Shown here one piece after another: positions 1-52,002 of a stretch of DNA of 52,002 nt (position 1 is the stretch's first letter; every line of letters starts with the position of its first letter). The stretch comes from Solirubrobacterales bacterium. Lineage in GTDB: Bacteria; Actinomycetota; Thermoleophilia; Solirubrobacterales; Solirubrobacteraceae. The stretch covers positions 1-52,002 of the forward strand of contig JAOPZW010000134.1 in the NCBI GenBank assembly GCA_025963905.1. Direction: 5' to 3'. The translations under genes and the position numbers were made by a program. The notes under the pieces were generated by a model that saw only the letters and a list, made by a program, of their open reading frames with translations, did no database searches and was not told where the DNA came from.

Positions 1-132
1 GTCTCAAGCGATGCCCGTCGGGCCTCGCTGCCACACTGGCTGGACCACTACAACGAGCGGCGCACCCACAGCGCCCTCGGCAACCGCCCTCCGATCGTGC
101 GCGTTCGGGAGGTCACCGGGCACAACAGCTAG
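1..132 (+). pseudogene. IS481-type transposase, C-terminal end (cut by window edge)
   Basis: Reading in frame from base 1, the sequence gives 43 codons ending in TAG. They contain the motif HWLDHYNERRTHSALGNRPP, the signature C-terminus of IS481/IS3-type DDE integrases. Only the tail is visible; the rest lies before the window. A separate N-terminal/central IS481 piece lies at 35,355-35,758 in the same orientation, but the two do not overlap, so they cannot be compared. The downstream minus-strand gene runs tail-on into this end. Confidence 0.75.
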
Positions 133-138
133 CGGCAG

Positions 139-1300
139 GTCGGCATCGTGCAGGCGCCGGAGCGCCCAGTCACGGTGCTCGCGCTGCGTCACGTAGTCCA
201 GCGGGTTGCCGGGGTCGTCCGAGAGCTCCTCGCGGCACAGGGCCAGCTGGGCCCTGAGCTCATCGGGGCTGAAGGCGCCCAGCTGCGCGCCCAGGCGCCG
301 GCCGAGCGAGCTGGTCGACGGCGTCTGGCCGAGATGCTCGACGACCCTCGGCCAGGAGCCGCCCAGCCACCGACGACACCGACGGCCACGAACGCTGCCG
401 GTCCTCATCGGCCAGCCACCAGGTCTTGTAGTCACGCTCCGACAGCGGCCACTCGTCGAAATCGCTCTCGGAGTCTTCCGCGCCGAGGTCGTCGCAGCAC
501 ACCCTCGCCCCGGCGAGCGCCAGGCGCCCGTCGTCGTTCAGCTGGCCGTTCAGCGTGTCGGCTAGCTCCTGCCAGACCAGCAGCCTGTCCGCGTGGCAGT
601 CGTTGCGCAACAGCGCGAACAGCCCCTGGGCAAGCGGGTCGGTGTCACGGACGCTGACAGCATGGTCGCCGTCGAGCGTCAGGTGTTCGCCCCGGTCAAC
701 CGTCAGCGAGCCGATGTCCAGCTCGTCGAGGTCAACGGCGCGCAGGTCGATGACAGCCGGCACCGGCTTGAGGGTGCCGCGGGCCCGGCCGCCGGCGGCT
801 ACGGATCGTGCCCCACCCGCCGGCCGCCTGGCCTCGTGTATCAGGCCGGTCTCGTCGTGCGTGATGCGGGCTTTCTCGTCGCGGTCGGCGGCGATGGTGC
901 GGACGTGCTCGAGGGTGCGGAAGCCGTGCCACACCTCCATCCAGGCATCGAACGACGGGCTCTCCGCGAATACGGCGCGATGCACCTCCCAGTCGTCCAG
1001 CTCGATCTCCTCGAACGGCAGCGCGCCCCACCAGGCCACGGCGAGCGCGTGGTCCAGGGCGAGGGACGTGCGGTGCAGGCTCGCGACCGTGAGCCGCGCC
1101 GACGCGCGGACGTTCGCGTCCGCGCGGCGGCCCTCGAGGAGGTAGCTCACGCCGCCATTGAGGAGGCCGCCGACGAGTACGCCCCCGAGGGTGAAGGCCC
1201 GGTCGTGACGGCGCTGTCCATGCCGGGTGAGGCTACGCGCGAGTCCGGCGGATCCCCGCGTCCACGAGGCGGTTGCGTAGCGGCCGGCGGGGCGGCTCAC
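139..1300 (-). pseudogene. Membrane-anchored hypothetical protein, frameshifted
   Basis: No function recognised. The frame from the GTG near 1,300 encodes about 300 residues. One likely membrane segment lies at residues 36-55 (FTLGGVLVGGLLNGGVSYLL), followed by a charged soluble domain, the layout of a common actinobacterial family of single-TM proteins. Near 390-410 the good coding signal jumps to another minus frame (WLGGSWPRVVEHLGQT, then SPDELRAQLALCREELS and DYVTQREHRDWALRRLHDAD). I therefore read it as one gene with a single frameshift. The continuation loses coding character at about 139, where the IS481 end begins, so the 3' end may be cut by that element. The start codon is uncertain. 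Confidence 0.5.
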
Positions 1301-1432
1301 GGCGTGGTGAACGCGGCCTCCCGGACCGGGCCAGCGGGGCGCCGACGCCCGAAGCTCGCGCAGACGCTCGCGCGGCCTTCAATCGCGTCAGCCGTTGGTC
1401 CGACGCTGGGCTCCGCCAAGTCGAGCGCGGCG

Positions 1433-1567
1433 TCAGCAGCAAACCCGTCCTAACGCCGTGAAGTCGAACTTCAACGCCTGCCCTCCCGGCTTCAGCTCGC
1501 TGAGTGCTGTGCCGCTGGGGTCGCACAGGTAGAGGCGACCCTCATCGGCTTCGTACTGATGACACAT
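1433..1567 (-). CDS. Possible small cysteine-containing protein (44 aa)
   Basis: A 44-codon frame starts MCHQYEADEGRLYLCDPSG and ends FTALGRVCC. In the same frame just before the ATG the sequence reads CKGC, so a CxxC knuckle may belong to a longer product whose start is lost; an in-frame TAG lies further upstream. It looks like coding sequence, but with no partner or known family this is weak. It may be the tail of a degraded gene. The rest of 1,301-1,853 shows no other convincing gene. Confidence 0.25.
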   Translation of the reverse strand: MCHQYEADEGRLYLCDPSGTALSELKPGGQALKFDFTALGRVCC

Positions 1568-1708
1568 GCGTGAGCATCCTTTGCATCGCGGCGGGGCGCC
1601 ATGCGCCCAGCGGGTTCCGCCTGCCAGCTCGGCTCCTGTAGGCGCGGAGAGGACACCTTGGTCACCTCGGCGGCGAGCTCTCTACTCATAGCAGGTGCGG
1701 CCTTGCCC

Positions 1709-1762
1709 TCGGACCATCGTTCGATTGTCAGCCGAGAGTCGCTGAGCGAGGCTGCGTGTCGC
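1709..1762 (+). repeat. Upstream repeat copy A
   Basis: A segment of about 55 bases beginning TTCGATTGTC and including GCGAGGCTGCG and GTCGCTTAG recurs at 28,309-28,363 with roughly 80% identity by eye. Here it ends about 90 bases before the start of the NHL/RHS gene. It may be a shared promoter/operator or the trace of a duplication; its function is unknown. Confidence 0.5.
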
Positions 1763-1853
1763 TTAGCGCGGCTTGTTGGGTCGGCCGTCGTGAGCGGTCC
1801 AGCGCGTCGGCGATGCCCGGCGTCTTCGGTGAACGGCGGGAGGGGAGCAGCGC

Positions 1854-4800
1854 ATGTGGATCGGTCGTGCAGGGCTTGTCGTCTGGACGAGGCCGGAGCG
1901 CCCAGTGGCGGTGGTGATGGCGCTGCTCGCGATGTTGACGTTCGCGTCTGTCGCGTCGGCCGGCGTGACGCGGCGTGGTGTTCCGCAGGCCGTGAATGGT
2001 CAGGGGTGCGGCAAGGTCTTGTGGAGTGAGCTTCCTGGCGCCGACTGGGGCTCGGCGCGTTGTGCGACGCGGCTGTTCTCGGGCTTGACGGCGGCTGACC
2101 ATGCTCGGCGGGTTGCGCGTCGTGCTGGGAAGCGGCTCACGCGTCGCGCGAGAACAAGTCATCGGCCAAGGGCGGTGCGTGGCCGCGTGGTTCGGGCGCC
2201 TCGGTTGAGGCGTGCGGCGGTTGGTCATCCGGCCGGTGTGGTGTTCACGGTTCGCCGGGGATCCGCGGGTCGCCGGCGACCGGCGCGCAGAGTGACGCGG
2301 CAGGGGGAGCACGAGCGCGGCGGGGCGGCCAGGCGTTCTGGCCGGCTTGTCGCGCGGGCGGCGTCGGTGTCTGCGTCGACTCAGCCGGCCCCTGGAGATC
2401 AGCTCGGTCCGGTCGGTGTCGCGACTGATCCTTCGACGGGCACCATGTTTATTGGGGACTGTGGGGGAAGTGGTTGTCGGGTGCTGCGGTACACGACCAC
2501 GGGGCTTGTGAGCGTCTATGCGGGTGGGGCGAGTCGCCTGTATTCCGGGGATGGAGGGCCTGCGGTTCAGGCGACGCTCACCCAAATCGGCAACCTGGCG
2601 GTTGACGGCGGGGGCAACCTGCTGATCGGAGGCAACGAGACCCTCAGGAAGGTGAACGCGTCGGCACCGCACGTCATCACCAGGATCGCCGGTAACACTC
2701 AGAACTGCAATTCGCCTTCCTTTAACGGAACATATGCGAGCGTGGGCGCTACCGCGACGGAGGTGTCGGTGTCGGTCCAAGGGGTTGCGGTCGATCCATT
2801 GTCGGGGGACTACTACGTCGGCGACGTGTGTACGGGCCGCATTCTGCGAATCGTGTCCGGTGTCATCGTGGCGATGTACGCCGGTCGTTCCAGTAGTCAG
2901 ATGACGTTCGATCCGGCGGGCAACCTGTATTTCGCCGATCATTACAGCCAGGTGCGTCGGCTTTCCCGGACGGGTGTGATGACGACGGTCGCTGGGACGG
3001 GTGTTGCGGGCTACAGCGGTGACGGGGGCCCCGCGACGCAGGCCCAGCTCAAACAGGTGGCCGGGTTGGCGGTCGATCCGCAGGGCAACGTCTACCTGAC
3101 TGATATCCAGACGTACACAGACGTCGTGCGCAAGGTCGACACGAATGGGATCATCACAACGATCGCCGGCGCCTACTGGAACGGGGCGTGGCTTTACGGC
3201 GATGGCGGGCCGGCGAGCGACGCGCACTTCTACCAGGCGCGGGACCTGGCGCTAGATGCGTGGGGTGATCTCATGATCATCGACAGCCAGAACCGCCGGG
3301 TGCGGATGATCATCGCGCCCGACGATGGCTCAAGCGTCGATGGCTCGAGCATCATCACCTCGTTCGCGAGCTCGGTCGGCCCCGGTGTCGAGGGCGAGGA
3401 CAATGCCGACAACCCCGCGGAGAACTGCGCTCAGGTCTGCGATGACGATTCGGTCAACACGGCGACTGGCCAGTACGCCGAGAGTCAGAGTGATATTTCG
3501 GTTCCGGGTCGCGGCGTGGCGCTTGACTTCACGCGCAGCTACGGGTCGCTGAGCGCGGGCGTCAACGGGCCTCTGGGCTACGGATGGACCAGTCCGTATG
3601 CGATGTCGTTGAGCTTCGACTCGATCTCCAACAATGTGATCATTCGCCAGGAGAACGGGTCGCAGCTGATCTTCTACCCCAACGGCAGCGGGGGCTTCAC
3701 CAGTCCGACGCGTGAGCTGGCCACGCTGGTGTCCAACGCTGATGGCAGCTACACGCTGACGCGCCGGGCGCGCTCGCAGTTCGTCTTTGACGCCAGCGGC
3801 CGGCTGATCAAGCAACTCGATCTCAATGGCTACGCGACGACGCTGGCCTATGATGGGTCCGGGCGCCTGTTGACGATCACCGACCCCGCGGGGCGCGCCC
3901 TCACACTGGCCTACGACGCCAGCAACCGCGTCACCTCGGTGGCCGACCAGACCGGCCGCCAGGTCACCTACGGGTATAGCGGCGCGGGAGACCTCACCAC
4001 GGTCACCGATGTCCGTGCTAGGCAATGGGCCTACGCCTATGACGCAAACCACCGGATGCTGACGCGAACGGACCCGAACGGCCATACCGACGTCACCAAC
4101 ACCTACGACGCCTCGGGTCGCGTGCTCACCCAGGCCGATGGCCTGGGGCGCAAGCGCGTGTTCGTCTATCAGACGGGGATGACCCAGACGACCAGCCCGG
4201 CCGGCAACGTCACCCGCGACTACTACTCGTCCGGGGCGCTGTGGAAGCAGGTCAAGGCGTCGGGCACCCCGCAGGCCGCCACCATCACCTACGCGTACGA
4301 CACCACGACCCTGGGCACGACGTCGACGACAGATCCCAATGGCCACGTGTCGACGGCGACGTTCGACTCCAAGGGCAACCAGCTGACGAGCACCGATCCG
4401 CTGGGGCACAAGACGTCGATGACCTACGACGCCCTCAACGACCAGACCTCAAAGACCGACCCCAACAACGTCAAGACGACCCTGACCTACGACACCCGCG
4501 GCAACCTCCTCACCCGACAGACGCCGCTGGTCGGCACGACCCAGGCCGAGACGTGGACCTACACCTACGGCGACGCAGCGCACCCCGGCGACGTCACCGC
4601 CGGCCAAGACCCGGTTGGCAAGGTCACGAACAACGTCTACGACGCGGCCGGAGATCTGACGAGCGTCACCAACGCGGCCGGTGACCAGACGACCTACGGC
4701 TATGACTCGATCGGTCAGCGCACCTCGATGGTCAGTCCGCGGGGCAATGCTGCCGGCGCGCCGCCCGCCGACTACACCACCAGCTACGCCTACGACGCGG

Positions 4801-6677
4801 CAGGGCACAAGACCGCCCAGACCGACCCGCTGGGCCATCAGACCAGCTGGACCTACGACGCGGCGGGGAACGTGGCCGCCACCACCGATCCCAACAACCA
4901 CACCACGAGCTACGCCTACGACGCCGCCGATCAGCAGACGCAGATCACGCGCCCGGACAACACTGTTCTCAAAAGCGACTACGACCCGGACGGCAACCTC
5001 AGCGCCCAGACCGACGCCGCCAACCACACCACCAGCTACACCTACGATCCGCTAAACCGCCAGGCCTCGGTCACCGACCCGCTGAACCGCACGACCAGCT
5101 ACGGCTACGACAAGGCGGGCAATCGCACCACCACGACCGATCCCAAGGGCCGAGTCACCACCAACGGCTACGACAACGCCAACCGCCTGACCTCCATCAC
5201 GTACTCCGACGGGGCAACCCCGGGCGTGACAGTGGGCTACGACGCCGATGATCAGCGCACCTCGATGGCCGACGGCTCGGGCCAGTCGAGCTGGACGTGG
5301 GACTCGTTGCACCGCGTCACCCAGCACGTCAACGGCAACGGCGTCACGGTCAGCTACAGCTACGACCTCGCCGGGCACAAGACCGCCATCACCTACCCCG
5401 GCAACCACACCGCCACCTACACGTACGACGACGCCGGCCGTATGGCAAGCCTCACGGACTGGCTCTCGCGCACGACGAACTTCAGCTTCAACCGCGACTC
5501 GCAGCCGGCGGCCACGACGTTCCCGACCACCACGGGCGACACCGACAGCTACACCTACAACCGAGCCGACCAGCAGACCGCGACCGACATGACCCAGGGA
5601 TCTAGCTCTCTCGCCGGCCTGAGCTACACCCGCGACAACGCCGGACTCCTCACCGCGCAAACCAACACCGGGCTCCCCGGCAACACCGCAGACAGCTACG
5701 CCTACACCCCGCTGGACCAGCTCTCGACGCATAACTCAGACACCTACGCCTACGACAACGCCGACAACCCCACCACGCTGGCCAGCGCAGGACCCAACAG
5801 CTTCGATGCCGCCAACCAGCTCACCGCGACACCGACCGCGAGCTTCACCTACGACGAGCTCGGCCAGCGGATCACCGCCACCCCGACCGGTGGCGCCGCC
5901 ACCTACTACAGCTATGACCAAGCCGGCCGACTGACGGGCGTGACGCCCCCAACCGGCTCTGCCACCACCTATGGGTACGACGGCCGCGGCACACGCATGA
6001 GCAACACCACCGGCACGACGACCACGCGTTACACCTGGGACGCGGTCGGCGCCCTGCCACTGCTCATCGGCGACGCCCAGACCAGCTACCTCTACGGACC
6101 CAACCAACTCCCCGTCGAGCAGATCGACCATGTCGGCACGCCGACCTACTATCACCATGACCAGCTGGGCAGCACCCGCATGCTCACTGACGCCAGCGGC
6201 AGCGCTACCGCAAGCTTCACCTTTGATCCATTCGGCCAGCGGGTGGGCCACACGGGAACACAGAACGCCGCGTTGGGCTACGCGGGGGAGTACACAAACC
6301 CCGAAACCGGGTTCCAGTATCTTCGTGCGCGCTACTATGACCCCACCACCGCCGTGTTCGTAACTCGCGATCCTCTGACGCGAGAGACACGGGAGCCGTA
6401 CGTATACGTGGACAGCAACCCCCTGAACGGCACTGACCCCACGGGCTTGAGAGGGGAGTGTGGAGTGAATGGTGCCGGCTGCGAGCATCCCCCTCGCGCG
6501 TACCCCGCTCGTAGGACGTGTCGCAACGTCGGCGCCCTACTCCCTAACAGTTGCCGTAGCCAAATTCACCTGGGACGCTGTCTCAATCCGGTCGGTGGCG
6601 GGCTCGTCGAGGTACCACTCAGGTGGTCGTTTATCGGTCTCTTGCTAGACTGTGCGTGGAACAACAGGCGACCCTAA
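1854..6677 (+). CDS. Secreted NHL-propeller / RHS (YD-repeat) polymorphic toxin
   Basis: The product is 1,607 aa. The ATG is preceded by a GAGGGGAG ribosome site, and the N-terminus is a signal peptide (hydrophobic VVMALLAMLTFASVASAG). Residues about 180-490 hold NHL-type propeller repeats (units such as GYSGDGGPATQAQL, VAGLAVDPQGNVYLTD). About 525-580 resembles DUF6531 (VNTATGQY, FTRSYGS). About 635-1,380 is a long run of YD repeats (YDAAG, TDPxG, TxYxYD). About 1,430-1,530 is the RHS core ending LRARYYDP, FVTRDPL, NPLNGTDPTGL. The core normally forms a cocoon that releases the variable C-terminal tip. Here the tip is only about 75 residues, rich in Cys, with a hydrophobic end, and I cannot assign a toxin family. 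It may be truncated. The stop overlaps the next start (TAATG), as expected for a toxin-immunity pair. Confidence 0.9.
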   Translation: MWIGRAGLVVWTRPERPVAVVMALLAMLTFASVASAGVTRRGVPQAVNGQGCGKVLWSELPGADWGSARCATRLFSGLTAADHARRVARRAGKRLTRRARTSHRPRAVRGRVVRAPRLRRAAVGHPAGVVFTVRRGSAGRRRPARRVTRQGEHERGGAARRSGRLVARAASVSASTQPAPGDQLGPVGVATDPSTGTMFIGDCGGSGCRVLRYTTTGLVSVYAGGASRLYSGDGGPAVQATLTQIGNLAVDGGGNLLIGGNETLRKVNASAPHVITRIAGNTQNCNSPSFNGTYASVGATATEVSVSVQGVAVDPLSGDYYVGDVCTGRILRIVSGVIVAMYAGRSSSQMTFDPAGNLYFADHYSQVRRLSRTGVMTTVAGTGVAGYSGDGGPATQAQLKQVAGLAVDPQGNVYLTDIQTYTDVVRKVDTNGIITTIAGAYWNGAWLYGDGGPASDAHFYQARDLALDAWGDLMIIDSQNRRVRMIIAPDDGSSVDGSSIITSFASSVGPGVEGEDNADNPAENCAQVCDDDSVNTATGQYAESQSDISVPGRGVALDFTRSYGSLSAGVNGPLGYGWTSPYAMSLSFDSISNNVIIRQENGSQLIFYPNGSGGFTSPTRELATLVSNADGSYTLTRRARSQFVFDASGRLIKQLDLNGYATTLAYDGSGRLLTITDPAGRALTLAYDASNRVTSVADQTGRQVTYGYSGAGDLTTVTDVRARQWAYAYDANHRMLTRTDPNGHTDVTNTYDASGRVLTQADGLGRKRVFVYQTGMTQTTSPAGNVTRDYYSSGALWKQVKASGTPQAATITYAYDTTTLGTTSTTDPNGHVSTATFDSKGNQLTSTDPLGHKTSMTYDALNDQTSKTDPNNVKTTLTYDTRGNLLTRQTPLVGTTQAETWTYTYGDAAHPGDVTAGQDPVGKVTNNVYDAAGDLTSVTNAAGDQTTYGYDSIGQRTSMVSPRGNAAGAPPADYTTSYAYDAAGHKTAQTDPLGHQTSWTYDAAGNVAATTDPNNHTTSYAYDAADQQTQITRPDNTVLKSDYDPDGNLSAQTDAANHTTSYTYDPLNRQASVTDPLNRTTSYGYDKAGNRTTTTDPKGRVTTNGYDNANRLTSITYSDGATPGVTVGYDADDQRTSMADGSGQSSWTWDSLHRVTQHVNGNGVTVSYSYDLAGHKTAITYPGNHTATYTYDDAGRMASLTDWLSRTTNFSFNRDSQPAATTFPTTTGDTDSYTYNRADQQTATDMTQGSSSLAGLSYTRDNAGLLTAQTNTGLPGNTADSYAYTPLDQLSTHNSDTYAYDNADNPTTLASAGPNSFDAANQLTATPTASFTYDELGQRITATPTGGAATYYSYDQAGRLTGVTPPTGSATTYGYDGRGTRMSNTTGTTTTRYTWDAVGALPLLIGDAQTSYLYGPNQLPVEQIDHVGTPTYYHHDQLGSTRMLTDASGSATASFTFDPFGQRVGHTGTQNAALGYAGEYTNPETGFQYLRARYYDPTTAVFVTRDPLTRETREPYVYVDSNPLNGTDPTGLRGECGVNGAGCEHPPRAYPARRTCRNVGALLPNSCRSQIHLGRCLNPVGGGLVEVPLRWSFIGLLLDCAWNNRRP

Positions 6678-6889
6678 TGCTCTTTATACTAGCCGTCGGC
6701 TCGTTCCCGACGGTTGCGGCAATTGTCTTCTATATCGTGCTCGCAGTAGCGGCGGTTGTGAGCGTACTCAAAGGTCGCGTAGGATGGGTTCTCATTGCTC
6801 TCCTGCTGTTCGCACCGCTCGTATTCTATTCGGCGCTAACTGCTCCACGGCCTCGGTCGATTTGGGCGCGAGAATTCGGGCGGGACTGA
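6677..6889 (+). CDS. Small two-TM protein coupled to RHS toxin (possible immunity protein)
   Basis: The product is 70 aa. Its ATG shares one base with the RHS stop codon (TAATG), so translation is probably coupled. Two hydrophobic spans are seen: LFILAVGSFPTVAAIVFYIV and VGWVLIALLLFAPLVFYSAL, joined by a short KGR turn, with a charged C-terminus (RSIWAREFGRD). A gene placed directly after an RHS tip is usually its immunity gene, and membrane immunity proteins normally match membrane-acting tips. That role is inferred from position only. The local base composition is slightly less GC-rich than in neighbouring genes. Confidence 0.65.
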   Translation: MLFILAVGSFPTVAAIVFYIVLAVAAVVSVLKGRVGWVLIALLLFAPLVFYSALTAPRPRSIWAREFGRD

Positions 6890-6892
6890 GCC

Positions 6893-7075
6893 GTGATAAC
6901 GGTGGGTGTTTGTGTTGCTGTTGTCGTACTCCTTATCGGGGCTATCTACCTTTTTGGTTCGCCGCCAACCGGAGGCTCAACCGATGTGGGTACGAAGATA
7001 CAATTCGGCAACAGCAGGGCAACTGGGCGCTTCACCAGAGGACGCATTCTTGGCTGGCTCCTGCGCAAACGCTGA
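6893..7075 (+). CDS. Single-TM small protein, third gene of the RHS operon
   Basis: The product is 60 aa, starting with GTG three bases after the preceding stop. It has one membrane span (TVGVCVAVVVLLIGAIYLFG) followed by a basic tail ending RGRILGWLLRKR. No family is recognised. Its spacing places it in the RHS operon. It could be a second immunity protein, a split part of one, or unrelated. Confidence 0.5.
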   Translation: MITVGVCVAVVVLLIGAIYLFGSPPTGGSTDVGTKIQFGNSRATGRFTRGRILGWLLRKR

Positions 7076-7261
7076 CCCGCTAATGGGGCGGTGCACCGCG
7101 AGGGCACTCCCGACATGCAGGACCGCGATCCAATGCTCGCGCGGACCGACCGGCAGCGCGTCGCAGTGTCGTGCGCGTGGCTTTCCGCCGGCCGCTCGCC
7201 GTCCGCGGACGCGCGGTATCTCGCGGGCACGCGGATGCGCTGCCTGCTTGGGGCGCTGGCG

Positions 7262-7650
7262 GCGGGTGTTCCGCCCGTTGATCGAGGATCTGCTCGGCAT
7301 GGGGCTTGGGGAGATCGCGTGGGCGAACCTGGCGAAGTGCCGGGTCTCGATCGATCGTGGGGATGGGCAGCGCGCGGCCGAGGCACGGGTCACGCGGTTG
7401 TGCCAGAGCGAGTTCGTGCCGATGCGAGAGCTCGTCGAGGCGATCCGGCCGGCCGCAGTGGTGTGCTCGGTCCTGGCGGCCGGGGAGGGAGGGACGATCG
7501 TGTCGTCGTGGTCGGGGCCCACCTGGCGCCCGCTGGTCTTCACGTTCCACGGTCTCACCGGCCATGACCGCTCGAACCGCGACCCAGCTCGCCGCGCGAG
7601 CTCGGAGTGGGCGCCCGAGGCAGCACAGGCGATCAAGCGGGCTCAGCTCG
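7262..7650 (+). pseudogene. Truncated uracil-DNA-glycosylase-like fragment
   Basis: One frame shows clear coding character from VFRPLIEDLLGMGLGEIAW to WAPEAAQAIKRAQ, but no upstream start fits and the N-terminal half is missing or out of frame. The run AWANLAKCR, a later Cys, and IRPAAVV then HGLTGHDRSN resemble the second half of UDG-superfamily proteins: the TNxxKC element, then P-x-VV, then the terminal H-containing loop. The GEAPG-like first motif is not visible. The assignment is tentative. It lies just ahead of other nucleotide-related genes. Bases 7,076-7,261 hold only scrambled frames. Confidence 0.4.
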
Positions 7651-7806
7651 CGCCCCGCGCCGGCCGCTGGAGCCCAAACGTCAAAGGCTTCAGCCGACAG
7701 GAACCGCGCAACGACAGCCGCCCGTCCGTGCTGGGCGGGCGCCGGGCGTCTGGCCTCCGCGCGCAGGCCGACCCCTCAACCTGGGCGCTGCACTCACAGC
7801 TCGCCT

Positions 7807-7950
7807 TCATGCTCGGCGCTGCGGAGGATGCTGCGGCATCACGGCGCAGTCCACCTGGGTCCGTGCTCGAGCGTCCTTGAGGCTCGCACAGACCGTCGAC
7901 TTCCCGGCTCCGATCGGCCCGGCGACCGCGATCAGCGGTGGAGGGGGCAT
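7807..7950 (-). pseudogene. P-loop NTPase/kinase N-terminal fragment (47 aa)
   Basis: The minus strand encodes a 47-residue frame starting with ATG and carrying a textbook Walker A motif, PLIAVAGPIGAGKSTVCASL, within the first 30 residues. It then runs to a stop with no Walker B. This is the beginning of a nucleoside/nucleotide-kinase-like or other P-loop protein cut off early. It faces away from the thymidylate-synthase-like gene. Whether it is expressed is unknown. Confidence 0.4.
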
Positions 7951-8061
7951 CCCTGTATCGTCGCAAGACCCGCCGCCTGCGGATCAACTTCGCGCACCGA
8001 GCGGCGACGAGGCCTTGCGCGGCTGGCTATCGATCGCCCGACCTGGAAGCATGGCCGACCC

Positions 8062-9405
8062 ATGTTTGCCACATCGCGTCGCACTCCCTCCTGCGAGGAG
8101 GCCTGGACCCTGACGCTGCGCGAGCTCGTCGATCGAGGCGTGCCCCTCGCCGCTGGCCGTCCGTCGCGTGAGCTCCTCGGCTTCGACGTCGTTGTCGACG
8201 ATGTGCGTCAGCGCCTCGTTGCCAACAGCGCCCGCCCGCTACCGGTGGTCTCAGCGGTGGCGCGGTTCGTGTGGATGATGGCCGGCAACGACCGTCTGGC
8301 CGATATTCGCTTCTACGAACCGAACGTCGCCCGCTTCACCGACGACGGGCTGACCGTCCCTGGCTCCAACTACGGCTCGCGCCTACGCAGGTCCCCCGCT
8401 GGCACCGACCAGATCCGCGGCGCGATCGAGCGTCTGAAGGGCGCCGACGAGGAGATGGCGGGCCCCGATGGCGACCTGCGCCGCGCCGCGAATGTGATCT
8501 GGCGTCCAGAGGACGCTGTTCGTGCCTCCAAGGACATCCCGTGTGCGTTCGGCGCGTTCTACTTCCCCCGCGACGGCCGACTGGTCACGCAGCTTGTGAT
8601 GCGATCCAACAACGCGATGGCGTTGATGCCCTTCAACCTGTTCGAGTTCACGCTGCTCGCCGAGGTGATCGCGGCTGAGGTAGGCATCGAACCTGGCCCG
8701 TTCCGGCTCGACGCTATGTCGATGCACCTGTACACCGCCGACGACGTGCGCGCGACCCAGGTCCTCGACGCGGCCGGCGGCACGGCTGCTCACCCGATGC
8801 CGCCCATCCAGTCGGACTCGGGGCCGCTCGAGCAGATTCGACAGCTGGCTCAGGCCGAGGCGCAGATGCGTCACGAGTTGGCTGCGGTGGCCGCCGCCAG
8901 CGTCGACGAGCTGCGTGATCGCGGCGAGGGGCTGGACGACTACTGGCGGGCGTTCCTTGAGGTGTTGCTCGTCCACGCAGCCGCGACGGTAGGGCGGCTT
9001 GATACGGCACGGGAGCTTGCGGAGGTTCTGCCGCAATGGTGCCGGGCGGGTGCACTCGCCCATCTCGACCGTCTGGCGGAGAACCCGACGGTGGGGGAGG
9101 GCCGGCTCTTCGCCGTGCCCGGCCGTTCGTCACGCGCCAGCGAAGTTCGTGACGCACTGCAGGATGGCGGCGCACTCCGGGGCGAGCGGGAGCACCTGCA
9201 CGCGCTGCTCGACGAGATCGAGCGTCGCGGTGTCACCCTCACGCGCCACCAATCCCTTGAGGTTGAGCGCGTTCTGTTGGATCGGGTGTCCGCCGCGGCC
9301 CGATCAGACGGCGGAGGCGGCTCCGGCGACCGCTCTCTGTTCAGCCTCGAGGAGGTCGAGCGGGTCCTGCGCGAACTCGGGTTCGATTCGTCAGGGCCGC
9401 AGTGA
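8062..9405 (+). CDS. Thymidylate-synthase-like protein with C-terminal extension
   Basis: The product is 447 aa. Residues about 35-290 match the ThyA fold in order: SRELLGF; VWMMAGNDRLADIRFYEP; DDGLTVPGSNYGSRLR; DQIRGAIERL; the active-site loop KDIPCAF with Cys161; RLVTQLVMRSNNA; LMPFNLFEF; and SMHLY. In classical TS the RSxD element contacts dUMP phosphate (Arg, Ser) and the folate (Asp). Here it reads RSNN, so the Asp is replaced, and the His after the Cys is Ala. Residues about 290-447 are an added helical, charged region not found in housekeeping ThyA (about 265-310 aa). Conventional dTMP synthesis is therefore uncertain; modification of another pyrimidine nucleotide or a sensing role is possible. 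ATG at 8,062 is chosen because TS homology begins about 30 codons later. The stop overlaps the next gene's GTG. Confidence 0.8.
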   Translation: MFATSRRTPSCEEAWTLTLRELVDRGVPLAAGRPSRELLGFDVVVDDVRQRLVANSARPLPVVSAVARFVWMMAGNDRLADIRFYEPNVARFTDDGLTVPGSNYGSRLRRSPAGTDQIRGAIERLKGADEEMAGPDGDLRRAANVIWRPEDAVRASKDIPCAFGAFYFPRDGRLVTQLVMRSNNAMALMPFNLFEFTLLAEVIAAEVGIEPGPFRLDAMSMHLYTADDVRATQVLDAAGGTAAHPMPPIQSDSGPLEQIRQLAQAEAQMRHELAAVAAASVDELRDRGEGLDDYWRAFLEVLLVHAAATVGRLDTARELAEVLPQWCRAGALAHLDRLAENPTVGEGRLFAVPGRSSRASEVRDALQDGGALRGEREHLHALLDEIERRGVTLTRHQSLEVERVLLDRVSAAARSDGGGGSGDRSLFSLEEVERVLRELGFDSSGPQ

Positions 9406-10367
9406 CGCGCGCCTCGACCCGCGCCTGTTCGCCGCTCGAGGCCTTCGCGGCCGAACTCGGCTACCCCATGCCAGATGAGGCGATGCGGTGGGCATGCGGA
9501 GAGCTTCTGCGTAAGAGCGGGCAGGAGCATGGGCCCGTCGCCCTCCGTCCGCTGCTGGAGCGTTTGGGCGCCCGCCGCGAGGACCTTGCCTTGCCTACGC
9601 CGGGGCGGCTCGAGATCGACAGCGAGGGTTGGCGCATCTGCGTGCGGGCGGGCACGCCGTGGCGGCGGGCACGCTTTACGATCGCGCACGAGATCGGCCA
9701 CATCCTGCTCTACGAGACGTTGGCTGGACGGCCCGCACAGGTACGCGCGCTTCAGGCCCCCGAGCACTGGGCGGCCGTTGAGCGGCTGTGCAACCAGGCT
9801 GCCGCTGAGCTGCTTATGCCAGGCGGAGCGTTCGTGCGGAGCACACGGGTCACGGGGATCGCTCCGCTCGGACTTCGTGCACTCTACGACCGCTTCTTGG
9901 TGTCCTGGGAACCGCTCCTCGTACGAGTGACGGAGCTGTTCGCCGTTTCCTTGCTGACCTGGCGCCGGTACCGCCGCCACGGCGGCGAGCGAGAGACGCT
10001 CCGCCTAGCCCGCACGAGCCGCGACCGCGCGACGTGGCTTCCCGAGGGGATCACCGCGCGCTATGTCCGACCGGACGTGGTGACGGCCGCCAGCCACAGC
10101 GGCTACGCATGGGCTGAGCGTGCACTGCTCGACCTGGGCGAGCGGTGGCCGCGCCAGGCGTCGGCTGCCGCGGTCTCCCTGCCCGCCGCGCGAGCCGTCA
10201 CGGCAACGATGCCTCAGCCGCTGGACGGCTTCGTTGCTCCCGAGGAGCCGCCAGCGCCGTTCGAGGTTGCCTTGCTACTAGCCCCTCGCGTCGATGAGCC
10301 ATGGGGGGCGATCCTCAAACACAGCAGCGCACAGCATTCGCTCATCGACGGGGAGCGCGTACCCTGA
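9402..10367 (+). CDS. ImmA/IrrE-type zinc metallopeptidase
   Basis: The product is 321 aa, starting with GTG inside the previous stop (GTGA), so the two are translationally coupled. The zinc-peptidase signature FTIAHEIGHILLYE gives His96-Glu97-xx-His100. Glu136 in CNQAAAELLMP is the likely third ligand, the usual ImmA/IrrE pattern (COG2856). Proteins of this family cleave repressors or act as stress/phage-triggered proteases. No N-terminal Xre-type helix-turn-helix is obvious. The roughly 150 residues after the peptidase are unassigned. The operon setting suggests it controls, or is activated together with, the TS-like and NDT-like proteins. Confidence 0.85.
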   Translation: MTRASTRACSPLEAFAAELGYPMPDEAMRWACGELLRKSGQEHGPVALRPLLERLGARREDLALPTPGRLEIDSEGWRICVRAGTPWRRARFTIAHEIGHILLYETLAGRPAQVRALQAPEHWAAVERLCNQAAAELLMPGGAFVRSTRVTGIAPLGLRALYDRFLVSWEPLLVRVTELFAVSLLTWRRYRRHGGERETLRLARTSRDRATWLPEGITARYVRPDVVTAASHSGYAWAERALLDLGERWPRQASAAAVSLPAARAVTATMPQPLDGFVAPEEPPAPFEVALLLAPRVDEPWGAILKHSSAQHSLIDGERVP

Positions 10368-10372
10368 CCTTC

Positions 10373-10846
10373 GTGGACGATACGCACGCAAGGCCGATGG
10401 TCTACATCTCCGGTCCGTTGCAGGCCGCCGAGGACCTGCAGTCGGCGAGACGCCTCTACGAGCGGCTCGCGCGGATCAGCGACGATCGCGGTTTCCAGCC
10501 GTATCTGCCTCACCAGCGAACCGATCCCGACAAGCACCAAGACGTTAGCCCGGGTGAGGTCTTCCGGACGGATTTGGACGCCTTGCGCTCCGCCGACCTC
10601 ATCATCGCCGTCGTAGGCGCCCCTTCAAGCGGCGTAGGCGCTGAGCTGGCCCTCGCCTACATCGGACGGCAACCCGTCATCGCGCTGTGCCACGAAGACG
10701 AGCGCCTGTCTCGCTTCATCGAGGGCATGTTGGCGGATCACCGTAGCGCGCTGCTGCTGCGCTACCGCTCACAACAGCACCTCGAGCAGCAGCTGATTCG
10801 CTCACTCGAGCAGGTACGAAGCGAGCTCCCTCACCCCGTCGGCTGA
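10373..10846 (+). CDS. Nucleoside 2-deoxyribosyltransferase-like protein
   Basis: The product is 157 aa from GTG 10,373 (five bases after the previous stop); an ATG at 10,397 is the alternative. The family marks are YISGPL near the N-terminus, FRTDLDALRSADLIIAVV, and SSGVGAELALAY with Glu91 as the expected catalytic nucleophile, then RQPVIAL. NDT enzymes break or exchange the N-glycosidic bond of 2'-deoxynucleosides; related Rossmannoid folds serve as nucleotide-degrading effectors in immune systems. Here it is the third gene of a coupled operon with the TS-like protein and metallopeptidase, so it may act on the same pyrimidine deoxynucleotide pool. Length is normal for the family (about 140-170 aa). 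Confidence 0.8.
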   Translation: MDDTHARPMVYISGPLQAAEDLQSARRLYERLARISDDRGFQPYLPHQRTDPDKHQDVSPGEVFRTDLDALRSADLIIAVVGAPSSGVGAELALAYIGRQPVIALCHEDERLSRFIEGMLADHRSALLLRYRSQQHLEQQLIRSLEQVRSELPHPVG

Positions 10847-10916
10847 AAGACCAACCGGGCGCGAAGACTTGGCGCGAGGCTCTGTCGCATCGCGCCGGGT
10901 CCTACCGGCGACCCAA

Positions 10917-11111
10917 ATGCGCGACTTCCTCGCCGGCGTGTCACGCGAGCACGCCACCAGTCTCGCCGGCGGCGATCTGCGCCGCTCACCGCCACCCGAC
11001 AGCCTCCTGCGAGCCCTCCGCGCCTACGAGCACCAGCTCCGGCCCTCGCACCGCTGGCCCAAGGGGATCATCGCGACGACGCTGGCGCTCACCGAGCCAG
11101 ACGAGCCTTGA
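10917..11111 (+). CDS. Small hypothetical protein (64 aa)
   Basis: The frame MRDFLAGVSREHATSL ... LRALRAYEHQLRPSHRWPKG ... LALTEPDEP has a plausible actinobacterial codon pattern and follows the NDT-like gene by about 70 bases. There is no recognisable domain. It may be an intact small protein of the operon or the remnant of a longer gene, since the sequence after it is frameshifted. Confidence 0.35.
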   Translation: MRDFLAGVSREHATSLAGGDLRRSPPPDSLLRALRAYEHQLRPSHRWPKGIIATTLALTEPDEP

Positions 11112-11129
11112 CTAGGGAGCCTGCTCGCG

Positions 11130-11365
11130 ATGACCGCCCCTGAGTTCTTGGTCGAGGCTCTGCCCGACATCGCCGCGCGCATGTCGGACCAGGCGAACCC
11201 ACAACGTCGGAGGCTTGCGCACGGCTCAACGAACGCAGCTTCCAGCGTGCCGTCCGCGCGACGCTGGTCGACCTCGGCGAGCCGCTGGGCGTCGCAGCGC
11301 ACCGTCAGACCGGACGACCTGGCCTAGGGTCGGACGGCATGACCTCCGCCAGACCCTCGCAGTAG
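11130..11365 (+). pseudogene. Short frameshifted hypothetical gene
   Basis: The frame starts MTAPEFLVEALPDIAARMSDQ. Around 11,200 the coding signal moves to the third frame (EPTTSEACARLNERSFQRA, then VRATLVDLGEPLGVAAHR), which ends at TAG 11,365. Together they look like one protein of about 78 residues with a single indel. The family is unknown. It lies 18 bases after the previous small frame. Confidence 0.35.
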
Positions 11366-11469
11366 CGGGCACGGGCGCGGGTCGTGTTGATCTCGATCGA
11401 ACGCGCTATCGGCGCGCCCCGGCGTGCCGACGCTACCTGGAGAGCCCCGATCCGCCCAGTCGCGCAGAA

Positions 11470-11757
11470 CTACTGCTCGCCGGTGAGCGCGCGAATCTTG
11501 CGGAGGATCTCCGCCTTCGCGTCGTCTTGGCCTTGTCGGAAGGGACTGCCTTCGAGGCCCTCGGGGACCCGAGGAAATCCGTCTACAGCATCGTCGACGT
11601 CGTCAATCTCAGGAAGGTCGCCCCTCTTCATCCGTGCCAGGAAGGTTCCGAACGCGTTGACCCGGCCGGCTGCGCCCGACGTATTCCAGTGAGACTTCTC
11701 GTCCTCGATCCGCTGTGCCAACCAACGCGCGAGGGCTTCCTGATCAAGCGGTGCCAT
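11470..11757 (-). CDS. Small acidic hypothetical protein (95 aa)
   Basis: The product is 95 aa: MAPLDQEALARWLAQRIEDE ... NAFGTFLARMKRGDLPEIDDVDD ... KAEILRKIRALTGEQ. It is rich in Asp/Glu with helical stretches, has no signal or membrane segment, and is a convincing real gene by composition. I do not recognise the family. It stands alone on the minus strand between broken genes. Bases 11,758-12,271 show no supportable gene. Confidence 0.55.
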   Translation of the reverse strand: MAPLDQEALARWLAQRIEDEKSHWNTSGAAGRVNAFGTFLARMKRGDLPEIDDVDDAVDGFPRVPEGLEGSPFRQGQDDAKAEILRKIRALTGEQ

Positions 11758-12271
11758 GAGGCGACTCTACCGTCGTCCCGAACGGCTCCTGCTTCGGGAC
11801 CACGAGCCGTCGGGCGAGGAGCCCGCGACGCTCGGGGTCCTCGCCGGTCCTCGCTGTCGTTTACACGGCTCTCCCAGCGCAGGCGCAAGGTGCGGCCCTT
11901 CGACCAAGGTAGTCAGTACACGGGGCAGGGTGCCAACGTCTGGCGCGTGCCGACGGGCTCGACCGGCACGCGGCGGATGTGTGGCGGCCGCACCGCAGCC
12001 TTCGGACAGGAGTTCGCCGAGCAAAACAGCGGTTGCTCTCGCAGCTCGGTCAGCCGACCAGGACGATACGGGGCTCCGCTGACCGGGGCGTGGCGCCGGC
12101 CGGGCACCGGTACCCCGGAGGCCGCCGCGGCGCACCGGCCTCGCCGCCCATCGCGGCGACGGGAGGCCCCCGCGCGGCGCAACGACGCAAGCTGCGCCAC
12201 GGGGCCGGGTTGCGCGGGGTGATCGCCCGCCGGTAGGCTGCCCGCGCGCCTCCGCACCGGAAAGGCAACCA

Positions 12272-12400
12272 ATGGCGAACATCAAGCTCCCCGGCGGTCG
12301 CCGGGTCACCGTCAACACGTCCAGCAAGTCGTCGGGCAGCCGTAAGGCCAAGACCGTCATCGTGTCGGTCAAGGGCGAGCCCGGAAGCAAGAAGTCCTAG
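12272..12400 (+). CDS. Very small basic protein (42 aa)
   Basis: The frame begins MANIKLPGGRRVTVNTSSK and ends VKGEPGSKKS, with an AAAGG ribosome site seven bases before the ATG. It is highly basic, with Ser/Lys clusters, and probably a single beta-rich domain. No function is known. It ends two bases before the next gene, so the two form an operon. Confidence 0.5.
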   Translation: MANIKLPGGRRVTVNTSSKSSGSRKAKTVIVSVKGEPGSKKS

Positions 12401-12402
12401 CC

Positions 12403-12788
12403 GGTGCGCGGCACCGCGCTCGGCGGCCTGCTCGCCGCCGCGCTTATGACCTCCGGCTGTGGCGGCGGGGCGGACCCGCTCGAACGCCGAGCAGAAGCCC
12501 GCCGGGCCGCCGCCCGCGCAGGAAGTCCAGGACGTCGTGACCGGCGTGCTCGACGTGTGCATCAAGAAGAGCTTTGACGCCGCCGCCGACACCAGCGCCG
12601 TGGCCGCGGACACCGACACGCTCATCCGGCTGTTCCGCCGCTACGACCCGGACGCCAAGCTAGCGCCCTCGGACCTCAAGGCCACGACGCTGCGGCAGGC
12701 CACCGAGCAGGTCCGCGACAACCTCCGCGACCGCGACTGCGATCCCGCCGACGCCCAACGCCTCGACGGAACGCTGACCAGCAAGTAA
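12403..12788 (+). pseudogene. Putative lipoprotein, one frameshift
   Basis: A GTG start gives a lipoprotein signal (GTALGGLLAAALMTSGC) with the lipobox Cys at residue 21. At the GGCGGCGGGG run near 12,460 the frame is lost. The mature part continues in another frame: PPPAQEVQDVVTGVLDVCIKKSF ... DTDTLIRLFRRYDPDAKL ... DAQRLDGTLTSK. One indel in a G-rich run joins signal and mature domain, so this may be a sequencing error in an intact gene. The mature domain is about 105 residues, helical, of unknown function, and expected on the outer face of the cell membrane. Confidence 0.5.
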
Positions 12789-12789
12789 G

Positions 12790-13065
12790 CGGACGCCGGG
12801 GCTCGGGCTGCCAGGTTGCGGTCCGACGCGGGTGGGAGCTCTGCGTATCGACCGCCGGGCGCCGCCGGTCGTCGCCGACGCTCATGTCGATCTGATGGCG
12901 CAAGCGCTGGCGCCGGCGCAGGCGCAGGTCGTGCAGCGTGGTGCGCCCGTCCAGGGCGGCGAACGTCATCGCGGCCAGCCGCTCGAACTTCTGCCAGCCT
13001 CGCCGCTCCGCGGCGATCAGCCGGTCGTAGATGGAGGGAGGGCGCGGACGGCATCGGGCCGGTCA
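12790..13065 (-). pseudogene. Unidentified minus-strand coding remnant
   Basis: One minus frame reads IYDRLIAAERRGWQKFERL, LAAMTFAALDGRTTLHDLRL and RRRQRLRHQIDMS, which looks like real protein. No start codon fits; a possible ATG (MPSAPS) is one indel away in a C-rich run. The family is not recognised. Confidence 0.25.
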
Positions 13066-13099
13066 GCGCCGCCGCGGCCGGGTGACACCATGCTCGCCG

Positions 13100-14893
13100 A
13101 TGCGCGCCACGTCCCCCAACGAGCCGCTTCGCACCGCGCTGCGCCGCCTCGGCGAGCACGGCGCCCGCGCCGAAAGCTTCCTCGACAGCGCGGCCATGCA
13201 CCTCAGAGGCGCCGGCTCCGACCCGGTGGGACCCAGCACGCCGCCTACGCGCTGCGCGAGGCGCTTATGGCGATCGTCGTGTGAGGCGGCGCGCCGCCGC
13301 GCGGGATGAAGGACGCGCCGCGGGACGTCGTGCGCCGCTTCGAGGCCGCCGGCGCCGACCCCGAGCAACTGGCCGACAGCATCCGCCGGCTCGCGGAGGT
13401 GCTGAAAGGGCCGGGCCCCAACGCCGAGCGCCTCGAGCGCGCCCTTAGCGATCTGGCCCGCCTCCCGCCGACCCGGGCGAGCGCCGACCTGATCGAGCGT
13501 TTCATCGCGGCGCTCGACACCGCCGCCACCTGGCTTCACGCGCGGACGCCCCCTCCGGCCGCCGACGTCGCGGCGCTCTACGACGAGACCACCACGGTCC
13601 TGCGAGACCTCTTCGGCCCGATGTCTGGGCGCCTGGCGGCGATGGACGACCTCGTCGGCCATCCCCAGCCGGGGCCGCAGCAGGTGGCGCTCCTGAAGCA
13701 GCGCCTCGGCGACGAACGTCACCTCGTCTACCTGTTCGAGAGCGTGCAGGGCCCAGGGTGGTTCCGCGCGCTGCGCGGCGACCCGCTCCACGGGCGGACT
13801 GCTCGTCCATGGCGCCCACACCCCGATCTGGCAGGTCAACGATCGCGGCGGCGCGGGGTTCGAGCTCGCCCCGTCCTCCCGGGCCGACGGCGGCATGCTC
13901 GACCCCAACCTCGTCCCCGCGAGCTACTCGGCGGCGGGCCCGCCCGCTACGTCCTGGGCGCACGCTACGCGACCGATGTCCTCGTCGCCCGCCCCGACGT
14001 GCCGTCAGACGGTAAGCACAGCCACTTGTGCTTCAGCGGACAGGGCGGCCGGCCCGAGCTGATCACCACCGCGCGCCGCGCCGCGTGGGCGAGTCTCGCG
14101 TTCGCGCCGCGCGTTCAGGCCGTCGGTGAGCCTGAACATCGAACCCCGCGAGCTCGAGGCTGGAGTCAGGCTCGTCGCTGTGCCGGGCATGGGGGTTCAC
14201 GTCCCGCAAGTGTTGCTGGCGGACACCATCGAGAACGGCGCCGGGTTCACGACCGCGCTTTCAGACGAGACTACGTTCGCGACGCTGCTGGCGGACACCG
14301 AGACGCTGATCAGCGGCACTTGGGAGGACCCGACGAGCACTCCTGCGGCTCGAGTTGCCCCGGCTGCCTGCGCGACTGGTCGAACACCCCCTACCACCCT
14401 CTGCTCGACTGGCGGCTGGCTGCCGATCTGCTCGACGTACTGCTGCACGGCGCGCCCAGACTCGAGCGGTGGGCGACCGTCCGGACCAGCGCCGTGCAGA
14501 AGGTCTGTAAGGACTTCGCCTGGTCGACCTGGAAGCGGGCGCCGACCGGCCGGTTCTCGACGCCAACGGCACCTTGATCTGCGTCGTGCATCCGCTCGAC
14601 GACATCGACGCAGGTATCCGCACCGGGATCAACACCCCGCATGGCGACGCTCTGCCGTTCGACTCGCTGAGGCGGAGACTCCTGGAAGGCCCTCCATGGC
14701 GGGCCCTTCGAGTTGAGAGGCCTCGATGCCGAGAATGTCCAACCCCCTCCTTTGGCCGAGACGTTGGCCGAAAACTTCGACGCGCGCGCGATTGTCTCGA
14801 CATACCATCTGGACCGCTGTCGGCTCACCGTTCATGGAGATCGACGAGTTCACCTATCGGGGACGTGCCGTGCTGGCGCGTCCCCGAACATAG
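13100..14893 (+). pseudogene. DUF1998 (DrmB / helicase-associated type) protein, multiply frameshifted
   Basis: Joining frames gives a recognisable protein. The N-terminal helical part is EPLRTALRRLGEHGARAESF and MKDAPRDVVRRFEAAGADP. A middle part holds VHGAHTPIWQVNDRGGAGFE and YVLGARYATDVLVARPDVP. A DUF1998-type end holds PRELEAGVRLV, LLADTIENGAGF, HSCGSSCPGCLRDWSNTPYH (Cys cluster) and PLLDWRLAADLLDVLLHG. The tail holds VVHPLDDIDAGI and MEIDEFTYRGRAVLA, ending at TAG 14,891-14,893. DUF1998 proteins include DISARM DrmB and Mrf-type helicase partners. At least five frame changes are needed, so as written it cannot be translated. It ends six bases before the GHKL gene, so it was probably the first gene of that operon. 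Confidence 0.65.
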
Positions 14894-14899
14894 GCACCC

Positions 14900-16099
14900 T
14901 TGATCCCCCTCGAACGGGGGGAGCCGTCCGACCACGCGGTCCGTTACCCTCCGACCGTCTCTACGTCGAACCCCGAACCTCCTACCGTTCCGGGCGCTGG
15001 CCACGATCCTGGCTTTTTCGACCTGCACCGGGTCGAGGCGCTTGTCGCGCGTGCACGCGATGACAACGTCTTGGACGTGTCGACGGTCGGCCATGATCGC
15101 TACCGCCACGTCGAGCTGCGTTGGCTTGCCGTGCTCGCATGGTGGTTGCTGTCCACCGAGGTCGACCTATCGGGATGGACGCTGAAGGTTCCGGGGCGAA
15201 ACAGCCCCGCACACCTACCGCTCGCACGTTCCGGGCTGCTCACTGCTGCGCAGGTCCGTGCGGTTGAGACCGTCGATCCCGCCGGTAACCCGGCGCCGCT
15301 CTCGTGGCAGGGTCGCCAGCCGCGGCTTCCCGGCGCCAATTGGGCTGTCCTGGACGAGCTGCTCGGCGAAGGCCGGCTGCGGATCATCCCCGATCTCGCG
15401 GATCCGCGGAGGTCCATTCGCCCGCGGGACGACGACGACTACCGGTTCCCATGGCTGACCAACCTGGGACTGAACTCCGCCGCCATCGACAGTCACGACT
15501 ACCAACGCTTCCTCGCCGACGCCGACCTCGTCCTGACCGAGTTGATCGACAACGTCCACCGTTGGAGCCGGGCACGAAGCGCGCTGGCCGTTGTGTCCAC
15601 AACCCGTGGCTCGACGACCCGTGGAAGTTGGAACCGCCTGCACGTCATCGTCGCCGATGCCGGCGCCGGGATCCCCGCCGCGCTGCGCGACGACATTGCG
15701 GCGCTCAGCGCCGTGCACGAGGCCTCCCAGCACCCCGGGCCGCTGGCCTCATTGACGGACGCCGACCTCGTCGAGCACCTCATGCGGTACGCCTTCGGCG
15801 ACCGTCACGTCCCCAAGCACAACGGGCAGGGGCTCAACGTCGCGCAGGTCCGTGCCGGCCAATGGGTCGGCGCGATCGACGTCGTCACTGTCGACGTCGC
15901 TGGGACACCGCTCCGCAAAAGCTCGCACGGCGTCAACCCGGCCGTGTTCGAGGGCGACGACGCGATCGAGCTCCCCGAAGCACGCGGCACGCTCATCCAT
16001 CTCACGCTCCAGGCCACGAGCCGCCGCGACGACGCCGCCCGCTACGAGCAGCTCGAGCTGCCGGGTAGCGGCCTCGCTCTGGCGCTACCGAGCCTCTGA
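14900..16099 (+). CDS. GHKL-type ATPase (histidine-kinase-like ATP-binding protein)
   Basis: The product is about 399 aa. The ATP-binding boxes lie in the C-terminal half. The N-box is VLTELIDNVHRWS (Glu214, Asn218), G1 is VADAGAGIP (Asp253), and the lid/G2 is KHNGQGLNVAQ (306-316). No phospho-accepting His domain, receiver or membrane span is present, so it is not an ordinary sensor kinase; GHKL ATPases of the MORC/Hsp90/MutL kind act as nucleotide-gated clamps. Residues 1-150 are unassigned. No ATG or GTG lies upstream of the conserved region, so the TTG at 14,900 is the best start. It precedes the PRTase-like gene by seven bases, which suggests one complex or pathway. Confidence 0.75.
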   Translation: MIPLERGEPSDHAVRYPPTVSTSNPEPPTVPGAGHDPGFFDLHRVEALVARARDDNVLDVSTVGHDRYRHVELRWLAVLAWWLLSTEVDLSGWTLKVPGRNSPAHLPLARSGLLTAAQVRAVETVDPAGNPAPLSWQGRQPRLPGANWAVLDELLGEGRLRIIPDLADPRRSIRPRDDDDYRFPWLTNLGLNSAAIDSHDYQRFLADADLVLTELIDNVHRWSRARSALAVVSTTRGSTTRGSWNRLHVIVADAGAGIPAALRDDIAALSAVHEASQHPGPLASLTDADLVEHLMRYAFGDRHVPKHNGQGLNVAQVRAGQWVGAIDVVTVDVAGTPLRKSSHGVNPAVFEGDDAIELPEARGTLIHLTLQATSRRDDAARYEQLELPGSGLALALPSL

Positions 16100-16106
16100 C
16101 TCCACG

Positions 16107-18644
16107 GTGCACGCCGGGACGCGTAGTGGCGAGGGTTACGCGCGCCTGACGGCCCGGTCGGTCGACGTGCTCGCGCCGCCGCAGGAGGGCGGGCTGCTGT
16201 TTGTCGACATGGCGCTCGGCGCCAGGGACACGTTCGAGCGCGTGCGCGACGCGTGGCGCTCCATCCCGCCTAGCGTCGTCGGCATGTGCTCGCGAATGGT
16301 CTTGCGCTCCCCGGTGGTGCGCTTCGACGGGAACATTGCCGACATCGGTCCGACGGACGATCGCCGCGTGCTGCTGCGACCGTCGGGCGATGACTGGCCG
16401 AACGACGCCAACGCGCTGGCGGATCGTGTCGTTGAGGTCATGCGCGAGAACCGCCAAGCGCCGCGGCCGGTCCACGCCTTCGAGCTGCCCATCGACGGCC
16501 CCGCGGCACTCTCCGACGACCTGGCGCCCGAGATCCTCGCCCGTTGTCGTGCCGTTGAGCTGGAGGCGCTCTTGCGCCGCACGAACGCGATCTGGGAGCC
16601 GACGAGTTACCACTACCGGCTGCCATCGGGCGAGCACACAGACTCCTTCATCCGCATCGCCGACGTCTTCAACGACCGGCGCGCCAGCGCGGCCCTTGCG
16701 AGCTGGCTGCGCGGCTTCACCACCGACTCGACGGTCGCCGTCGTCGACACGGGGACGCTCGTGCCTCTCATCGACCAGCTGGCAATCCTGCTCGAACGCG
16801 CGGCCGAGCAGCTGCCACTCTCGCCCGGCTTGGCCGGCGTGGAAACGATGGACCGCTACCCGAGGAGCCGCTTCGAGTACCTGCGTCGTTTCCGCGAGAT
16901 TTCCGAGGTCGAGATCCTGGCGGTGCTGTCGGTGAGTTCCTCCGGCAAGACCTACGACATGCTCGCGCACTCCCTGAGCGAGACGACGGGCGGACGTTGG
17001 CGCGCCGAGTGCCTGGTGAGCCGGAACGCCACGGACCAGGCCGACGCCGTGCCGCCCGTCGACGCGACGGAACGCCAGAATGCGTGGCTCGCGGTCGCCG
17101 GAGGCGGGACGAATGGCGGCGGCGACTGCGACCTGTGTCGGGACAGCGAGCGGGCGCGCGTCGTGCGGATCGACCCGCGCACGTTCAGCGCCATGGTCCT
17201 TCCCGAGCCCCGGCACGAGATGCCGGACATCGTCTCGGCCGCGCGCAACGCCTCCCTGTTCGGTGCCTACGACAAGCGGTTCGCCGGCGCGCCGGCGATC
17301 CTTCTCGCTCCCACCGAGACGTCGCGTGTGCGGGCTCAGCCGCTACGCCGTGGCGAGCAGCGCGAGCGCGTGCGGTTCGAGCCACTCACGCTGCTCGCCC
17401 AGGACGGTGTGGCCGACCGCGTCGAGAAGCGCCTCGCCGAACTGGCCGCACTGCCCCAGCGAGATCCCGCACGAGAGACCGTGGCGGCGGCGCTTCAGAG
17501 TGTCCGCGCGGTCAGGCCCACGGTCGTGATGTGCGACCACGAAGAGGTGAAGACGCTCGCCGAGGCCATTCGCTTGGAGCCGGTCAAGGGCGGGGAGCGT
17601 CGCACTATGGAGGAGGCCACCGCCCTGGCCGAGGAGCGGTTCCTCCAGGCGGCCACGGCCGTGTGCTCGACAATCGAGCGGCTCGTCGTCGTCGAGCGCG
17701 ACCTCAGCGCTCACGACCTCGCAGCGCGTTTGGGCGCCGACACCTCCTTCGCGCTGCTGGTGGCGGGGCTCCAGACCGGCGTCACGCTCCAGCACTTGAT
17801 GGTCGAGATCCAAGACGCCGCGCAGGCCGAACCCCGCATCTGCGCGCTCGTCTTGCACGCTCATCCGCACGACAGCGCCTCATGGCGCTCCGTCCGCAAC
17901 ACGTTCGGTGGCGGTCAGAAATCGGCACTCTTGGCCCTTTGGCTGACATACCTCCCCGCGCGGTCGCCGTTCGGCGAGGAGCACCAGTTGCTGATGTCCG
18001 TGCAGGATGCCTGGCTGGACGAGACGCGGTTGGGCGCCAGGGCAGCCTGGGAGCAGCGAATGGCGTGGACACGGCCAGACCGTCCTGAGACAGAAGCCTC
18101 CCCGGTTGTCCCCAGCCCGCTGTGGTCGCCGGTGTCGATGAAGCTGAGACGGACCTCGCGCTACGGCGACCTCGATGACCGTCGGGTCGTCGCCGCAATG
18201 GGGTCGGCGTTGAGCCAGAGCATCGACCGCCACGATCGCGACGGCGCTCCCGAGTGGGTACAGGTCGACCTCCCGAACGCGTTCCGCTCGTACTTTGATG
18301 CGCTGCTGCATGTGTCGCTACTCCGGTGGGTCGCACCATCGCGCGCATGGTGGGGTTCGCCCAATGAGTGCGTGAGCCTGATCGACGAGCTCGCCGGGCG
18401 CTTCTCCCGCAGCGTGGAGGACTGGCGATTGCTCCTGGCGGAACTGCTGATGGCGGCCGCGTTGGGCAAGGTGCCGGAGGAAGGCGTCAACGTGCTGCTC
18501 TCCTACGCGCAGACGATGCTCACAGCCCAGCCAACGCCCCACGACCCCGACGCCGACTACCCGCTGGCCTTCGTTGAGCTCGGAGACGCCCTCGTCCGGC
18601 ACTTGCGGCTCGGGGATCCGACGCCCGCCGCCGGGAGCGGCTAG
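16107..18644 (+). CDS. Large protein with phosphoribosyltransferase-like segment
   Basis: The product is 845 aa from GTG 16,107, seven bases after the GHKL stop. Residues about 160-300 resemble an orotate-PRTase-type fold: SYHYRLPSGEHTDSFIRIAD (like the OPRTase SGxHSD element), STVAVVDTGTLVPLIDQL, and EILAVLSVSSSGKTYDML. A CDLC knuckle (Cys341, Cys344) follows. The remaining roughly 500 residues are soluble and helical, without a family I recognise. A classical PRPP loop (DD-TGGT type) is not evident, so catalysis is uncertain; the fold may bind a nucleotide instead. The frame is open and long, unlike the decayed gene upstream. A defence role with the GHKL partner is plausible but unproven. 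Confidence 0.55.
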   Translation: MHAGTRSGEGYARLTARSVDVLAPPQEGGLLFVDMALGARDTFERVRDAWRSIPPSVVGMCSRMVLRSPVVRFDGNIADIGPTDDRRVLLRPSGDDWPNDANALADRVVEVMRENRQAPRPVHAFELPIDGPAALSDDLAPEILARCRAVELEALLRRTNAIWEPTSYHYRLPSGEHTDSFIRIADVFNDRRASAALASWLRGFTTDSTVAVVDTGTLVPLIDQLAILLERAAEQLPLSPGLAGVETMDRYPRSRFEYLRRFREISEVEILAVLSVSSSGKTYDMLAHSLSETTGGRWRAECLVSRNATDQADAVPPVDATERQNAWLAVAGGGTNGGGDCDLCRDSERARVVRIDPRTFSAMVLPEPRHEMPDIVSAARNASLFGAYDKRFAGAPAILLAPTETSRVRAQPLRRGEQRERVRFEPLTLLAQDGVADRVEKRLAELAALPQRDPARETVAAALQSVRAVRPTVVMCDHEEVKTLAEAIRLEPVKGGERRTMEEATALAEERFLQAATAVCSTIERLVVVERDLSAHDLAARLGADTSFALLVAGLQTGVTLQHLMVEIQDAAQAEPRICALVLHAHPHDSASWRSVRNTFGGGQKSALLALWLTYLPARSPFGEEHQLLMSVQDAWLDETRLGARAAWEQRMAWTRPDRPETEASPVVPSPLWSPVSMKLRRTSRYGDLDDRRVVAAMGSALSQSIDRHDRDGAPEWVQVDLPNAFRSYFDALLHVSLLRWVAPSRAWWGSPNECVSLIDELAGRFSRSVEDWRLLLAELLMAAALGKVPEEGVNVLLSYAQTMLTAQPTPHDPDADYPLAFVELGDALVRHLRLGDPTPAAGSG

Positions 18645-18814
18645 TCGGGCTCGCGCTCGAGCAAGTGTGCTAACGGACTCCAGATATCGTCGATCTCGGC
18701 TCCCGTGGGTCTATCGGGCGCGGCGGGGAGCTCGGCGACGTTCAGCCCGCGAAATTCTCGTCACAAATAGCGGACAGATGGCCGTGATGCCGCCGTCCAC
18801 CGGTACCGTCACGC

Positions 18815-19327
18815 CTACCACGTAGGACGCCGCGGGAGCCTGCGGTGAGATGGGCCGTCTTCACGCGTGAACGAGCCCGGCAAGAGACCGTGCCGCCGAT
18901 GTCCGCGGGTGCGGCGGGGCGCTACCGCCCGCCGCGACGCGCCTGCTCGCGACCTCGTCAGGGGGACTCGAGCCCGAACTCCGTGCCCGAGGCGCTGCCG
19001 CTCGGCGCGAGGCGGCCGTCTCGGCGATGAACTGGGTCTGCCGCCAGGCCGCCGGCACGGGCCGGTGCGCGTGCCGGGATGCGGCCGTCCGACGCGCGCG
19101 CGAGGCCGCGGGCGCGAGCGCCCGTCGACGCCGGCCGAGCGTGCGCCCTTGTTGGTCTTGACCCTGTTCCACGCCACAACGAGGAACGCCGGGTCATAGA
19201 CGAGGTTGTAGAGGTCATCAAACCGGCGGCCGGGATCCCCGGCCGCCCACCGGTGCAGCTTGGTCTGCATCGCGAGTACCCGCCGCTCGGCCTCATCAAG
19301 GCCGGGCCACGAAGCGCCGGTATTCAC
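18815..19327 (-). pseudogene. Group II intron reverse transcriptase/maturase, N-terminal fragment
   Basis: From GTG 19,327 the product starts with ALDER-like helices typical of LtrA-type maturases (ERRVLAMQTKLHRWA, DLYNLVYDPAFLVVAWNRV, NKGARSAGVDG). Homology stops after about 70 residues at 19,117; the rest of the frame is Arg/Pro-rich nonsense. None of the catalytic RT blocks (for example YADD) is present, so it is inactive. Bases 18,645-18,814 contain nothing I can support. Confidence 0.7.
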
Positions 19328-19800
19328 CAGCGGCCTCCCCGGTCAGCATTCTCGCTGCGAACCTGCTGGACCCCTTCGCCATGTGGCCGGCTCTCCCGGC
19401 CCCGGACTACTACGGGTCCTCCGTCCCACCCCGGCGACATCAGCCGACGATGGACCTTCCCGCCACCCGGGCAGCTGGACGCTGCCGGGCGGTGAGGGGC
19501 CACCGGGATGGTTCCCACGTTCACCTGGAACCGCTTGACGGGTGAGGCGCCCAGCTTTGCCCCTGCAGCCTCGCCACGACTACGCCGCAGACCTTCACCG
19601 TGGCCTCCCGGCCGACGACATCAACCAGCCCGGGAGTTCTCCGCGCCCAAAGGCCCGGATGCGCGCTGCTGCCCAACCCAGATCTGCCAGATTCGAGCTG
19701 GTGGGTCTCTCTTGAGGAGCGTTCGACCACTGGTTTCTCACGTACACCTTCCCGTCTTGCTTGCCGGGCCCAGACCATCTGGCAGTGCTGATCCGTCCCG
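18815..19800 (-). mobile_element. Group II intron remnant
   Basis: The minus strand from about 19,800 reads like the 5' RNA domains of a bacterial group II intron: GTACGTGAGAAACCAGTGG, GGTTCCAGGTGAACGTGGGA, GGGGTGGGACGGAGGACCCG, and GCCGGCCACATGGCGAAGGG. The start of its maturase gene follows. The 3' half (most of the RT, domains V/VI) is missing. Its 5' side abuts an IS66 fragment, so the intron probably entered that element. Confidence 0.65.
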
Positions 19801-19843
19801 TCGTTGTCGGGGCTGCTTGCCACCCTCCCGCCCATCTCGACGC

Positions 19844-20280
19844 TCAGGCTGCCCCCAGCTTGCACCGGCACGCTGCGACAGGCCGACCGCGGTGTCCTTT
19901 CACCACCGCACGGTTCACAGACGCCTCGTGGCGCTCGATCTCCCAGGCCCAGAACAGCTCGCCGCAGACTCGCAGGCCGGCTTGGCCCATCTGGTGCTCG
20001 ATCCCGGCGCCCTCGGCGTGGAACGCGAAGTCGCGCTGCAGGTGCGACCAGCAGACCTGTCGTCGCCTGACCGGCAGATGGCCGTAGGCCCACCAGCGAT
20101 CCGACGTCACGATCGCCTGGCTGTCGGCGAGCAGGTCCTTGGCGCGGTCTTCGTGGCGGTCGGGCGCCACCTGGAGGATGGCGTGGCGGTCGGTGAAGAT
20201 GCCCCACAACGCGCGCTGGTCGCCGCGCACGCGCCAGCCCGTCTCGTCGATGAGCGAGACGCCGTAGGCGCGGCGCGGCG
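19844..20280 (-). pseudogene. IS66-type transposase fragment
   Basis: The minus frame reads YGVSLIDETGWRVRGDQRAL, then LWGIFTDRHAILQVAPDRHE, LADSQAIVTSDRWWAYGHL, RRQVCWSHLQRDF and GELFWAWEIERHEASV. This is the core of IS66-family transposases (DETGxR, TDRxxAY, CWAHxxRxF). Both ends are missing: a cut anti-sigma gene upstream and the group II intron downstream. Confidence 0.7.
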
Positions 20281-20284
20281 CGGT

Positions 20285-20388
20285 GCGGCGGTGCCGAGCA
20301 CCCGCGCCGCGAGCGGCGCCGGGATGTCCAGCCCATCGCGGTCGACGGGATCGGCGCGACGCAGATCGTCGAGCAGGTCGGGTGTCAT
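20285..20388 (-). pseudogene. Anti-sigma-like gene, cut after about 33 codons
   Basis: The ATG overlaps the sigma-factor stop (ATGA). The product begins MTPDLLDDLRRADPVDRDGL and IPAPLAARVLG, then runs into IS66 sequence. A short gene coupled to an ECF sigma gene in this way is usually its membrane-bound regulator. Only the N-terminal stub survives, before any membrane span. Confidence 0.45.
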
Positions 20389-20938
20389 GACGGGCTCACC
20401 TCGGTGCACGGCGGGAAGGTTGTCGCCGGTTGCGAGCCGGGGGTCGGATGGCCACGGCGCGCGAGTTCCGCGGCCAGGCGGGCACGGGCGCGGTGCAGCC
20501 GCGTGTGCACGGCCTGCGGGCTGCATCCAAGCACGACCGCGGCCCGCGCGCCGTCGAGCCCTCCCACGCGGTGAGCATGAGGACCTCGCGGTCAAGTGGC
20601 CGCAGCGCGGCAAGCGCGTCACGCAGGCTCTCGACGCCGCCCGCGACGGCGCCCCGAGAATCGGCCGTGCGCTGGCGCGCCAGGACAGACATCGCCGCCG
20701 TCAGTGCGGCCCGCCGCCGAGCGGCGCGCCGCCCGTTCGCCAGCACCCGCCGCGCCACCGCGTAGAGCCGAAGCACGGGCTCACGTTCGGGAATGCGATC
20801 CCGCCGCCGCCACGCCACGACGAAGACCTCGGCGACCACCTCCTCGGCCGTCGCGCGGTCGCCCCGTCGCAGCGCGTAGGCGAGGACGTCCGGGCCGTTG
20901 TCGGCGAAGAGCCGCTCGAAGGCGATTCGGTCGTGCAC
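20385..20938 (-). pseudogene. ECF-type RNA polymerase sigma factor, frameshifted
   Basis: From GTG 20,938 the product shows sigma region 2 (FERLFADNGPDVLAYALRRG, then ATAEEVVAEVFVVAWRRRD). After a linker comes the start of region 4 (ALAALRPLDREVLMLTAWEG). There the frame shifts near 20,555. Region 4.2 continues in another frame (GARAAVVLGCSPQAVHTRLH, RARARLAAELARRGH) to the stop at 20,385. One indel restores a normal protein of about 184 aa. Its coupled regulator is destroyed by IS66/intron insertion. If the frameshift is only a sequencing error, the sigma factor would be unrestrained; its targets are unknown. Confidence 0.6.
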
Positions 20939-21547
20939 GCCATCGCCATGTCCGCCCACCCGGCGATTCTTACCGCCCGGACCGACGCCTCGCCTCGTGC
21001 TGCCCTTACCGGCCCATTTGTCGCCCGGCCGTGCCGCCGGCCCCCGCGGTCTCGCCGGAAGCTTCGCGCGGTACCGCGCGTCCACGGCGGATTGGACCGC
21101 GCTCTAATCGAACACCCGTGGAGTGCTCTGGCTCGTTCGCTCAAGCTAAGCCAGCGATAGGTCGACGCGCGGAATCGTGATCTGAGCGCCCAGACACCCT
21201 CGGCAGGTAGCCGGCCTTCGCGCACATCAGGCGGGCACGGGCCCCTGCGGGCGCCCCCGCCCGGCCTCAGTACCCGCACCACGATCCAGCAAGTACAGAG
21301 ACCTTCGATGCTCGACCGCTCTGCCGACGGTCCCGACGCCGCCGGCGCCAGAACCAGCAACTCGCAAAGTCGCTGCTTTGCCGCCAGCAGAGCCGTTCAC
21401 GGCGTCGCCGATGCACCGGGGACCGTCCTCACGAACTCGTGGGGGGGAGCAATCCCGCTGGTCGCGACAACAAGGAAAGCCAGCGAGATCGCGGGCGCCA
21501 GCAGGGCGCAGGACAAACTCTCCAGCAAGGAAGGACACCCAGCCACC
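20939..21547. other. Divergent intergenic region
   Basis: About 600 bases lie between the minus-strand sigma gene and the plus-strand Ig-like gene. I see no credible coding frame, RNA gene or strong repeat. It must hold the promoters of both genes, but no clear -35/-10 pair could be picked by eye. Confidence 0.4.
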
Positions 21548-24500
21548 ATGCCCCAGCGCGTCGCTTTCACCGCCGCGGTCGGTCACCGTGTACGACCGGC
21601 GATGATCGCCCTCCTCGCCGCGATCACCGCCCTGGCCCTCTCCATGGGGGCCAGCACCGATCGGGCTCTTGCGGGTGGCGTCGACTTGACCGCGTGCGCC
21701 AGCGATGGCGCCGAAAACCTGTTTGACTTCGCCGACTGGAGCGGCGGCAGCGTTTACGCCGGCCACGCCTGCCCGGCCAATTACTCCACCCAGGGAGTGA
21801 TGTCCCGCACGACGGGCGCCGCCGCGGTGGCCAACTGGACTGCCGCGGCGATCTTCCGCGCGCCCCTCGGCACGTCGATCACCGACATCCACGGCGACAT
21901 CAACATCGTTGACGACCAGGTCGGGGCGAGCGGCTGGACCGCTGGCCTGACGGACGAGAGCGGCTACTGGTTCTACGGTGGTCCGGGCAACGCCTCCGGC
22001 GTCTACAGCTCCTACGGCCAGTGGGTGCCCTTCGACTACAACGTCGGCTCGCTGCAGCAGTTCGCGCTGTCAGCGGTGTGCGTGTGGGCCTCCTGTCCGT
22101 CTAAGAGCGGCAACCCCTACGCGTACGTGACGATGCGCAACATCCGCGTGCACCTCGTCGACTTCAGCGTCCCGGATCTCACCAACGGCCGCGGGCAGCT
22201 GTGGACGACGAACGCCGCGAGCGAGTGGCTGTCCGGCGTACACAGCGCCGGGTTCGACGCCGGCGACAACATGGGGATCAAGCGGGCGTGGATCGACATC
22301 GACGGCGGCCTTGCCAAGGAGCGGGTCGGTGGCTGTGACTACCACCTGCGCAAGCCGTGCGACGACTATCCCACGATCCTGGACCTCGACACCGCCGGTC
22401 TGTCCGACGGTTATCACACGGTGACGATCAAGGCCCAGGACGCGGCCGACAACGTCAACGCGCTCTCGCACACCTTCCGGGTCGACAACCACGCGCCGGA
22501 CAAGCCGTCGACCCCCACGCTCGCGGGCGCCGCGGCGTCGACGTGGCGCACGACCAACAGCTTCACCGTCAACTACGCCAATCCCGGCACGGGCGGCGGC
22601 TCTCCCAACAGCTCGAGCGACGTGCAGGTCTGCAAGGTCGATCCGGTCACCGGGAACGCCGACGAAAGCCAGTGCATGACGCCGCAATCCGGCGCCGCCC
22701 CGTCAGGCACCAACACGTTCGGCGTTCCCACCACCGGCGAGTTCAAGGCGCGCGTGCGTGTCCACGACGCGCTCTATACGGGGGCGTGGAGCGATTGGTC
22801 GCCGCGGCTGCGCTTCGACGACACCGTCCCGGGTCAGGCTCGCGAGCCGCATCTCAACGGTTGGATCAACAACGCCGAGGCGCAGACGTTCACCATCCAG
22901 CCTCCCAATCCCGCGCAATTCGCACACCCGGCTTCGGGTATCGCCGGCTACGCCGTCACGAAGGATGGGTCAACGCCTGGTGCCGCCATCACAGACCCGG
23001 CTGGCGCGACCTCCGAGACGGCAACGGTCAGCCTTTCGGGCCTGCCGAACGGCGTCAACACGATCAAGGCCCGCGCCATTTCCGGTGCCGGTCTGCCTGC
23101 CACGAACGCCAATGTGGAGTCGCAGGACGTCAAGATCGATCGTCTGCCACCAACGCCCGACGCCAGCGGATCAACCGGGGCCGGGTGGTCAAACGCAGAC
23201 GTGACTCTGACAATGACTGCGTCGGATCAGCCGACCCTGTCGGGAATGGGGGCGGCCGCTGCTGGTCAGCCGTACAGCGACGGCGCCTACCTCACCTACG
23301 AGGTCGACGGCGGGTCCGCGCAGCACATCCGCGGCGGTAGCGGGTCGATAACCCTCAGCGAGGACGGCAGCCACGTCGTCGTGCTCCACGCAACCGACCT
23401 CGCGGGCAATCTCAGCGCAGCCAAGACGGTTCGCGTTAACATCGACCATCAGCCCCCGGTCGCCGACGCGACGGGGGACACCGGGTCGGGCTGGTCTCGC
23501 GGCGACGTGACCGTTGGGATGGGCGGCACCGACCAGGCCGGCCTGTCGGGGATGGGTGGCGCGCCAAGCGGCGAGCCGTACACCAACGGCGCCTACCTCA
23601 CCTACGAGGTCGACGGCGGCACTGCACAGCACATCCGCGGCGGCAGCGGGTCGCTCACGCTCACCGACGACGGGACGCACCTGGTCACCGTCCACGCGAC
23701 CGACGTGGCCGGAAACGCCGGGACGCGCAAGACCGTCAACGTGAATATCGACCGCCGCGCGCCGCAGGTGACGCTGACCGGCGTTCCGCAGGACGGCGTC
23801 CTGCTCAACACCCCCGCCACGGTGAAGATCGCCGCGACAGACGACGTTTCTGGGATGAGCAATGGTTCGGTCGACTACCAGCTCGATGACGCCGATGTGC
23901 GGACTATCAGCGGCGCCACGACCACCGTCAGCGTCCCGAGCGACGGCAACCACATGCTGCGCACGAGGGCGATCGACACCGCCGGCAACACCAGCGAGTG
24001 GCACACGACATCGTTCGTGGACAAGACGCCCCCGAACGGCGGCCTAGAGCTCCAGGACCACAACAACCCCCGACTCATCAGTTTCTACGTCAGCGAGGCG
24101 TGCATCAAGTCGGCGTCGATCGAGCTGCGCCAGCCCGGCGGCGAGTGGATCCCGCTCGAGACCACGACCGGCGACCATCACATCACCGCGACGATTCCGC
24201 AAGACATCTACGACCAGCGCGGCACGTTCGAGGTCCGAGCCCTGGTGACCGACTGCGCCGGCAACCCGGCGATCCTAGACAAGCAGTATGGCGGTCCGAA
24301 CGACGGCCAGTCCGCGGTCGGGCGGCTGGACGCGCGGGCGGGCATGCTGCTCATGGCGTCGTTTATCAAGGATGCCCTCAAGCCCTGCAGCGCGCTCAAG
24401 AAGGTCAAGCCCAAGAAGGCCAGAACGACCGCGGCGAGGAAGGCCAGCCTTGTAGCAGCCAAGCGCAACGCGCGCGCGACCGGCCAGCGCTGCGCCCGAT

Positions 24501-25183
24501 CGAAGGGCAACAAGCAGGCCGCGCCTCGCGCGGCTGCCGCCGCGACGGTAGACACCAAGAAGAAGAACGCCAAGCAGCCGGGCGGGAAGACCAGCAAGAC
24601 GGCCACCACGCCCGGCGCCGTGCTGGGTGTGCTGACCGCCGAGAACGGCGTCGCGGCCGCCGGCCAGGCGGTCGACATCCAGGTGCGCCCGCACACCGCC
24701 ACCAGCCAATGGAAGACGATCGCCACGGCCCGTACCGACGCCAACGGCAAGGTGCAGTTCGGCGTGCCCAAGAGCCCATCGCTATATGTGCGGCTGGTCT
24801 TCCGGCACACCGAGGACCTCGCCGACGCTACCTCGGCAACGCTCGAGACTGCCGTGGCGGCTACCTCGACGATCAAGGCCAACAAGCGCCGCCTGCACAA
24901 CCAGCAGACCGCCCGGTTTAGCGGCCGGCTCGCCGGCGGCTACCTGCCCGCCGGCGGCAGGGAGGTCGAGCTTCAGGGCTTCAACCCCGTAAAGCACAAA
25001 TGGGTGCCAGTGAAGACCGCCGGTCTGAAGGCTGACGACAAGGGCCGCTGGAAGGCGACCTACAAGTTCACCGCCACGCACCGCCCGACGATCTACAAGT
25101 TCCGGCTGCGCATCAGCGCGCGGTCGGACTACCCGTTCGCCGGCGGCTACAGCAAGAGCGTGAAGCTGAGCGTCACGCCCTAG
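21548..25183 (+). CDS. Large secreted Ig-like repeat protein
   Basis: The product is 1,211 aa. The ATG at 21,548 follows AAGGAAGG, and the N-terminus is a signal peptide (MIALLAAITALALSMGAS ... RALAG). The first part (about 40-230) is a beta-rich extracellular domain containing many Trp/Tyr. Bacterial Ig-like modules follow, each ending in motifs such as DGYHTVTIKAQDAADN, GSHVVVLHATDLAGN and THLVTVHATDVAGN. Two near-identical modules of about 100 residues lie in tandem (23,158-23,458 and 23,459-23,758). Residues about 950-1,015 are Lys/Ala-rich (KKVKPKKARTTAARKAS), suggesting cell-wall or polyanion binding. The last 190 residues form two further beta modules. No sortase motif or final TM is seen. 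It is probably a surface or matrix protein; the substrate is unknown. Confidence 0.8.
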   Translation: MPQRVAFTAAVGHRVRPAMIALLAAITALALSMGASTDRALAGGVDLTACASDGAENLFDFADWSGGSVYAGHACPANYSTQGVMSRTTGAAAVANWTAAAIFRAPLGTSITDIHGDINIVDDQVGASGWTAGLTDESGYWFYGGPGNASGVYSSYGQWVPFDYNVGSLQQFALSAVCVWASCPSKSGNPYAYVTMRNIRVHLVDFSVPDLTNGRGQLWTTNAASEWLSGVHSAGFDAGDNMGIKRAWIDIDGGLAKERVGGCDYHLRKPCDDYPTILDLDTAGLSDGYHTVTIKAQDAADNVNALSHTFRVDNHAPDKPSTPTLAGAAASTWRTTNSFTVNYANPGTGGGSPNSSSDVQVCKVDPVTGNADESQCMTPQSGAAPSGTNTFGVPTTGEFKARVRVHDALYTGAWSDWSPRLRFDDTVPGQAREPHLNGWINNAEAQTFTIQPPNPAQFAHPASGIAGYAVTKDGSTPGAAITDPAGATSETATVSLSGLPNGVNTIKARAISGAGLPATNANVESQDVKIDRLPPTPDASGSTGAGWSNADVTLTMTASDQPTLSGMGAAAAGQPYSDGAYLTYEVDGGSAQHIRGGSGSITLSEDGSHVVVLHATDLAGNLSAAKTVRVNIDHQPPVADATGDTGSGWSRGDVTVGMGGTDQAGLSGMGGAPSGEPYTNGAYLTYEVDGGTAQHIRGGSGSLTLTDDGTHLVTVHATDVAGNAGTRKTVNVNIDRRAPQVTLTGVPQDGVLLNTPATVKIAATDDVSGMSNGSVDYQLDDADVRTISGATTTVSVPSDGNHMLRTRAIDTAGNTSEWHTTSFVDKTPPNGGLELQDHNNPRLISFYVSEACIKSASIELRQPGGEWIPLETTTGDHHITATIPQDIYDQRGTFEVRALVTDCAGNPAILDKQYGGPNDGQSAVGRLDARAGMLLMASFIKDALKPCSALKKVKPKKARTTAARKASLVAAKRNARATGQRCARSKGNKQAAPRAAAAATVDTKKKNAKQPGGKTSKTATTPGAVLGVLTAENGVAAAGQAVDIQVRPHTATSQWKTIATARTDANGKVQFGVPKSPSLYVRLVFRHTEDLADATSATLETAVAATSTIKANKRRLHNQQTARFSGRLAGGYLPAGGREVELQGFNPVKHKWVPVKTAGLKADDKGRWKATYKFTATHRPTIYKFRLRISARSDYPFAGGYSKSVKLSVTP
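23158..23758 (+). repeat. Tandem Ig-module repeat within gene (two units, about 303 bp)
   Basis: Two successive units of about 303 bases encode nearly the same module. Both contain DGAYLTYEVDGG/NGAYLTYEVDGG, AQHIRGGSGS and HATDxAGN. Recent duplication or recombination within the gene is likely. Confidence 0.75.
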
Positions 25184-25336
25184 CGGCACGGCCGACACCA
25201 GCGCCGGTTAGGGCCGGTTCGGGCAACGCGAAATGCGACCCCGGCCGGCCCATCCGCTTCAGGCTACGGTTCCAGATGCCGACCTAGCGAGTGGCAGGGG
25301 CGCTGATCGACCAGCGGCCGCTGCACGATCTGTGTG

Positions 25337-28147
25337 ATGAAGGCTGCGACCATGTTCCTTACCGCCGCGCTTGTCGGCGCTTTCGCCGCCCCGGCAAGCG
25401 CGCTGCCGCTGAGGCGTCCGCCCGAAGCGCCATACCTAGTCGGAGTCCGTGGTGGGGCAGCTCTCGTACCGGCGGCAACCGCTGACTTGCTTGGCCGCCT
25501 GACGATCGCCGACCTCCAGACGCTGCGCGATCGCCGTGTGGGGCCAATCGCCCGCGCTTATCTGGCTGGACGCCGACAGCAGGATCGCGCTCGGGCACTC
25601 CGGGCCCTCACGCCGGCTGTCCGTACTGCGGCAACCCGGCTGCGCGCGGCGAGCGACGAGATTCGCTCAGCGGGCGGGACCATCGTCCGCGTCAATCCGC
25701 TGGCGGGGACGCTCGAGGTCCGCCTCAACGCGCGCGCGGCCGGGTTCGTTCGACGCCTGCACCAAGTCACGGGTATCGAGCCTGCCCCGTCGCGACGCGA
25801 CATGGGCCTGAGCAGTGCCGCGGACGCCGTCGGAGCCTTCACTTGGTGGAACGCTGGCTTCACGGGCGGCGGCGGTGCGTCGGACGTGAACCCGACCGAC
25901 TTGCTCATCGACTCCGACAAGATCACTCAGGACCATCCAGCCTTCGCCGGCGTTTCATTCGTGACCCCCCCCGGCGCGGCGCCGGGGTGCGACATCGCGA
26001 GTCTGAACTGCTTGCACGGTACGTGGGTGGCCGGCATGGCGCTCTCCAAGGGCGTCGCAGCGTGCCCGACCGCGGCGGGCTACGCGTGCAATCCCGCCGA
26101 CGTAGACCCGAACCATCAGGGCACGGCCCCGGGTGTCGACAAGGTGCTCGACGACGGGGACATGGGCTCCTACCAGAACTCTGCCTACAGCGGGATTACC
26201 TGGGCTCTCGGCATACCCCAGGCCGGTCCCAGCGGGACGATGCCGGGTGCCAGTGACCCCGCCGAAGTGCTCAACGGCAGCTACGGTGCCACCAGCGCGG
26301 GCGATGATGTGGGGGCACAGAGCATCGATCGCCTGACTGCCACGTACGGGTTGATGCAGGTGTACGCGACCGGCAACGGCGGGCCGGGCGTCTCGACGAT
26401 TGACTGTTCGGCGTACGACGCGATCTGCGTTGGCGCCTACGACGCCCAGAACGTTGGGGATGCCTCCGATGACTTGCTGGACGGCTACAGCTCGCGCGGT
26501 CCCACGACCGACGGGCGCAAGAAGCCGGACATAGTCGCCGTCGGCGATGCAAGCACCACACGGGCGGACTGGAAGACCACGAACTCGTTGTGGCGCTTCC
26601 AGCAGGGCACGTCGCTTGCTTCCCCGCAGGTGGCCGGCGCCGCAGTGCTGCTCGAGGGGTCGGGCATCACGGACCCGACGGCGGTCAAGGCGTTGCTCAT
26701 CGACTCCGCGAGCCCGGGTCGCGCCGCGTCGACGTCAGCCATGGGCACCCAGACCGGCTGGCAGCCCGATTGGGGCTGGGGCGAGCTCAACCTCACGCAG
26801 GCATACGCCGAGCGTTCCCACTTGGCCACGGCCAGCGCAAATGAGGACGTTCCGCGCTTCTACGCCGCGACATCGCAGGCTGCTGGCGATCGCGCGACGC
26901 TCGTGTGGAACCGGCGCGTCACCGGGACGTCGCCTGGCGCGCAGGCCGCTCATCCGCTGACGAACCTCAACCTGCTCGAGCGAGACGGGGCGACGTGTGC
27001 GACGCGCAGTTCGAGCGAGAGCACGGTCGACAACGTCGAGCAGGTCCGCTCGCCCGGTGCCGCGAGCGTGCTCTACGAGGTGCGAGCCGACAGCGCTGTC
27101 GACGGCATGAATTCGGAACCATTCGCGATCGCGTCGACGCGTCAGATCACCCCGCTGACGAGCCCGCAGCCGGAGCTCGACGTCCACGTCGGCGACCCGG
27201 CGATCAAGAGCGGCGCCACGACGACGGTGACCGTGACAGCCGTAAATCCCTCCGCCGATCTCGGCGGGGGCCAGCTCAACGTCGCCCTCCAGCCCGGCAG
27301 CGGCCTCGAGGTCATCTCGGGCAACGGCAGTGGCAGCGCGTTTGCCGCCGGTAGCCAGCAGACCTTCCAGTTCGTTGTGCGCGCCACGGGCGACGGCCCG
27401 CGGACCTTCGACGTCACCGCCTCGACGAGTGTGTGCGGCGACGCGATCGTCGGCCGCGCCGCCGGCGCGCTGACGGTCGACGGGACGGGCCCGCAGGCGT
27501 CGATCACCGTCCCGGCCGGCACCCAACCCGCGGGGCCAATCGGTGTGTCCTGGCCCGCCACTGACCCGTCGGGCGTGGCCGCCTACGATGTCGACGCGTC
27601 CGTGGACAACGGCGCGTTCACGGCGTGGCTCGCGGGCACGGAGCAGACCTCGGGCGCCTACAGCGGTGAGGCGGGTCACAGCTACCGCTTCCGCGCCCGC
27701 GCCACCGACAAGCTGGGTAACCTTGGCGCGTGGGCGGACAGCGCGACCGTCACGATCCCGGCGCTGACGCCCGGCCCTAGTCTCGGTCCAAGCGCCGGGC
27801 CGGGGCCCGTCCCACAGCCGGGCAAGGTGTCGCTCAGCGCCCGGCTGTCGCTGCCGATCCTCTCGCGGACGCTCGCCAGCATGAAGGTCACGGGCACGAC
27901 CACGAGCAAGGCCACGGGCAAGATCAAGGTGACCTTCCAGGTGCGCGTGCGCGGAAAGACGACCACGATCGCCAAGGCGGTGAACGTTATGGCGGGCCGG
28001 TTCACTGTCACGCTGAAGCTCCCGGGCAAGGTGCGCATCTGGCGTACGGGGACGCTCAAGGCGGCCTACGCCGGCAGCGCGGCCGTCACGGCTGGCTCGA
28101 CGACAAGAAGGGTACGGCGCTCGGGTGCCCGGGTGCGGTCAGCCTGA
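25337..28147 (+). CDS. Secreted subtilisin-like serine protease (S8)
   Basis: The product is about 936 aa with a signal peptide (MFLTAALVGAFAAPASA). The S8 triad is visible: Asp192 in LLIDSDKITQDHPAF, His227 in LHGTWVAGMAL, and Ser426 in QGTSLASPQVAG. Asn-containing NGSYGATSAG and ATGNGGPG fit the oxyanion and substrate-loop regions. A propeptide-like stretch (about 25-180) precedes the domain. After about 480 come beta domains (a CARDB-like segment near 610-710, Ig-like near 720-800), a Pro/Gly linker (PGPSLGPSAGPGPVPQPG), and a basic C-terminal Ig-like domain ending RRVRRSGARVRSA. It probably processes or degrades extracellular proteins; its neighbour, the Ig-like protein, lies 150 bases upstream. 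GTG 25,334 is an alternative start. Confidence 0.85.
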   Translation: MKAATMFLTAALVGAFAAPASALPLRRPPEAPYLVGVRGGAALVPAATADLLGRLTIADLQTLRDRRVGPIARAYLAGRRQQDRARALRALTPAVRTAATRLRAASDEIRSAGGTIVRVNPLAGTLEVRLNARAAGFVRRLHQVTGIEPAPSRRDMGLSSAADAVGAFTWWNAGFTGGGGASDVNPTDLLIDSDKITQDHPAFAGVSFVTPPGAAPGCDIASLNCLHGTWVAGMALSKGVAACPTAAGYACNPADVDPNHQGTAPGVDKVLDDGDMGSYQNSAYSGITWALGIPQAGPSGTMPGASDPAEVLNGSYGATSAGDDVGAQSIDRLTATYGLMQVYATGNGGPGVSTIDCSAYDAICVGAYDAQNVGDASDDLLDGYSSRGPTTDGRKKPDIVAVGDASTTRADWKTTNSLWRFQQGTSLASPQVAGAAVLLEGSGITDPTAVKALLIDSASPGRAASTSAMGTQTGWQPDWGWGELNLTQAYAERSHLATASANEDVPRFYAATSQAAGDRATLVWNRRVTGTSPGAQAAHPLTNLNLLERDGATCATRSSSESTVDNVEQVRSPGAASVLYEVRADSAVDGMNSEPFAIASTRQITPLTSPQPELDVHVGDPAIKSGATTTVTVTAVNPSADLGGGQLNVALQPGSGLEVISGNGSGSAFAAGSQQTFQFVVRATGDGPRTFDVTASTSVCGDAIVGRAAGALTVDGTGPQASITVPAGTQPAGPIGVSWPATDPSGVAAYDVDASVDNGAFTAWLAGTEQTSGAYSGEAGHSYRFRARATDKLGNLGAWADSATVTIPALTPGPSLGPSAGPGPVPQPGKVSLSARLSLPILSRTLASMKVTGTTTSKATGKIKVTFQVRVRGKTTTIAKAVNVMAGRFTVTLKLPGKVRIWRTGTLKAAYAGSAAVTAGSTTRRVRRSGARVRSA

Positions 28148-28308
28148 TTCAGTCACGCGGGTGGAAGCCGCCGCCGGCCGGCAGCTCGCGCTTCACGAGC
28201 TCGGCCGACTCGACCAGGCCGCAGTGCTCGTGATAGGCGACCCGCAGTGAAACGGCGGCCAGGTGCCGAGCCGTAGCAGGTCGGGTCTCGCCGGCCGGGC
28301 GACTATTC

Positions 28309-28363
28309 GATTGTCTGCTGGGGATCGCTGGGCGAGGCTGCGCGTCGCTTAGTGCGCTGACTG
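28309..28363 (+). repeat. Upstream repeat copy B
   Basis: This is the second copy of the element of about 55 bases seen at 1,709-1,762 (TTCGATTGTC ... GGGCGAGGCTGCGCGTCGC ... TTAG). It ends about 63 bases before the start of the secreted cassette. Bases 28,148-28,308 and 28,364-28,425 contain no gene. Confidence 0.5.
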
Positions 28364-28425
28364 ACACGAGTGCGCTGGGCGGATTCCGAGCTTAGCTAGC
28401 TCATCCCAACCTGTAGAGGAGCGCG

Positions 28426-28872
28426 ATGGACATCTCGACTGCGACATCCTTGCGGCCGTCAAGCCGTGACGGCAGATCTGCACGACCCAGGGAGGGCGAC
28501 TCGAACGGTCCCGCATTGCGCGCTCGACACGCGCTTGTCTTTGGTTTAGGCCTCGCGCTGGTTATCCTGGCGCTGCATGCCGCGACCGCCTCGGCAGGAC
28601 AGGTGAACTACTGCGGCATTCTGGTCGCGCCCTATTCGCCGTGCACGTCATCGACGAGCGGCGTCTACAACTACAATGAAGCGAGCTACCCTGGTACCGG
28701 TACCGTCAGCGTCTGCGAGAAGGTTTACGACCAATACGGTCTCGTGAGTCGATTCTGTCATGACAACGTCGCTGGCAGTGGCGGGCAGATCGGCGTCTCT
28801 CGATATTTCGACATGTACGTCGGCAACAACAGCGGCAACCAACACACGGTCGATGGGAAGGGGCTTTACTAA
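28426..28872 (+). CDS. Small secreted Cys/Tyr-containing protein, cassette 1 gene A
   Basis: The product is 148 aa, with a good ribosome site (GAGGAG) before the ATG. A hydrophobic span at about 34-57 (LVFGLGLALVILALHAATAS, then AG) acts as a signal peptide with a long charged N-region. The mature part of about 90 residues has Cys in NYCGILV, YSPCTSS, SVCEKVYD and RFCHDN, likely two disulfides, plus many Tyr/Gly/Ser. Its TAA overlaps the ATG of the next gene (TAATG). A similarly built pair lies at 49,192-50,216. Function is unknown; bacteriocin, adhesin or surface structural peptide are all possible. Confidence 0.65.
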   Translation: MDISTATSLRPSSRDGRSARPREGDSNGPALRARHALVFGLGLALVILALHAATASAGQVNYCGILVAPYSPCTSSTSGVYNYNEASYPGTGTVSVCEKVYDQYGLVSRFCHDNVAGSGGQIGVSRYFDMYVGNNSGNQHTVDGKGLY

Positions 28873-29543
28873 TGTTGCTGTCACGTAAACGTCTCACGCT
28901 TCTGCTGGCGGTGGGCGGTGCTGCGGCCCTCGGCGTGGCCGGCGTCGCCGCCGTTCAGGCAGGCGACGATCACCCCGATGCCATCTACCACGAACCCGCG
29001 TCCGCAGTGCCGCGAGTTTCCGGAGCCGAAGCAGGGGTGACGGACCACGTCGCGCTGTTTCGAGCGGCCAATGCCCGTCGCGGCATGTCCTCGACGTTGC
29101 TGGACCCCCAGATGAAGGCCCACGGCGCAAACGCTGACGCGGCGCGCCTAGCGCTGACGTCACCCAACGGAGCGTCGGTATACCTCGTTCCTGCCGCCGG
29201 CGGCCTCTGCCTCGCCAGCTCCGACAGACGCGAGCGCGGTTGTAGCTCCACCGAAGATGTGCTCGCTGGACGGACGGTCGGCGCGCTGACGTGCGCGGCC
29301 GGACTCCCGCACGATCAAATCGAGCTCATGGGGATCGTTCCCGACGGAGCCAGCGATGTTCACCTGAATCTGACAGACGGCACCGTCCAGCCAATCCCGG
29401 TCAGTAGCAACACGTTCGTGATCGACGTCCCGAAGCGCGACCCGCTCCCCACGACCGTCGGGTTTACGAACGCCGCCGGCGTCGCCGTTGCGGCGAACTC
29501 TTCGGTCCCACGTGACGCAGCAACAGAGCATTGCGTCGCCTAA
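28872..29543 (+). CDS. Secreted ~220-aa protein with VPDG motif, cassette 1 gene B
   Basis: The product is 223 aa, coupled to the preceding gene by a one-base overlap. The signal or anchor is LTLLLAVGGAAALGVAGVAA. The soluble part contains VYLVPAAGGLCLASS, a Cys near GCSSTE, LTCAAGLP, then MGIVPDGASDVHLNLTDG and VSSNTFVIDVP. Three of these blocks (YL-P-LCLA, a later Cys, VPDG-V-N) recur in the product of 49,584-50,216, and the VPDG block also recurs in the anti-sigma-like protein at 46,472. It is a beta-rich extracytoplasmic domain of unknown function, possibly a chaperone or carrier for the small partner. Confidence 0.65.
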   Translation: MLLSRKRLTLLLAVGGAAALGVAGVAAVQAGDDHPDAIYHEPASAVPRVSGAEAGVTDHVALFRAANARRGMSSTLLDPQMKAHGANADAARLALTSPNGASVYLVPAAGGLCLASSDRRERGCSSTEDVLAGRTVGALTCAAGLPHDQIELMGIVPDGASDVHLNLTDGTVQPIPVSSNTFVIDVPKRDPLPTTVGFTNAAGVAVAANSSVPRDAATEHCVA

Positions 29544-29555
29544 CCCGGATCGTGC

Positions 29556-30265
29556 ATGAAGCAGCAGCGGCCCCGATGGTCTGGGCCGCTGAACCGTGCC
29601 TTCGGGGTGCTTGACCCAGACGGCGACCACTACCCACTCGCGGTCTCGCACCTGGAGGATTGCGTGGGTTGCCGCGCGTACGTGCGCTCGGTGCGCCGCT
29701 TGGCGGCCCTCGTTCCGCCCGTCGCACTGCCGCTCAGCCCCGCGGGCGGGGTGCGCTGGCCACGGCGCTGGCCAAGCTGCACATCGCCGTAAGCGTAGGC
29801 AAGAGCGGCCGGGCGGCTTGGTCGACCAGCGCCCGCCCCGCGGGCGGTGGCTCGTCCGCCGCGGGGACGGGGGTCAGCTCGGCCGGCGTGAAGGCTGCAG
29901 TCGCCGCGATCGTCCTTGCCGGAGGCGGCGCGGCCACGGCCGCCATCGCACCCCGCGACGACCACCACCCCCGTCGCCCGGTGGCAACGATCAGCACCTC
30001 GGCCCGTCGGCTTCTGCGGTCCCGCTTGACCGGCAACCCGTCGCGCCTGGCGCGCTACTCGGACGCCGCCGCGCCCACCCCGCACCCCGACCGCAAGAAG
30101 CATCGCGGTTCCCGCGCTGCCGCGATCACCCGCCGCCCGCCGCCCACGCCGCAGTCGATAGCGCCGCAAGGGAGGGCCGCGCCCGTCCCGGCCGTGGCTC
30201 AGCCGCGCATCACATCGACCAGCTCAGGCGGTCCGAGCTCCGGGGAGCTCGGCGTCGAGGGCTAG
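29556..30265 (+). pseudogene. Zinc-finger anti-sigma-like membrane protein, frameshifted
   Basis: From ATG 29,556 the product contains HLEDCVGCRAYVRSVRRLA, the His-x3-Cys-x2-Cys signature of zinc-finger anti-sigma domains, then LVPPVALPLSP. At the GC-rich run near 29,750 the frame changes. The continuation (ALATALAKLHIAVSVGKSG) includes one membrane span (GVKAAVAAIVLAGGGAATAA) and a basic Pro/Ser-rich tail, stopping at 30,265. One indel restores about 235 aa. No sigma gene is adjacent upstream, unlike the usual arrangement. Bases 30,266-30,546 hold nothing supportable. Confidence 0.5.
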
Positions 30266-30546
30266 TAGCCGCCGTCGTCCGGTCGGCCAAAGGTCTCATG
30301 GCCCTCGGCTGGGAGCCTGGGTTCGCTTATCCGGATCCGCGGTCCGGCACTCGCTGCTCGTGTCCCGACGCGCTACTCGCCTTCGCGCGAAGCGCTTCGG
30401 GTCAGCCGTCTTCCGCCGGTAGTCGGCCGACGCCCCTGAGTCCGCTTCCAGTCGGGCGCTCCAATCGACCCCGCTGCGCTTAGACTCGCGGTGCCGAGCC
30501 CGTCCGGCCCGGGTGCGAACGTGTGTTCGTATCCACAGGAGAGCGC

Positions 30547-31089
30547 ATGATGTCATCACAATGGCCCGAAATCGAAGTCGACGATCTCGTCGTCCTGCTG
30601 CTCGGAGCGCCGGGGCCTAGCGGAGAGCGGGGCCGCATCGAGGGCGTGACCCGCTTGGAGAAGCTCGTCTTCCTCATCGAGAAGGAACGCAGGCCCCCCT
30701 GGTTGACCGAGCAGGCCGATTTCATCTCTCACAACTTCGGTCCGTTTTCGGCCAAGATCTACACCGCAGTCGACACGCTAGCCGCCGCTGGGCTGGTGCA
30801 GGACTCGGGGTCGCTGGCCGAGTCCACGGAGGACGCCTGGGAGACGGAGCATGTGATCGGCGAACGGCCCTCAGACCCCTATGCAACGCGAAACTTCGAG
30901 CTCACCGAGCTCGGCCGCCGCTACTACGACGCGCTCATGCAGGAATTGCCGCCCACGGTGTCGACCGAGCTTCAGGAGTTCAAGGCCCGCTTCGCCGGGC
31001 TACCGCTGCGCCAGCTCATCCGGTACGTCTACGAGCGCTACCCAGACTTCACGGACAAGTCCATCATTCGGGACGACGTCCTCGGGTAG
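30547..31089 (+). CDS. Panacea/DUF4065-like winged-helix protein
   Basis: The product is 180 aa. Residues about 35-95 match the pattern of antitoxin-type Panacea and related archaeal/bacterial winged-helix proteins: GVTRLEKLVFLIEKE, then FISHNFGPFSAKIYTAVDTL and AAAGLV. ELTELGRRYYDALMQ and LRQLIRYVYERYPDFTDKS follow. Such proteins serve as toxin neutralisers or regulators. It is the first gene of an operon; its TAG overlaps the next GTG (TAGTG). It could sense or restrain the nuclease-like third gene. ATG 30,547 or 30,550 may be used. Confidence 0.55.
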   Translation: MMSSQWPEIEVDDLVVLLLGAPGPSGERGRIEGVTRLEKLVFLIEKERRPPWLTEQADFISHNFGPFSAKIYTAVDTLAAAGLVQDSGSLAESTEDAWETEHVIGERPSDPYATRNFELTELGRRYYDALMQELPPTVSTELQEFKARFAGLPLRQLIRYVYERYPDFTDKSIIRDDVLG

Positions 31090-31661
31090 TGCCCGCGACG
31101 GCCGCTCAGCCCGATCACCTTGGGACGCTCGGCCTGGCGGTAGCCTGCCTGCTCCCCGCCCTCCCCGCGGGATGGAAGGCCGCCGGGCTCCGCGGCGACA
31201 TCTTCCAGAAGTGGGCCGAGCGTGTCGACGTCGCCCACGCTGGGCTGACCGAGCGAGCGAAGGACGAGCTGCTGAACCTCCAAGCCGAGATCGCTAACGC
31301 CCTCGGAGGCCCCGGCCGGAGCTTCTCCCCGGCTGAAGTCATTGCCGACCCGGTGCCGCTCGTCGACGGCGCCAAGCGCTGCGCCGACATCCTGCGCGCG
31401 CGCGACAAGCTCCATGCCCGCTTTCGCCGCCACCGACGTCTCGGACGCCTGCTGCTGGGCGTCGTCGCCGTCTACGTGCTCGGGTGGATCGTCGCCACCT
31501 TGCACTACAGCGACGTCGTTTATCCGACGTGGGTAGGCATCACCGGAATAGCGGTTGCCGGGAGCGCGGTGTTCGCCGGGGTGCTCGTCTTCATCGTCTA
31601 CGCCACGTGCGAGTCCCAGCTCGCGCGCGCCGAGGAGCTCTCGGCAGGGGAGAGCGCATGA
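31089..31661 (+). CDS. Two-TM membrane protein of the Panacea operon
   Basis: The product is 190 aa. A soluble helical N-terminal part (KWAERVDVAHAGLTERAKDE, LLNLQAEIANALGG) is followed by two C-terminal membrane spans (LLLGVVAVYVLGWIVATLHY and VGITGIAVAGSAVFAGVLVF) and a short charged tail (ESQLARAEELS). No family is recognised. It starts inside the previous stop and ends in ATGA shared with the next gene. A membrane effector or anchor for the complex is a reasonable inference. Confidence 0.6.
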   Translation: MPATAAQPDHLGTLGLAVACLLPALPAGWKAAGLRGDIFQKWAERVDVAHAGLTERAKDELLNLQAEIANALGGPGRSFSPAEVIADPVPLVDGAKRCADILRARDKLHARFRRHRRLGRLLLGVVAVYVLGWIVATLHYSDVVYPTWVGITGIAVAGSAVFAGVLVFIVYATCESQLARAEELSAGESA

Positions 31662-32149
31662 CACCGTCCTACGAGTCGATCGCCGATCTCGCCCTAGCCC
31701 TACAACAGCACGCGATCGCCACAGCGGACAGCGACGGTGAGAACCGGCTGCTCTTGCCGCTGTTGCGCTGGCTGGTCGAGTCCCGCAGGATCAACGCCGA
31801 GACGCGGATCGCGCTCGAGCTGCCCTGGCTCGGACGCCGCGTCGATCTAGCCACCCTGACGAGCACGCGCCGTGCCGCGGCCTACGAGCTAAAGCTGGGC
31901 AGCCTCGGTCGCGCTCTCGAGCAGGCCACCTACAACCGTTCGGTGTTCGACCGTAGCTATGTGGTGACTAGCTCGATGCCGCGCCCGGAGAACCTCGCAC
32001 TTGCGGCCGAGCACGGCATCGGCGTCATCCTGGTTCGCGATCGACAGGTGCGCCGCATCCTGGAGTCCCCGGCGCTGCCACCAACCCCGGAGCTGCGGAC
32101 TCGGCTGCTGTCAAAGTTCACCTCGCTGCGGGCAGCCGGCGGTGTTTGA
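31658..32149 (+). CDS. PD-(D/E)XK nuclease-like protein
   Basis: The product is 163 aa. The restriction-endonuclease-like core is visible in order: LPWLGRRVDLATL (Asp63), AAYELKLGSLGRALEQ (Glu77-x-Lys79, Gln89), then ATYNRSVFDRSYVVTSS and EHGIGVILVRDRQVRRIL. This is a small single-domain version of the fold. It starts in ATGA overlap with the membrane protein and overlaps the following gene by eight bases. The residues support metal-dependent nuclease activity, though some families with this core only bind DNA. Confidence 0.65.
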   Translation: MTPSYESIADLALALQQHAIATADSDGENRLLLPLLRWLVESRRINAETRIALELPWLGRRVDLATLTSTRRAAAYELKLGSLGRALEQATYNRSVFDRSYVVTSSMPRPENLALAAEHGIGVILVRDRQVRRILESPALPPTPELRTRLLSKFTSLRAAGGV

Positions 32150-33347
32150 CGCCTACTCGCACTACGTGGCGTACGGCGCGACCGATCAGCAGACGGCACG
32201 TGACCTGCTGGGCAGTTATGACGGACTCCTCGTCCCAGGTACCGTCGCCGCCTTTCAGCGTGAGGGAACGGGCGGGTTCGTGTTGACCTTATCGGCCACT
32301 GCCGCCGCGCCCGAGTACGTGATCGACTCGCGCTTTCCGCTCTTTCAACAGGCGCTGCTGGCGCCCAAGAAATCCCACGAGGCACTCGCCCTACTTCTCG
32401 ACGACCCGTCGCTCATCTCGGGATACGCCCCCAGCCCCGCAGCGTTCACCCACGAGCGCACGCAGCGGATAGTCAGCGCATGGGTCGACTTCAACCGTGG
32501 CTACCGCACCGACGTGCGGCGCAAGTTCAATAAGTATGCCGAGCGCCTCGGCGAGCCCGTCGAGCCTGCAGACATCCGCGGCCCACACCGCATCCTCGTG
32601 CCATACACGATCTCCACCGGGCCAGCCGATGACTGGTGGCGCGTCTCGGCACAGATGCTCGACCAGGCCCGCCAGCTCGATCCGTCCTGTCTGCGCGTGA
32701 TCGCCACCGAGACGCCGACGCAGCTCAACGCGCTGCTCGAGCAAGTTGACGATGAGCACCTAGTTATCTGGGTCTCTGGGCTGGAGGAGCTCGTCCTCCC
32801 CGCCGACCAGCTGGCCACCTATGCCCGCACGGTCCGCGCCGCCGCAGAGCGGGGACAACAAACCTTCGCCCTCTATGGGGGGTTCTTCCACGTCTTGCTC
32901 GGCGGCCTCGGGCTTCGCGGCGCCTCGCACGGCATCGGCTATGGCGAGTACCGGTCGTGGATCGAGCTGCCCACTTCGGGTCCGCCGCCGGCGCGGTACT
33001 ACCTGCGTCGCGTGCACCGTTACGTCAGCCAGGAGTTGGCCTACCAGCTCTACATGCGCGACCGGACGCTCGTGGAGTGCAACTGCGACGAGTGCAACGG
33101 CCAGCCACCCATCGCGCTGGACTACCACGAACTCATGAAGCACTCGGTTCGCGCGCGGGCCGAGGAGATCGAGGCGTGGAGCCGGCTTGATCCCATCACC
33201 GCCGCAGAGCTGCTCGAGACCGAGCACACGGCGTGGGAGCGCGTGGTGCCCAACTTGGGTCTCCCGCCGTTCCTGCGACCGCAGGCCGAACGCAGCTACG
33301 AGCACCTTTTGCGCTGGGCGCACGCGCTTCGGCTGGCCGCGAGCTAG
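32142..33347 (+). CDS. Zinc-binding, tRNA-guanine-transglycosylase-like protein (tentative)
   Basis: The product is about 401 aa from GTG 32,142, overlapping the nuclease-like gene by eight bases. A CxCxxC cluster (Cys313, Cys315, Cys318 in VECNCDECNG) and His329/His334 in DYHELMKHS recall the zinc site of TGT enzymes, which exchange 7-deazaguanine bases; there the His is about 25 residues on, here 10-15. The end-of-barrel-like FALYGGFFHVLLGGLGLRG then HGIGYGEYRSW, the early SRFPLFQQALLAP-KKSH, and the length also fit a TIM-barrel TGT. I could not identify the catalytic Asp pair with confidence. A base-modification or base-recognition role next to a nuclease would echo modification-dependent defence. 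Confidence 0.4.
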   Translation: MFDAYSHYVAYGATDQQTARDLLGSYDGLLVPGTVAAFQREGTGGFVLTLSATAAAPEYVIDSRFPLFQQALLAPKKSHEALALLLDDPSLISGYAPSPAAFTHERTQRIVSAWVDFNRGYRTDVRRKFNKYAERLGEPVEPADIRGPHRILVPYTISTGPADDWWRVSAQMLDQARQLDPSCLRVIATETPTQLNALLEQVDDEHLVIWVSGLEELVLPADQLATYARTVRAAAERGQQTFALYGGFFHVLLGGLGLRGASHGIGYGEYRSWIELPTSGPPPARYYLRRVHRYVSQELAYQLYMRDRTLVECNCDECNGQPPIALDYHELMKHSVRARAEEIEAWSRLDPITAAELLETEHTAWERVVPNLGLPPFLRPQAERSYEHLLRWAHALRLAAS

Positions 33348-33353
33348 GCTGGA

Positions 33354-34005
33354 AGGAGGTCGAGATACGCGTCGACAGGCTCCCCAAGCGACTATGCGAA
33401 GCACTGATCGGTGCAGCCGTGCAACGCACGGTTCCGGGCGCGGCGCTGTGGGCCCCTACGTTTCACCCACGTGATGGGTTCGGCCCGCTCGAGCCCCATT
33501 CGCTGACTCGCTGCTTCTGCAGTGCTCCCCGGCCGAGCTACGCGTCGGTGGGCCGTCGACCTGGGTGTCGCGCGCGCAACTGGCCGATTACCGGGACCGG
33601 CTGACACTGGCTCCATGGATAGACAGCGTCCGCTTCGTCCTGGCTGGCCCCGAAGCTGACCGGACGCACGTGCCGTCCAACACCCCGACCGATCGATCAG
33701 GCCTCTACGTGGTCAGTGTCCACGACCTAGCTGCCGTCGTGGATCGCCAGCAGCGCGGCAGCATCAGTACCGGCACGCTCACCGAGCTCATGGCGACCCC
33801 GTCGCGGCATGGACCCGGTGCAAGCGCTCGGCCGCTCGATGGAGAGCTCATGGCCTGGATCGCCGTCCTGCCCGATGTTGGAGTGAAGGTTGGAGTTCCG
33901 GAGGCCGATGCTGACGCCGAGTGGGCGTATGGAGGCTTCCATGGGTGGCGCTTTGGGCCGTCGCCCATCGCGGTGGCCTTCGCTGTTTCGCCCGGTGCTT
34001 TCTAG
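33354..34005 (+). pseudogene. Hypothetical protein, possible 5' frameshift
   Basis: The clear coding part starts near 33,510 (LLLQCSPAELRVGGPSTWV), passes VSRAQLADYRDRLTLAPWID, LYVVSVHDLAAVVDRQQRG, LDGELMAWIAVLPDVGVKVG and WAYGGFHGWRFGPSP, and stops at 34,005. A strong AAGGAGGT ribosome site at 33,354 precedes another frame (VDRLPKRLCEALIGAAVQRT), so one indel near 33,495 probably splits a gene of about 210 codons. If not, GTG 33,565 gives 146 aa. No family is recognised. It ends tail-to-tail, overlapping the Shedu-like gene. Confidence 0.45.
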
Positions 34006-35216
34006 CCCAGCTGGGGCCGCAGACCGGCCACGCGCTCGACACGCTCAATGAGCCAGTCGTAGGTGTGCATCTCAACGCCAGAGTTCAAGCGCAGGTCGCG
34101 GCGCATCCAGACTGGATCGTTTGCCACGAGATCGCGTCGGCTGATGAGGACCAGTGCGGGCACGCCGGCTTCGATGTCGACGAGCCCGAGGCCCTCGTCC
34201 TCGGGCGCCTTGCGGGCGGCGTCGGGATTCTCGCTGATGTAGTGGCGCCATTGGCGGATCTGGTGCTGGGCGTGGCGGGCCTCCTTGGCCCACTCGCCGT
34301 CGCGCTTGACCGCGCGCACCCGCGGGCTCTCGAGCTCGATCAGTAGCCAGCGGATTCCGCTCGAGTCAGCGTCCGCCATGAAGAAGTCCGCGACGTAGCG
34401 CGCTCCCAACCTGACCTGCGGGCGGACCCAGCGCCCCTGCGCGCCGGTGAGCAGCGATGCCACGACGTACGGGTGGTCTTGGAGGAACAGTTGGATTGGC
34501 TTCTCGTCCTCCGCAGTGTCGACCACGCCGCGCAGCCGATCCACGTCGTGGGTGGTCAGGCAGCGGTCGGCGACGCGCCAGCGACGCAACCGCCGCCAGT
34601 TCACCGCGCTGAGCGTCTCACTGCCGCGCAGGGCCCGGCCACGGGCAGTCGCTTCCTGCTCGGCCAAGCGTCGGACCTTCTGGGCAGCTGGCGAGTTATC
34701 GTCAGCGCGGTAGAGCATCTCGATACGACAGGCCGGGGCGCGGCGCCCTCCCCCGCCACGGAAGTGGACCGTGCCGTCCTCGCCCACCGAGGCGATGATC
34801 CTCTGACGCTCGGACGGTAGCTCGTCGGGTGGCCGCAGCTGATCGCCGTATCGCCACTCGACCACGATGTCCCCGGCAGCTGGCTTGAACGCCGTGAGCG
34901 CCTCGAGTGCGCGCCGAGCCAGCAGGACGTCGATCCAAGCGCTGGCCGTGGCCCGAGTCACGGGTGTCGGATCGTCGCGCCGCGACCAGGCGGCAAGGTC
35001 CGCGAGGTACTCAGTCTGCTGGACGGAGGGCAAGGAGGTCGGATCGCCGATGAGTTTTCCGAGGTGGTCGCGTAGTTGCGCGGCCGCGACGAGTGCGGGG
35101 GTCCTGGCACGGAGCGTCAGTCCAACCTTGCGGGCAAACGCGCGCTGTTCGGTAGTGACGGGAATGAGTCGGGCGCGCAGTGCCGCAGCGGGCTGGCGCC
35201 AGTCAGTGGAACTCAT
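34002..35216 (-). CDS. Shedu-like (DUF4263) nuclease
   Basis: The product is 404 aa. The C-terminal half shows the Shedu/DUF4263 pattern: EKPIQLFLQDHPYVVASLL, QVRLGARYVADFFMADAD (Asp277), RWLLIELESPR (Glu294), HAQHQIRQWRHYI (Gln319), and late VPALVLISRRDLV and VEMHTYDWLIERV. The PD-(D/E)XK core normally carries ELKxP; here the Lys is Glu296, so the metal site may be altered or supplied by another residue. Residues 1-230 are variable, as in Shedu proteins, whose N-termini sense invaders. Shedu acts alone as an anti-phage nuclease. It is convergent with the operon at 30,547, so it is probably a separate unit. Confidence 0.7.
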   Translation of the reverse strand: MSSTDWRQPAAALRARLIPVTTEQRAFARKVGLTLRARTPALVAAAQLRDHLGKLIGDPTSLPSVQQTEYLADLAAWSRRDDPTPVTRATASAWIDVLLARRALEALTAFKPAAGDIVVEWRYGDQLRPPDELPSERQRIIASVGEDGTVHFRGGGGRRAPACRIEMLYRADDNSPAAQKVRRLAEQEATARGRALRGSETLSAVNWRRLRRWRVADRCLTTHDVDRLRGVVDTAEDEKPIQLFLQDHPYVVASLLTGAQGRWVRPQVRLGARYVADFFMADADSSGIRWLLIELESPRVRAVKRDGEWAKEARHAQHQIRQWRHYISENPDAARKAPEDEGLGLVDIEAGVPALVLISRRDLVANDPVWMRRDLRLNSGVEMHTYDWLIERVERVAGLRPQLG

Positions 35217-35354
35217 CGTGTTCCGGTAGGCGCTCGGTAACGAACATGCCGCAGAGTCTGACTGCCACCGCCAGCGAGCAGGAGTGAGCGTCGGGCGCCT
35301 GGGCGCTGGATCGCTGAAGCCGACCCAGGTGCTCGCCGCGGCAGACCGATGCCG

Positions 35355-35758
35355 CGACCGAGCAGCGTGTCTGTGCCGAGCGCCGCCGCACCGGCTGGGG
35401 GCCGCGATTGATCGCCGGCGCCACCGGCGTGCCCCATTCGACCGTGCATGCGGTGCTGCGCCGCCACGGCCTCTCCCGCGCCGCTGCGGCGCCCAAGGCG
35501 GCGTTCTGTCGCTACGAGTGGCCCTGCCCCGGCGACCTGCTGCACATGGACGTCAAGCGCTATCCGCGCTTCGCGCGCCCGGGGCACGCGGTCACCGGCG
35601 ATCGCACCAAGACCGCCGCCGAGAAGCGCAACGCGCTCGGCCACGGCTACTTCCACGCCGTCGTCGACGACCACAGCCGCCTGGCCTACGGCGAGCTGCT
35701 CGACGACGAGCGCGCCACGACGGTCACCGCGTTCGTCGAGCGCGCCAGGGTAGAACAC
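35355..35758 (+). pseudogene. IS481-type transposase fragment interrupted by IS630
   Basis: One frame reads ERRRTGWGPRLIAGATGVPH, STVHAVLRRHGLSRAAAAPK, DLLHMDVKRYPRFARPGH, RNALGHGYFHAVVDDHSRLA and YGELLDDERATTVTAFVERA. This is the helix-turn-helix and first DDE block of IS481 transposases (DVKxxP, VDDHSRLAY). Coding stops at 35,758, exactly where the IS630 repeat begins. No C-terminal part resumes beyond the nested elements, so the fragment was probably already incomplete. Confidence 0.75.
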
Positions 35759-36952
35759 CTAGTGCTCCGTCTCGGAAGTTCTCACCTGGAACTGCATCGG
35801 TCAGGCGGCGATCTGGCGGCGCTGTTCGAGGTCGGCGAGCCGTTGGTCGCGGTGGGCGCCGTTGCGGTCGGTGATGTGACGCGCCAGCGCGTGGTTGAAG
35901 GCGTCCCAGTCCAGGTAGTCGGAGTTCTTGACGACAAACTCGCTGATCGGCAGGAAGTGGCACTCGACACGGTTGAGGTAGCTGGCGTAGGTCGGGGTCG
36001 GGACCAGCTCGATGTTGTGGGCCTCGGCGAACGCGCGGATGTCCGGGGTCCAGTTGGCGGACAGGTTGTCCTGGATCCAATAGATGCGCAGCCGCTTGGG
36101 ATAGCAGGCGCGGATCTGGCGCAGGAAGGCGAGGTTGTCGCTGCCGCGTCGGCGGGCCTTGAGCCGGGTGCGCAGCCGGTCGGCGTGAACGTCGTAGGCG
36201 CCGAAGACGTAACGGGTGCCGTGACGGCGGTTGAACGTCGCGCGCTGCCGCTCGGGCCGCTTGCGCTTGGCCCAGCCGCTGCCGGCGTGCGGGCGCAGGC
36301 TGATCGGCCCCATCTGGTCGAAGCTGATCACGACCCCGTTCTCAGGGGCCTGCTGGTAGAGCGCGATCACGCGGGCGGCCTTGGTCTCGTAGTCGGGATC
36401 GGGGCTGGCCTTCCAGGTGCGGGTGCGCTGAAACGACAGGCCGGCCGCGCCCAAGACACGCCCCAGGTGCGCTGGCGAGATCTCAACGATCTCCTTCTCG
36501 CGCAGATACCTGGCCAGCCGCTTGAGCGACCAGCGCGTGGCCGGGACGCCGAGTGTGTCGGGACGGGCGCCGGCCACCGCGATGATCCGAGCGCGCTGCT
36601 CGTCGGTGATCCGGCGGGGCCGCCCGCCCCGCTGCTCAGGGTCCAGCGAGCTGAACCCCCGCTCGTTGAACGCGTGGATGACCTTGCGCACATGCGACTC
36701 GTCGGTCCCCACGAGCGTGGCGATCTGCGAAACCGGCATCCGCGTCGCCGAGGCCCACACGATCAGCGCGCGCTCGCGCTTGGCCTCCGAGGCGGCCTTG
36801 CGCGACAGGCGCTTGAGCCGGTTGCCCTCCTCGGGCGACAGCGGCCTGACGAACACCGACGGCGGACGCATCCACACCTCCAAGCCAGGGATGCGTCCAG
36901 GTTCGACATCGGCCAGCACTTTCCGGTCGATCGATACGAGACGGAGCACTAG
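35759..36952 (-). mobile_element. IS630-family insertion sequence (complete)
   Basis: The element is about 1.19 kb, bounded by perfect 16-bp inverted repeats: CTAGTGCTCCGTCTCG at 35,759-35,774 and its complement at 36,937-36,952. The TA inside each terminal CTAG fits the TA target duplication of IS630/Tc1-mariner elements. One transposase gene fills it. The right end is itself the target of the IS982-type element. Confidence 0.85.
35801..36871 (-). CDS. IS630-family transposase
   Basis: The product is 356 aa from ATG 36,871; an in-frame GTG further up lies inside the repeat. The N-terminal helix-turn-helix reads PVSQIATLVGTDESHVRKVI, then HAFNERGFSSLDPEQRGGRP. The DDE catalytic segments are VISFDQMG, IYWIQDNLSANWTP and TYASYLNRVECHFLPI, giving the Asp-Asp-Glu triad of the IS630/Tc1 superfamily. 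The frame is open throughout, so the transposase could be active, unlike most IS genes in this window. Confidence 0.9.
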   Translation of the reverse strand: MRPPSVFVRPLSPEEGNRLKRLSRKAASEAKRERALIVWASATRMPVSQIATLVGTDESHVRKVIHAFNERGFSSLDPEQRGGRPRRITDEQRARIIAVAGARPDTLGVPATRWSLKRLARYLREKEIVEISPAHLGRVLGAAGLSFQRTRTWKASPDPDYETKAARVIALYQQAPENGVVISFDQMGPISLRPHAGSGWAKRKRPERQRATFNRRHGTRYVFGAYDVHADRLRTRLKARRRGSDNLAFLRQIRACYPKRLRIYWIQDNLSANWTPDIRAFAEAHNIELVPTPTYASYLNRVECHFLPISEFVVKNSDYLDWDAFNHALARHITDRNGAHRDQRLADLEQRRQIAA

Positions 36953-37938
36953 ATGGTTGATTCCGAATCAGTGGCCGTAGGCGGCGAAGTGCCGCCCGGG
37001 GTCACCGATTTGTTGGTTGTGGACGAGGCCTGCTGCGAGGGCCAGGAGTCTGAGCGCGATGCGGGTGCAGAGGCCCTCGATCGTGCGTCCGCCGTGGGCT
37101 TCGAGGGTGAGCTGTCCTTTGCAGGTCCAGAACACCGATTCGATCCACTGGCGCACGGCCCCGAGGGATCCGTGGCGGCGCGGCTCGTTCTTGCGGTCGG
37201 GGCGCAGGAAGCGTGCGCCCATGGCGTTGATGATGTGCTCGAACTCTTCGCCGGCGAAGCCCTTGTCGGCCATGACGGTGTAGCCGTCAAGATCGACTCG
37301 TCTGAGCATCTCGGCGGCGACGACACGCTCGCCGATGTTCGCGGCGGCCAACTCGAACGCGATCGGCATGCCGTCCGGCGCACACAGCAGATAGAGCCGG
37401 AACCCCCAGAAATGGCGGCTATGAGACCCACACCAGCCATAGCCGGCCTGGCCGGCAAGCTCGCTGCGCCGCGCGGTCTGGCGCGACTGGCCGCAGGGCA
37501 CCGGGGTGCTGTCGAGCAGCCTGAGTCCGTCGCAGAACGACGGCGAGCTGGCGGCCAGATGGGAGAGCACCCTGGCGATCGTTGGCGCCAGCCCACGCAT
37601 CCGCTTGTTGTAGCCGGGCTGCTTGGGCAAGTACGGGAACAGGTGCCGCAGCCGCCAGTGCGCGAACGCGAGGAACTTCCGGTCGTTGGGGACACCGAGA
37701 AACATCTGGGCGACGGCCAGAGCGATGAGTTCGGCATCAGTGATCTGAGGTGGACGCCCTGGTCCTTGCCGCTTGGGCAGGAGATCGTCCACGCGCACGT
37801 AAAGTGCGCTGACGAGGGCGTCGAGGTCGGCGTGCACGAGGCCTCCACGGTCGACGTTGCGATAAGCAACGCCTCCTTCGGCGCCCTCGTTATGTCCCCT
37901 CGCGCGAGCCTGCCTCGCCCGAATACGGAATCAACCAT
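36953..37938 (-). mobile_element. IS982-type insertion sequence inserted at the IS630 end
   Basis: Perfect 13-bp terminal inverted repeats, ATGGTTGATTCCG at 36,953-36,965 and its complement at 37,926-37,938, enclose one transposase gene. CTAG flanks both sides (36,949-36,952 and 37,939-37,942), a probable 4-bp target duplication. The left CTAG is the terminal tetranucleotide of the IS630, so this element inserted second. Confidence 0.8.
36968..37837 (-). CDS. IS982-family transposase
   Basis: The product is 289 aa, an intact frame. The family pattern is clear: HADLDALVSALYVRVDDLLP, GRPPQITDAELIALAVAQM, LRHLFPYLPKQPGYNKRM, LLDSTPVPCGQSRQTARRS, YGWCGSHSRHFWGFRLYLL, YTVMADKGFAGEEFE, and WIESVFWTCKGQL. 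The DDE residues lie in LLDSTP, MADKGF and IESVFW. It may be active. Confidence 0.85.
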   Translation of the reverse strand: MHADLDALVSALYVRVDDLLPKRQGPGRPPQITDAELIALAVAQMFLGVPNDRKFLAFAHWRLRHLFPYLPKQPGYNKRMRGLAPTIARVLSHLAASSPSFCDGLRLLDSTPVPCGQSRQTARRSELAGQAGYGWCGSHSRHFWGFRLYLLCAPDGMPIAFELAAANIGERVVAAEMLRRVDLDGYTVMADKGFAGEEFEHIINAMGARFLRPDRKNEPRRHGSLGAVRQWIESVFWTCKGQLTLEAHGGRTIEGLCTRIALRLLALAAGLVHNQQIGDPGRHFAAYGH

Positions 37939-37942
37939 CTAG

Positions 37943-38313
37943 TCGCCAGTCACGGCGGCCCCGTCGTGGCGCTCCCACCCACGCTTCATCTGCAGGCACG
38001 GAAGTAGCTCGTAGAACGTTGAGTCGTGCATCGCGGGCACATGCTGGGGTGGCCACGCTCGCGTGAAGCTCCGGCGATGGCGCAAAGTCTTCGATCCACA
38101 CGCTTCGCGGCCGGATGTCGTTGCGTGCCCAACCGCGCATCGGATAGATCCAGCTTCCCGAGCTTGTCGAGCGTGCCGGTTTGAGGTCGCGAGCGTGAGG
38201 CTCAGCGCCTGCTGCAGGTAGACGCACCGGCGGCGAGCGTATAGGGTCGCCTCGAGGCTGGCTTGTCCTCGCGACTCGGTCCAAGCAATCTCCTGGGGAG
38301 GAGTAGCAACACC
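37943..38313. other. Intergenic region
   Basis: About 370 bases lie between the IS982-type element and the propeller/Vps62 gene. I see no credible gene or RNA. It should contain the promoter of the downstream gene, whose ribosome site GGGGAGGAG is at about 38,295. Confidence 0.4.
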
Positions 38314-40599
38314 ATGCGTACACGACGTAGGCCGACGCGCCCGTTAGCCCAGCGGACGGCACGGCTGGGGGTCTTGACTGCGGTTCTACTGCCCTTCGCG
38401 ATCCCAGCGATCGCCTCGGCAGCTGTGAGCATGGTTTACGTGAGTTACTCTCAGTCCGACGGGATGCAGCTCTGGCGCGCGGATGAGCTTGGCGAAAACC
38501 GGTATCGCGTTGACTTGGGGCTCCCAGACGTGGGAGAGCCGACTCTGTCGCCGAATGGTTCACAGGTTGCGTTTCAGTCAGGTAATGACATCGTGGTCAC
38601 GCGTATCGACGGAACCAACAGACGAACCGTGGTCGCTGGTGTTCCTTCGAGTATCTGGTGGGACCAACCTAGCTGCTTTCCCGATGGGTCCCTACTCATC
38701 ACGAAGCGAGAGGTGCCGCTGGGGGCCCCGAGCGGAACCTCTGAAGAGAGCCTGTGGCGCGTCAACGCAGACGGTACGGGGCTGCATCAGATTGTGGCTT
38801 GGGGTGGCCCTGTCGACGCGACTCACGCCCTTGCAGGGCCCGACCAGGCTGATGGAACGGTTTCCCCGGATGGGTCTCAGATTAGCTTTGTATCCGGCCG
38901 CGCTCCCGATGGGACGTCAACGAATGCGCCGACCGTCTGGCTCGCCGGCGCGGATGGAAGTGCTCCCCGCCAGCTGACGACCGCGCCGGGGCCCTACCCC
39001 GCCGGCGCCAACGGTGAGCCGGAGTACGCGGCGGCAAGAGACCCGTCGTTCTCCTCCGATGGGCAGAGCATCGTTTATAGCCGGTTAGACTGGAAGCACC
39101 ACCCAGAGCTTGACGATCCCAACAATCCTCCGGGGTGGCCACCAGTCTACCGATTTGACTGGGATCTGTTTACCGTATCGACCACCGGCTTGCAGTACCA
39201 GCAGCTGACCCGTAGCCCTAATCAAGACGAGGGATACCCGGACTGGTCCCACACGGCTCAAATCGTGTTCAGCTCTTGGCCCACTTACAGCAGCTACGAG
39301 GCCGAGGTCCACGAAATCCTCGCGTCAGGCACCAGCGAAACCGTCGTGCTCAAGCAGGGCGGGACGGCATTCTATTACCCAGCCTTCGGCGTGACGGCGC
39401 CCTTGCCAGACGCCGAACTGCTCAAACAACACAGACCGTACCTGAAGTACGACAAATTCGAGAGCTTCTACGCCGACAGCCCAGGGATAATTACCGACAG
39501 CTACGTACCGGGCAAGACCGGGCATTCTAATTATCTCAAGACCGCGGCGGGCAAGACGTTGGCGGCGTCCGACCCGGCACTTCGATTTGCCGACCTCAAC
39601 CTGGGCTACCTCGGGCAGCCGTATGTTGGTGGTGGTGTCAGCGCCAAGACTGATCTCATCGACGAGTCGAATACGACGTCGACTGAGTACGTCGATGACG
39701 CTTTGAGAATGCATTCCCAGACCGCCTACGCCAACCAGGTAGAAGGCCGAGTGGTCAGTTACCCGGACGGGTCGAAGGTCTTGCAGTACTGGCTGTTCTA
39801 TTACTACAACCCTAAGACGTATCTTACGGTCGGGGCTCACGAGGGTGACTGGGAGATGGTGCAGGTCCACCTCGATCCGGATCAGGTGCCAACTCGAGCG
39901 ACGTACTCTCAGCATGATCACGGCGAACGATGCGATTGGGTGCATGTGCAACGCACCGTCGGTGGACAGCCGATCGCGTACGTCGCCGACGGGTCGCACG
40001 CAAACTACTTCAGTTCGGGCTATCACTTCAATGGGTTCGACAACGACAATTCGGGGGGGGACGGCCCGGCCGTGTCATCGCCTGGCGTGAACAACGTCAC
40101 CACCCCCCCGAACTACATCCTTTGGCCCGGTGTCTGGGGTGGCAGCGCAAGCAGCCCGCCGGGTCCGGCGGGCCAGACGAGCAAATGGAATGACCCAGTC
40201 GGCTGGAGCGGAGGGTACGGCTGTTCCGAGGGGCAGACACCCGCGCCGACGCGATCGGTGTCGCGCCGTCAGAGCGACGGTGTCGAACGCCGGTTTGGGG
40301 CATCACCCCGTCGCCCGGCGCTGCCACGAGTGCGCGTGGAGAGATCCGGACGCGTGGTCAGGATCGATTATCAGTTTGGTCGCCCGCCTCGTGTGGGTGG
40401 GCGGGCGCCTTGGTTGCTCCTAACCAGCGTGCCAAGCAAATACGAGGGTGGGCCGCCCCGCACCGTCCGCACCGTCGTCAGTCATGACAGCGGAACGGTT
40501 CGCCAGGTAGCCGCGTCAGAAGGGCCGGTCCGGCTCAGGTACGTGGTCGTTGGGAAGGCGGGGAACCGGAGCGCGGTGCGTAGCACGCTGCTGCCCTAG
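38314..40599 (+). CDS. Secreted TolB-like propeller / Vps62-type fusion protein
   Basis: The product is 761 aa. The signal peptide is LGVLTAVLLPFAIPAIASAA. Residues about 30-340 carry WD40/TolB-like propeller units (PTLSPNGSQVAFQSGNDIVV, GTVSPDGSQISFVSGRAPDG, DPSFSSDGQSIVYSRLD, YPDWSHTAQIVFSSW). From about 365 a Vps62-like (DUF946) domain begins: YLKYDKFESFYADSPG, then LQYWLFYYYNP, VGAHEGDWEMVQVHLD, YSQHDHGERCDWVHV, and VADGSHANYFSSGYH, with conserved Asp/His. A Ser/Arg linker precedes a final beta module (VRVERSGRVVRIDYQF). Pairing a propeller with Vps62 in a secreted bacterial protein is uncommon; a membrane- or glycan-directed activity is possible. The frame is intact. Confidence 0.8.
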   Translation: MRTRRRPTRPLAQRTARLGVLTAVLLPFAIPAIASAAVSMVYVSYSQSDGMQLWRADELGENRYRVDLGLPDVGEPTLSPNGSQVAFQSGNDIVVTRIDGTNRRTVVAGVPSSIWWDQPSCFPDGSLLITKREVPLGAPSGTSEESLWRVNADGTGLHQIVAWGGPVDATHALAGPDQADGTVSPDGSQISFVSGRAPDGTSTNAPTVWLAGADGSAPRQLTTAPGPYPAGANGEPEYAAARDPSFSSDGQSIVYSRLDWKHHPELDDPNNPPGWPPVYRFDWDLFTVSTTGLQYQQLTRSPNQDEGYPDWSHTAQIVFSSWPTYSSYEAEVHEILASGTSETVVLKQGGTAFYYPAFGVTAPLPDAELLKQHRPYLKYDKFESFYADSPGIITDSYVPGKTGHSNYLKTAAGKTLAASDPALRFADLNLGYLGQPYVGGGVSAKTDLIDESNTTSTEYVDDALRMHSQTAYANQVEGRVVSYPDGSKVLQYWLFYYYNPKTYLTVGAHEGDWEMVQVHLDPDQVPTRATYSQHDHGERCDWVHVQRTVGGQPIAYVADGSHANYFSSGYHFNGFDNDNSGGDGPAVSSPGVNNVTTPPNYILWPGVWGGSASSPPGPAGQTSKWNDPVGWSGGYGCSEGQTPAPTRSVSRRQSDGVERRFGASPRRPALPRVRVERSGRVVRIDYQFGRPPRVGGRAPWLLLTSVPSKYEGGPPRTVRTVVSHDSGTVRQVAASEGPVRLRYVVVGKAGNRSAVRSTLLP

Positions 40600-40649
40600 A
40601 CAGATAGTGCGTATCCGGTTCGGTCAGGTCGTGGCTCTACGGTGCGGCG

Positions 40650-41592
40650 ATGGGTCGGCCAGACTCCCCGCGATCGATCATCGAGTTCCAAGACCGTTTC
40701 GCTTCGGAGGCCGCGTGCCTGGAGTACCTCGCGGCGTGCCGCTGGCCTGACGGGTTCGTGTGCCCCGGCTGCCGGACGTCAGGCGTGGGTGCTGGAGCGC
40801 CGGCATCTGTGGCAGTGCGCGGGTTGTGCGCTGCAGACGTCGGTGACGGCCGGGACGGTGATGCACGCCACGCGCACGCCGTTGCGGACGTGGTTCTGGG
40901 CGGCCTATCTGCTGCTACGCATCATCCGGGGATCTCGGCCAAGCAGCTACAGCGCCGGCTCGCTGTGTCGCGCTATGAGACCGCGTGGCTGATCTTGCAG
41001 AAGCTCAGGCGCGCGATGATCGCGCCCGAGCGCGGCTTGCTGAGCGGCGAGGTCGAGATCGACGAGTTCTTCCTCGGAGGCCATGAAGACGGGCTCAAAG
41101 GCGGCCGCCAGCACGGCAAGAAGGCGCTGATCGGCGCCGCGATCGAGGTCCGCGGCCAGGGCTCTGGACGCCTAGGACTGCAGGTCCTGCGCAACTCTCG
41201 CGCGGTCACGCTGGAAGCGTTCACGAAGGCGACGACCGCCACCGGCGCAGTCGCGCACACCGACGGCCTGTTCTCCTACAACGGCCTGCGAAAGCTCGGC
41301 TACGAGCACCGGCCGCGCAAGGTCGCGACCGTCGCCGACGACGAGCAGCTCCTGCCGCGCGTGCATCGCGCGATCTCCAGGCCTCAAGGCCTGGATGCAC
41401 GGAACCCACCGCGCCGTCTCATCCGAGCACCTGCCCGTCTACCTCGACGAATACGTCTTCCGACACAACCGCCGCGGCACGCCGATGGCCGCCTTCCAGA
41501 CCCTGCTCGGGCTCAGCGCCCTACACGACCCCACGACCTACGCCCAGATCACCGATCACACAAGGCAGCCTGGCCAACCGGATGCGCACTAG
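40650..41592 (+). pseudogene. IS1595-type transposase, frameshifted
   Basis: The N-terminus is ISXO2-like with zinc-ribbon cysteines: EYLAACRWPDGFVCPGC, then in another frame RRHLWQCAGCALQTSVTAGT and RTPLRTWFWAAYLLL. The frame then returns (GISAKQLQRRLAVSRYETAW, GEVEIDEFFLGGHEDG, RQHGKKALIGAAIEVRG, VAHTDGLFSYNGL). A last change gives AWMHGTHRAVSSEHLPVYLD, then EYVFRHNRR and a stop. The DDE/N core (VEID, HTDG, H) is present, but three frame changes make it inactive as written. Terminal repeats were not found. Confidence 0.75.
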
Positions 41593-42038
41593 ACAGGTTG
41601 CGTCACTGGCCCGTTGGAGCGGGTGCGAAGGCCAGCGGCTTGCCGTCTCGTGCGCTGTCGCGGCTAGTACCGACTGGCGGGCGTACCGGCAGTGTTAGTA
41701 CGCGCGCTCCGGTTTCCCGGGTGCCCTCTCTCGGCGAGCGCGCTCGTGGTCCGCTGCACAACGCGCTGTGCCGCTCGTGGTGGTGCGGCCGGTGTTGGCG
41801 CCATCGTCGCCGGCTGTCAGCCACCGTTTCGACGTACGCGACACTCGGTCGCCCGGGGTCGAGGGTGGTCGCGGCGCACTGGCCGTTGGCGCAACTCTGT
41901 GGTCACTGCGCCCTGCATCTGGCGGAGGACGTTGCGTGCCCGATGCGGTGTTCCCGACCGGACTCGCAGAGAGAAGACCGCTTCGGCGTCCTCGAAACGG
42001 CCTGTCGTGCCGATACGTGTTCGGCTACATTGGCTGCC
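41593..42038. other. Region without recognisable gene
   Basis: About 450 bases contain only Arg/Ser-rich shadow frames in every phase. There is no repeat, RNA or regulatory signal I can support. It is probably debris beside the IS1595-type element. Confidence 0.35.
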
Positions 42039-42338
42039 GTGGTCGAGTTTGTGATGGTCCTACTGTTCCTTGTGCTCCCTGCGGCGCTTGGCTTCGTCAA
42101 CGGACGTCCCCTTGTTCTACTGGTGCCTGTAGCGCTTGTGGCGGTGCTGGTCGCCATCACGCTTCCCGATGCCTTGACTCCGGCGCCTGCAGGCTACCGA
42201 GAGCCGAATATCCGGACCATCTATCTGGTGTTCGGATTGGTTCTCGGAGGGGCTGGCTTCTTGCTGTGCCTTATCGGAATTCGGCGCCGAAGTCGCCGCG
42301 AGTCGAAAGGTCCCACCGTCTCCAAACCTGATCGCTGA
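42039..42338 (+). CDS. Small membrane protein (about 99 aa)
   Basis: The product starts at GTG 42,039 (or ATG 42,054). Three hydrophobic segments are visible: VMVLLFLVLPAALGFVNG, PLVLLVPVALVAVLVAITL and IRTIYLVFGLVLGGAGFLL, then a basic tail (RRRSRRESKGPTVSKPDR). No family is recognised. It stands alone between IS remnants. Confidence 0.5.
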   Translation: MVEFVMVLLFLVLPAALGFVNGRPLVLLVPVALVAVLVAITLPDALTPAPAGYREPNIRTIYLVFGLVLGGAGFLLCLIGIRRRSRRESKGPTVSKPDR

Positions 42339-42377
42339 CCGCTAACGACGCGCACCGCGCGGCGTGCACGAGCGGCG

Positions 42378-42659
42378 GTGACGGGGCGCGCTGGAACACC
42401 GCTGATCATCGGCTTCTTCGCCTTCGGCGCGCTCACGGCTAGGAATGGCTTCGACCGCGGGCTCTTCGTCACCGGCATCGGCTTCGTGCGCGAGCTTGAC
42501 GAGCTGCGGGACGAGTTCGCTTCTCTGCGGGCACCGTTCGACCGGCTCAACGTGCGGTGGCAAGGCCGTCGACGGCCGCTGGCGCGCAGGCGTCGTAGAC
42601 ACCGAGCTTTGATGGCTACCGTCAGCGCACCAGGACCCAGGGACGGGTCTGTCCGGTGA
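42378..42659 (+). pseudogene. Unidentified coding remnant cut by IS256
   Basis: One frame looks like protein (PLIIGFFAFGALTARNGFD, FVRELDELRDEFASLRAPFD) and runs directly into the left inverted repeat of the IS256 element at 42,645. Its opposite strand shows only Ser/Lys/Pro-rich nonsense, which favours this strand. No function or start is assigned. Confidence 0.25.
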
Positions 42660-44120
42660 AGTGTGTGTGGTCGTGGTGATCAACCGCGAGCTGGCTGTCG
42701 TGCCGGCCGAGACGGGAGCCCCGGAGGGGCGAGCGTCTTGGCCGGCACGGCGGGCGGCCCGAGAAGGGACCACCCATCACCATGAGCACCATGAAGTCCG
42801 AGCGGCGCCCCGGCCGGGGTGTCGAGCCTTCCCAGCGGCAGCCTGAGGCGGTCGCCGATCGTCTGGCCGGGCTGTTGCCCGAGGAGGCGTTGCAGGACGC
42901 CCTGAAGGGCCTTGAGGGCCAGGACATCACGGGCCCGGGCGGCCTGCTGTCCCAGCTGGCCGGCCGCGTCATCCAGACCGCGCTGGAGACCGAGCTGACC
43001 GAGCATCTCGGCCACCCGCCGGGCGGCACGCCGAACTCATCGAACGTTCGCAACGGCACGACCAGCGCCAAGACCGTCAGCACCGATCTGGGGCCCGTGG
43101 AGGTGCGCCGCCGCGCGACCGCCGAGGCAGCTTTGAGCCCAAGCTGGTGGCCAAGCGCCAGACCCGGCTGGCCGGGTTGGATGACAAGATCCTCGGCCTC
43201 TACGCGGGCGGCATGAGCGTCAGAGACATCTCGGCGCATCTGTCTGAGCTCTACGCCACCGAGATCGGCCGCGACACCATCAGCCGGATCACCGACGCCG
43301 TGCTGCAGGACGTCGCGGCGTGGCGCACCCGGCCACTGGAGGCGGTCTATCCGATCGTCTACTTCGACGCGCTGATGGTCAAGGTCCGTGAGGACCGCTC
43401 GGTCCGAGACCGGGCCTGCTACCTGGCGATCGGCGTGACCGTCGAGGGCGACCGCGAGGTGCTCGGGATCTGGTGGCAGGAAACCGAGGGCGCGAAGTTC
43501 TGGCTGGCCGTCCTCAACGACCTGCACCAGCGCGGCACCCAGGACGTGCTGATCGCCTGCGTCGACGGCCTGACCGGCTTCCCAGAGGCGATCGAGGCCG
43601 TCTTCCCGCAGGCCTGGGTGCAGACCTGCATCGTGCACCAGATCCGCAACAGCATGCGCTACGTCGCCTACAAGGACCGCAAGCGCGTCGCCGCCGACCT
43701 CAAGCCCGTCTACCGCGCGATCAACGCCGACGCCGCGCTGCACGCGCTCAACGCCTTTGACGAGCGGTGGGGCGCTAGCTACCCGATGATCGCGCAGTCC
43801 TGGCGCGACCGCTGGGAGAACATCATCCCGTTCCTGGCGCTGCCCGCCGACCTGCGCAAGGCCGTCTACACGACCAACAGCATCGAGAACCTCAACCGCC
43901 AGATCCGCAAGGCCATCAAGACCCGCGGGCACTTCCCCGACGAGCAGGCCGCCACCAAGCTCATCTACCTCGCGATCATGCGAGCCGAGCGCAAATGGCT
44001 GAAGGCCTACAACTGGACCGGCGCCCTCAGAGGCCTCAAGATCCACTTCGGAGACCGACTCCCCGACTAACACCACCAACAAGTCGCCCCGGCCTCACAC
44101 ACAGAAAAACGGACAGCCTC
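42645..44120 (+). mobile_element. IS256-family insertion sequence
   Basis: The element is about 1.48 kb. Imperfect terminal inverted repeats share CTGTCCG then, six bases further in, TGTGTG: left GGGTCTGTCCGGTGAAGTGT at 42,645, and the right end reads inward on the minus strand from about 44,120 (GAGGCTGTCCGTTTTTCTGT). One transposase gene lies inside. I could not fix the target duplication. Confidence 0.7.
42782..44070 (+). pseudogene. IS256-family transposase with one frameshift
   Basis: The N-terminal part (LLPEEALQDALKGLEGQDI, LETELTEHLGHPPGG, RNGTTSAKTVSTDLGPVEV) is in one frame. Near 43,115 the frame changes to KLVAKRQTRLAGLDDKILGL and stays open to the stop. The DDE segments are visible: VYFDALMVKVRED, IACVDGLTGFPEAIEAVFPQ and TTNSIENLNRQIRKAIKTRG. 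QTCIVHQIRNSMRYV is a family signature. One indel restores a full-length protein of about 430 aa. Confidence 0.8.
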
Positions 44121-44460
44121 GCGCACCACTCCGCCGCCCGAGTATGCGGGCATCGACCTTCCCGCCCTCACCGCCCAGCTCAAGCGCGAAGGTGTGCACT
44201 CCCCTTCTGCGACGCCTACCGCCAGCTGCTCGCCTGCACCGAGCGCGCCTTCGCGCGGGCCTCGGTGTCGTAGGAGGACGAACGGCTGCCCACCGCGGCC
44301 GGGTGGACGGTCGCAACGGCGAGCGGCGAACGAGCGCGCGTGCGTGGCTGGCGTCGTGTCGTTGTCCTCGCTCGGGGGCACGACACCGTCGTCGTCCGCC
44401 AGCGCACCAGCCCGCCCGACACGATCAAGCGCCCGAGCTGCCGCTCACGCGCTCCCCACG

Positions 44461-44756
44461 CCTGACGCGCGACACCACACGGCTAGTGGCCACCGTCGAC
44501 TGCTCGGCGTTCCCGCTGGCTTGCGACGACGACGCGATGCTGACGCGTCCCGACGCACGCCACAGCGCCACCGTGCTCGCTCACGGCTCCATCCGCGACA
44601 GCATTGCGCACCTCCCCGATGCGAAAAGCTGCGCGCAAGCTCCTACGCGAGCGCCGGGTGCTTCACGCCCGCCTCAGCGTCACCTTCTCCTACAACCCGC
44701 ATGACAAAATCACCCGCTCGCGGTCGATCGTTATCACGCCACGCTGAGACGACGCA
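44461..44756 (+). pseudogene. C-terminal remnant of a secreted Ig-like/beta-module protein
   Basis: Two frames in succession read LVATVDCSAFPLACDD and SATVLAHGSIRDSIAHLP, then AARKLLRERRVLHARLSVTF, SYNPHDKITRSRSIVITPR and a stop. This is the repeated beta-module ending (ARKLLxxRRVxARLxVTFxP) found at the C-termini of many secreted proteins of Solirubrobacter-type actinobacteria. The rest of that gene is gone. Bases 44,121-44,460 contain one further short protein-like scrap (EYAGIDLPALTAQLKREGVH) and nothing else I can assign. Confidence 0.4.
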
Positions 44757-44831
44757 CCCGCTCTAGCTACTTCCCCCGGAAAAACTCCTGACGTGGACGG
44801 GGGTTCCGTCCGGTCGGTTTGACAGTGTTTT

Positions 44832-46277
44832 GCCTGCAAATCGGCGGTTTGGGGGACGGATGCTGCGACTTGTGGGGCCGCAGGCGGAGTGCCTGTTTGA
44901 TGTCGGGTTGCCCGTCGAGGTGCGCGAGCTGCCCGACGATCTGGCGGCGTTGGACATGTTGCTGGACGATCGCGCGCTGCTGACGCCGATCGGGGAGGCG
45001 TGGGCGCTGTCGGCGCGCCGTGAGGGCCGCCCGTCGATCCCGATGGACCGCTACCTACGGTTGATGGTCATCAAGACCCGCACCGGCTGGGGCTATGAGA
45101 CGCTCGTGCGGGAGGTCAGCGACTCAATTCACCTCCGCCGCTTCTGCCGGTTCGCGCTGACCGATTGCGTCCCGAACGAGTCGACGGTCCGCAAGCTCAC
45201 GCGCCGCCTGGGCCCGGATGTCATCGACGAGATCACCCGCGCGGTTATCGCCAAGGCGACCCGCGGGCGGCGCTTCACCGCGCGTGCGGTGCGGATCGAC
45301 TCCACGGTCGTGGAGTCCGACATCCGCTACCCCAACGACGCGGCACTGGCGACCGACGCGACACGCGTGCTCGCGCGCGAGGCCCGCGAGGGTCAAGGCG
45401 TTGGCCGGCAAGGGCGCGCGCGGGGTCCGTGACCGCTCGCGGTCGGCGGGCCAGAAGCTCCGCGCGATCAGCCGCACCGTCGCACGGCGCACCGGCGAGG
45501 CCAAGAGCACCGTGCTGCGCTTGACCGGTGAGGCCGGCCAGCTCGTGCAGCGGTCCGTCCGCGAGGCCCGCAGCCTCGCTGCGCAGCTGCGCAGCGAGGC
45601 TGCGGGCGCGGCGCCAAGGCCAAGCAGCACGCCGCCGCCCGCATCGACGAGCTCGCCGACCGCGCCGAGAAGATCGCGCGGCAGATCAGCCAGCGCCTGG
45701 CCGGCGCGAAGATCAGCGATCGCCTGGTGTCGATGGCCGATCCCGACGCGCGCCCGATCCGCAAGGGCAGGCTCAGAGCGCCGACCGAGTTCGGCTACGT
45801 CTTCCAACTCGCCGAAGTCACCGAGAACACCAGGCGCGGCGCGCGCGGCCTGATCCTCCCCGCCCCGACCAGGATCGGCTCGCCCAACGAGTCCGACCTG
45901 CTGGGCGACACCGCCGCCGAGTTGCGAAGAGCCGGACTGAACCCGCGCGATGTCGCGCTTGACGGCGGCTTTCAACCAGGTCGCGTCGCCGAGTATCTGC
46001 CCGACGCCAGCAAGGTCTTCATCGCCGGGCGCCAGAGCGCCGGCACCGCGCACGCCGACCGGCGCCTGGCCCGCTACCGCGTCGGCGCCGAAGGACGCAT
46101 CAGCCACCTCAACGCGGCTACGGCATGCGCCGAACCCGACTCAGAGGCCAGCCCGGAGCACGAACGTCGGTCGGCTGGTCGATCCTGACCTACAACCTCG
46201 ACACGCTCGCCATCCGGCCCGCCTGACAGCATCCCGACCGCACCGGAAAGCATCCAACCCGGAGCCGATTTGCAGGC
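44832..46277 (+). mobile_element. ISNCY-type insertion sequence with perfect 14-bp inverted repeats
   Basis: GCCTGCAAATCGGC at 44,832-44,845 is repeated in perfect inverted orientation at 46,264-46,277, enclosing one broken transposase gene; the length is 1.45 kb. The right repeat runs straight into a terminator hairpin whose first stem base is the last base of the repeat. Confidence 0.75.
44860..46226 (+). pseudogene. ISNCY-type transposase, several frameshifts
   Basis: The N-terminal part is intact: LFDVGLPVEVRELPDDLAAL, PSIPMDRYLRLMVIKTRTGW, YETLVREVSDSIHLRRFCRF, ESTVRKLTRRLGPDVIDEI, and RAVRIDSTVVESDIRYPNDA (first catalytic Asp). Then frames change near 45,395, 45,600-45,720 and 46,115. 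Later pieces are GEAGQLVQRSVREARSLAAQ, DQxLAGAKISDRLVSMADPD, FGYVFQLAEVTENTRRG, DVALDGGFQPG, RRTRLRGQPGART and WSILTYNLDTLAIRPA. Joined, they give one transposase of about 455 aa. It cannot be functional as written. Confidence 0.7.
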
Positions 46278-46310
46278 GGCCGCGCCCCCAAGGCGCGGCC
46301 GTTTTCGTTC
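46277..46310. terminator. Strong intrinsic-terminator hairpin
   Basis: A perfect 10-bp stem (CGGCCGCGCC / GGCGCGGCCG) with loop CCCAA is followed on the plus strand by TTTTCGTTC. It lies at the 3' end of the ISNCY-type element and could stop transcription leaving it. Confidence 0.7.
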
Positions 46311-46471
46311 CCTCACCCCAACCGGTTTATCCAGGGCAAGTAGCTAGCTAGGCGGGCCTGCGTGCCGGATCACGCGAAGCAGAAGTGGTGCCGGTTTGAA
46401 GTCGTACTGCGCAGCCCGGCCGCCGAAGGCCCGCGCGCGTTCCATCTCGAAGCGGTGTCGGACCATTCACC

Positions 46472-47404
46472 TCATCGGTTGGAGCGCGTCGATTCGACTC
46501 GGGGAGTGGTTGGGACCGGCGGACCCACCGGCCGCTGGTTGGCATCCTTCCAGGCGACCGATTCGATACCGGCGAAGCGTGGAGCCGAATCCGGCGCTGT
46601 CGCCGCGAAGTAGTTGTTAGCCACGGTCGCGGTTACCTGGGTGCCGCCGGTCAGCCACACCGTGACTGTGTGGACCCCGTCAGGCACGAGACCGAAGATG
46701 TGCTGTCCGTCCGCGCCCTGCGCGTGACCCACAGCGTCACCGCTGGTCAGCTGCGGCGTTGTCCAGCACGGGTAACCGGTCGCGGCCGGCTGGCCGGCGG
46801 CGGGCGTGACGGGGTAGTAGAGGCAGAGCGCGTTCGCGACGGACGTAGCCGAGGGTCCGGCGGCGTCGTCACCAAACCGCTCGACGGGGACGAGGACGAC
46901 CGGCTGGCTGGCTGGCGTTTCTCCGACCAGCCGCACGGACGCCACGCGCACGCCATGGTTTTGGTCACCGATGGCCTGCAAGGCCGACTGCACATCGGGC
47001 CCGCGGTCGGCATCGGTCTGCGCGCGCCGCAACACCGCAAGCAGACCCAGCACGCCAGCGTCAACGGGCTGGACCGATGTGGTGGGATGTCCTTGGCGGT
47101 CGTTGCCCAGCAACGGCTGCCACGGACGGGTGGCAGCGAGCGCTGTGCCCGTTGTCAGCGCGACGACGACGGCGATGAGGCTTCCGCGACGCCTGACGCG
47201 CCGGCGCCGCCCGCCGTCAACAACGCGGGCCGCACCGCTGCGCAGCCGCGGAGCGTGGGCGCCACCTGGCGACGCGTCGGCCCACGGCCCCACCGTGCCG
47301 TGGTCGGTCGCGGCGTCGGCCACGTCGCCAGCGCGCCTTGTGGCCGCGTCGAGGAGCATCCGTTCAAGGTCGGCAAGCACCGTCGAGTCGTCAGATTTCG
47401 TCAC
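46472..47404 (-). CDS. Anti-sigma-like membrane protein with VPDG sensor domain
   Basis: The product is 310 aa. The start GTG overlaps the sigma-factor stop (GTGA). A cytoplasmic N-terminal part of about 72 residues is followed by a membrane span (SLIAVVVALTTGTALAA, about 75-92) and an extracytoplasmic domain of about 215 residues. That domain includes ALCLYYPVTPAAGQPAA, then IFGLVPDGVHTVTVWLTGG and VTATVANNYFAATAPD. No CHCC zinc-finger motif is present. The VPDG block matches those in the secreted proteins at 28,872 and 49,584, suggesting that this domain senses, or shares ancestry with, the secreted cassettes. It probably holds the sigma factor inactive at the membrane. Confidence 0.65.
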   Translation of the reverse strand: MTKSDDSTVLADLERMLLDAATRRAGDVADAATDHGTVGPWADASPGGAHAPRLRSGAARVVDGGRRRRVRRRGSLIAVVVALTTGTALAATRPWQPLLGNDRQGHPTTSVQPVDAGVLGLLAVLRRAQTDADRGPDVQSALQAIGDQNHGVRVASVRLVGETPASQPVVLVPVERFGDDAAGPSATSVANALCLYYPVTPAAGQPAATGYPCWTTPQLTSGDAVGHAQGADGQHIFGLVPDGVHTVTVWLTGGTQVTATVANNYFAATAPDSAPRFAGIESVAWKDANQRPVGPPVPTTPRVESTRSNR

Positions 47405-47967
47405 GATGATTCCTCCATCCGGGCGCGTAGCGTCGCTAGCCCGCGGCTGACTCGCTTTCGGACCACGAGCGGTGAGCAGCGCATCTCGGCGGCAATGTCC
47501 TCGTATGCCCGCTCATCGAGGACATGGGCGGCGATGGCCGTTCTTTGCGTTTCGGGGAGGCCATTGAGCAGCGTGATGACTTCACCGCCGAGGCTGTCTA
47601 GCGCTTCGATTCGCTCAAAGGCGTCCTCGTCGAGTACGAGCGGGGTCAGCATCCCGATCCGGTGCCGGGCCGCGTCGGCGACCTTGCCTCGTCGGACAGA
47701 TGTGACGAGAGTGTTATGGGCGATGGTGAACAGCCACCCGCCCGCGTCGTCGCTGGACTTCGACGCATCGAAGTCGCCTGTGCTCTCCAGCACTCGCGCG
47801 AAGACCTCTGCCGTTAGGTCGGCGACCAGTTCGGGGTCGCGGATTCTCTGTCGCATGTAGGCGAGAACGCGCCGCTCATAGCGCCGGTAGAACCCGCCGA
47901 ACGCGGCGGGGTCGGCAGCGGTCGCTGCCAGCAGTTCGGCGTCGGTGGGCTCGGGGGCCAAGTGCAT
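47401..47967 (-). CDS. ECF-type RNA polymerase sigma factor
   Basis: The product is 188 aa from ATG 47,967. Region 2 reads AFGGFYRRYERRVLAYMRQR, then DPELVADLTAEVFARVLEST and GGWLFTIAHNTLVTSVRRGK. Region 4 reads LNGLPETQRTAIAAHVLDER, then AYEDIAAEMRCSPLVVRKRV and SRGLATLRARM. There are no extra domains. It is followed in the same operon by the anti-sigma-like protein, with translational coupling. Its regulon may include the secreted cassette at 49,192, but no promoter match was established. Confidence 0.85.
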   Translation of the reverse strand: MHLAPEPTDAELLAATAADPAAFGGFYRRYERRVLAYMRQRIRDPELVADLTAEVFARVLESTGDFDASKSSDDAGGWLFTIAHNTLVTSVRRGKVADAARHRIGMLTPLVLDEDAFERIEALDSLGGEVITLLNGLPETQRTAIAAHVLDERAYEDIAAEMRCSPLVVRKRVSRGLATLRARMEESS

Positions 47968-48159
47968 CTGTCTTGGTCTACGCGCAGCGCTCAAGCTTGT
48001 GACCGGAAGATCCAAGTATTGGAGCCCTCCGAGTCCGATGGTCACGCTTGCGGCGCTCGCACGTACCTGGCCATCGAGATGCCGCTCGCACTACCCCTAC
48101 CTCAGACCGGCAACGGCGGCCAAGGCAGGCTATCGCAGGGTCCTCAGGGCAACTCCGGC

Positions 48160-49032
48160 GTGGACCTTCGGTTGCTCGGCTACTTTGTCGCCGTCGCCGA
48201 AGAGCTGCATTTCCGGCGGGCCGCAACTCGGCTGCACATGGCCCAGCCGCCACTGACCCGCGCCATCAAGTCCTTGGAAGCCCGACTTGGATTGGACCTG
48301 TTCAGCCGCGAGCCGGACGGAGTGAGGCTGACAGACGCCGGGGCGCTGCTTCTGAAGCACAGTCGCGAGCTCCTCGCGACCCACGCGACCCTGATCGAAG
48401 CCGTAGCGGCGTTGAGGAGTTCGTCCGCGCACGAGCTCACACTCGGATATTCCGGCGCCGCTGCGGGGCGCATCCCAGCTGCGCTGATGCGCAAGCTGCG
48501 TGTCCTGCGCCCCGACCTGCGCGTGCGCCTCCTCGACCTCGGCGTCGGTGCTGACGCCACGGCGGTGCAGCGCAGCAGCGCCGATGTCGCGGTGCTCGCG
48601 TCACCGGCTGCCTGGCCAGCCGGCATCGCCTGCACGGTGCTTACGACCACCCCGGTGCTGGCGGCCGTCGCGCGCAACGCGACGTCCTATGAGTCCCGGC
48701 CAATGGCCGCGCGCGTCCTGCTGCGCGACGCGCCCGCCCACTGGGCGGCGCCCCCGGAGGAGCATGTTCTCCCGGCGCTGCTCGTGGACAGCTACGACGA
48801 AGCCCTTGACTTCGTCGCAGCTGGATGCGGCCACTTTCTGACGCTCGCGTCATGCACGGAACGGCATTCGCGCGAGGACGTCACGTACCTGCCGCGGTTG
48901 GACCTCCCGAACGTGCCTATCTGTCTGGTATGGCGCAACGGGGACAGTTCGCCGGGCACCAGCGCCTGTTGGCGCGTCGCCGAGGAGCTGGTGAGCAATC
49001 CGGAGCTCAACGAGAGCTCGGGCAGCCGGTGA
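48160..49032 (+). CDS. LysR-family transcription regulator
   Basis: The product is about 290 aa. The N-terminal winged helix-turn-helix is classical: LRLLGYFVAVAEELHFRRAA, TRLHMAQPPLTRAIKSLEAR, LGLDLFSREPDGVRLTDAG. The effector-binding domain follows (LTLGYSGAAAGRIPAALMRK, ADVAVLASPAAWP, LLVDSYDEALDFVAAGCG). GTG 48,160 is chosen because LysR proteins begin a few residues before this helix; an ATG at 48,079 would add 27 atypical residues. It is transcribed divergently from the sigma operon, with the shared region 47,968-48,159 between them. Its target may be that operon or a gene outside; the ligand is unknown. Confidence 0.85.
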   Translation: MDLRLLGYFVAVAEELHFRRAATRLHMAQPPLTRAIKSLEARLGLDLFSREPDGVRLTDAGALLLKHSRELLATHATLIEAVAALRSSSAHELTLGYSGAAAGRIPAALMRKLRVLRPDLRVRLLDLGVGADATAVQRSSADVAVLASPAAWPAGIACTVLTTTPVLAAVARNATSYESRPMAARVLLRDAPAHWAAPPEEHVLPALLVDSYDEALDFVAAGCGHFLTLASCTERHSREDVTYLPRLDLPNVPICLVWRNGDSSPGTSACWRVAEELVSNPELNESSGSR

Positions 49033-49191
49033 CTCGTCATTGCTCATGAGTCTGCGCATAGGGCGACGCCTCGTGCCTGGTCTCGCCGCTCACGGTTGGG
49101 TATCGAGCATTACCGCTTCGGTATTGGACGCTCCGTCGGAGCACTCCTAGGTTTCGTCTCCCCATCAACCCATTATCAGCCAGGAGGCCGG

Positions 49192-49575
49192 ATGCGGAGA
49201 TTGAGCAACAGGATTGGTTGTGCGGTGGCAGCCGCGCTACTTGCCATTTCGGCGTTTGCACCGTCGGCGCTCGCCTATACCGACCACTGGTACGCCGGCG
49301 ACCTCGCGAAGGACTTTGGCTTCGCAAGCACCGCAGCCCACAGCATCACCTTCATCCAGGGCGTCGCGTACAACGACACCATCTGCGTCGGCGAGGAGCA
49401 AGGGACTACAGGCTCCTACTACGACGCACCGTTTTTCTCCGACTGTCAGATGTACTCCTCCGGCGGAACCGCCAACGCCTACTACACCGCCGTCTGTTGT
49501 TTCCACGCGACGGTCATCTACGGCGGCCCGGCAAGCAGCAAAACCATCCTGTCCTCGACCCACTACGACTTCTAG
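49192..49575 (+). CDS. Small secreted Cys/Tyr-rich protein, cassette 2 gene A
   Basis: The product is 127 aa. AGGAGG precedes the ATG by four bases. The signal peptide is IGCAVAAALLAISAFAPSALA, and the mature part (about 100 aa) starts YTDHWYAGDLAKDF. Cys occur in NDTICVGEEQ, FSDCQMYSS and AVCCFHATV, and there are many Tyr/Gly/Ser. It resembles the product at 28,426 in size, Cys number, position and partner rather than in close sequence. It ends nine bases before the next start. It may be a bacteriocin-like, adhesive or structural secreted peptide. Confidence 0.65.
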   Translation: MRRLSNRIGCAVAAALLAISAFAPSALAYTDHWYAGDLAKDFGFASTAAHSITFIQGVAYNDTICVGEEQGTTGSYYDAPFFSDCQMYSSGGTANAYYTAVCCFHATVIYGGPASSKTILSSTHYDF

Positions 49576-49583
49576 GAGTACAC

Positions 49584-50216
49584 GTGTTCGTCACTTCAAA
49601 GGCGGTCCGACTCGGCGTCGCTCTCACCACCCTGGCCCTGGCTCTCGCGGCCGTGCTCCTACTTTCGCATGACCACGCGTCCGCCAAGACCGCGAAGCGC
49701 AGCCATTCCCGAGCGCTGGCGGCTTCGGCTGGCGGCTATCAGATACTCGACCGCGCGCCGAACGCGGATGACCGCGACAACTCGATCATCGAAGGCGCCG
49801 CGCAGCACGACGCCACGCTGCAAGTCAGTCACGCCCGCGTCCTTACCGCTGACTCACAGGGTAAGACCTGGCTCATCCCCACGACCGACGGTCGCCTCTG
49901 TCTCGCTCAGCAGCCTGCTGGCCAGTACGACGCCCTCGAGAGCCAGCGAGGACTCGGTCGTCCCGCGCTCATGTACGTATGCAACGCCGCCGCAACCGTG
50001 GAGGGGCACGGCCTCGTGCTGCGCACCTACGACGACATCACGGGTCTCGTCCCCGACGGTGTCGACAGGGTCGCCACGCAGATCCGCGGCCGCAGTGGCA
50101 ACGCTGCCGTCGCGCGCAATCTCTACCACGCGCAGACCAGGGACTCCGGCTTCAGCCACGGGAGCGCCGAATTCACCGCCCCCAACGGTTCGCCGGTGAC
50201 GCAAGACCTGCCATAG
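49584..50216 (+). CDS. Secreted ~210-aa protein with VPDG motif, cassette 2 gene B
   Basis: The product is 210 aa from GTG 49,584, with AGGAG six bases upstream. The signal or anchor is LGVALTTLALALAAVLLLSH. The soluble part contains TWLIPTTDGRLCLAQQP, a Cys in MYVCNAAA, ITGLVPDGVDRVATQIRG and AVARNLYHAQT. Order and spacing of these blocks match the product at 28,872, so the two gene pairs are paralogous cassettes. A 12-bp stem hairpin follows at 50,276. Function is unknown. Confidence 0.65.
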   Translation: MFVTSKAVRLGVALTTLALALAAVLLLSHDHASAKTAKRSHSRALAASAGGYQILDRAPNADDRDNSIIEGAAQHDATLQVSHARVLTADSQGKTWLIPTTDGRLCLAQQPAGQYDALESQRGLGRPALMYVCNAAATVEGHGLVLRTYDDITGLVPDGVDRVATQIRGRSGNAAVARNLYHAQTRDSGFSHGSAEFTAPNGSPVTQDLP

Positions 50217-50275
50217 GCTTGGGTTGCCTCCGAGTGTTCCCGCGAGTTGGGGGGCTCGATAGGTGCCTGAGGTCG

Positions 50276-50303
50276 GACGGCCGCGCCGATGGGCGCGGCC
50301 GTC
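50276..50303. terminator. Stem-loop after secreted cassette 2
   Basis: A 12-bp perfect stem (GACGGCCGCGCC / GGCGCGGCCGTC) with loop GATG lies 60 bases after the cassette. No T-run follows, so termination strength is uncertain, but the stem is nearly the same as the terminator at 46,277. Bases 50,304-50,669 hold no gene I can support. Confidence 0.5.
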
Positions 50304-50669
50304 GGCGCCTGGGCTAACGGTGTCTCCTTCACCTCGCTGCTGCCGGCGTCGACGCGGACGAACCTCGTGTGGGTCGCGTTGCAGGCAGTCGCCCAGATGG
50401 ATCTAACGGTGCACCGCGGCACATCGCCATGGCCTTGGCGACGACCTGTAGCTGTCGGTCGAGTGCATCCCGAGGATCTGCCGAGCTTCCTCCGCGGAAA
50501 CGGCTAGACGAAGACGACATCCGATTGTGACTAGCTGATCGAGGTTCCCGCGGACAAAACGGACAAAACCGTGGCGCGACCGTTGCGGCCGCGTCGTCTC
50601 CAGTCGTCTGAATCGCCCGCTACCATCGCACGCTGCGGGGCGCCCGCGGACATCCGGTGATCCATGGTA

Positions 50670-50709
50670 AGGAAGGGGTCATCGGTTCGAGTCCGATGGA
50701 GGGCTTGGC
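50670..50709 (+). other. 3' half of a tRNA gene (tRNA-Thr-like), probable attachment site
   Basis: A perfect T-arm (ATCGG-TTCGAGT-CCGAT, 50,681-50,697) is followed by an acceptor strand GGAGGGCT. It is preceded by ATGGTAAGGAAGGGGTC, the anticodon-loop to variable-loop part expected of tRNA-Thr(GGU). The matching 5' half (acceptor GCCCTCC, D-arm) is absent upstream, so this is not a working tRNA. Such 3' tRNA fragments are left at the end of integrated elements. Confidence 0.6.
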
Positions 50710-50712
50710 TAC

Positions 50713-50738
50713 GAAAGACCCGCTATAGCGGGTCTTTC
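50713..50738. terminator. Hairpin terminator following the tRNA fragment
   Basis: GAAAGACCCGC-TATA-GCGGGTCTTTC is a perfect 11-bp stem with a four-base loop, ending in TTTC; part of the right arm (GGGTCTTTCG) repeats immediately. It is the usual kind of terminator placed after a tRNA gene. Confidence 0.75.
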
Positions 50739-50883
50739 GGGTCTTTCGCATGTACATGACATGGTTCTACGGGCCATTCGGGCGTTCCCGTGTCATGCCG
50801 TCGGCGAGACCCCCCTCGTGCCCGTCCAAGGTCAGGTGCCTCGGTGTTGCTCCCACGTGCACCGGGTCAGCGCTCGAGGATGG

Positions 50884-52002
50884 TCAGGCGGCGGCGACCG
50901 CTTCGGCCTGGGCCTCGGCGGGCACCGCGTCGGCCTCGTGCACCGGCGGCTTGCGCCGCGGCAGCAACAGCGCCGGGATCACCGCGAGCACGATGATTCC
51001 CAGGCCCCACCAGAACGTGTGGCCGAAGGCCTCGGCGATCCGCGGAGCGACCTGGTCGCGGGCGCGGGCCGATGCCGCCTGCGCGGCGCCGAGGGCGCCC
51101 TCGCTGCCGCTGCTGCCCGGCACCCGGCTGCTGAGCTGGTGGGTCAGCACGACCGACAGGAGCGCGACGCCGATCGAGCCGCCGACGCGCTGGATGATGT
51201 TCAGTGCCGTCGTCGCGCGGGCCATCTGCGGGCGCTCGATCGTCTGGTAGGCCGCGGTCATGGCCGGCATCATCGATGCGCCCATGCCCAACCCCATCAG
51301 GAACTGACAGCCGCCCAGCAGCCAGAAGGACGTGTGGGCGCCGACCTGGGTGAAGCCGGCCATGCCGAGCAGCAGGAACCCCAGGCCGCCGAGCACGACC
51401 TTGCCCGGACCGGTCTGGTCGGTGAGCTTGCCGGCGATGGGCATCATGATCGCCGCGCCGAGGCCCTGCGGAGCCAGCAGCAGGCCGGCGTCCAGCGCCG
51501 ACTGCCCGCGGACGACCTGGTAGTACAACGGCAGCAGGAACATCGCGCTGAACATCGCCGCCGCGAACGCGAACGTCGACGCCGACGCGGCGGACATGGT
51601 GGTGTTCCGGAAGAGCTTCAGGTCGATCAGCGGCCAGGCGCTGCGCAGGACGTGCGCGACGAACGCGACGATGAGGGCCAGGCCGGCGAGCATCGGCACC
51701 AGCGCCTGCGCCGAGCCCACGCCGCCGGACGACGACGTCTCGGCCAACCCGTACACGAACGCCGCGAGGCCCGGCGACAGCAACGCGAGGCCGAACCAGT
51801 CCAGGCGCTCGTCGTGGGCCGGCTCGTCGCGCGGCAGCAGCCGCAACGCCGCCGCCAGCGCGACCGCGCCGATCGGCAGGTTGACGTAGAAGATCCAGCG
51901 CCAGGAGACGTCGTCGACCAGCCAGCCGCCGAGCACCGGGCCGATGATCGGCCCCATCAGCATGGGGACGCCGACGATGCCCATCACGCGCCCGATGCGG
52001 CG
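50884..52002 (-). CDS. MFS multidrug exporter, DHA2/EmrB-QacA type (5' end outside window)
   Basis: About 373 residues are visible, with the frame still open at the window edge. Early segments match the TM5-TM6 region of 14-TM exporters: MGPIIGPVLGGWLVDDVSWR then WIFYVNLPIGAVALAAAL, the hallmark of the DHA2 family. At least eight further membrane spans follow (for example AMFLLPLYYQVVRGQS, GLGAAIMMPIAGKLTD). The C-terminal tail is acidic and Ala-rich. It would pump drugs or other small molecules out using the proton gradient. Its regular codon use and intact frame suggest conserved chromosome beyond the island. Confidence 0.9.
   Translation of the reverse strand, partial: RRIGRVMGIVGVPMLMGPIIGPVLGGWLVDDVSWRWIFYVNLPIGAVALAAALRLLPRDEPAHDERLDWFGLALLSPGLAAFVYGLAETSSSGGVGSAQALVPMLAGLALIVAFVAHVLRSAWPLIDLKLFRNTTMSAASASTFAFAAAMFSAMFLLPLYYQVVRGQSALDAGLLLAPQGLGAAIMMPIAGKLTDQTGPGKVVLGGLGFLLLGMAGFTQVGAHTSFWLLGGCQFLMGLGMGASMMPAMTAAYQTIERPQMARATTALNIIQRVGGSIGVALLSVVLTHQLSSRVPGSSGSEGALGAAQAASARARDQVAPRIAEAFGHTFWWGLGIIVLAVIPALLLPRRKPPVHEADAVPAEAQAEAVAAA

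Follow-up and report, generated by a model that had tools for sequence, protein, structure and literature searches.

The window (the whole 52,002-nucleotide stretch of Solirubrobacterales DNA analyzed here) contains two adjacent genes, A and B, that lie on the same strand with 7 bases between the stop of A and the start of B. Both starts are inferred: A would begin at a TTG codon preceded by a weak purine stretch, whereas B begins at a GTG codon and may start slightly later. Codon-position GC contents of 0.75/0.50/0.82 for A and 0.72/0.51/0.87 for B are strongly coding, exactly in the respective frames, and the pattern is lost upstream of approximately position 14,850. A preliminary description, made from the sequence alone, had recognized two adjacent intact genes whose open frames contrast with decay just upstream; the coding pattern bears this out, as does the presence of Druantia pieces in two frames immediately before A. 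A hairpin at the start of A is no more stable on folding than shuffled sequences. The features of the pair are listed in Table 1.

Table 1. Genes, motifs, and adjoining remnant at the A–B locus (positions within the window)
Feature	Position	Strand	Description
Druantia DruE remnant	14126..14520	+	Two frames (14126-14311, 14332-14520); PADLOC DruE models, E = 4e-15 and 1.4e-7 (own genome); context, not part of the pair
Gene A	14900..16099	+	Predicted GHKL (Bergerat-fold) ATPase, 399 aa; N-terminal part of ~210 residues, then ATPase domain
A, N-box ELIDN	15539..15553	+	Glu214, Asn218; Glu and Asn in 39/39 family A proteins and window A
A, G1 box DAGAG	15656..15670	+	Asp253, Gly255, Gly257; kept in 39/39 family A proteins and window A
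A, G2 box NGQGL	15821..15835	+	Gly309 in 38/39, Gly311 in 39/39, Leu312 in 38/39 family A proteins, and all in window A
Gene B	16107..18644	+	845 aa; alpha/beta N-terminal part, a first domain (domain 1) resembling OPRTase, the CxxC knuckle, a PRTase-like second domain of Rossmann type, and a helical, conserved C-terminus
B, OPRTase N-terminal motif SYHYRLPSGEHTDSFIRI	16605..16658	+	Matches SSGLHSDTYIQ of genuine PyrE; conserved family-wide
B, domain-1 strand VAVVDTGTLVPL	16734..16769	+	Conserved Asp, in 40/40 family rows and the window, missing in G214
B, degenerate PRPP loop 1 ILAVLSVSSSGKT	16914..16952	+	Family hhIS-A-[TS]-[TS]-S-G; acidic pair in none of 40 family rows, nor in the window
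B, CxxC knuckle CDLC	17127..17138	+	In most family members; also at C-terminus of L072 PyrE
B, degenerate PRPP-like loop 2 ALLVAGLQTGVTL	17751..17789	+	LLLDDMIASGATM at the same place in the G214 relative
B, C-terminal motif RSYFDALLHVSLLRW	18285..18329	+	Family RFNDGVIQASLLRAA; one of the best-conserved stretches family-wide

Gene A encodes a predicted GHKL ATPase. This assignment draws on its motifs, on a sub-threshold match to Pfam HATPase_c (E = 0.0037; 18.1 bits, below the cut-off of 26.4), and on gene position, rather than on a significant family match. The protein had been described as lacking the phospho-transfer and membrane parts of kinases; we concur, since Pfam returned no phospho-transfer (HisKA/DHp) domain and the highest 19-residue mean hydropathy, 1.01, gave no sign of a membrane segment.

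Direct profile searches of both window proteins against Pfam, NCBIfam, PADLOC, and the PDB returned almost nothing. B alone matched no family in Pfam or NCBIfam, and protein searches with full-length B against plasmids, phages, and viral contigs found no match. Relatives were reached only through the PRTase segment of B at a loose limit, which retrieved two genes on plasmids, both of them second genes of two-gene units. These two units match the PADLOC models PDC-M65A and PDC-M65B, with E values down to 1e-122. PDC-M65, comprising these two genes, is an unvalidated phage-defense candidate in PADLOC-DB 2.0, and PDC systems in general are guilt-by-embedding candidates awaiting validation (PMC12988326, PMC10855318). 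The literature searched (supplementary files being outside its scope) yielded no experimental or mechanistic description of PDC-M65. The earlier view that the pair is undescribed thus stands as regards function and mechanism, but not as regards cataloguing, given that its counterparts are already filed as a candidate system.

Later searches, started from the plasmid units and a joint alignment, yielded 10 full plasmid loci, 31 genome loci, and one viral-contig locus, with some near-duplicates among them (L016/L019/L023; L026/L027). The family spans Pseudomonadota, Bacteroidota, Acidobacteriota, Campylobacterota, and Melainabacteria, and all of the other A and B proteins in our alignments match PDC-M65A (28/28) and PDC-M65B (28/28), respectively. 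Every locus with room for it (40/40) has A immediately before B in the same orientation, mostly with overlaps of 1–4 bases; a further locus, L050, has the same pairing, and the B gene of L008 is broken into two frames. A and B are therefore a conserved two-gene unit, as the preliminary description had proposed. A fixed third gene was not found: other gene families each adjoin the pair in four loci at most, and the sole operon-like addition is thyX, in three rhizobial plasmids. A lone B relative of 743 aa occurs in a genome of the same order as the window (G214; locus L046), where an A partner is absent beside it. Its antisense-looking locus raised the possibility of a spurious match, which we rejected; it is a real distant relative. 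Several hundred sampled genomes of the same class and phylum gave no second pair, nor was a copy detectable in E. coli genomes (searched at the DNA level) or phage records.

We then asked how window B relates to this family. When window B was left out of the B profile, that profile still found it at E = 1e-13, with 48 bits compared to no more than -1.7 for shuffled sequences, and profile alignment to the family spans 708 columns at E = 4e-21. These values exclude chance, and on this sequence evidence window B is homologous over its length to the PDC-M65B proteins. Maximum-likelihood analysis groups the 40 other family B proteins in one clade (99/96 support) with window B outside; its branch is long (5.4 changes per column), which leaves its exact placement unsure, and G214 is more distant from the family than window B. 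The PADLOC models were also tried directly. Window B matched PDC-M65B only at E = 0.066, with the match confined to 23 residues at the PSGEHTDSF motif, and did not pass the model; PDC-M65A matched neither window A at E ≤ 10 nor anything else in its genome. For this reason we class the window pair as PDC-M65-like, a sister lineage rather than a catalogued member. It resembles PDC-M65 in gene order, adjacency, protein lengths, and the GHKL residues of A, and window B shares with PDC-M65B full-length homology, the OPRTase motif, the CxxC knuckle, and the conserved C-terminal motif. In contrast, window B is approximately 100 residues longer than PDC-M65B proteins, and the stretch between the N-box and G1 box of window A is shorter than in PDC-M65A.

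The two A proteins are less easily connected. Comparison of window A with PDC-M65A by HMMER and hhalign gave 0.6 bits, equal to the best shuffle and hence no significant similarity; only in MAFFT alignments do their GHKL motif residues correspond. Window A agrees with PDC-M65A in GHKL residues, length, and position, and given the undetectable sequence similarity it may be an independently recruited GHKL protein.

Structure prediction placed B among the PRTases. The AlphaFold2 model of window B is poor (pLDDT 55, pTM 0.42), and PRTases top its Foldseek list at an E value of only 0.04. The model of a typical family member, L015, is good (pLDDT 87, pTM 0.76) and matches OPRTases with a probability of 1.00 and a best E value of 2.8e-5. 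The predicted fold is thus a PRTase fold of the OPRTase type, confidently for the L015 relative and more weakly for the window protein, in line with the fold anticipated from the sequence. A viral-structure search with the family model returned generic PRTase matches only. We also considered a SIS-domain (sugar isomerase) ancestry for the SATTSG loop; this was dropped, as OPRTases rank far above isomerases in Foldseek.

The family profile independently picked up a genuine PyrE (L072) that adjoins pyrF and matches the OPRTase HP1257 (PDB 4paw) at 2.4e-29. The alignment of domain 1 plus the knuckle of B to this PyrE spans 157 columns (P = 6e-9), running from SSGLHSDTYIQ through the C-terminal CPLCKKG of PyrE, and scores 23.6 bits compared to at most 2.3 for 300 shuffles. 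The preliminary description had listed an OPRTase-like segment and a CxxC knuckle as separate elements of B. Both are present, but the separation does not hold: because the genuine PyrE aligns through its own C-terminal CxxC, the segment and knuckle are one OPRTase-derived module. PyrE (HP1257 and L072) and B are alike in fold, SGxHS motif, and element order, and L072 PyrE shares the knuckle (CPLC at its C-terminus). They differ in that the OPRTase part of the B family sits within a protein of 720–845 aa that also carries a second domain of Rossmann type and a C-terminus made of helices, in that the Asp-Asp of the PyrE PRPP loop is replaced by Ser-Ala or Ser-Val, and in that the stretch from strand 2 to loop 1, which holds the PyrE catalytic loop, is shortened.

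Where PyrE has the PRPP loop VLIVDDVVTKGG, family proteins have ISATTSGG and window B has LSVSSSGKT. Since its acidic pair is missing in the alignment from 40/40 family proteins and the window, the OPRTase domain of B is probably a nucleotide-binding pseudo-enzyme, and the PRPP consumption suggested earlier as an assay is probably the wrong readout. Domain 2 weakly resembles domain 1 (P = 3e-4 over 125 columns), and its direct comparison with PyrE was not significant; the occurrence of LLLDDMIASGATM in domain 2 of the G214 relative supports a PRTase origin for domain 2.

Turning to genomic context, mobile-element and decayed defense-gene remains lie on both sides of the window pair. Among the matches listed, PADLOC names within 4.5 kb of the genome loci include HmaC, HEC-01A/B, PDC-S54, DpdF, PDC-M04A/B, DrmMI, UzuA, DUF499, a type IIG RM enzyme, and mad2; a control of equal size, drawn from distant regions of 16 of these genomes, gave, again among the matches listed, mad2, mad3, PDC-S02, RtcR, PD_DExK, and PsyrT. 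Qat genes also occur in L010 and a SIR2-like protein in L050. The comparison counts families rather than proteins, among up to 25 families listed on each side, and the control itself holds approximately six names, so that enrichment near the relatives is modest and not a measured one. Other neighbors, though few, hint at a nucleotide theme: thyX lies directly upstream of the pair in the three rhizobial plasmids (which are related to one another), dgt in one, and within the window a gene with a thymidylate-synthase domain lies 5.5 kb upstream.

Taken together, we interpret the window pair as a divergent PDC-M65-like two-gene system that is probably anti-phage, and put the probability of this whole explanation, ATP-switched nucleotide sensing included, at about 50%. 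An anti-phage function is plausible from context, given the defense genes near relatives and the decayed Druantia gene beside the window pair. Likewise plausible is the predicted role of A as an ATP-gated clamp. Under the proposed mechanism, A and B would form a complex in which ATP-dependent dimerization of A is the switch. The pseudo-OPRTase pocket of B would bind a nucleotide or ribose-5-phosphate ligand and thereby sense how the nucleotide pool shifts when phage infects; the altered state that follows would halt growth or phage replication, and the output would probably come from the helical, conserved C-terminal part of B or from a host target. More tentatively, with the odds against it, the pair may be a defense switch in which a dead OPRTase with its CxxC knuckle, taken from pyrimidine synthesis, senses the nucleotide pool under the gate of a stand-alone GHKL ATPase, in an architecture older and wider than the catalogued family.

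Three other explanations were weighed against this interpretation. B might instead be an active enzyme of unusual chemistry, its pocket transferring or hydrolyzing a ribosyl-phosphate compound and so depleting or modifying nucleotides once A releases it. Family members share a near-invariant set of His, Ser, Arg, Asn, Asp, and Cys residues, beyond what a scaffold needs; the distant lone relative G214 has an intact DDMIASGAT loop in its second domain, and PRTase effectors are known in retrons (PMC12548924). We nevertheless regard activity as unlikely, as the acidic pair is absent from both loops in the 40 family proteins and the window and the catalytic-loop stretch is shortened. A comparably unlikely alternative is that the pair is a housekeeping or stress-signaling unit for pyrimidine or deoxynucleotide supply that travels on mobile elements and has no part in defense. 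The OPRTase ancestry of B, the joining of thyX to the pair and the thymidylate-synthase-domain gene in the window, and the many relatives on large plasmids without an obvious defense neighbor all fit such a role, which is less readily reconciled with the patchy distribution (no second pair in the several hundred class and phylum genomes sampled), the defense neighbors in several loci, and the absence of a fixed metabolic neighbor.

Least probable of the three, and to our minds improbable outright, is that the window pair is a degenerating relic in which the divergence of B has been unconstrained and an unrelated GHKL gene, A, lies upstream by chance. While the long terminal branch of window B, the lack of detectable similarity between window A and PDC-M65A, and the flanking remains of mobile elements and defense genes are as expected of a relic, neither frame is interrupted and codon-position bias is strong in both, A retains every GHKL catalytic residue and B the main motifs of its family, and length, order, and spacing are as in the family.

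Recognizing the B protein as a probable OPRTase-derived pseudo-enzyme paired with a GHKL ATPase provides PDC-M65, so far a database name only, with a concrete and directly testable structural hypothesis. If the proposed mechanism is true, the bacterial immune repertoire would gain a pseudo-enzyme that senses nucleotides under the control of an ATP-driven GHKL switch. The window pair also shows that current detection models miss deep branches.

Both halves of this architecture have parallels in known defense systems. In Shedu, the N-terminal GHKL ATPase domain of VcSduA is proposed to control a nuclease effector in phage defense (PMC12137116), much as A is proposed to gate B; VcSduA is a single protein with its nuclease, whereas here the unit comprises two genes and no nuclease domain was found. 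Type III retrons carry PRTase effectors within a defense operon (PMC12548924) and so share a PRTase-like protein with this family. They differ from it in that neither a reverse transcriptase nor a retron RNA is part of the present family, in which the partner protein is a GHKL ATPase. An Rfam search of the window gave no match, and the only RT-like fragment in the window, as read by eye, is a short reverse-strand remnant at 18815-19327.

The genuine PyrE encoded in L072, which was compared with the first domain of protein B and bears a C-terminal CPLCKKG knuckle, is likely the kind of ancestor from which the OPRTase-like domain 1 of B derives. A distant relative of B in L046, from the same order as the window organism, carries a CxxC motif behind each of its domains and retains an intact PRPP loop (DDMIASGAT) in domain 2. 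This protein is apparently a two-module PRTase without a GHKL partner.

In three rhizobial plasmids (L005, L007, and L009), thyX, encoding FAD-dependent thymidylate synthase, lies immediately 5' of the pair formed by GHKL ATPase gene A and gene B; dgt also adjoins in L007.

Table. Coordinates of features in the window and in compared loci
Feature	Locus	Positions	Strand	Remark
RHS-repeat protein, 1607 aa	window	1854-6677	+	NHL/teneurin-like repeats
Three overlapping genes	window	7306-10846	+	
Druantia DruE gene remains	window	14126-14520	+	split over two frames; upstream part truncated
Group II intron-type reverse transcriptase start and IS66-type transposase fragments	window	18815-20336	-	read by eye
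Lone relative of B, 743 aa	L046	7317-9548	-	
A-B pair, then large predicted NTPase and SIR2-like protein	L050 (viral contig)	1222-9498	+	read by eye
Genuine PyrE, C-terminal CPLCKKG knuckle	L072	1477-2073	-	adjoins pyrF

Within the window, the reverse transcriptase and IS66-type transposase genes both appear broken when read by eye, and an Rfam search of the window returned no intron match. The three overlapping genes possibly constitute a further nucleotide-based conflict operon. One of them has a 699-aa product whose central part, residues 310-479, is a thymidylate synthase domain; another encodes a peptidase-like protein of the M78/IrrE type, similar to capP, and the remaining one a nucleoside 2-deoxyribosyltransferase.
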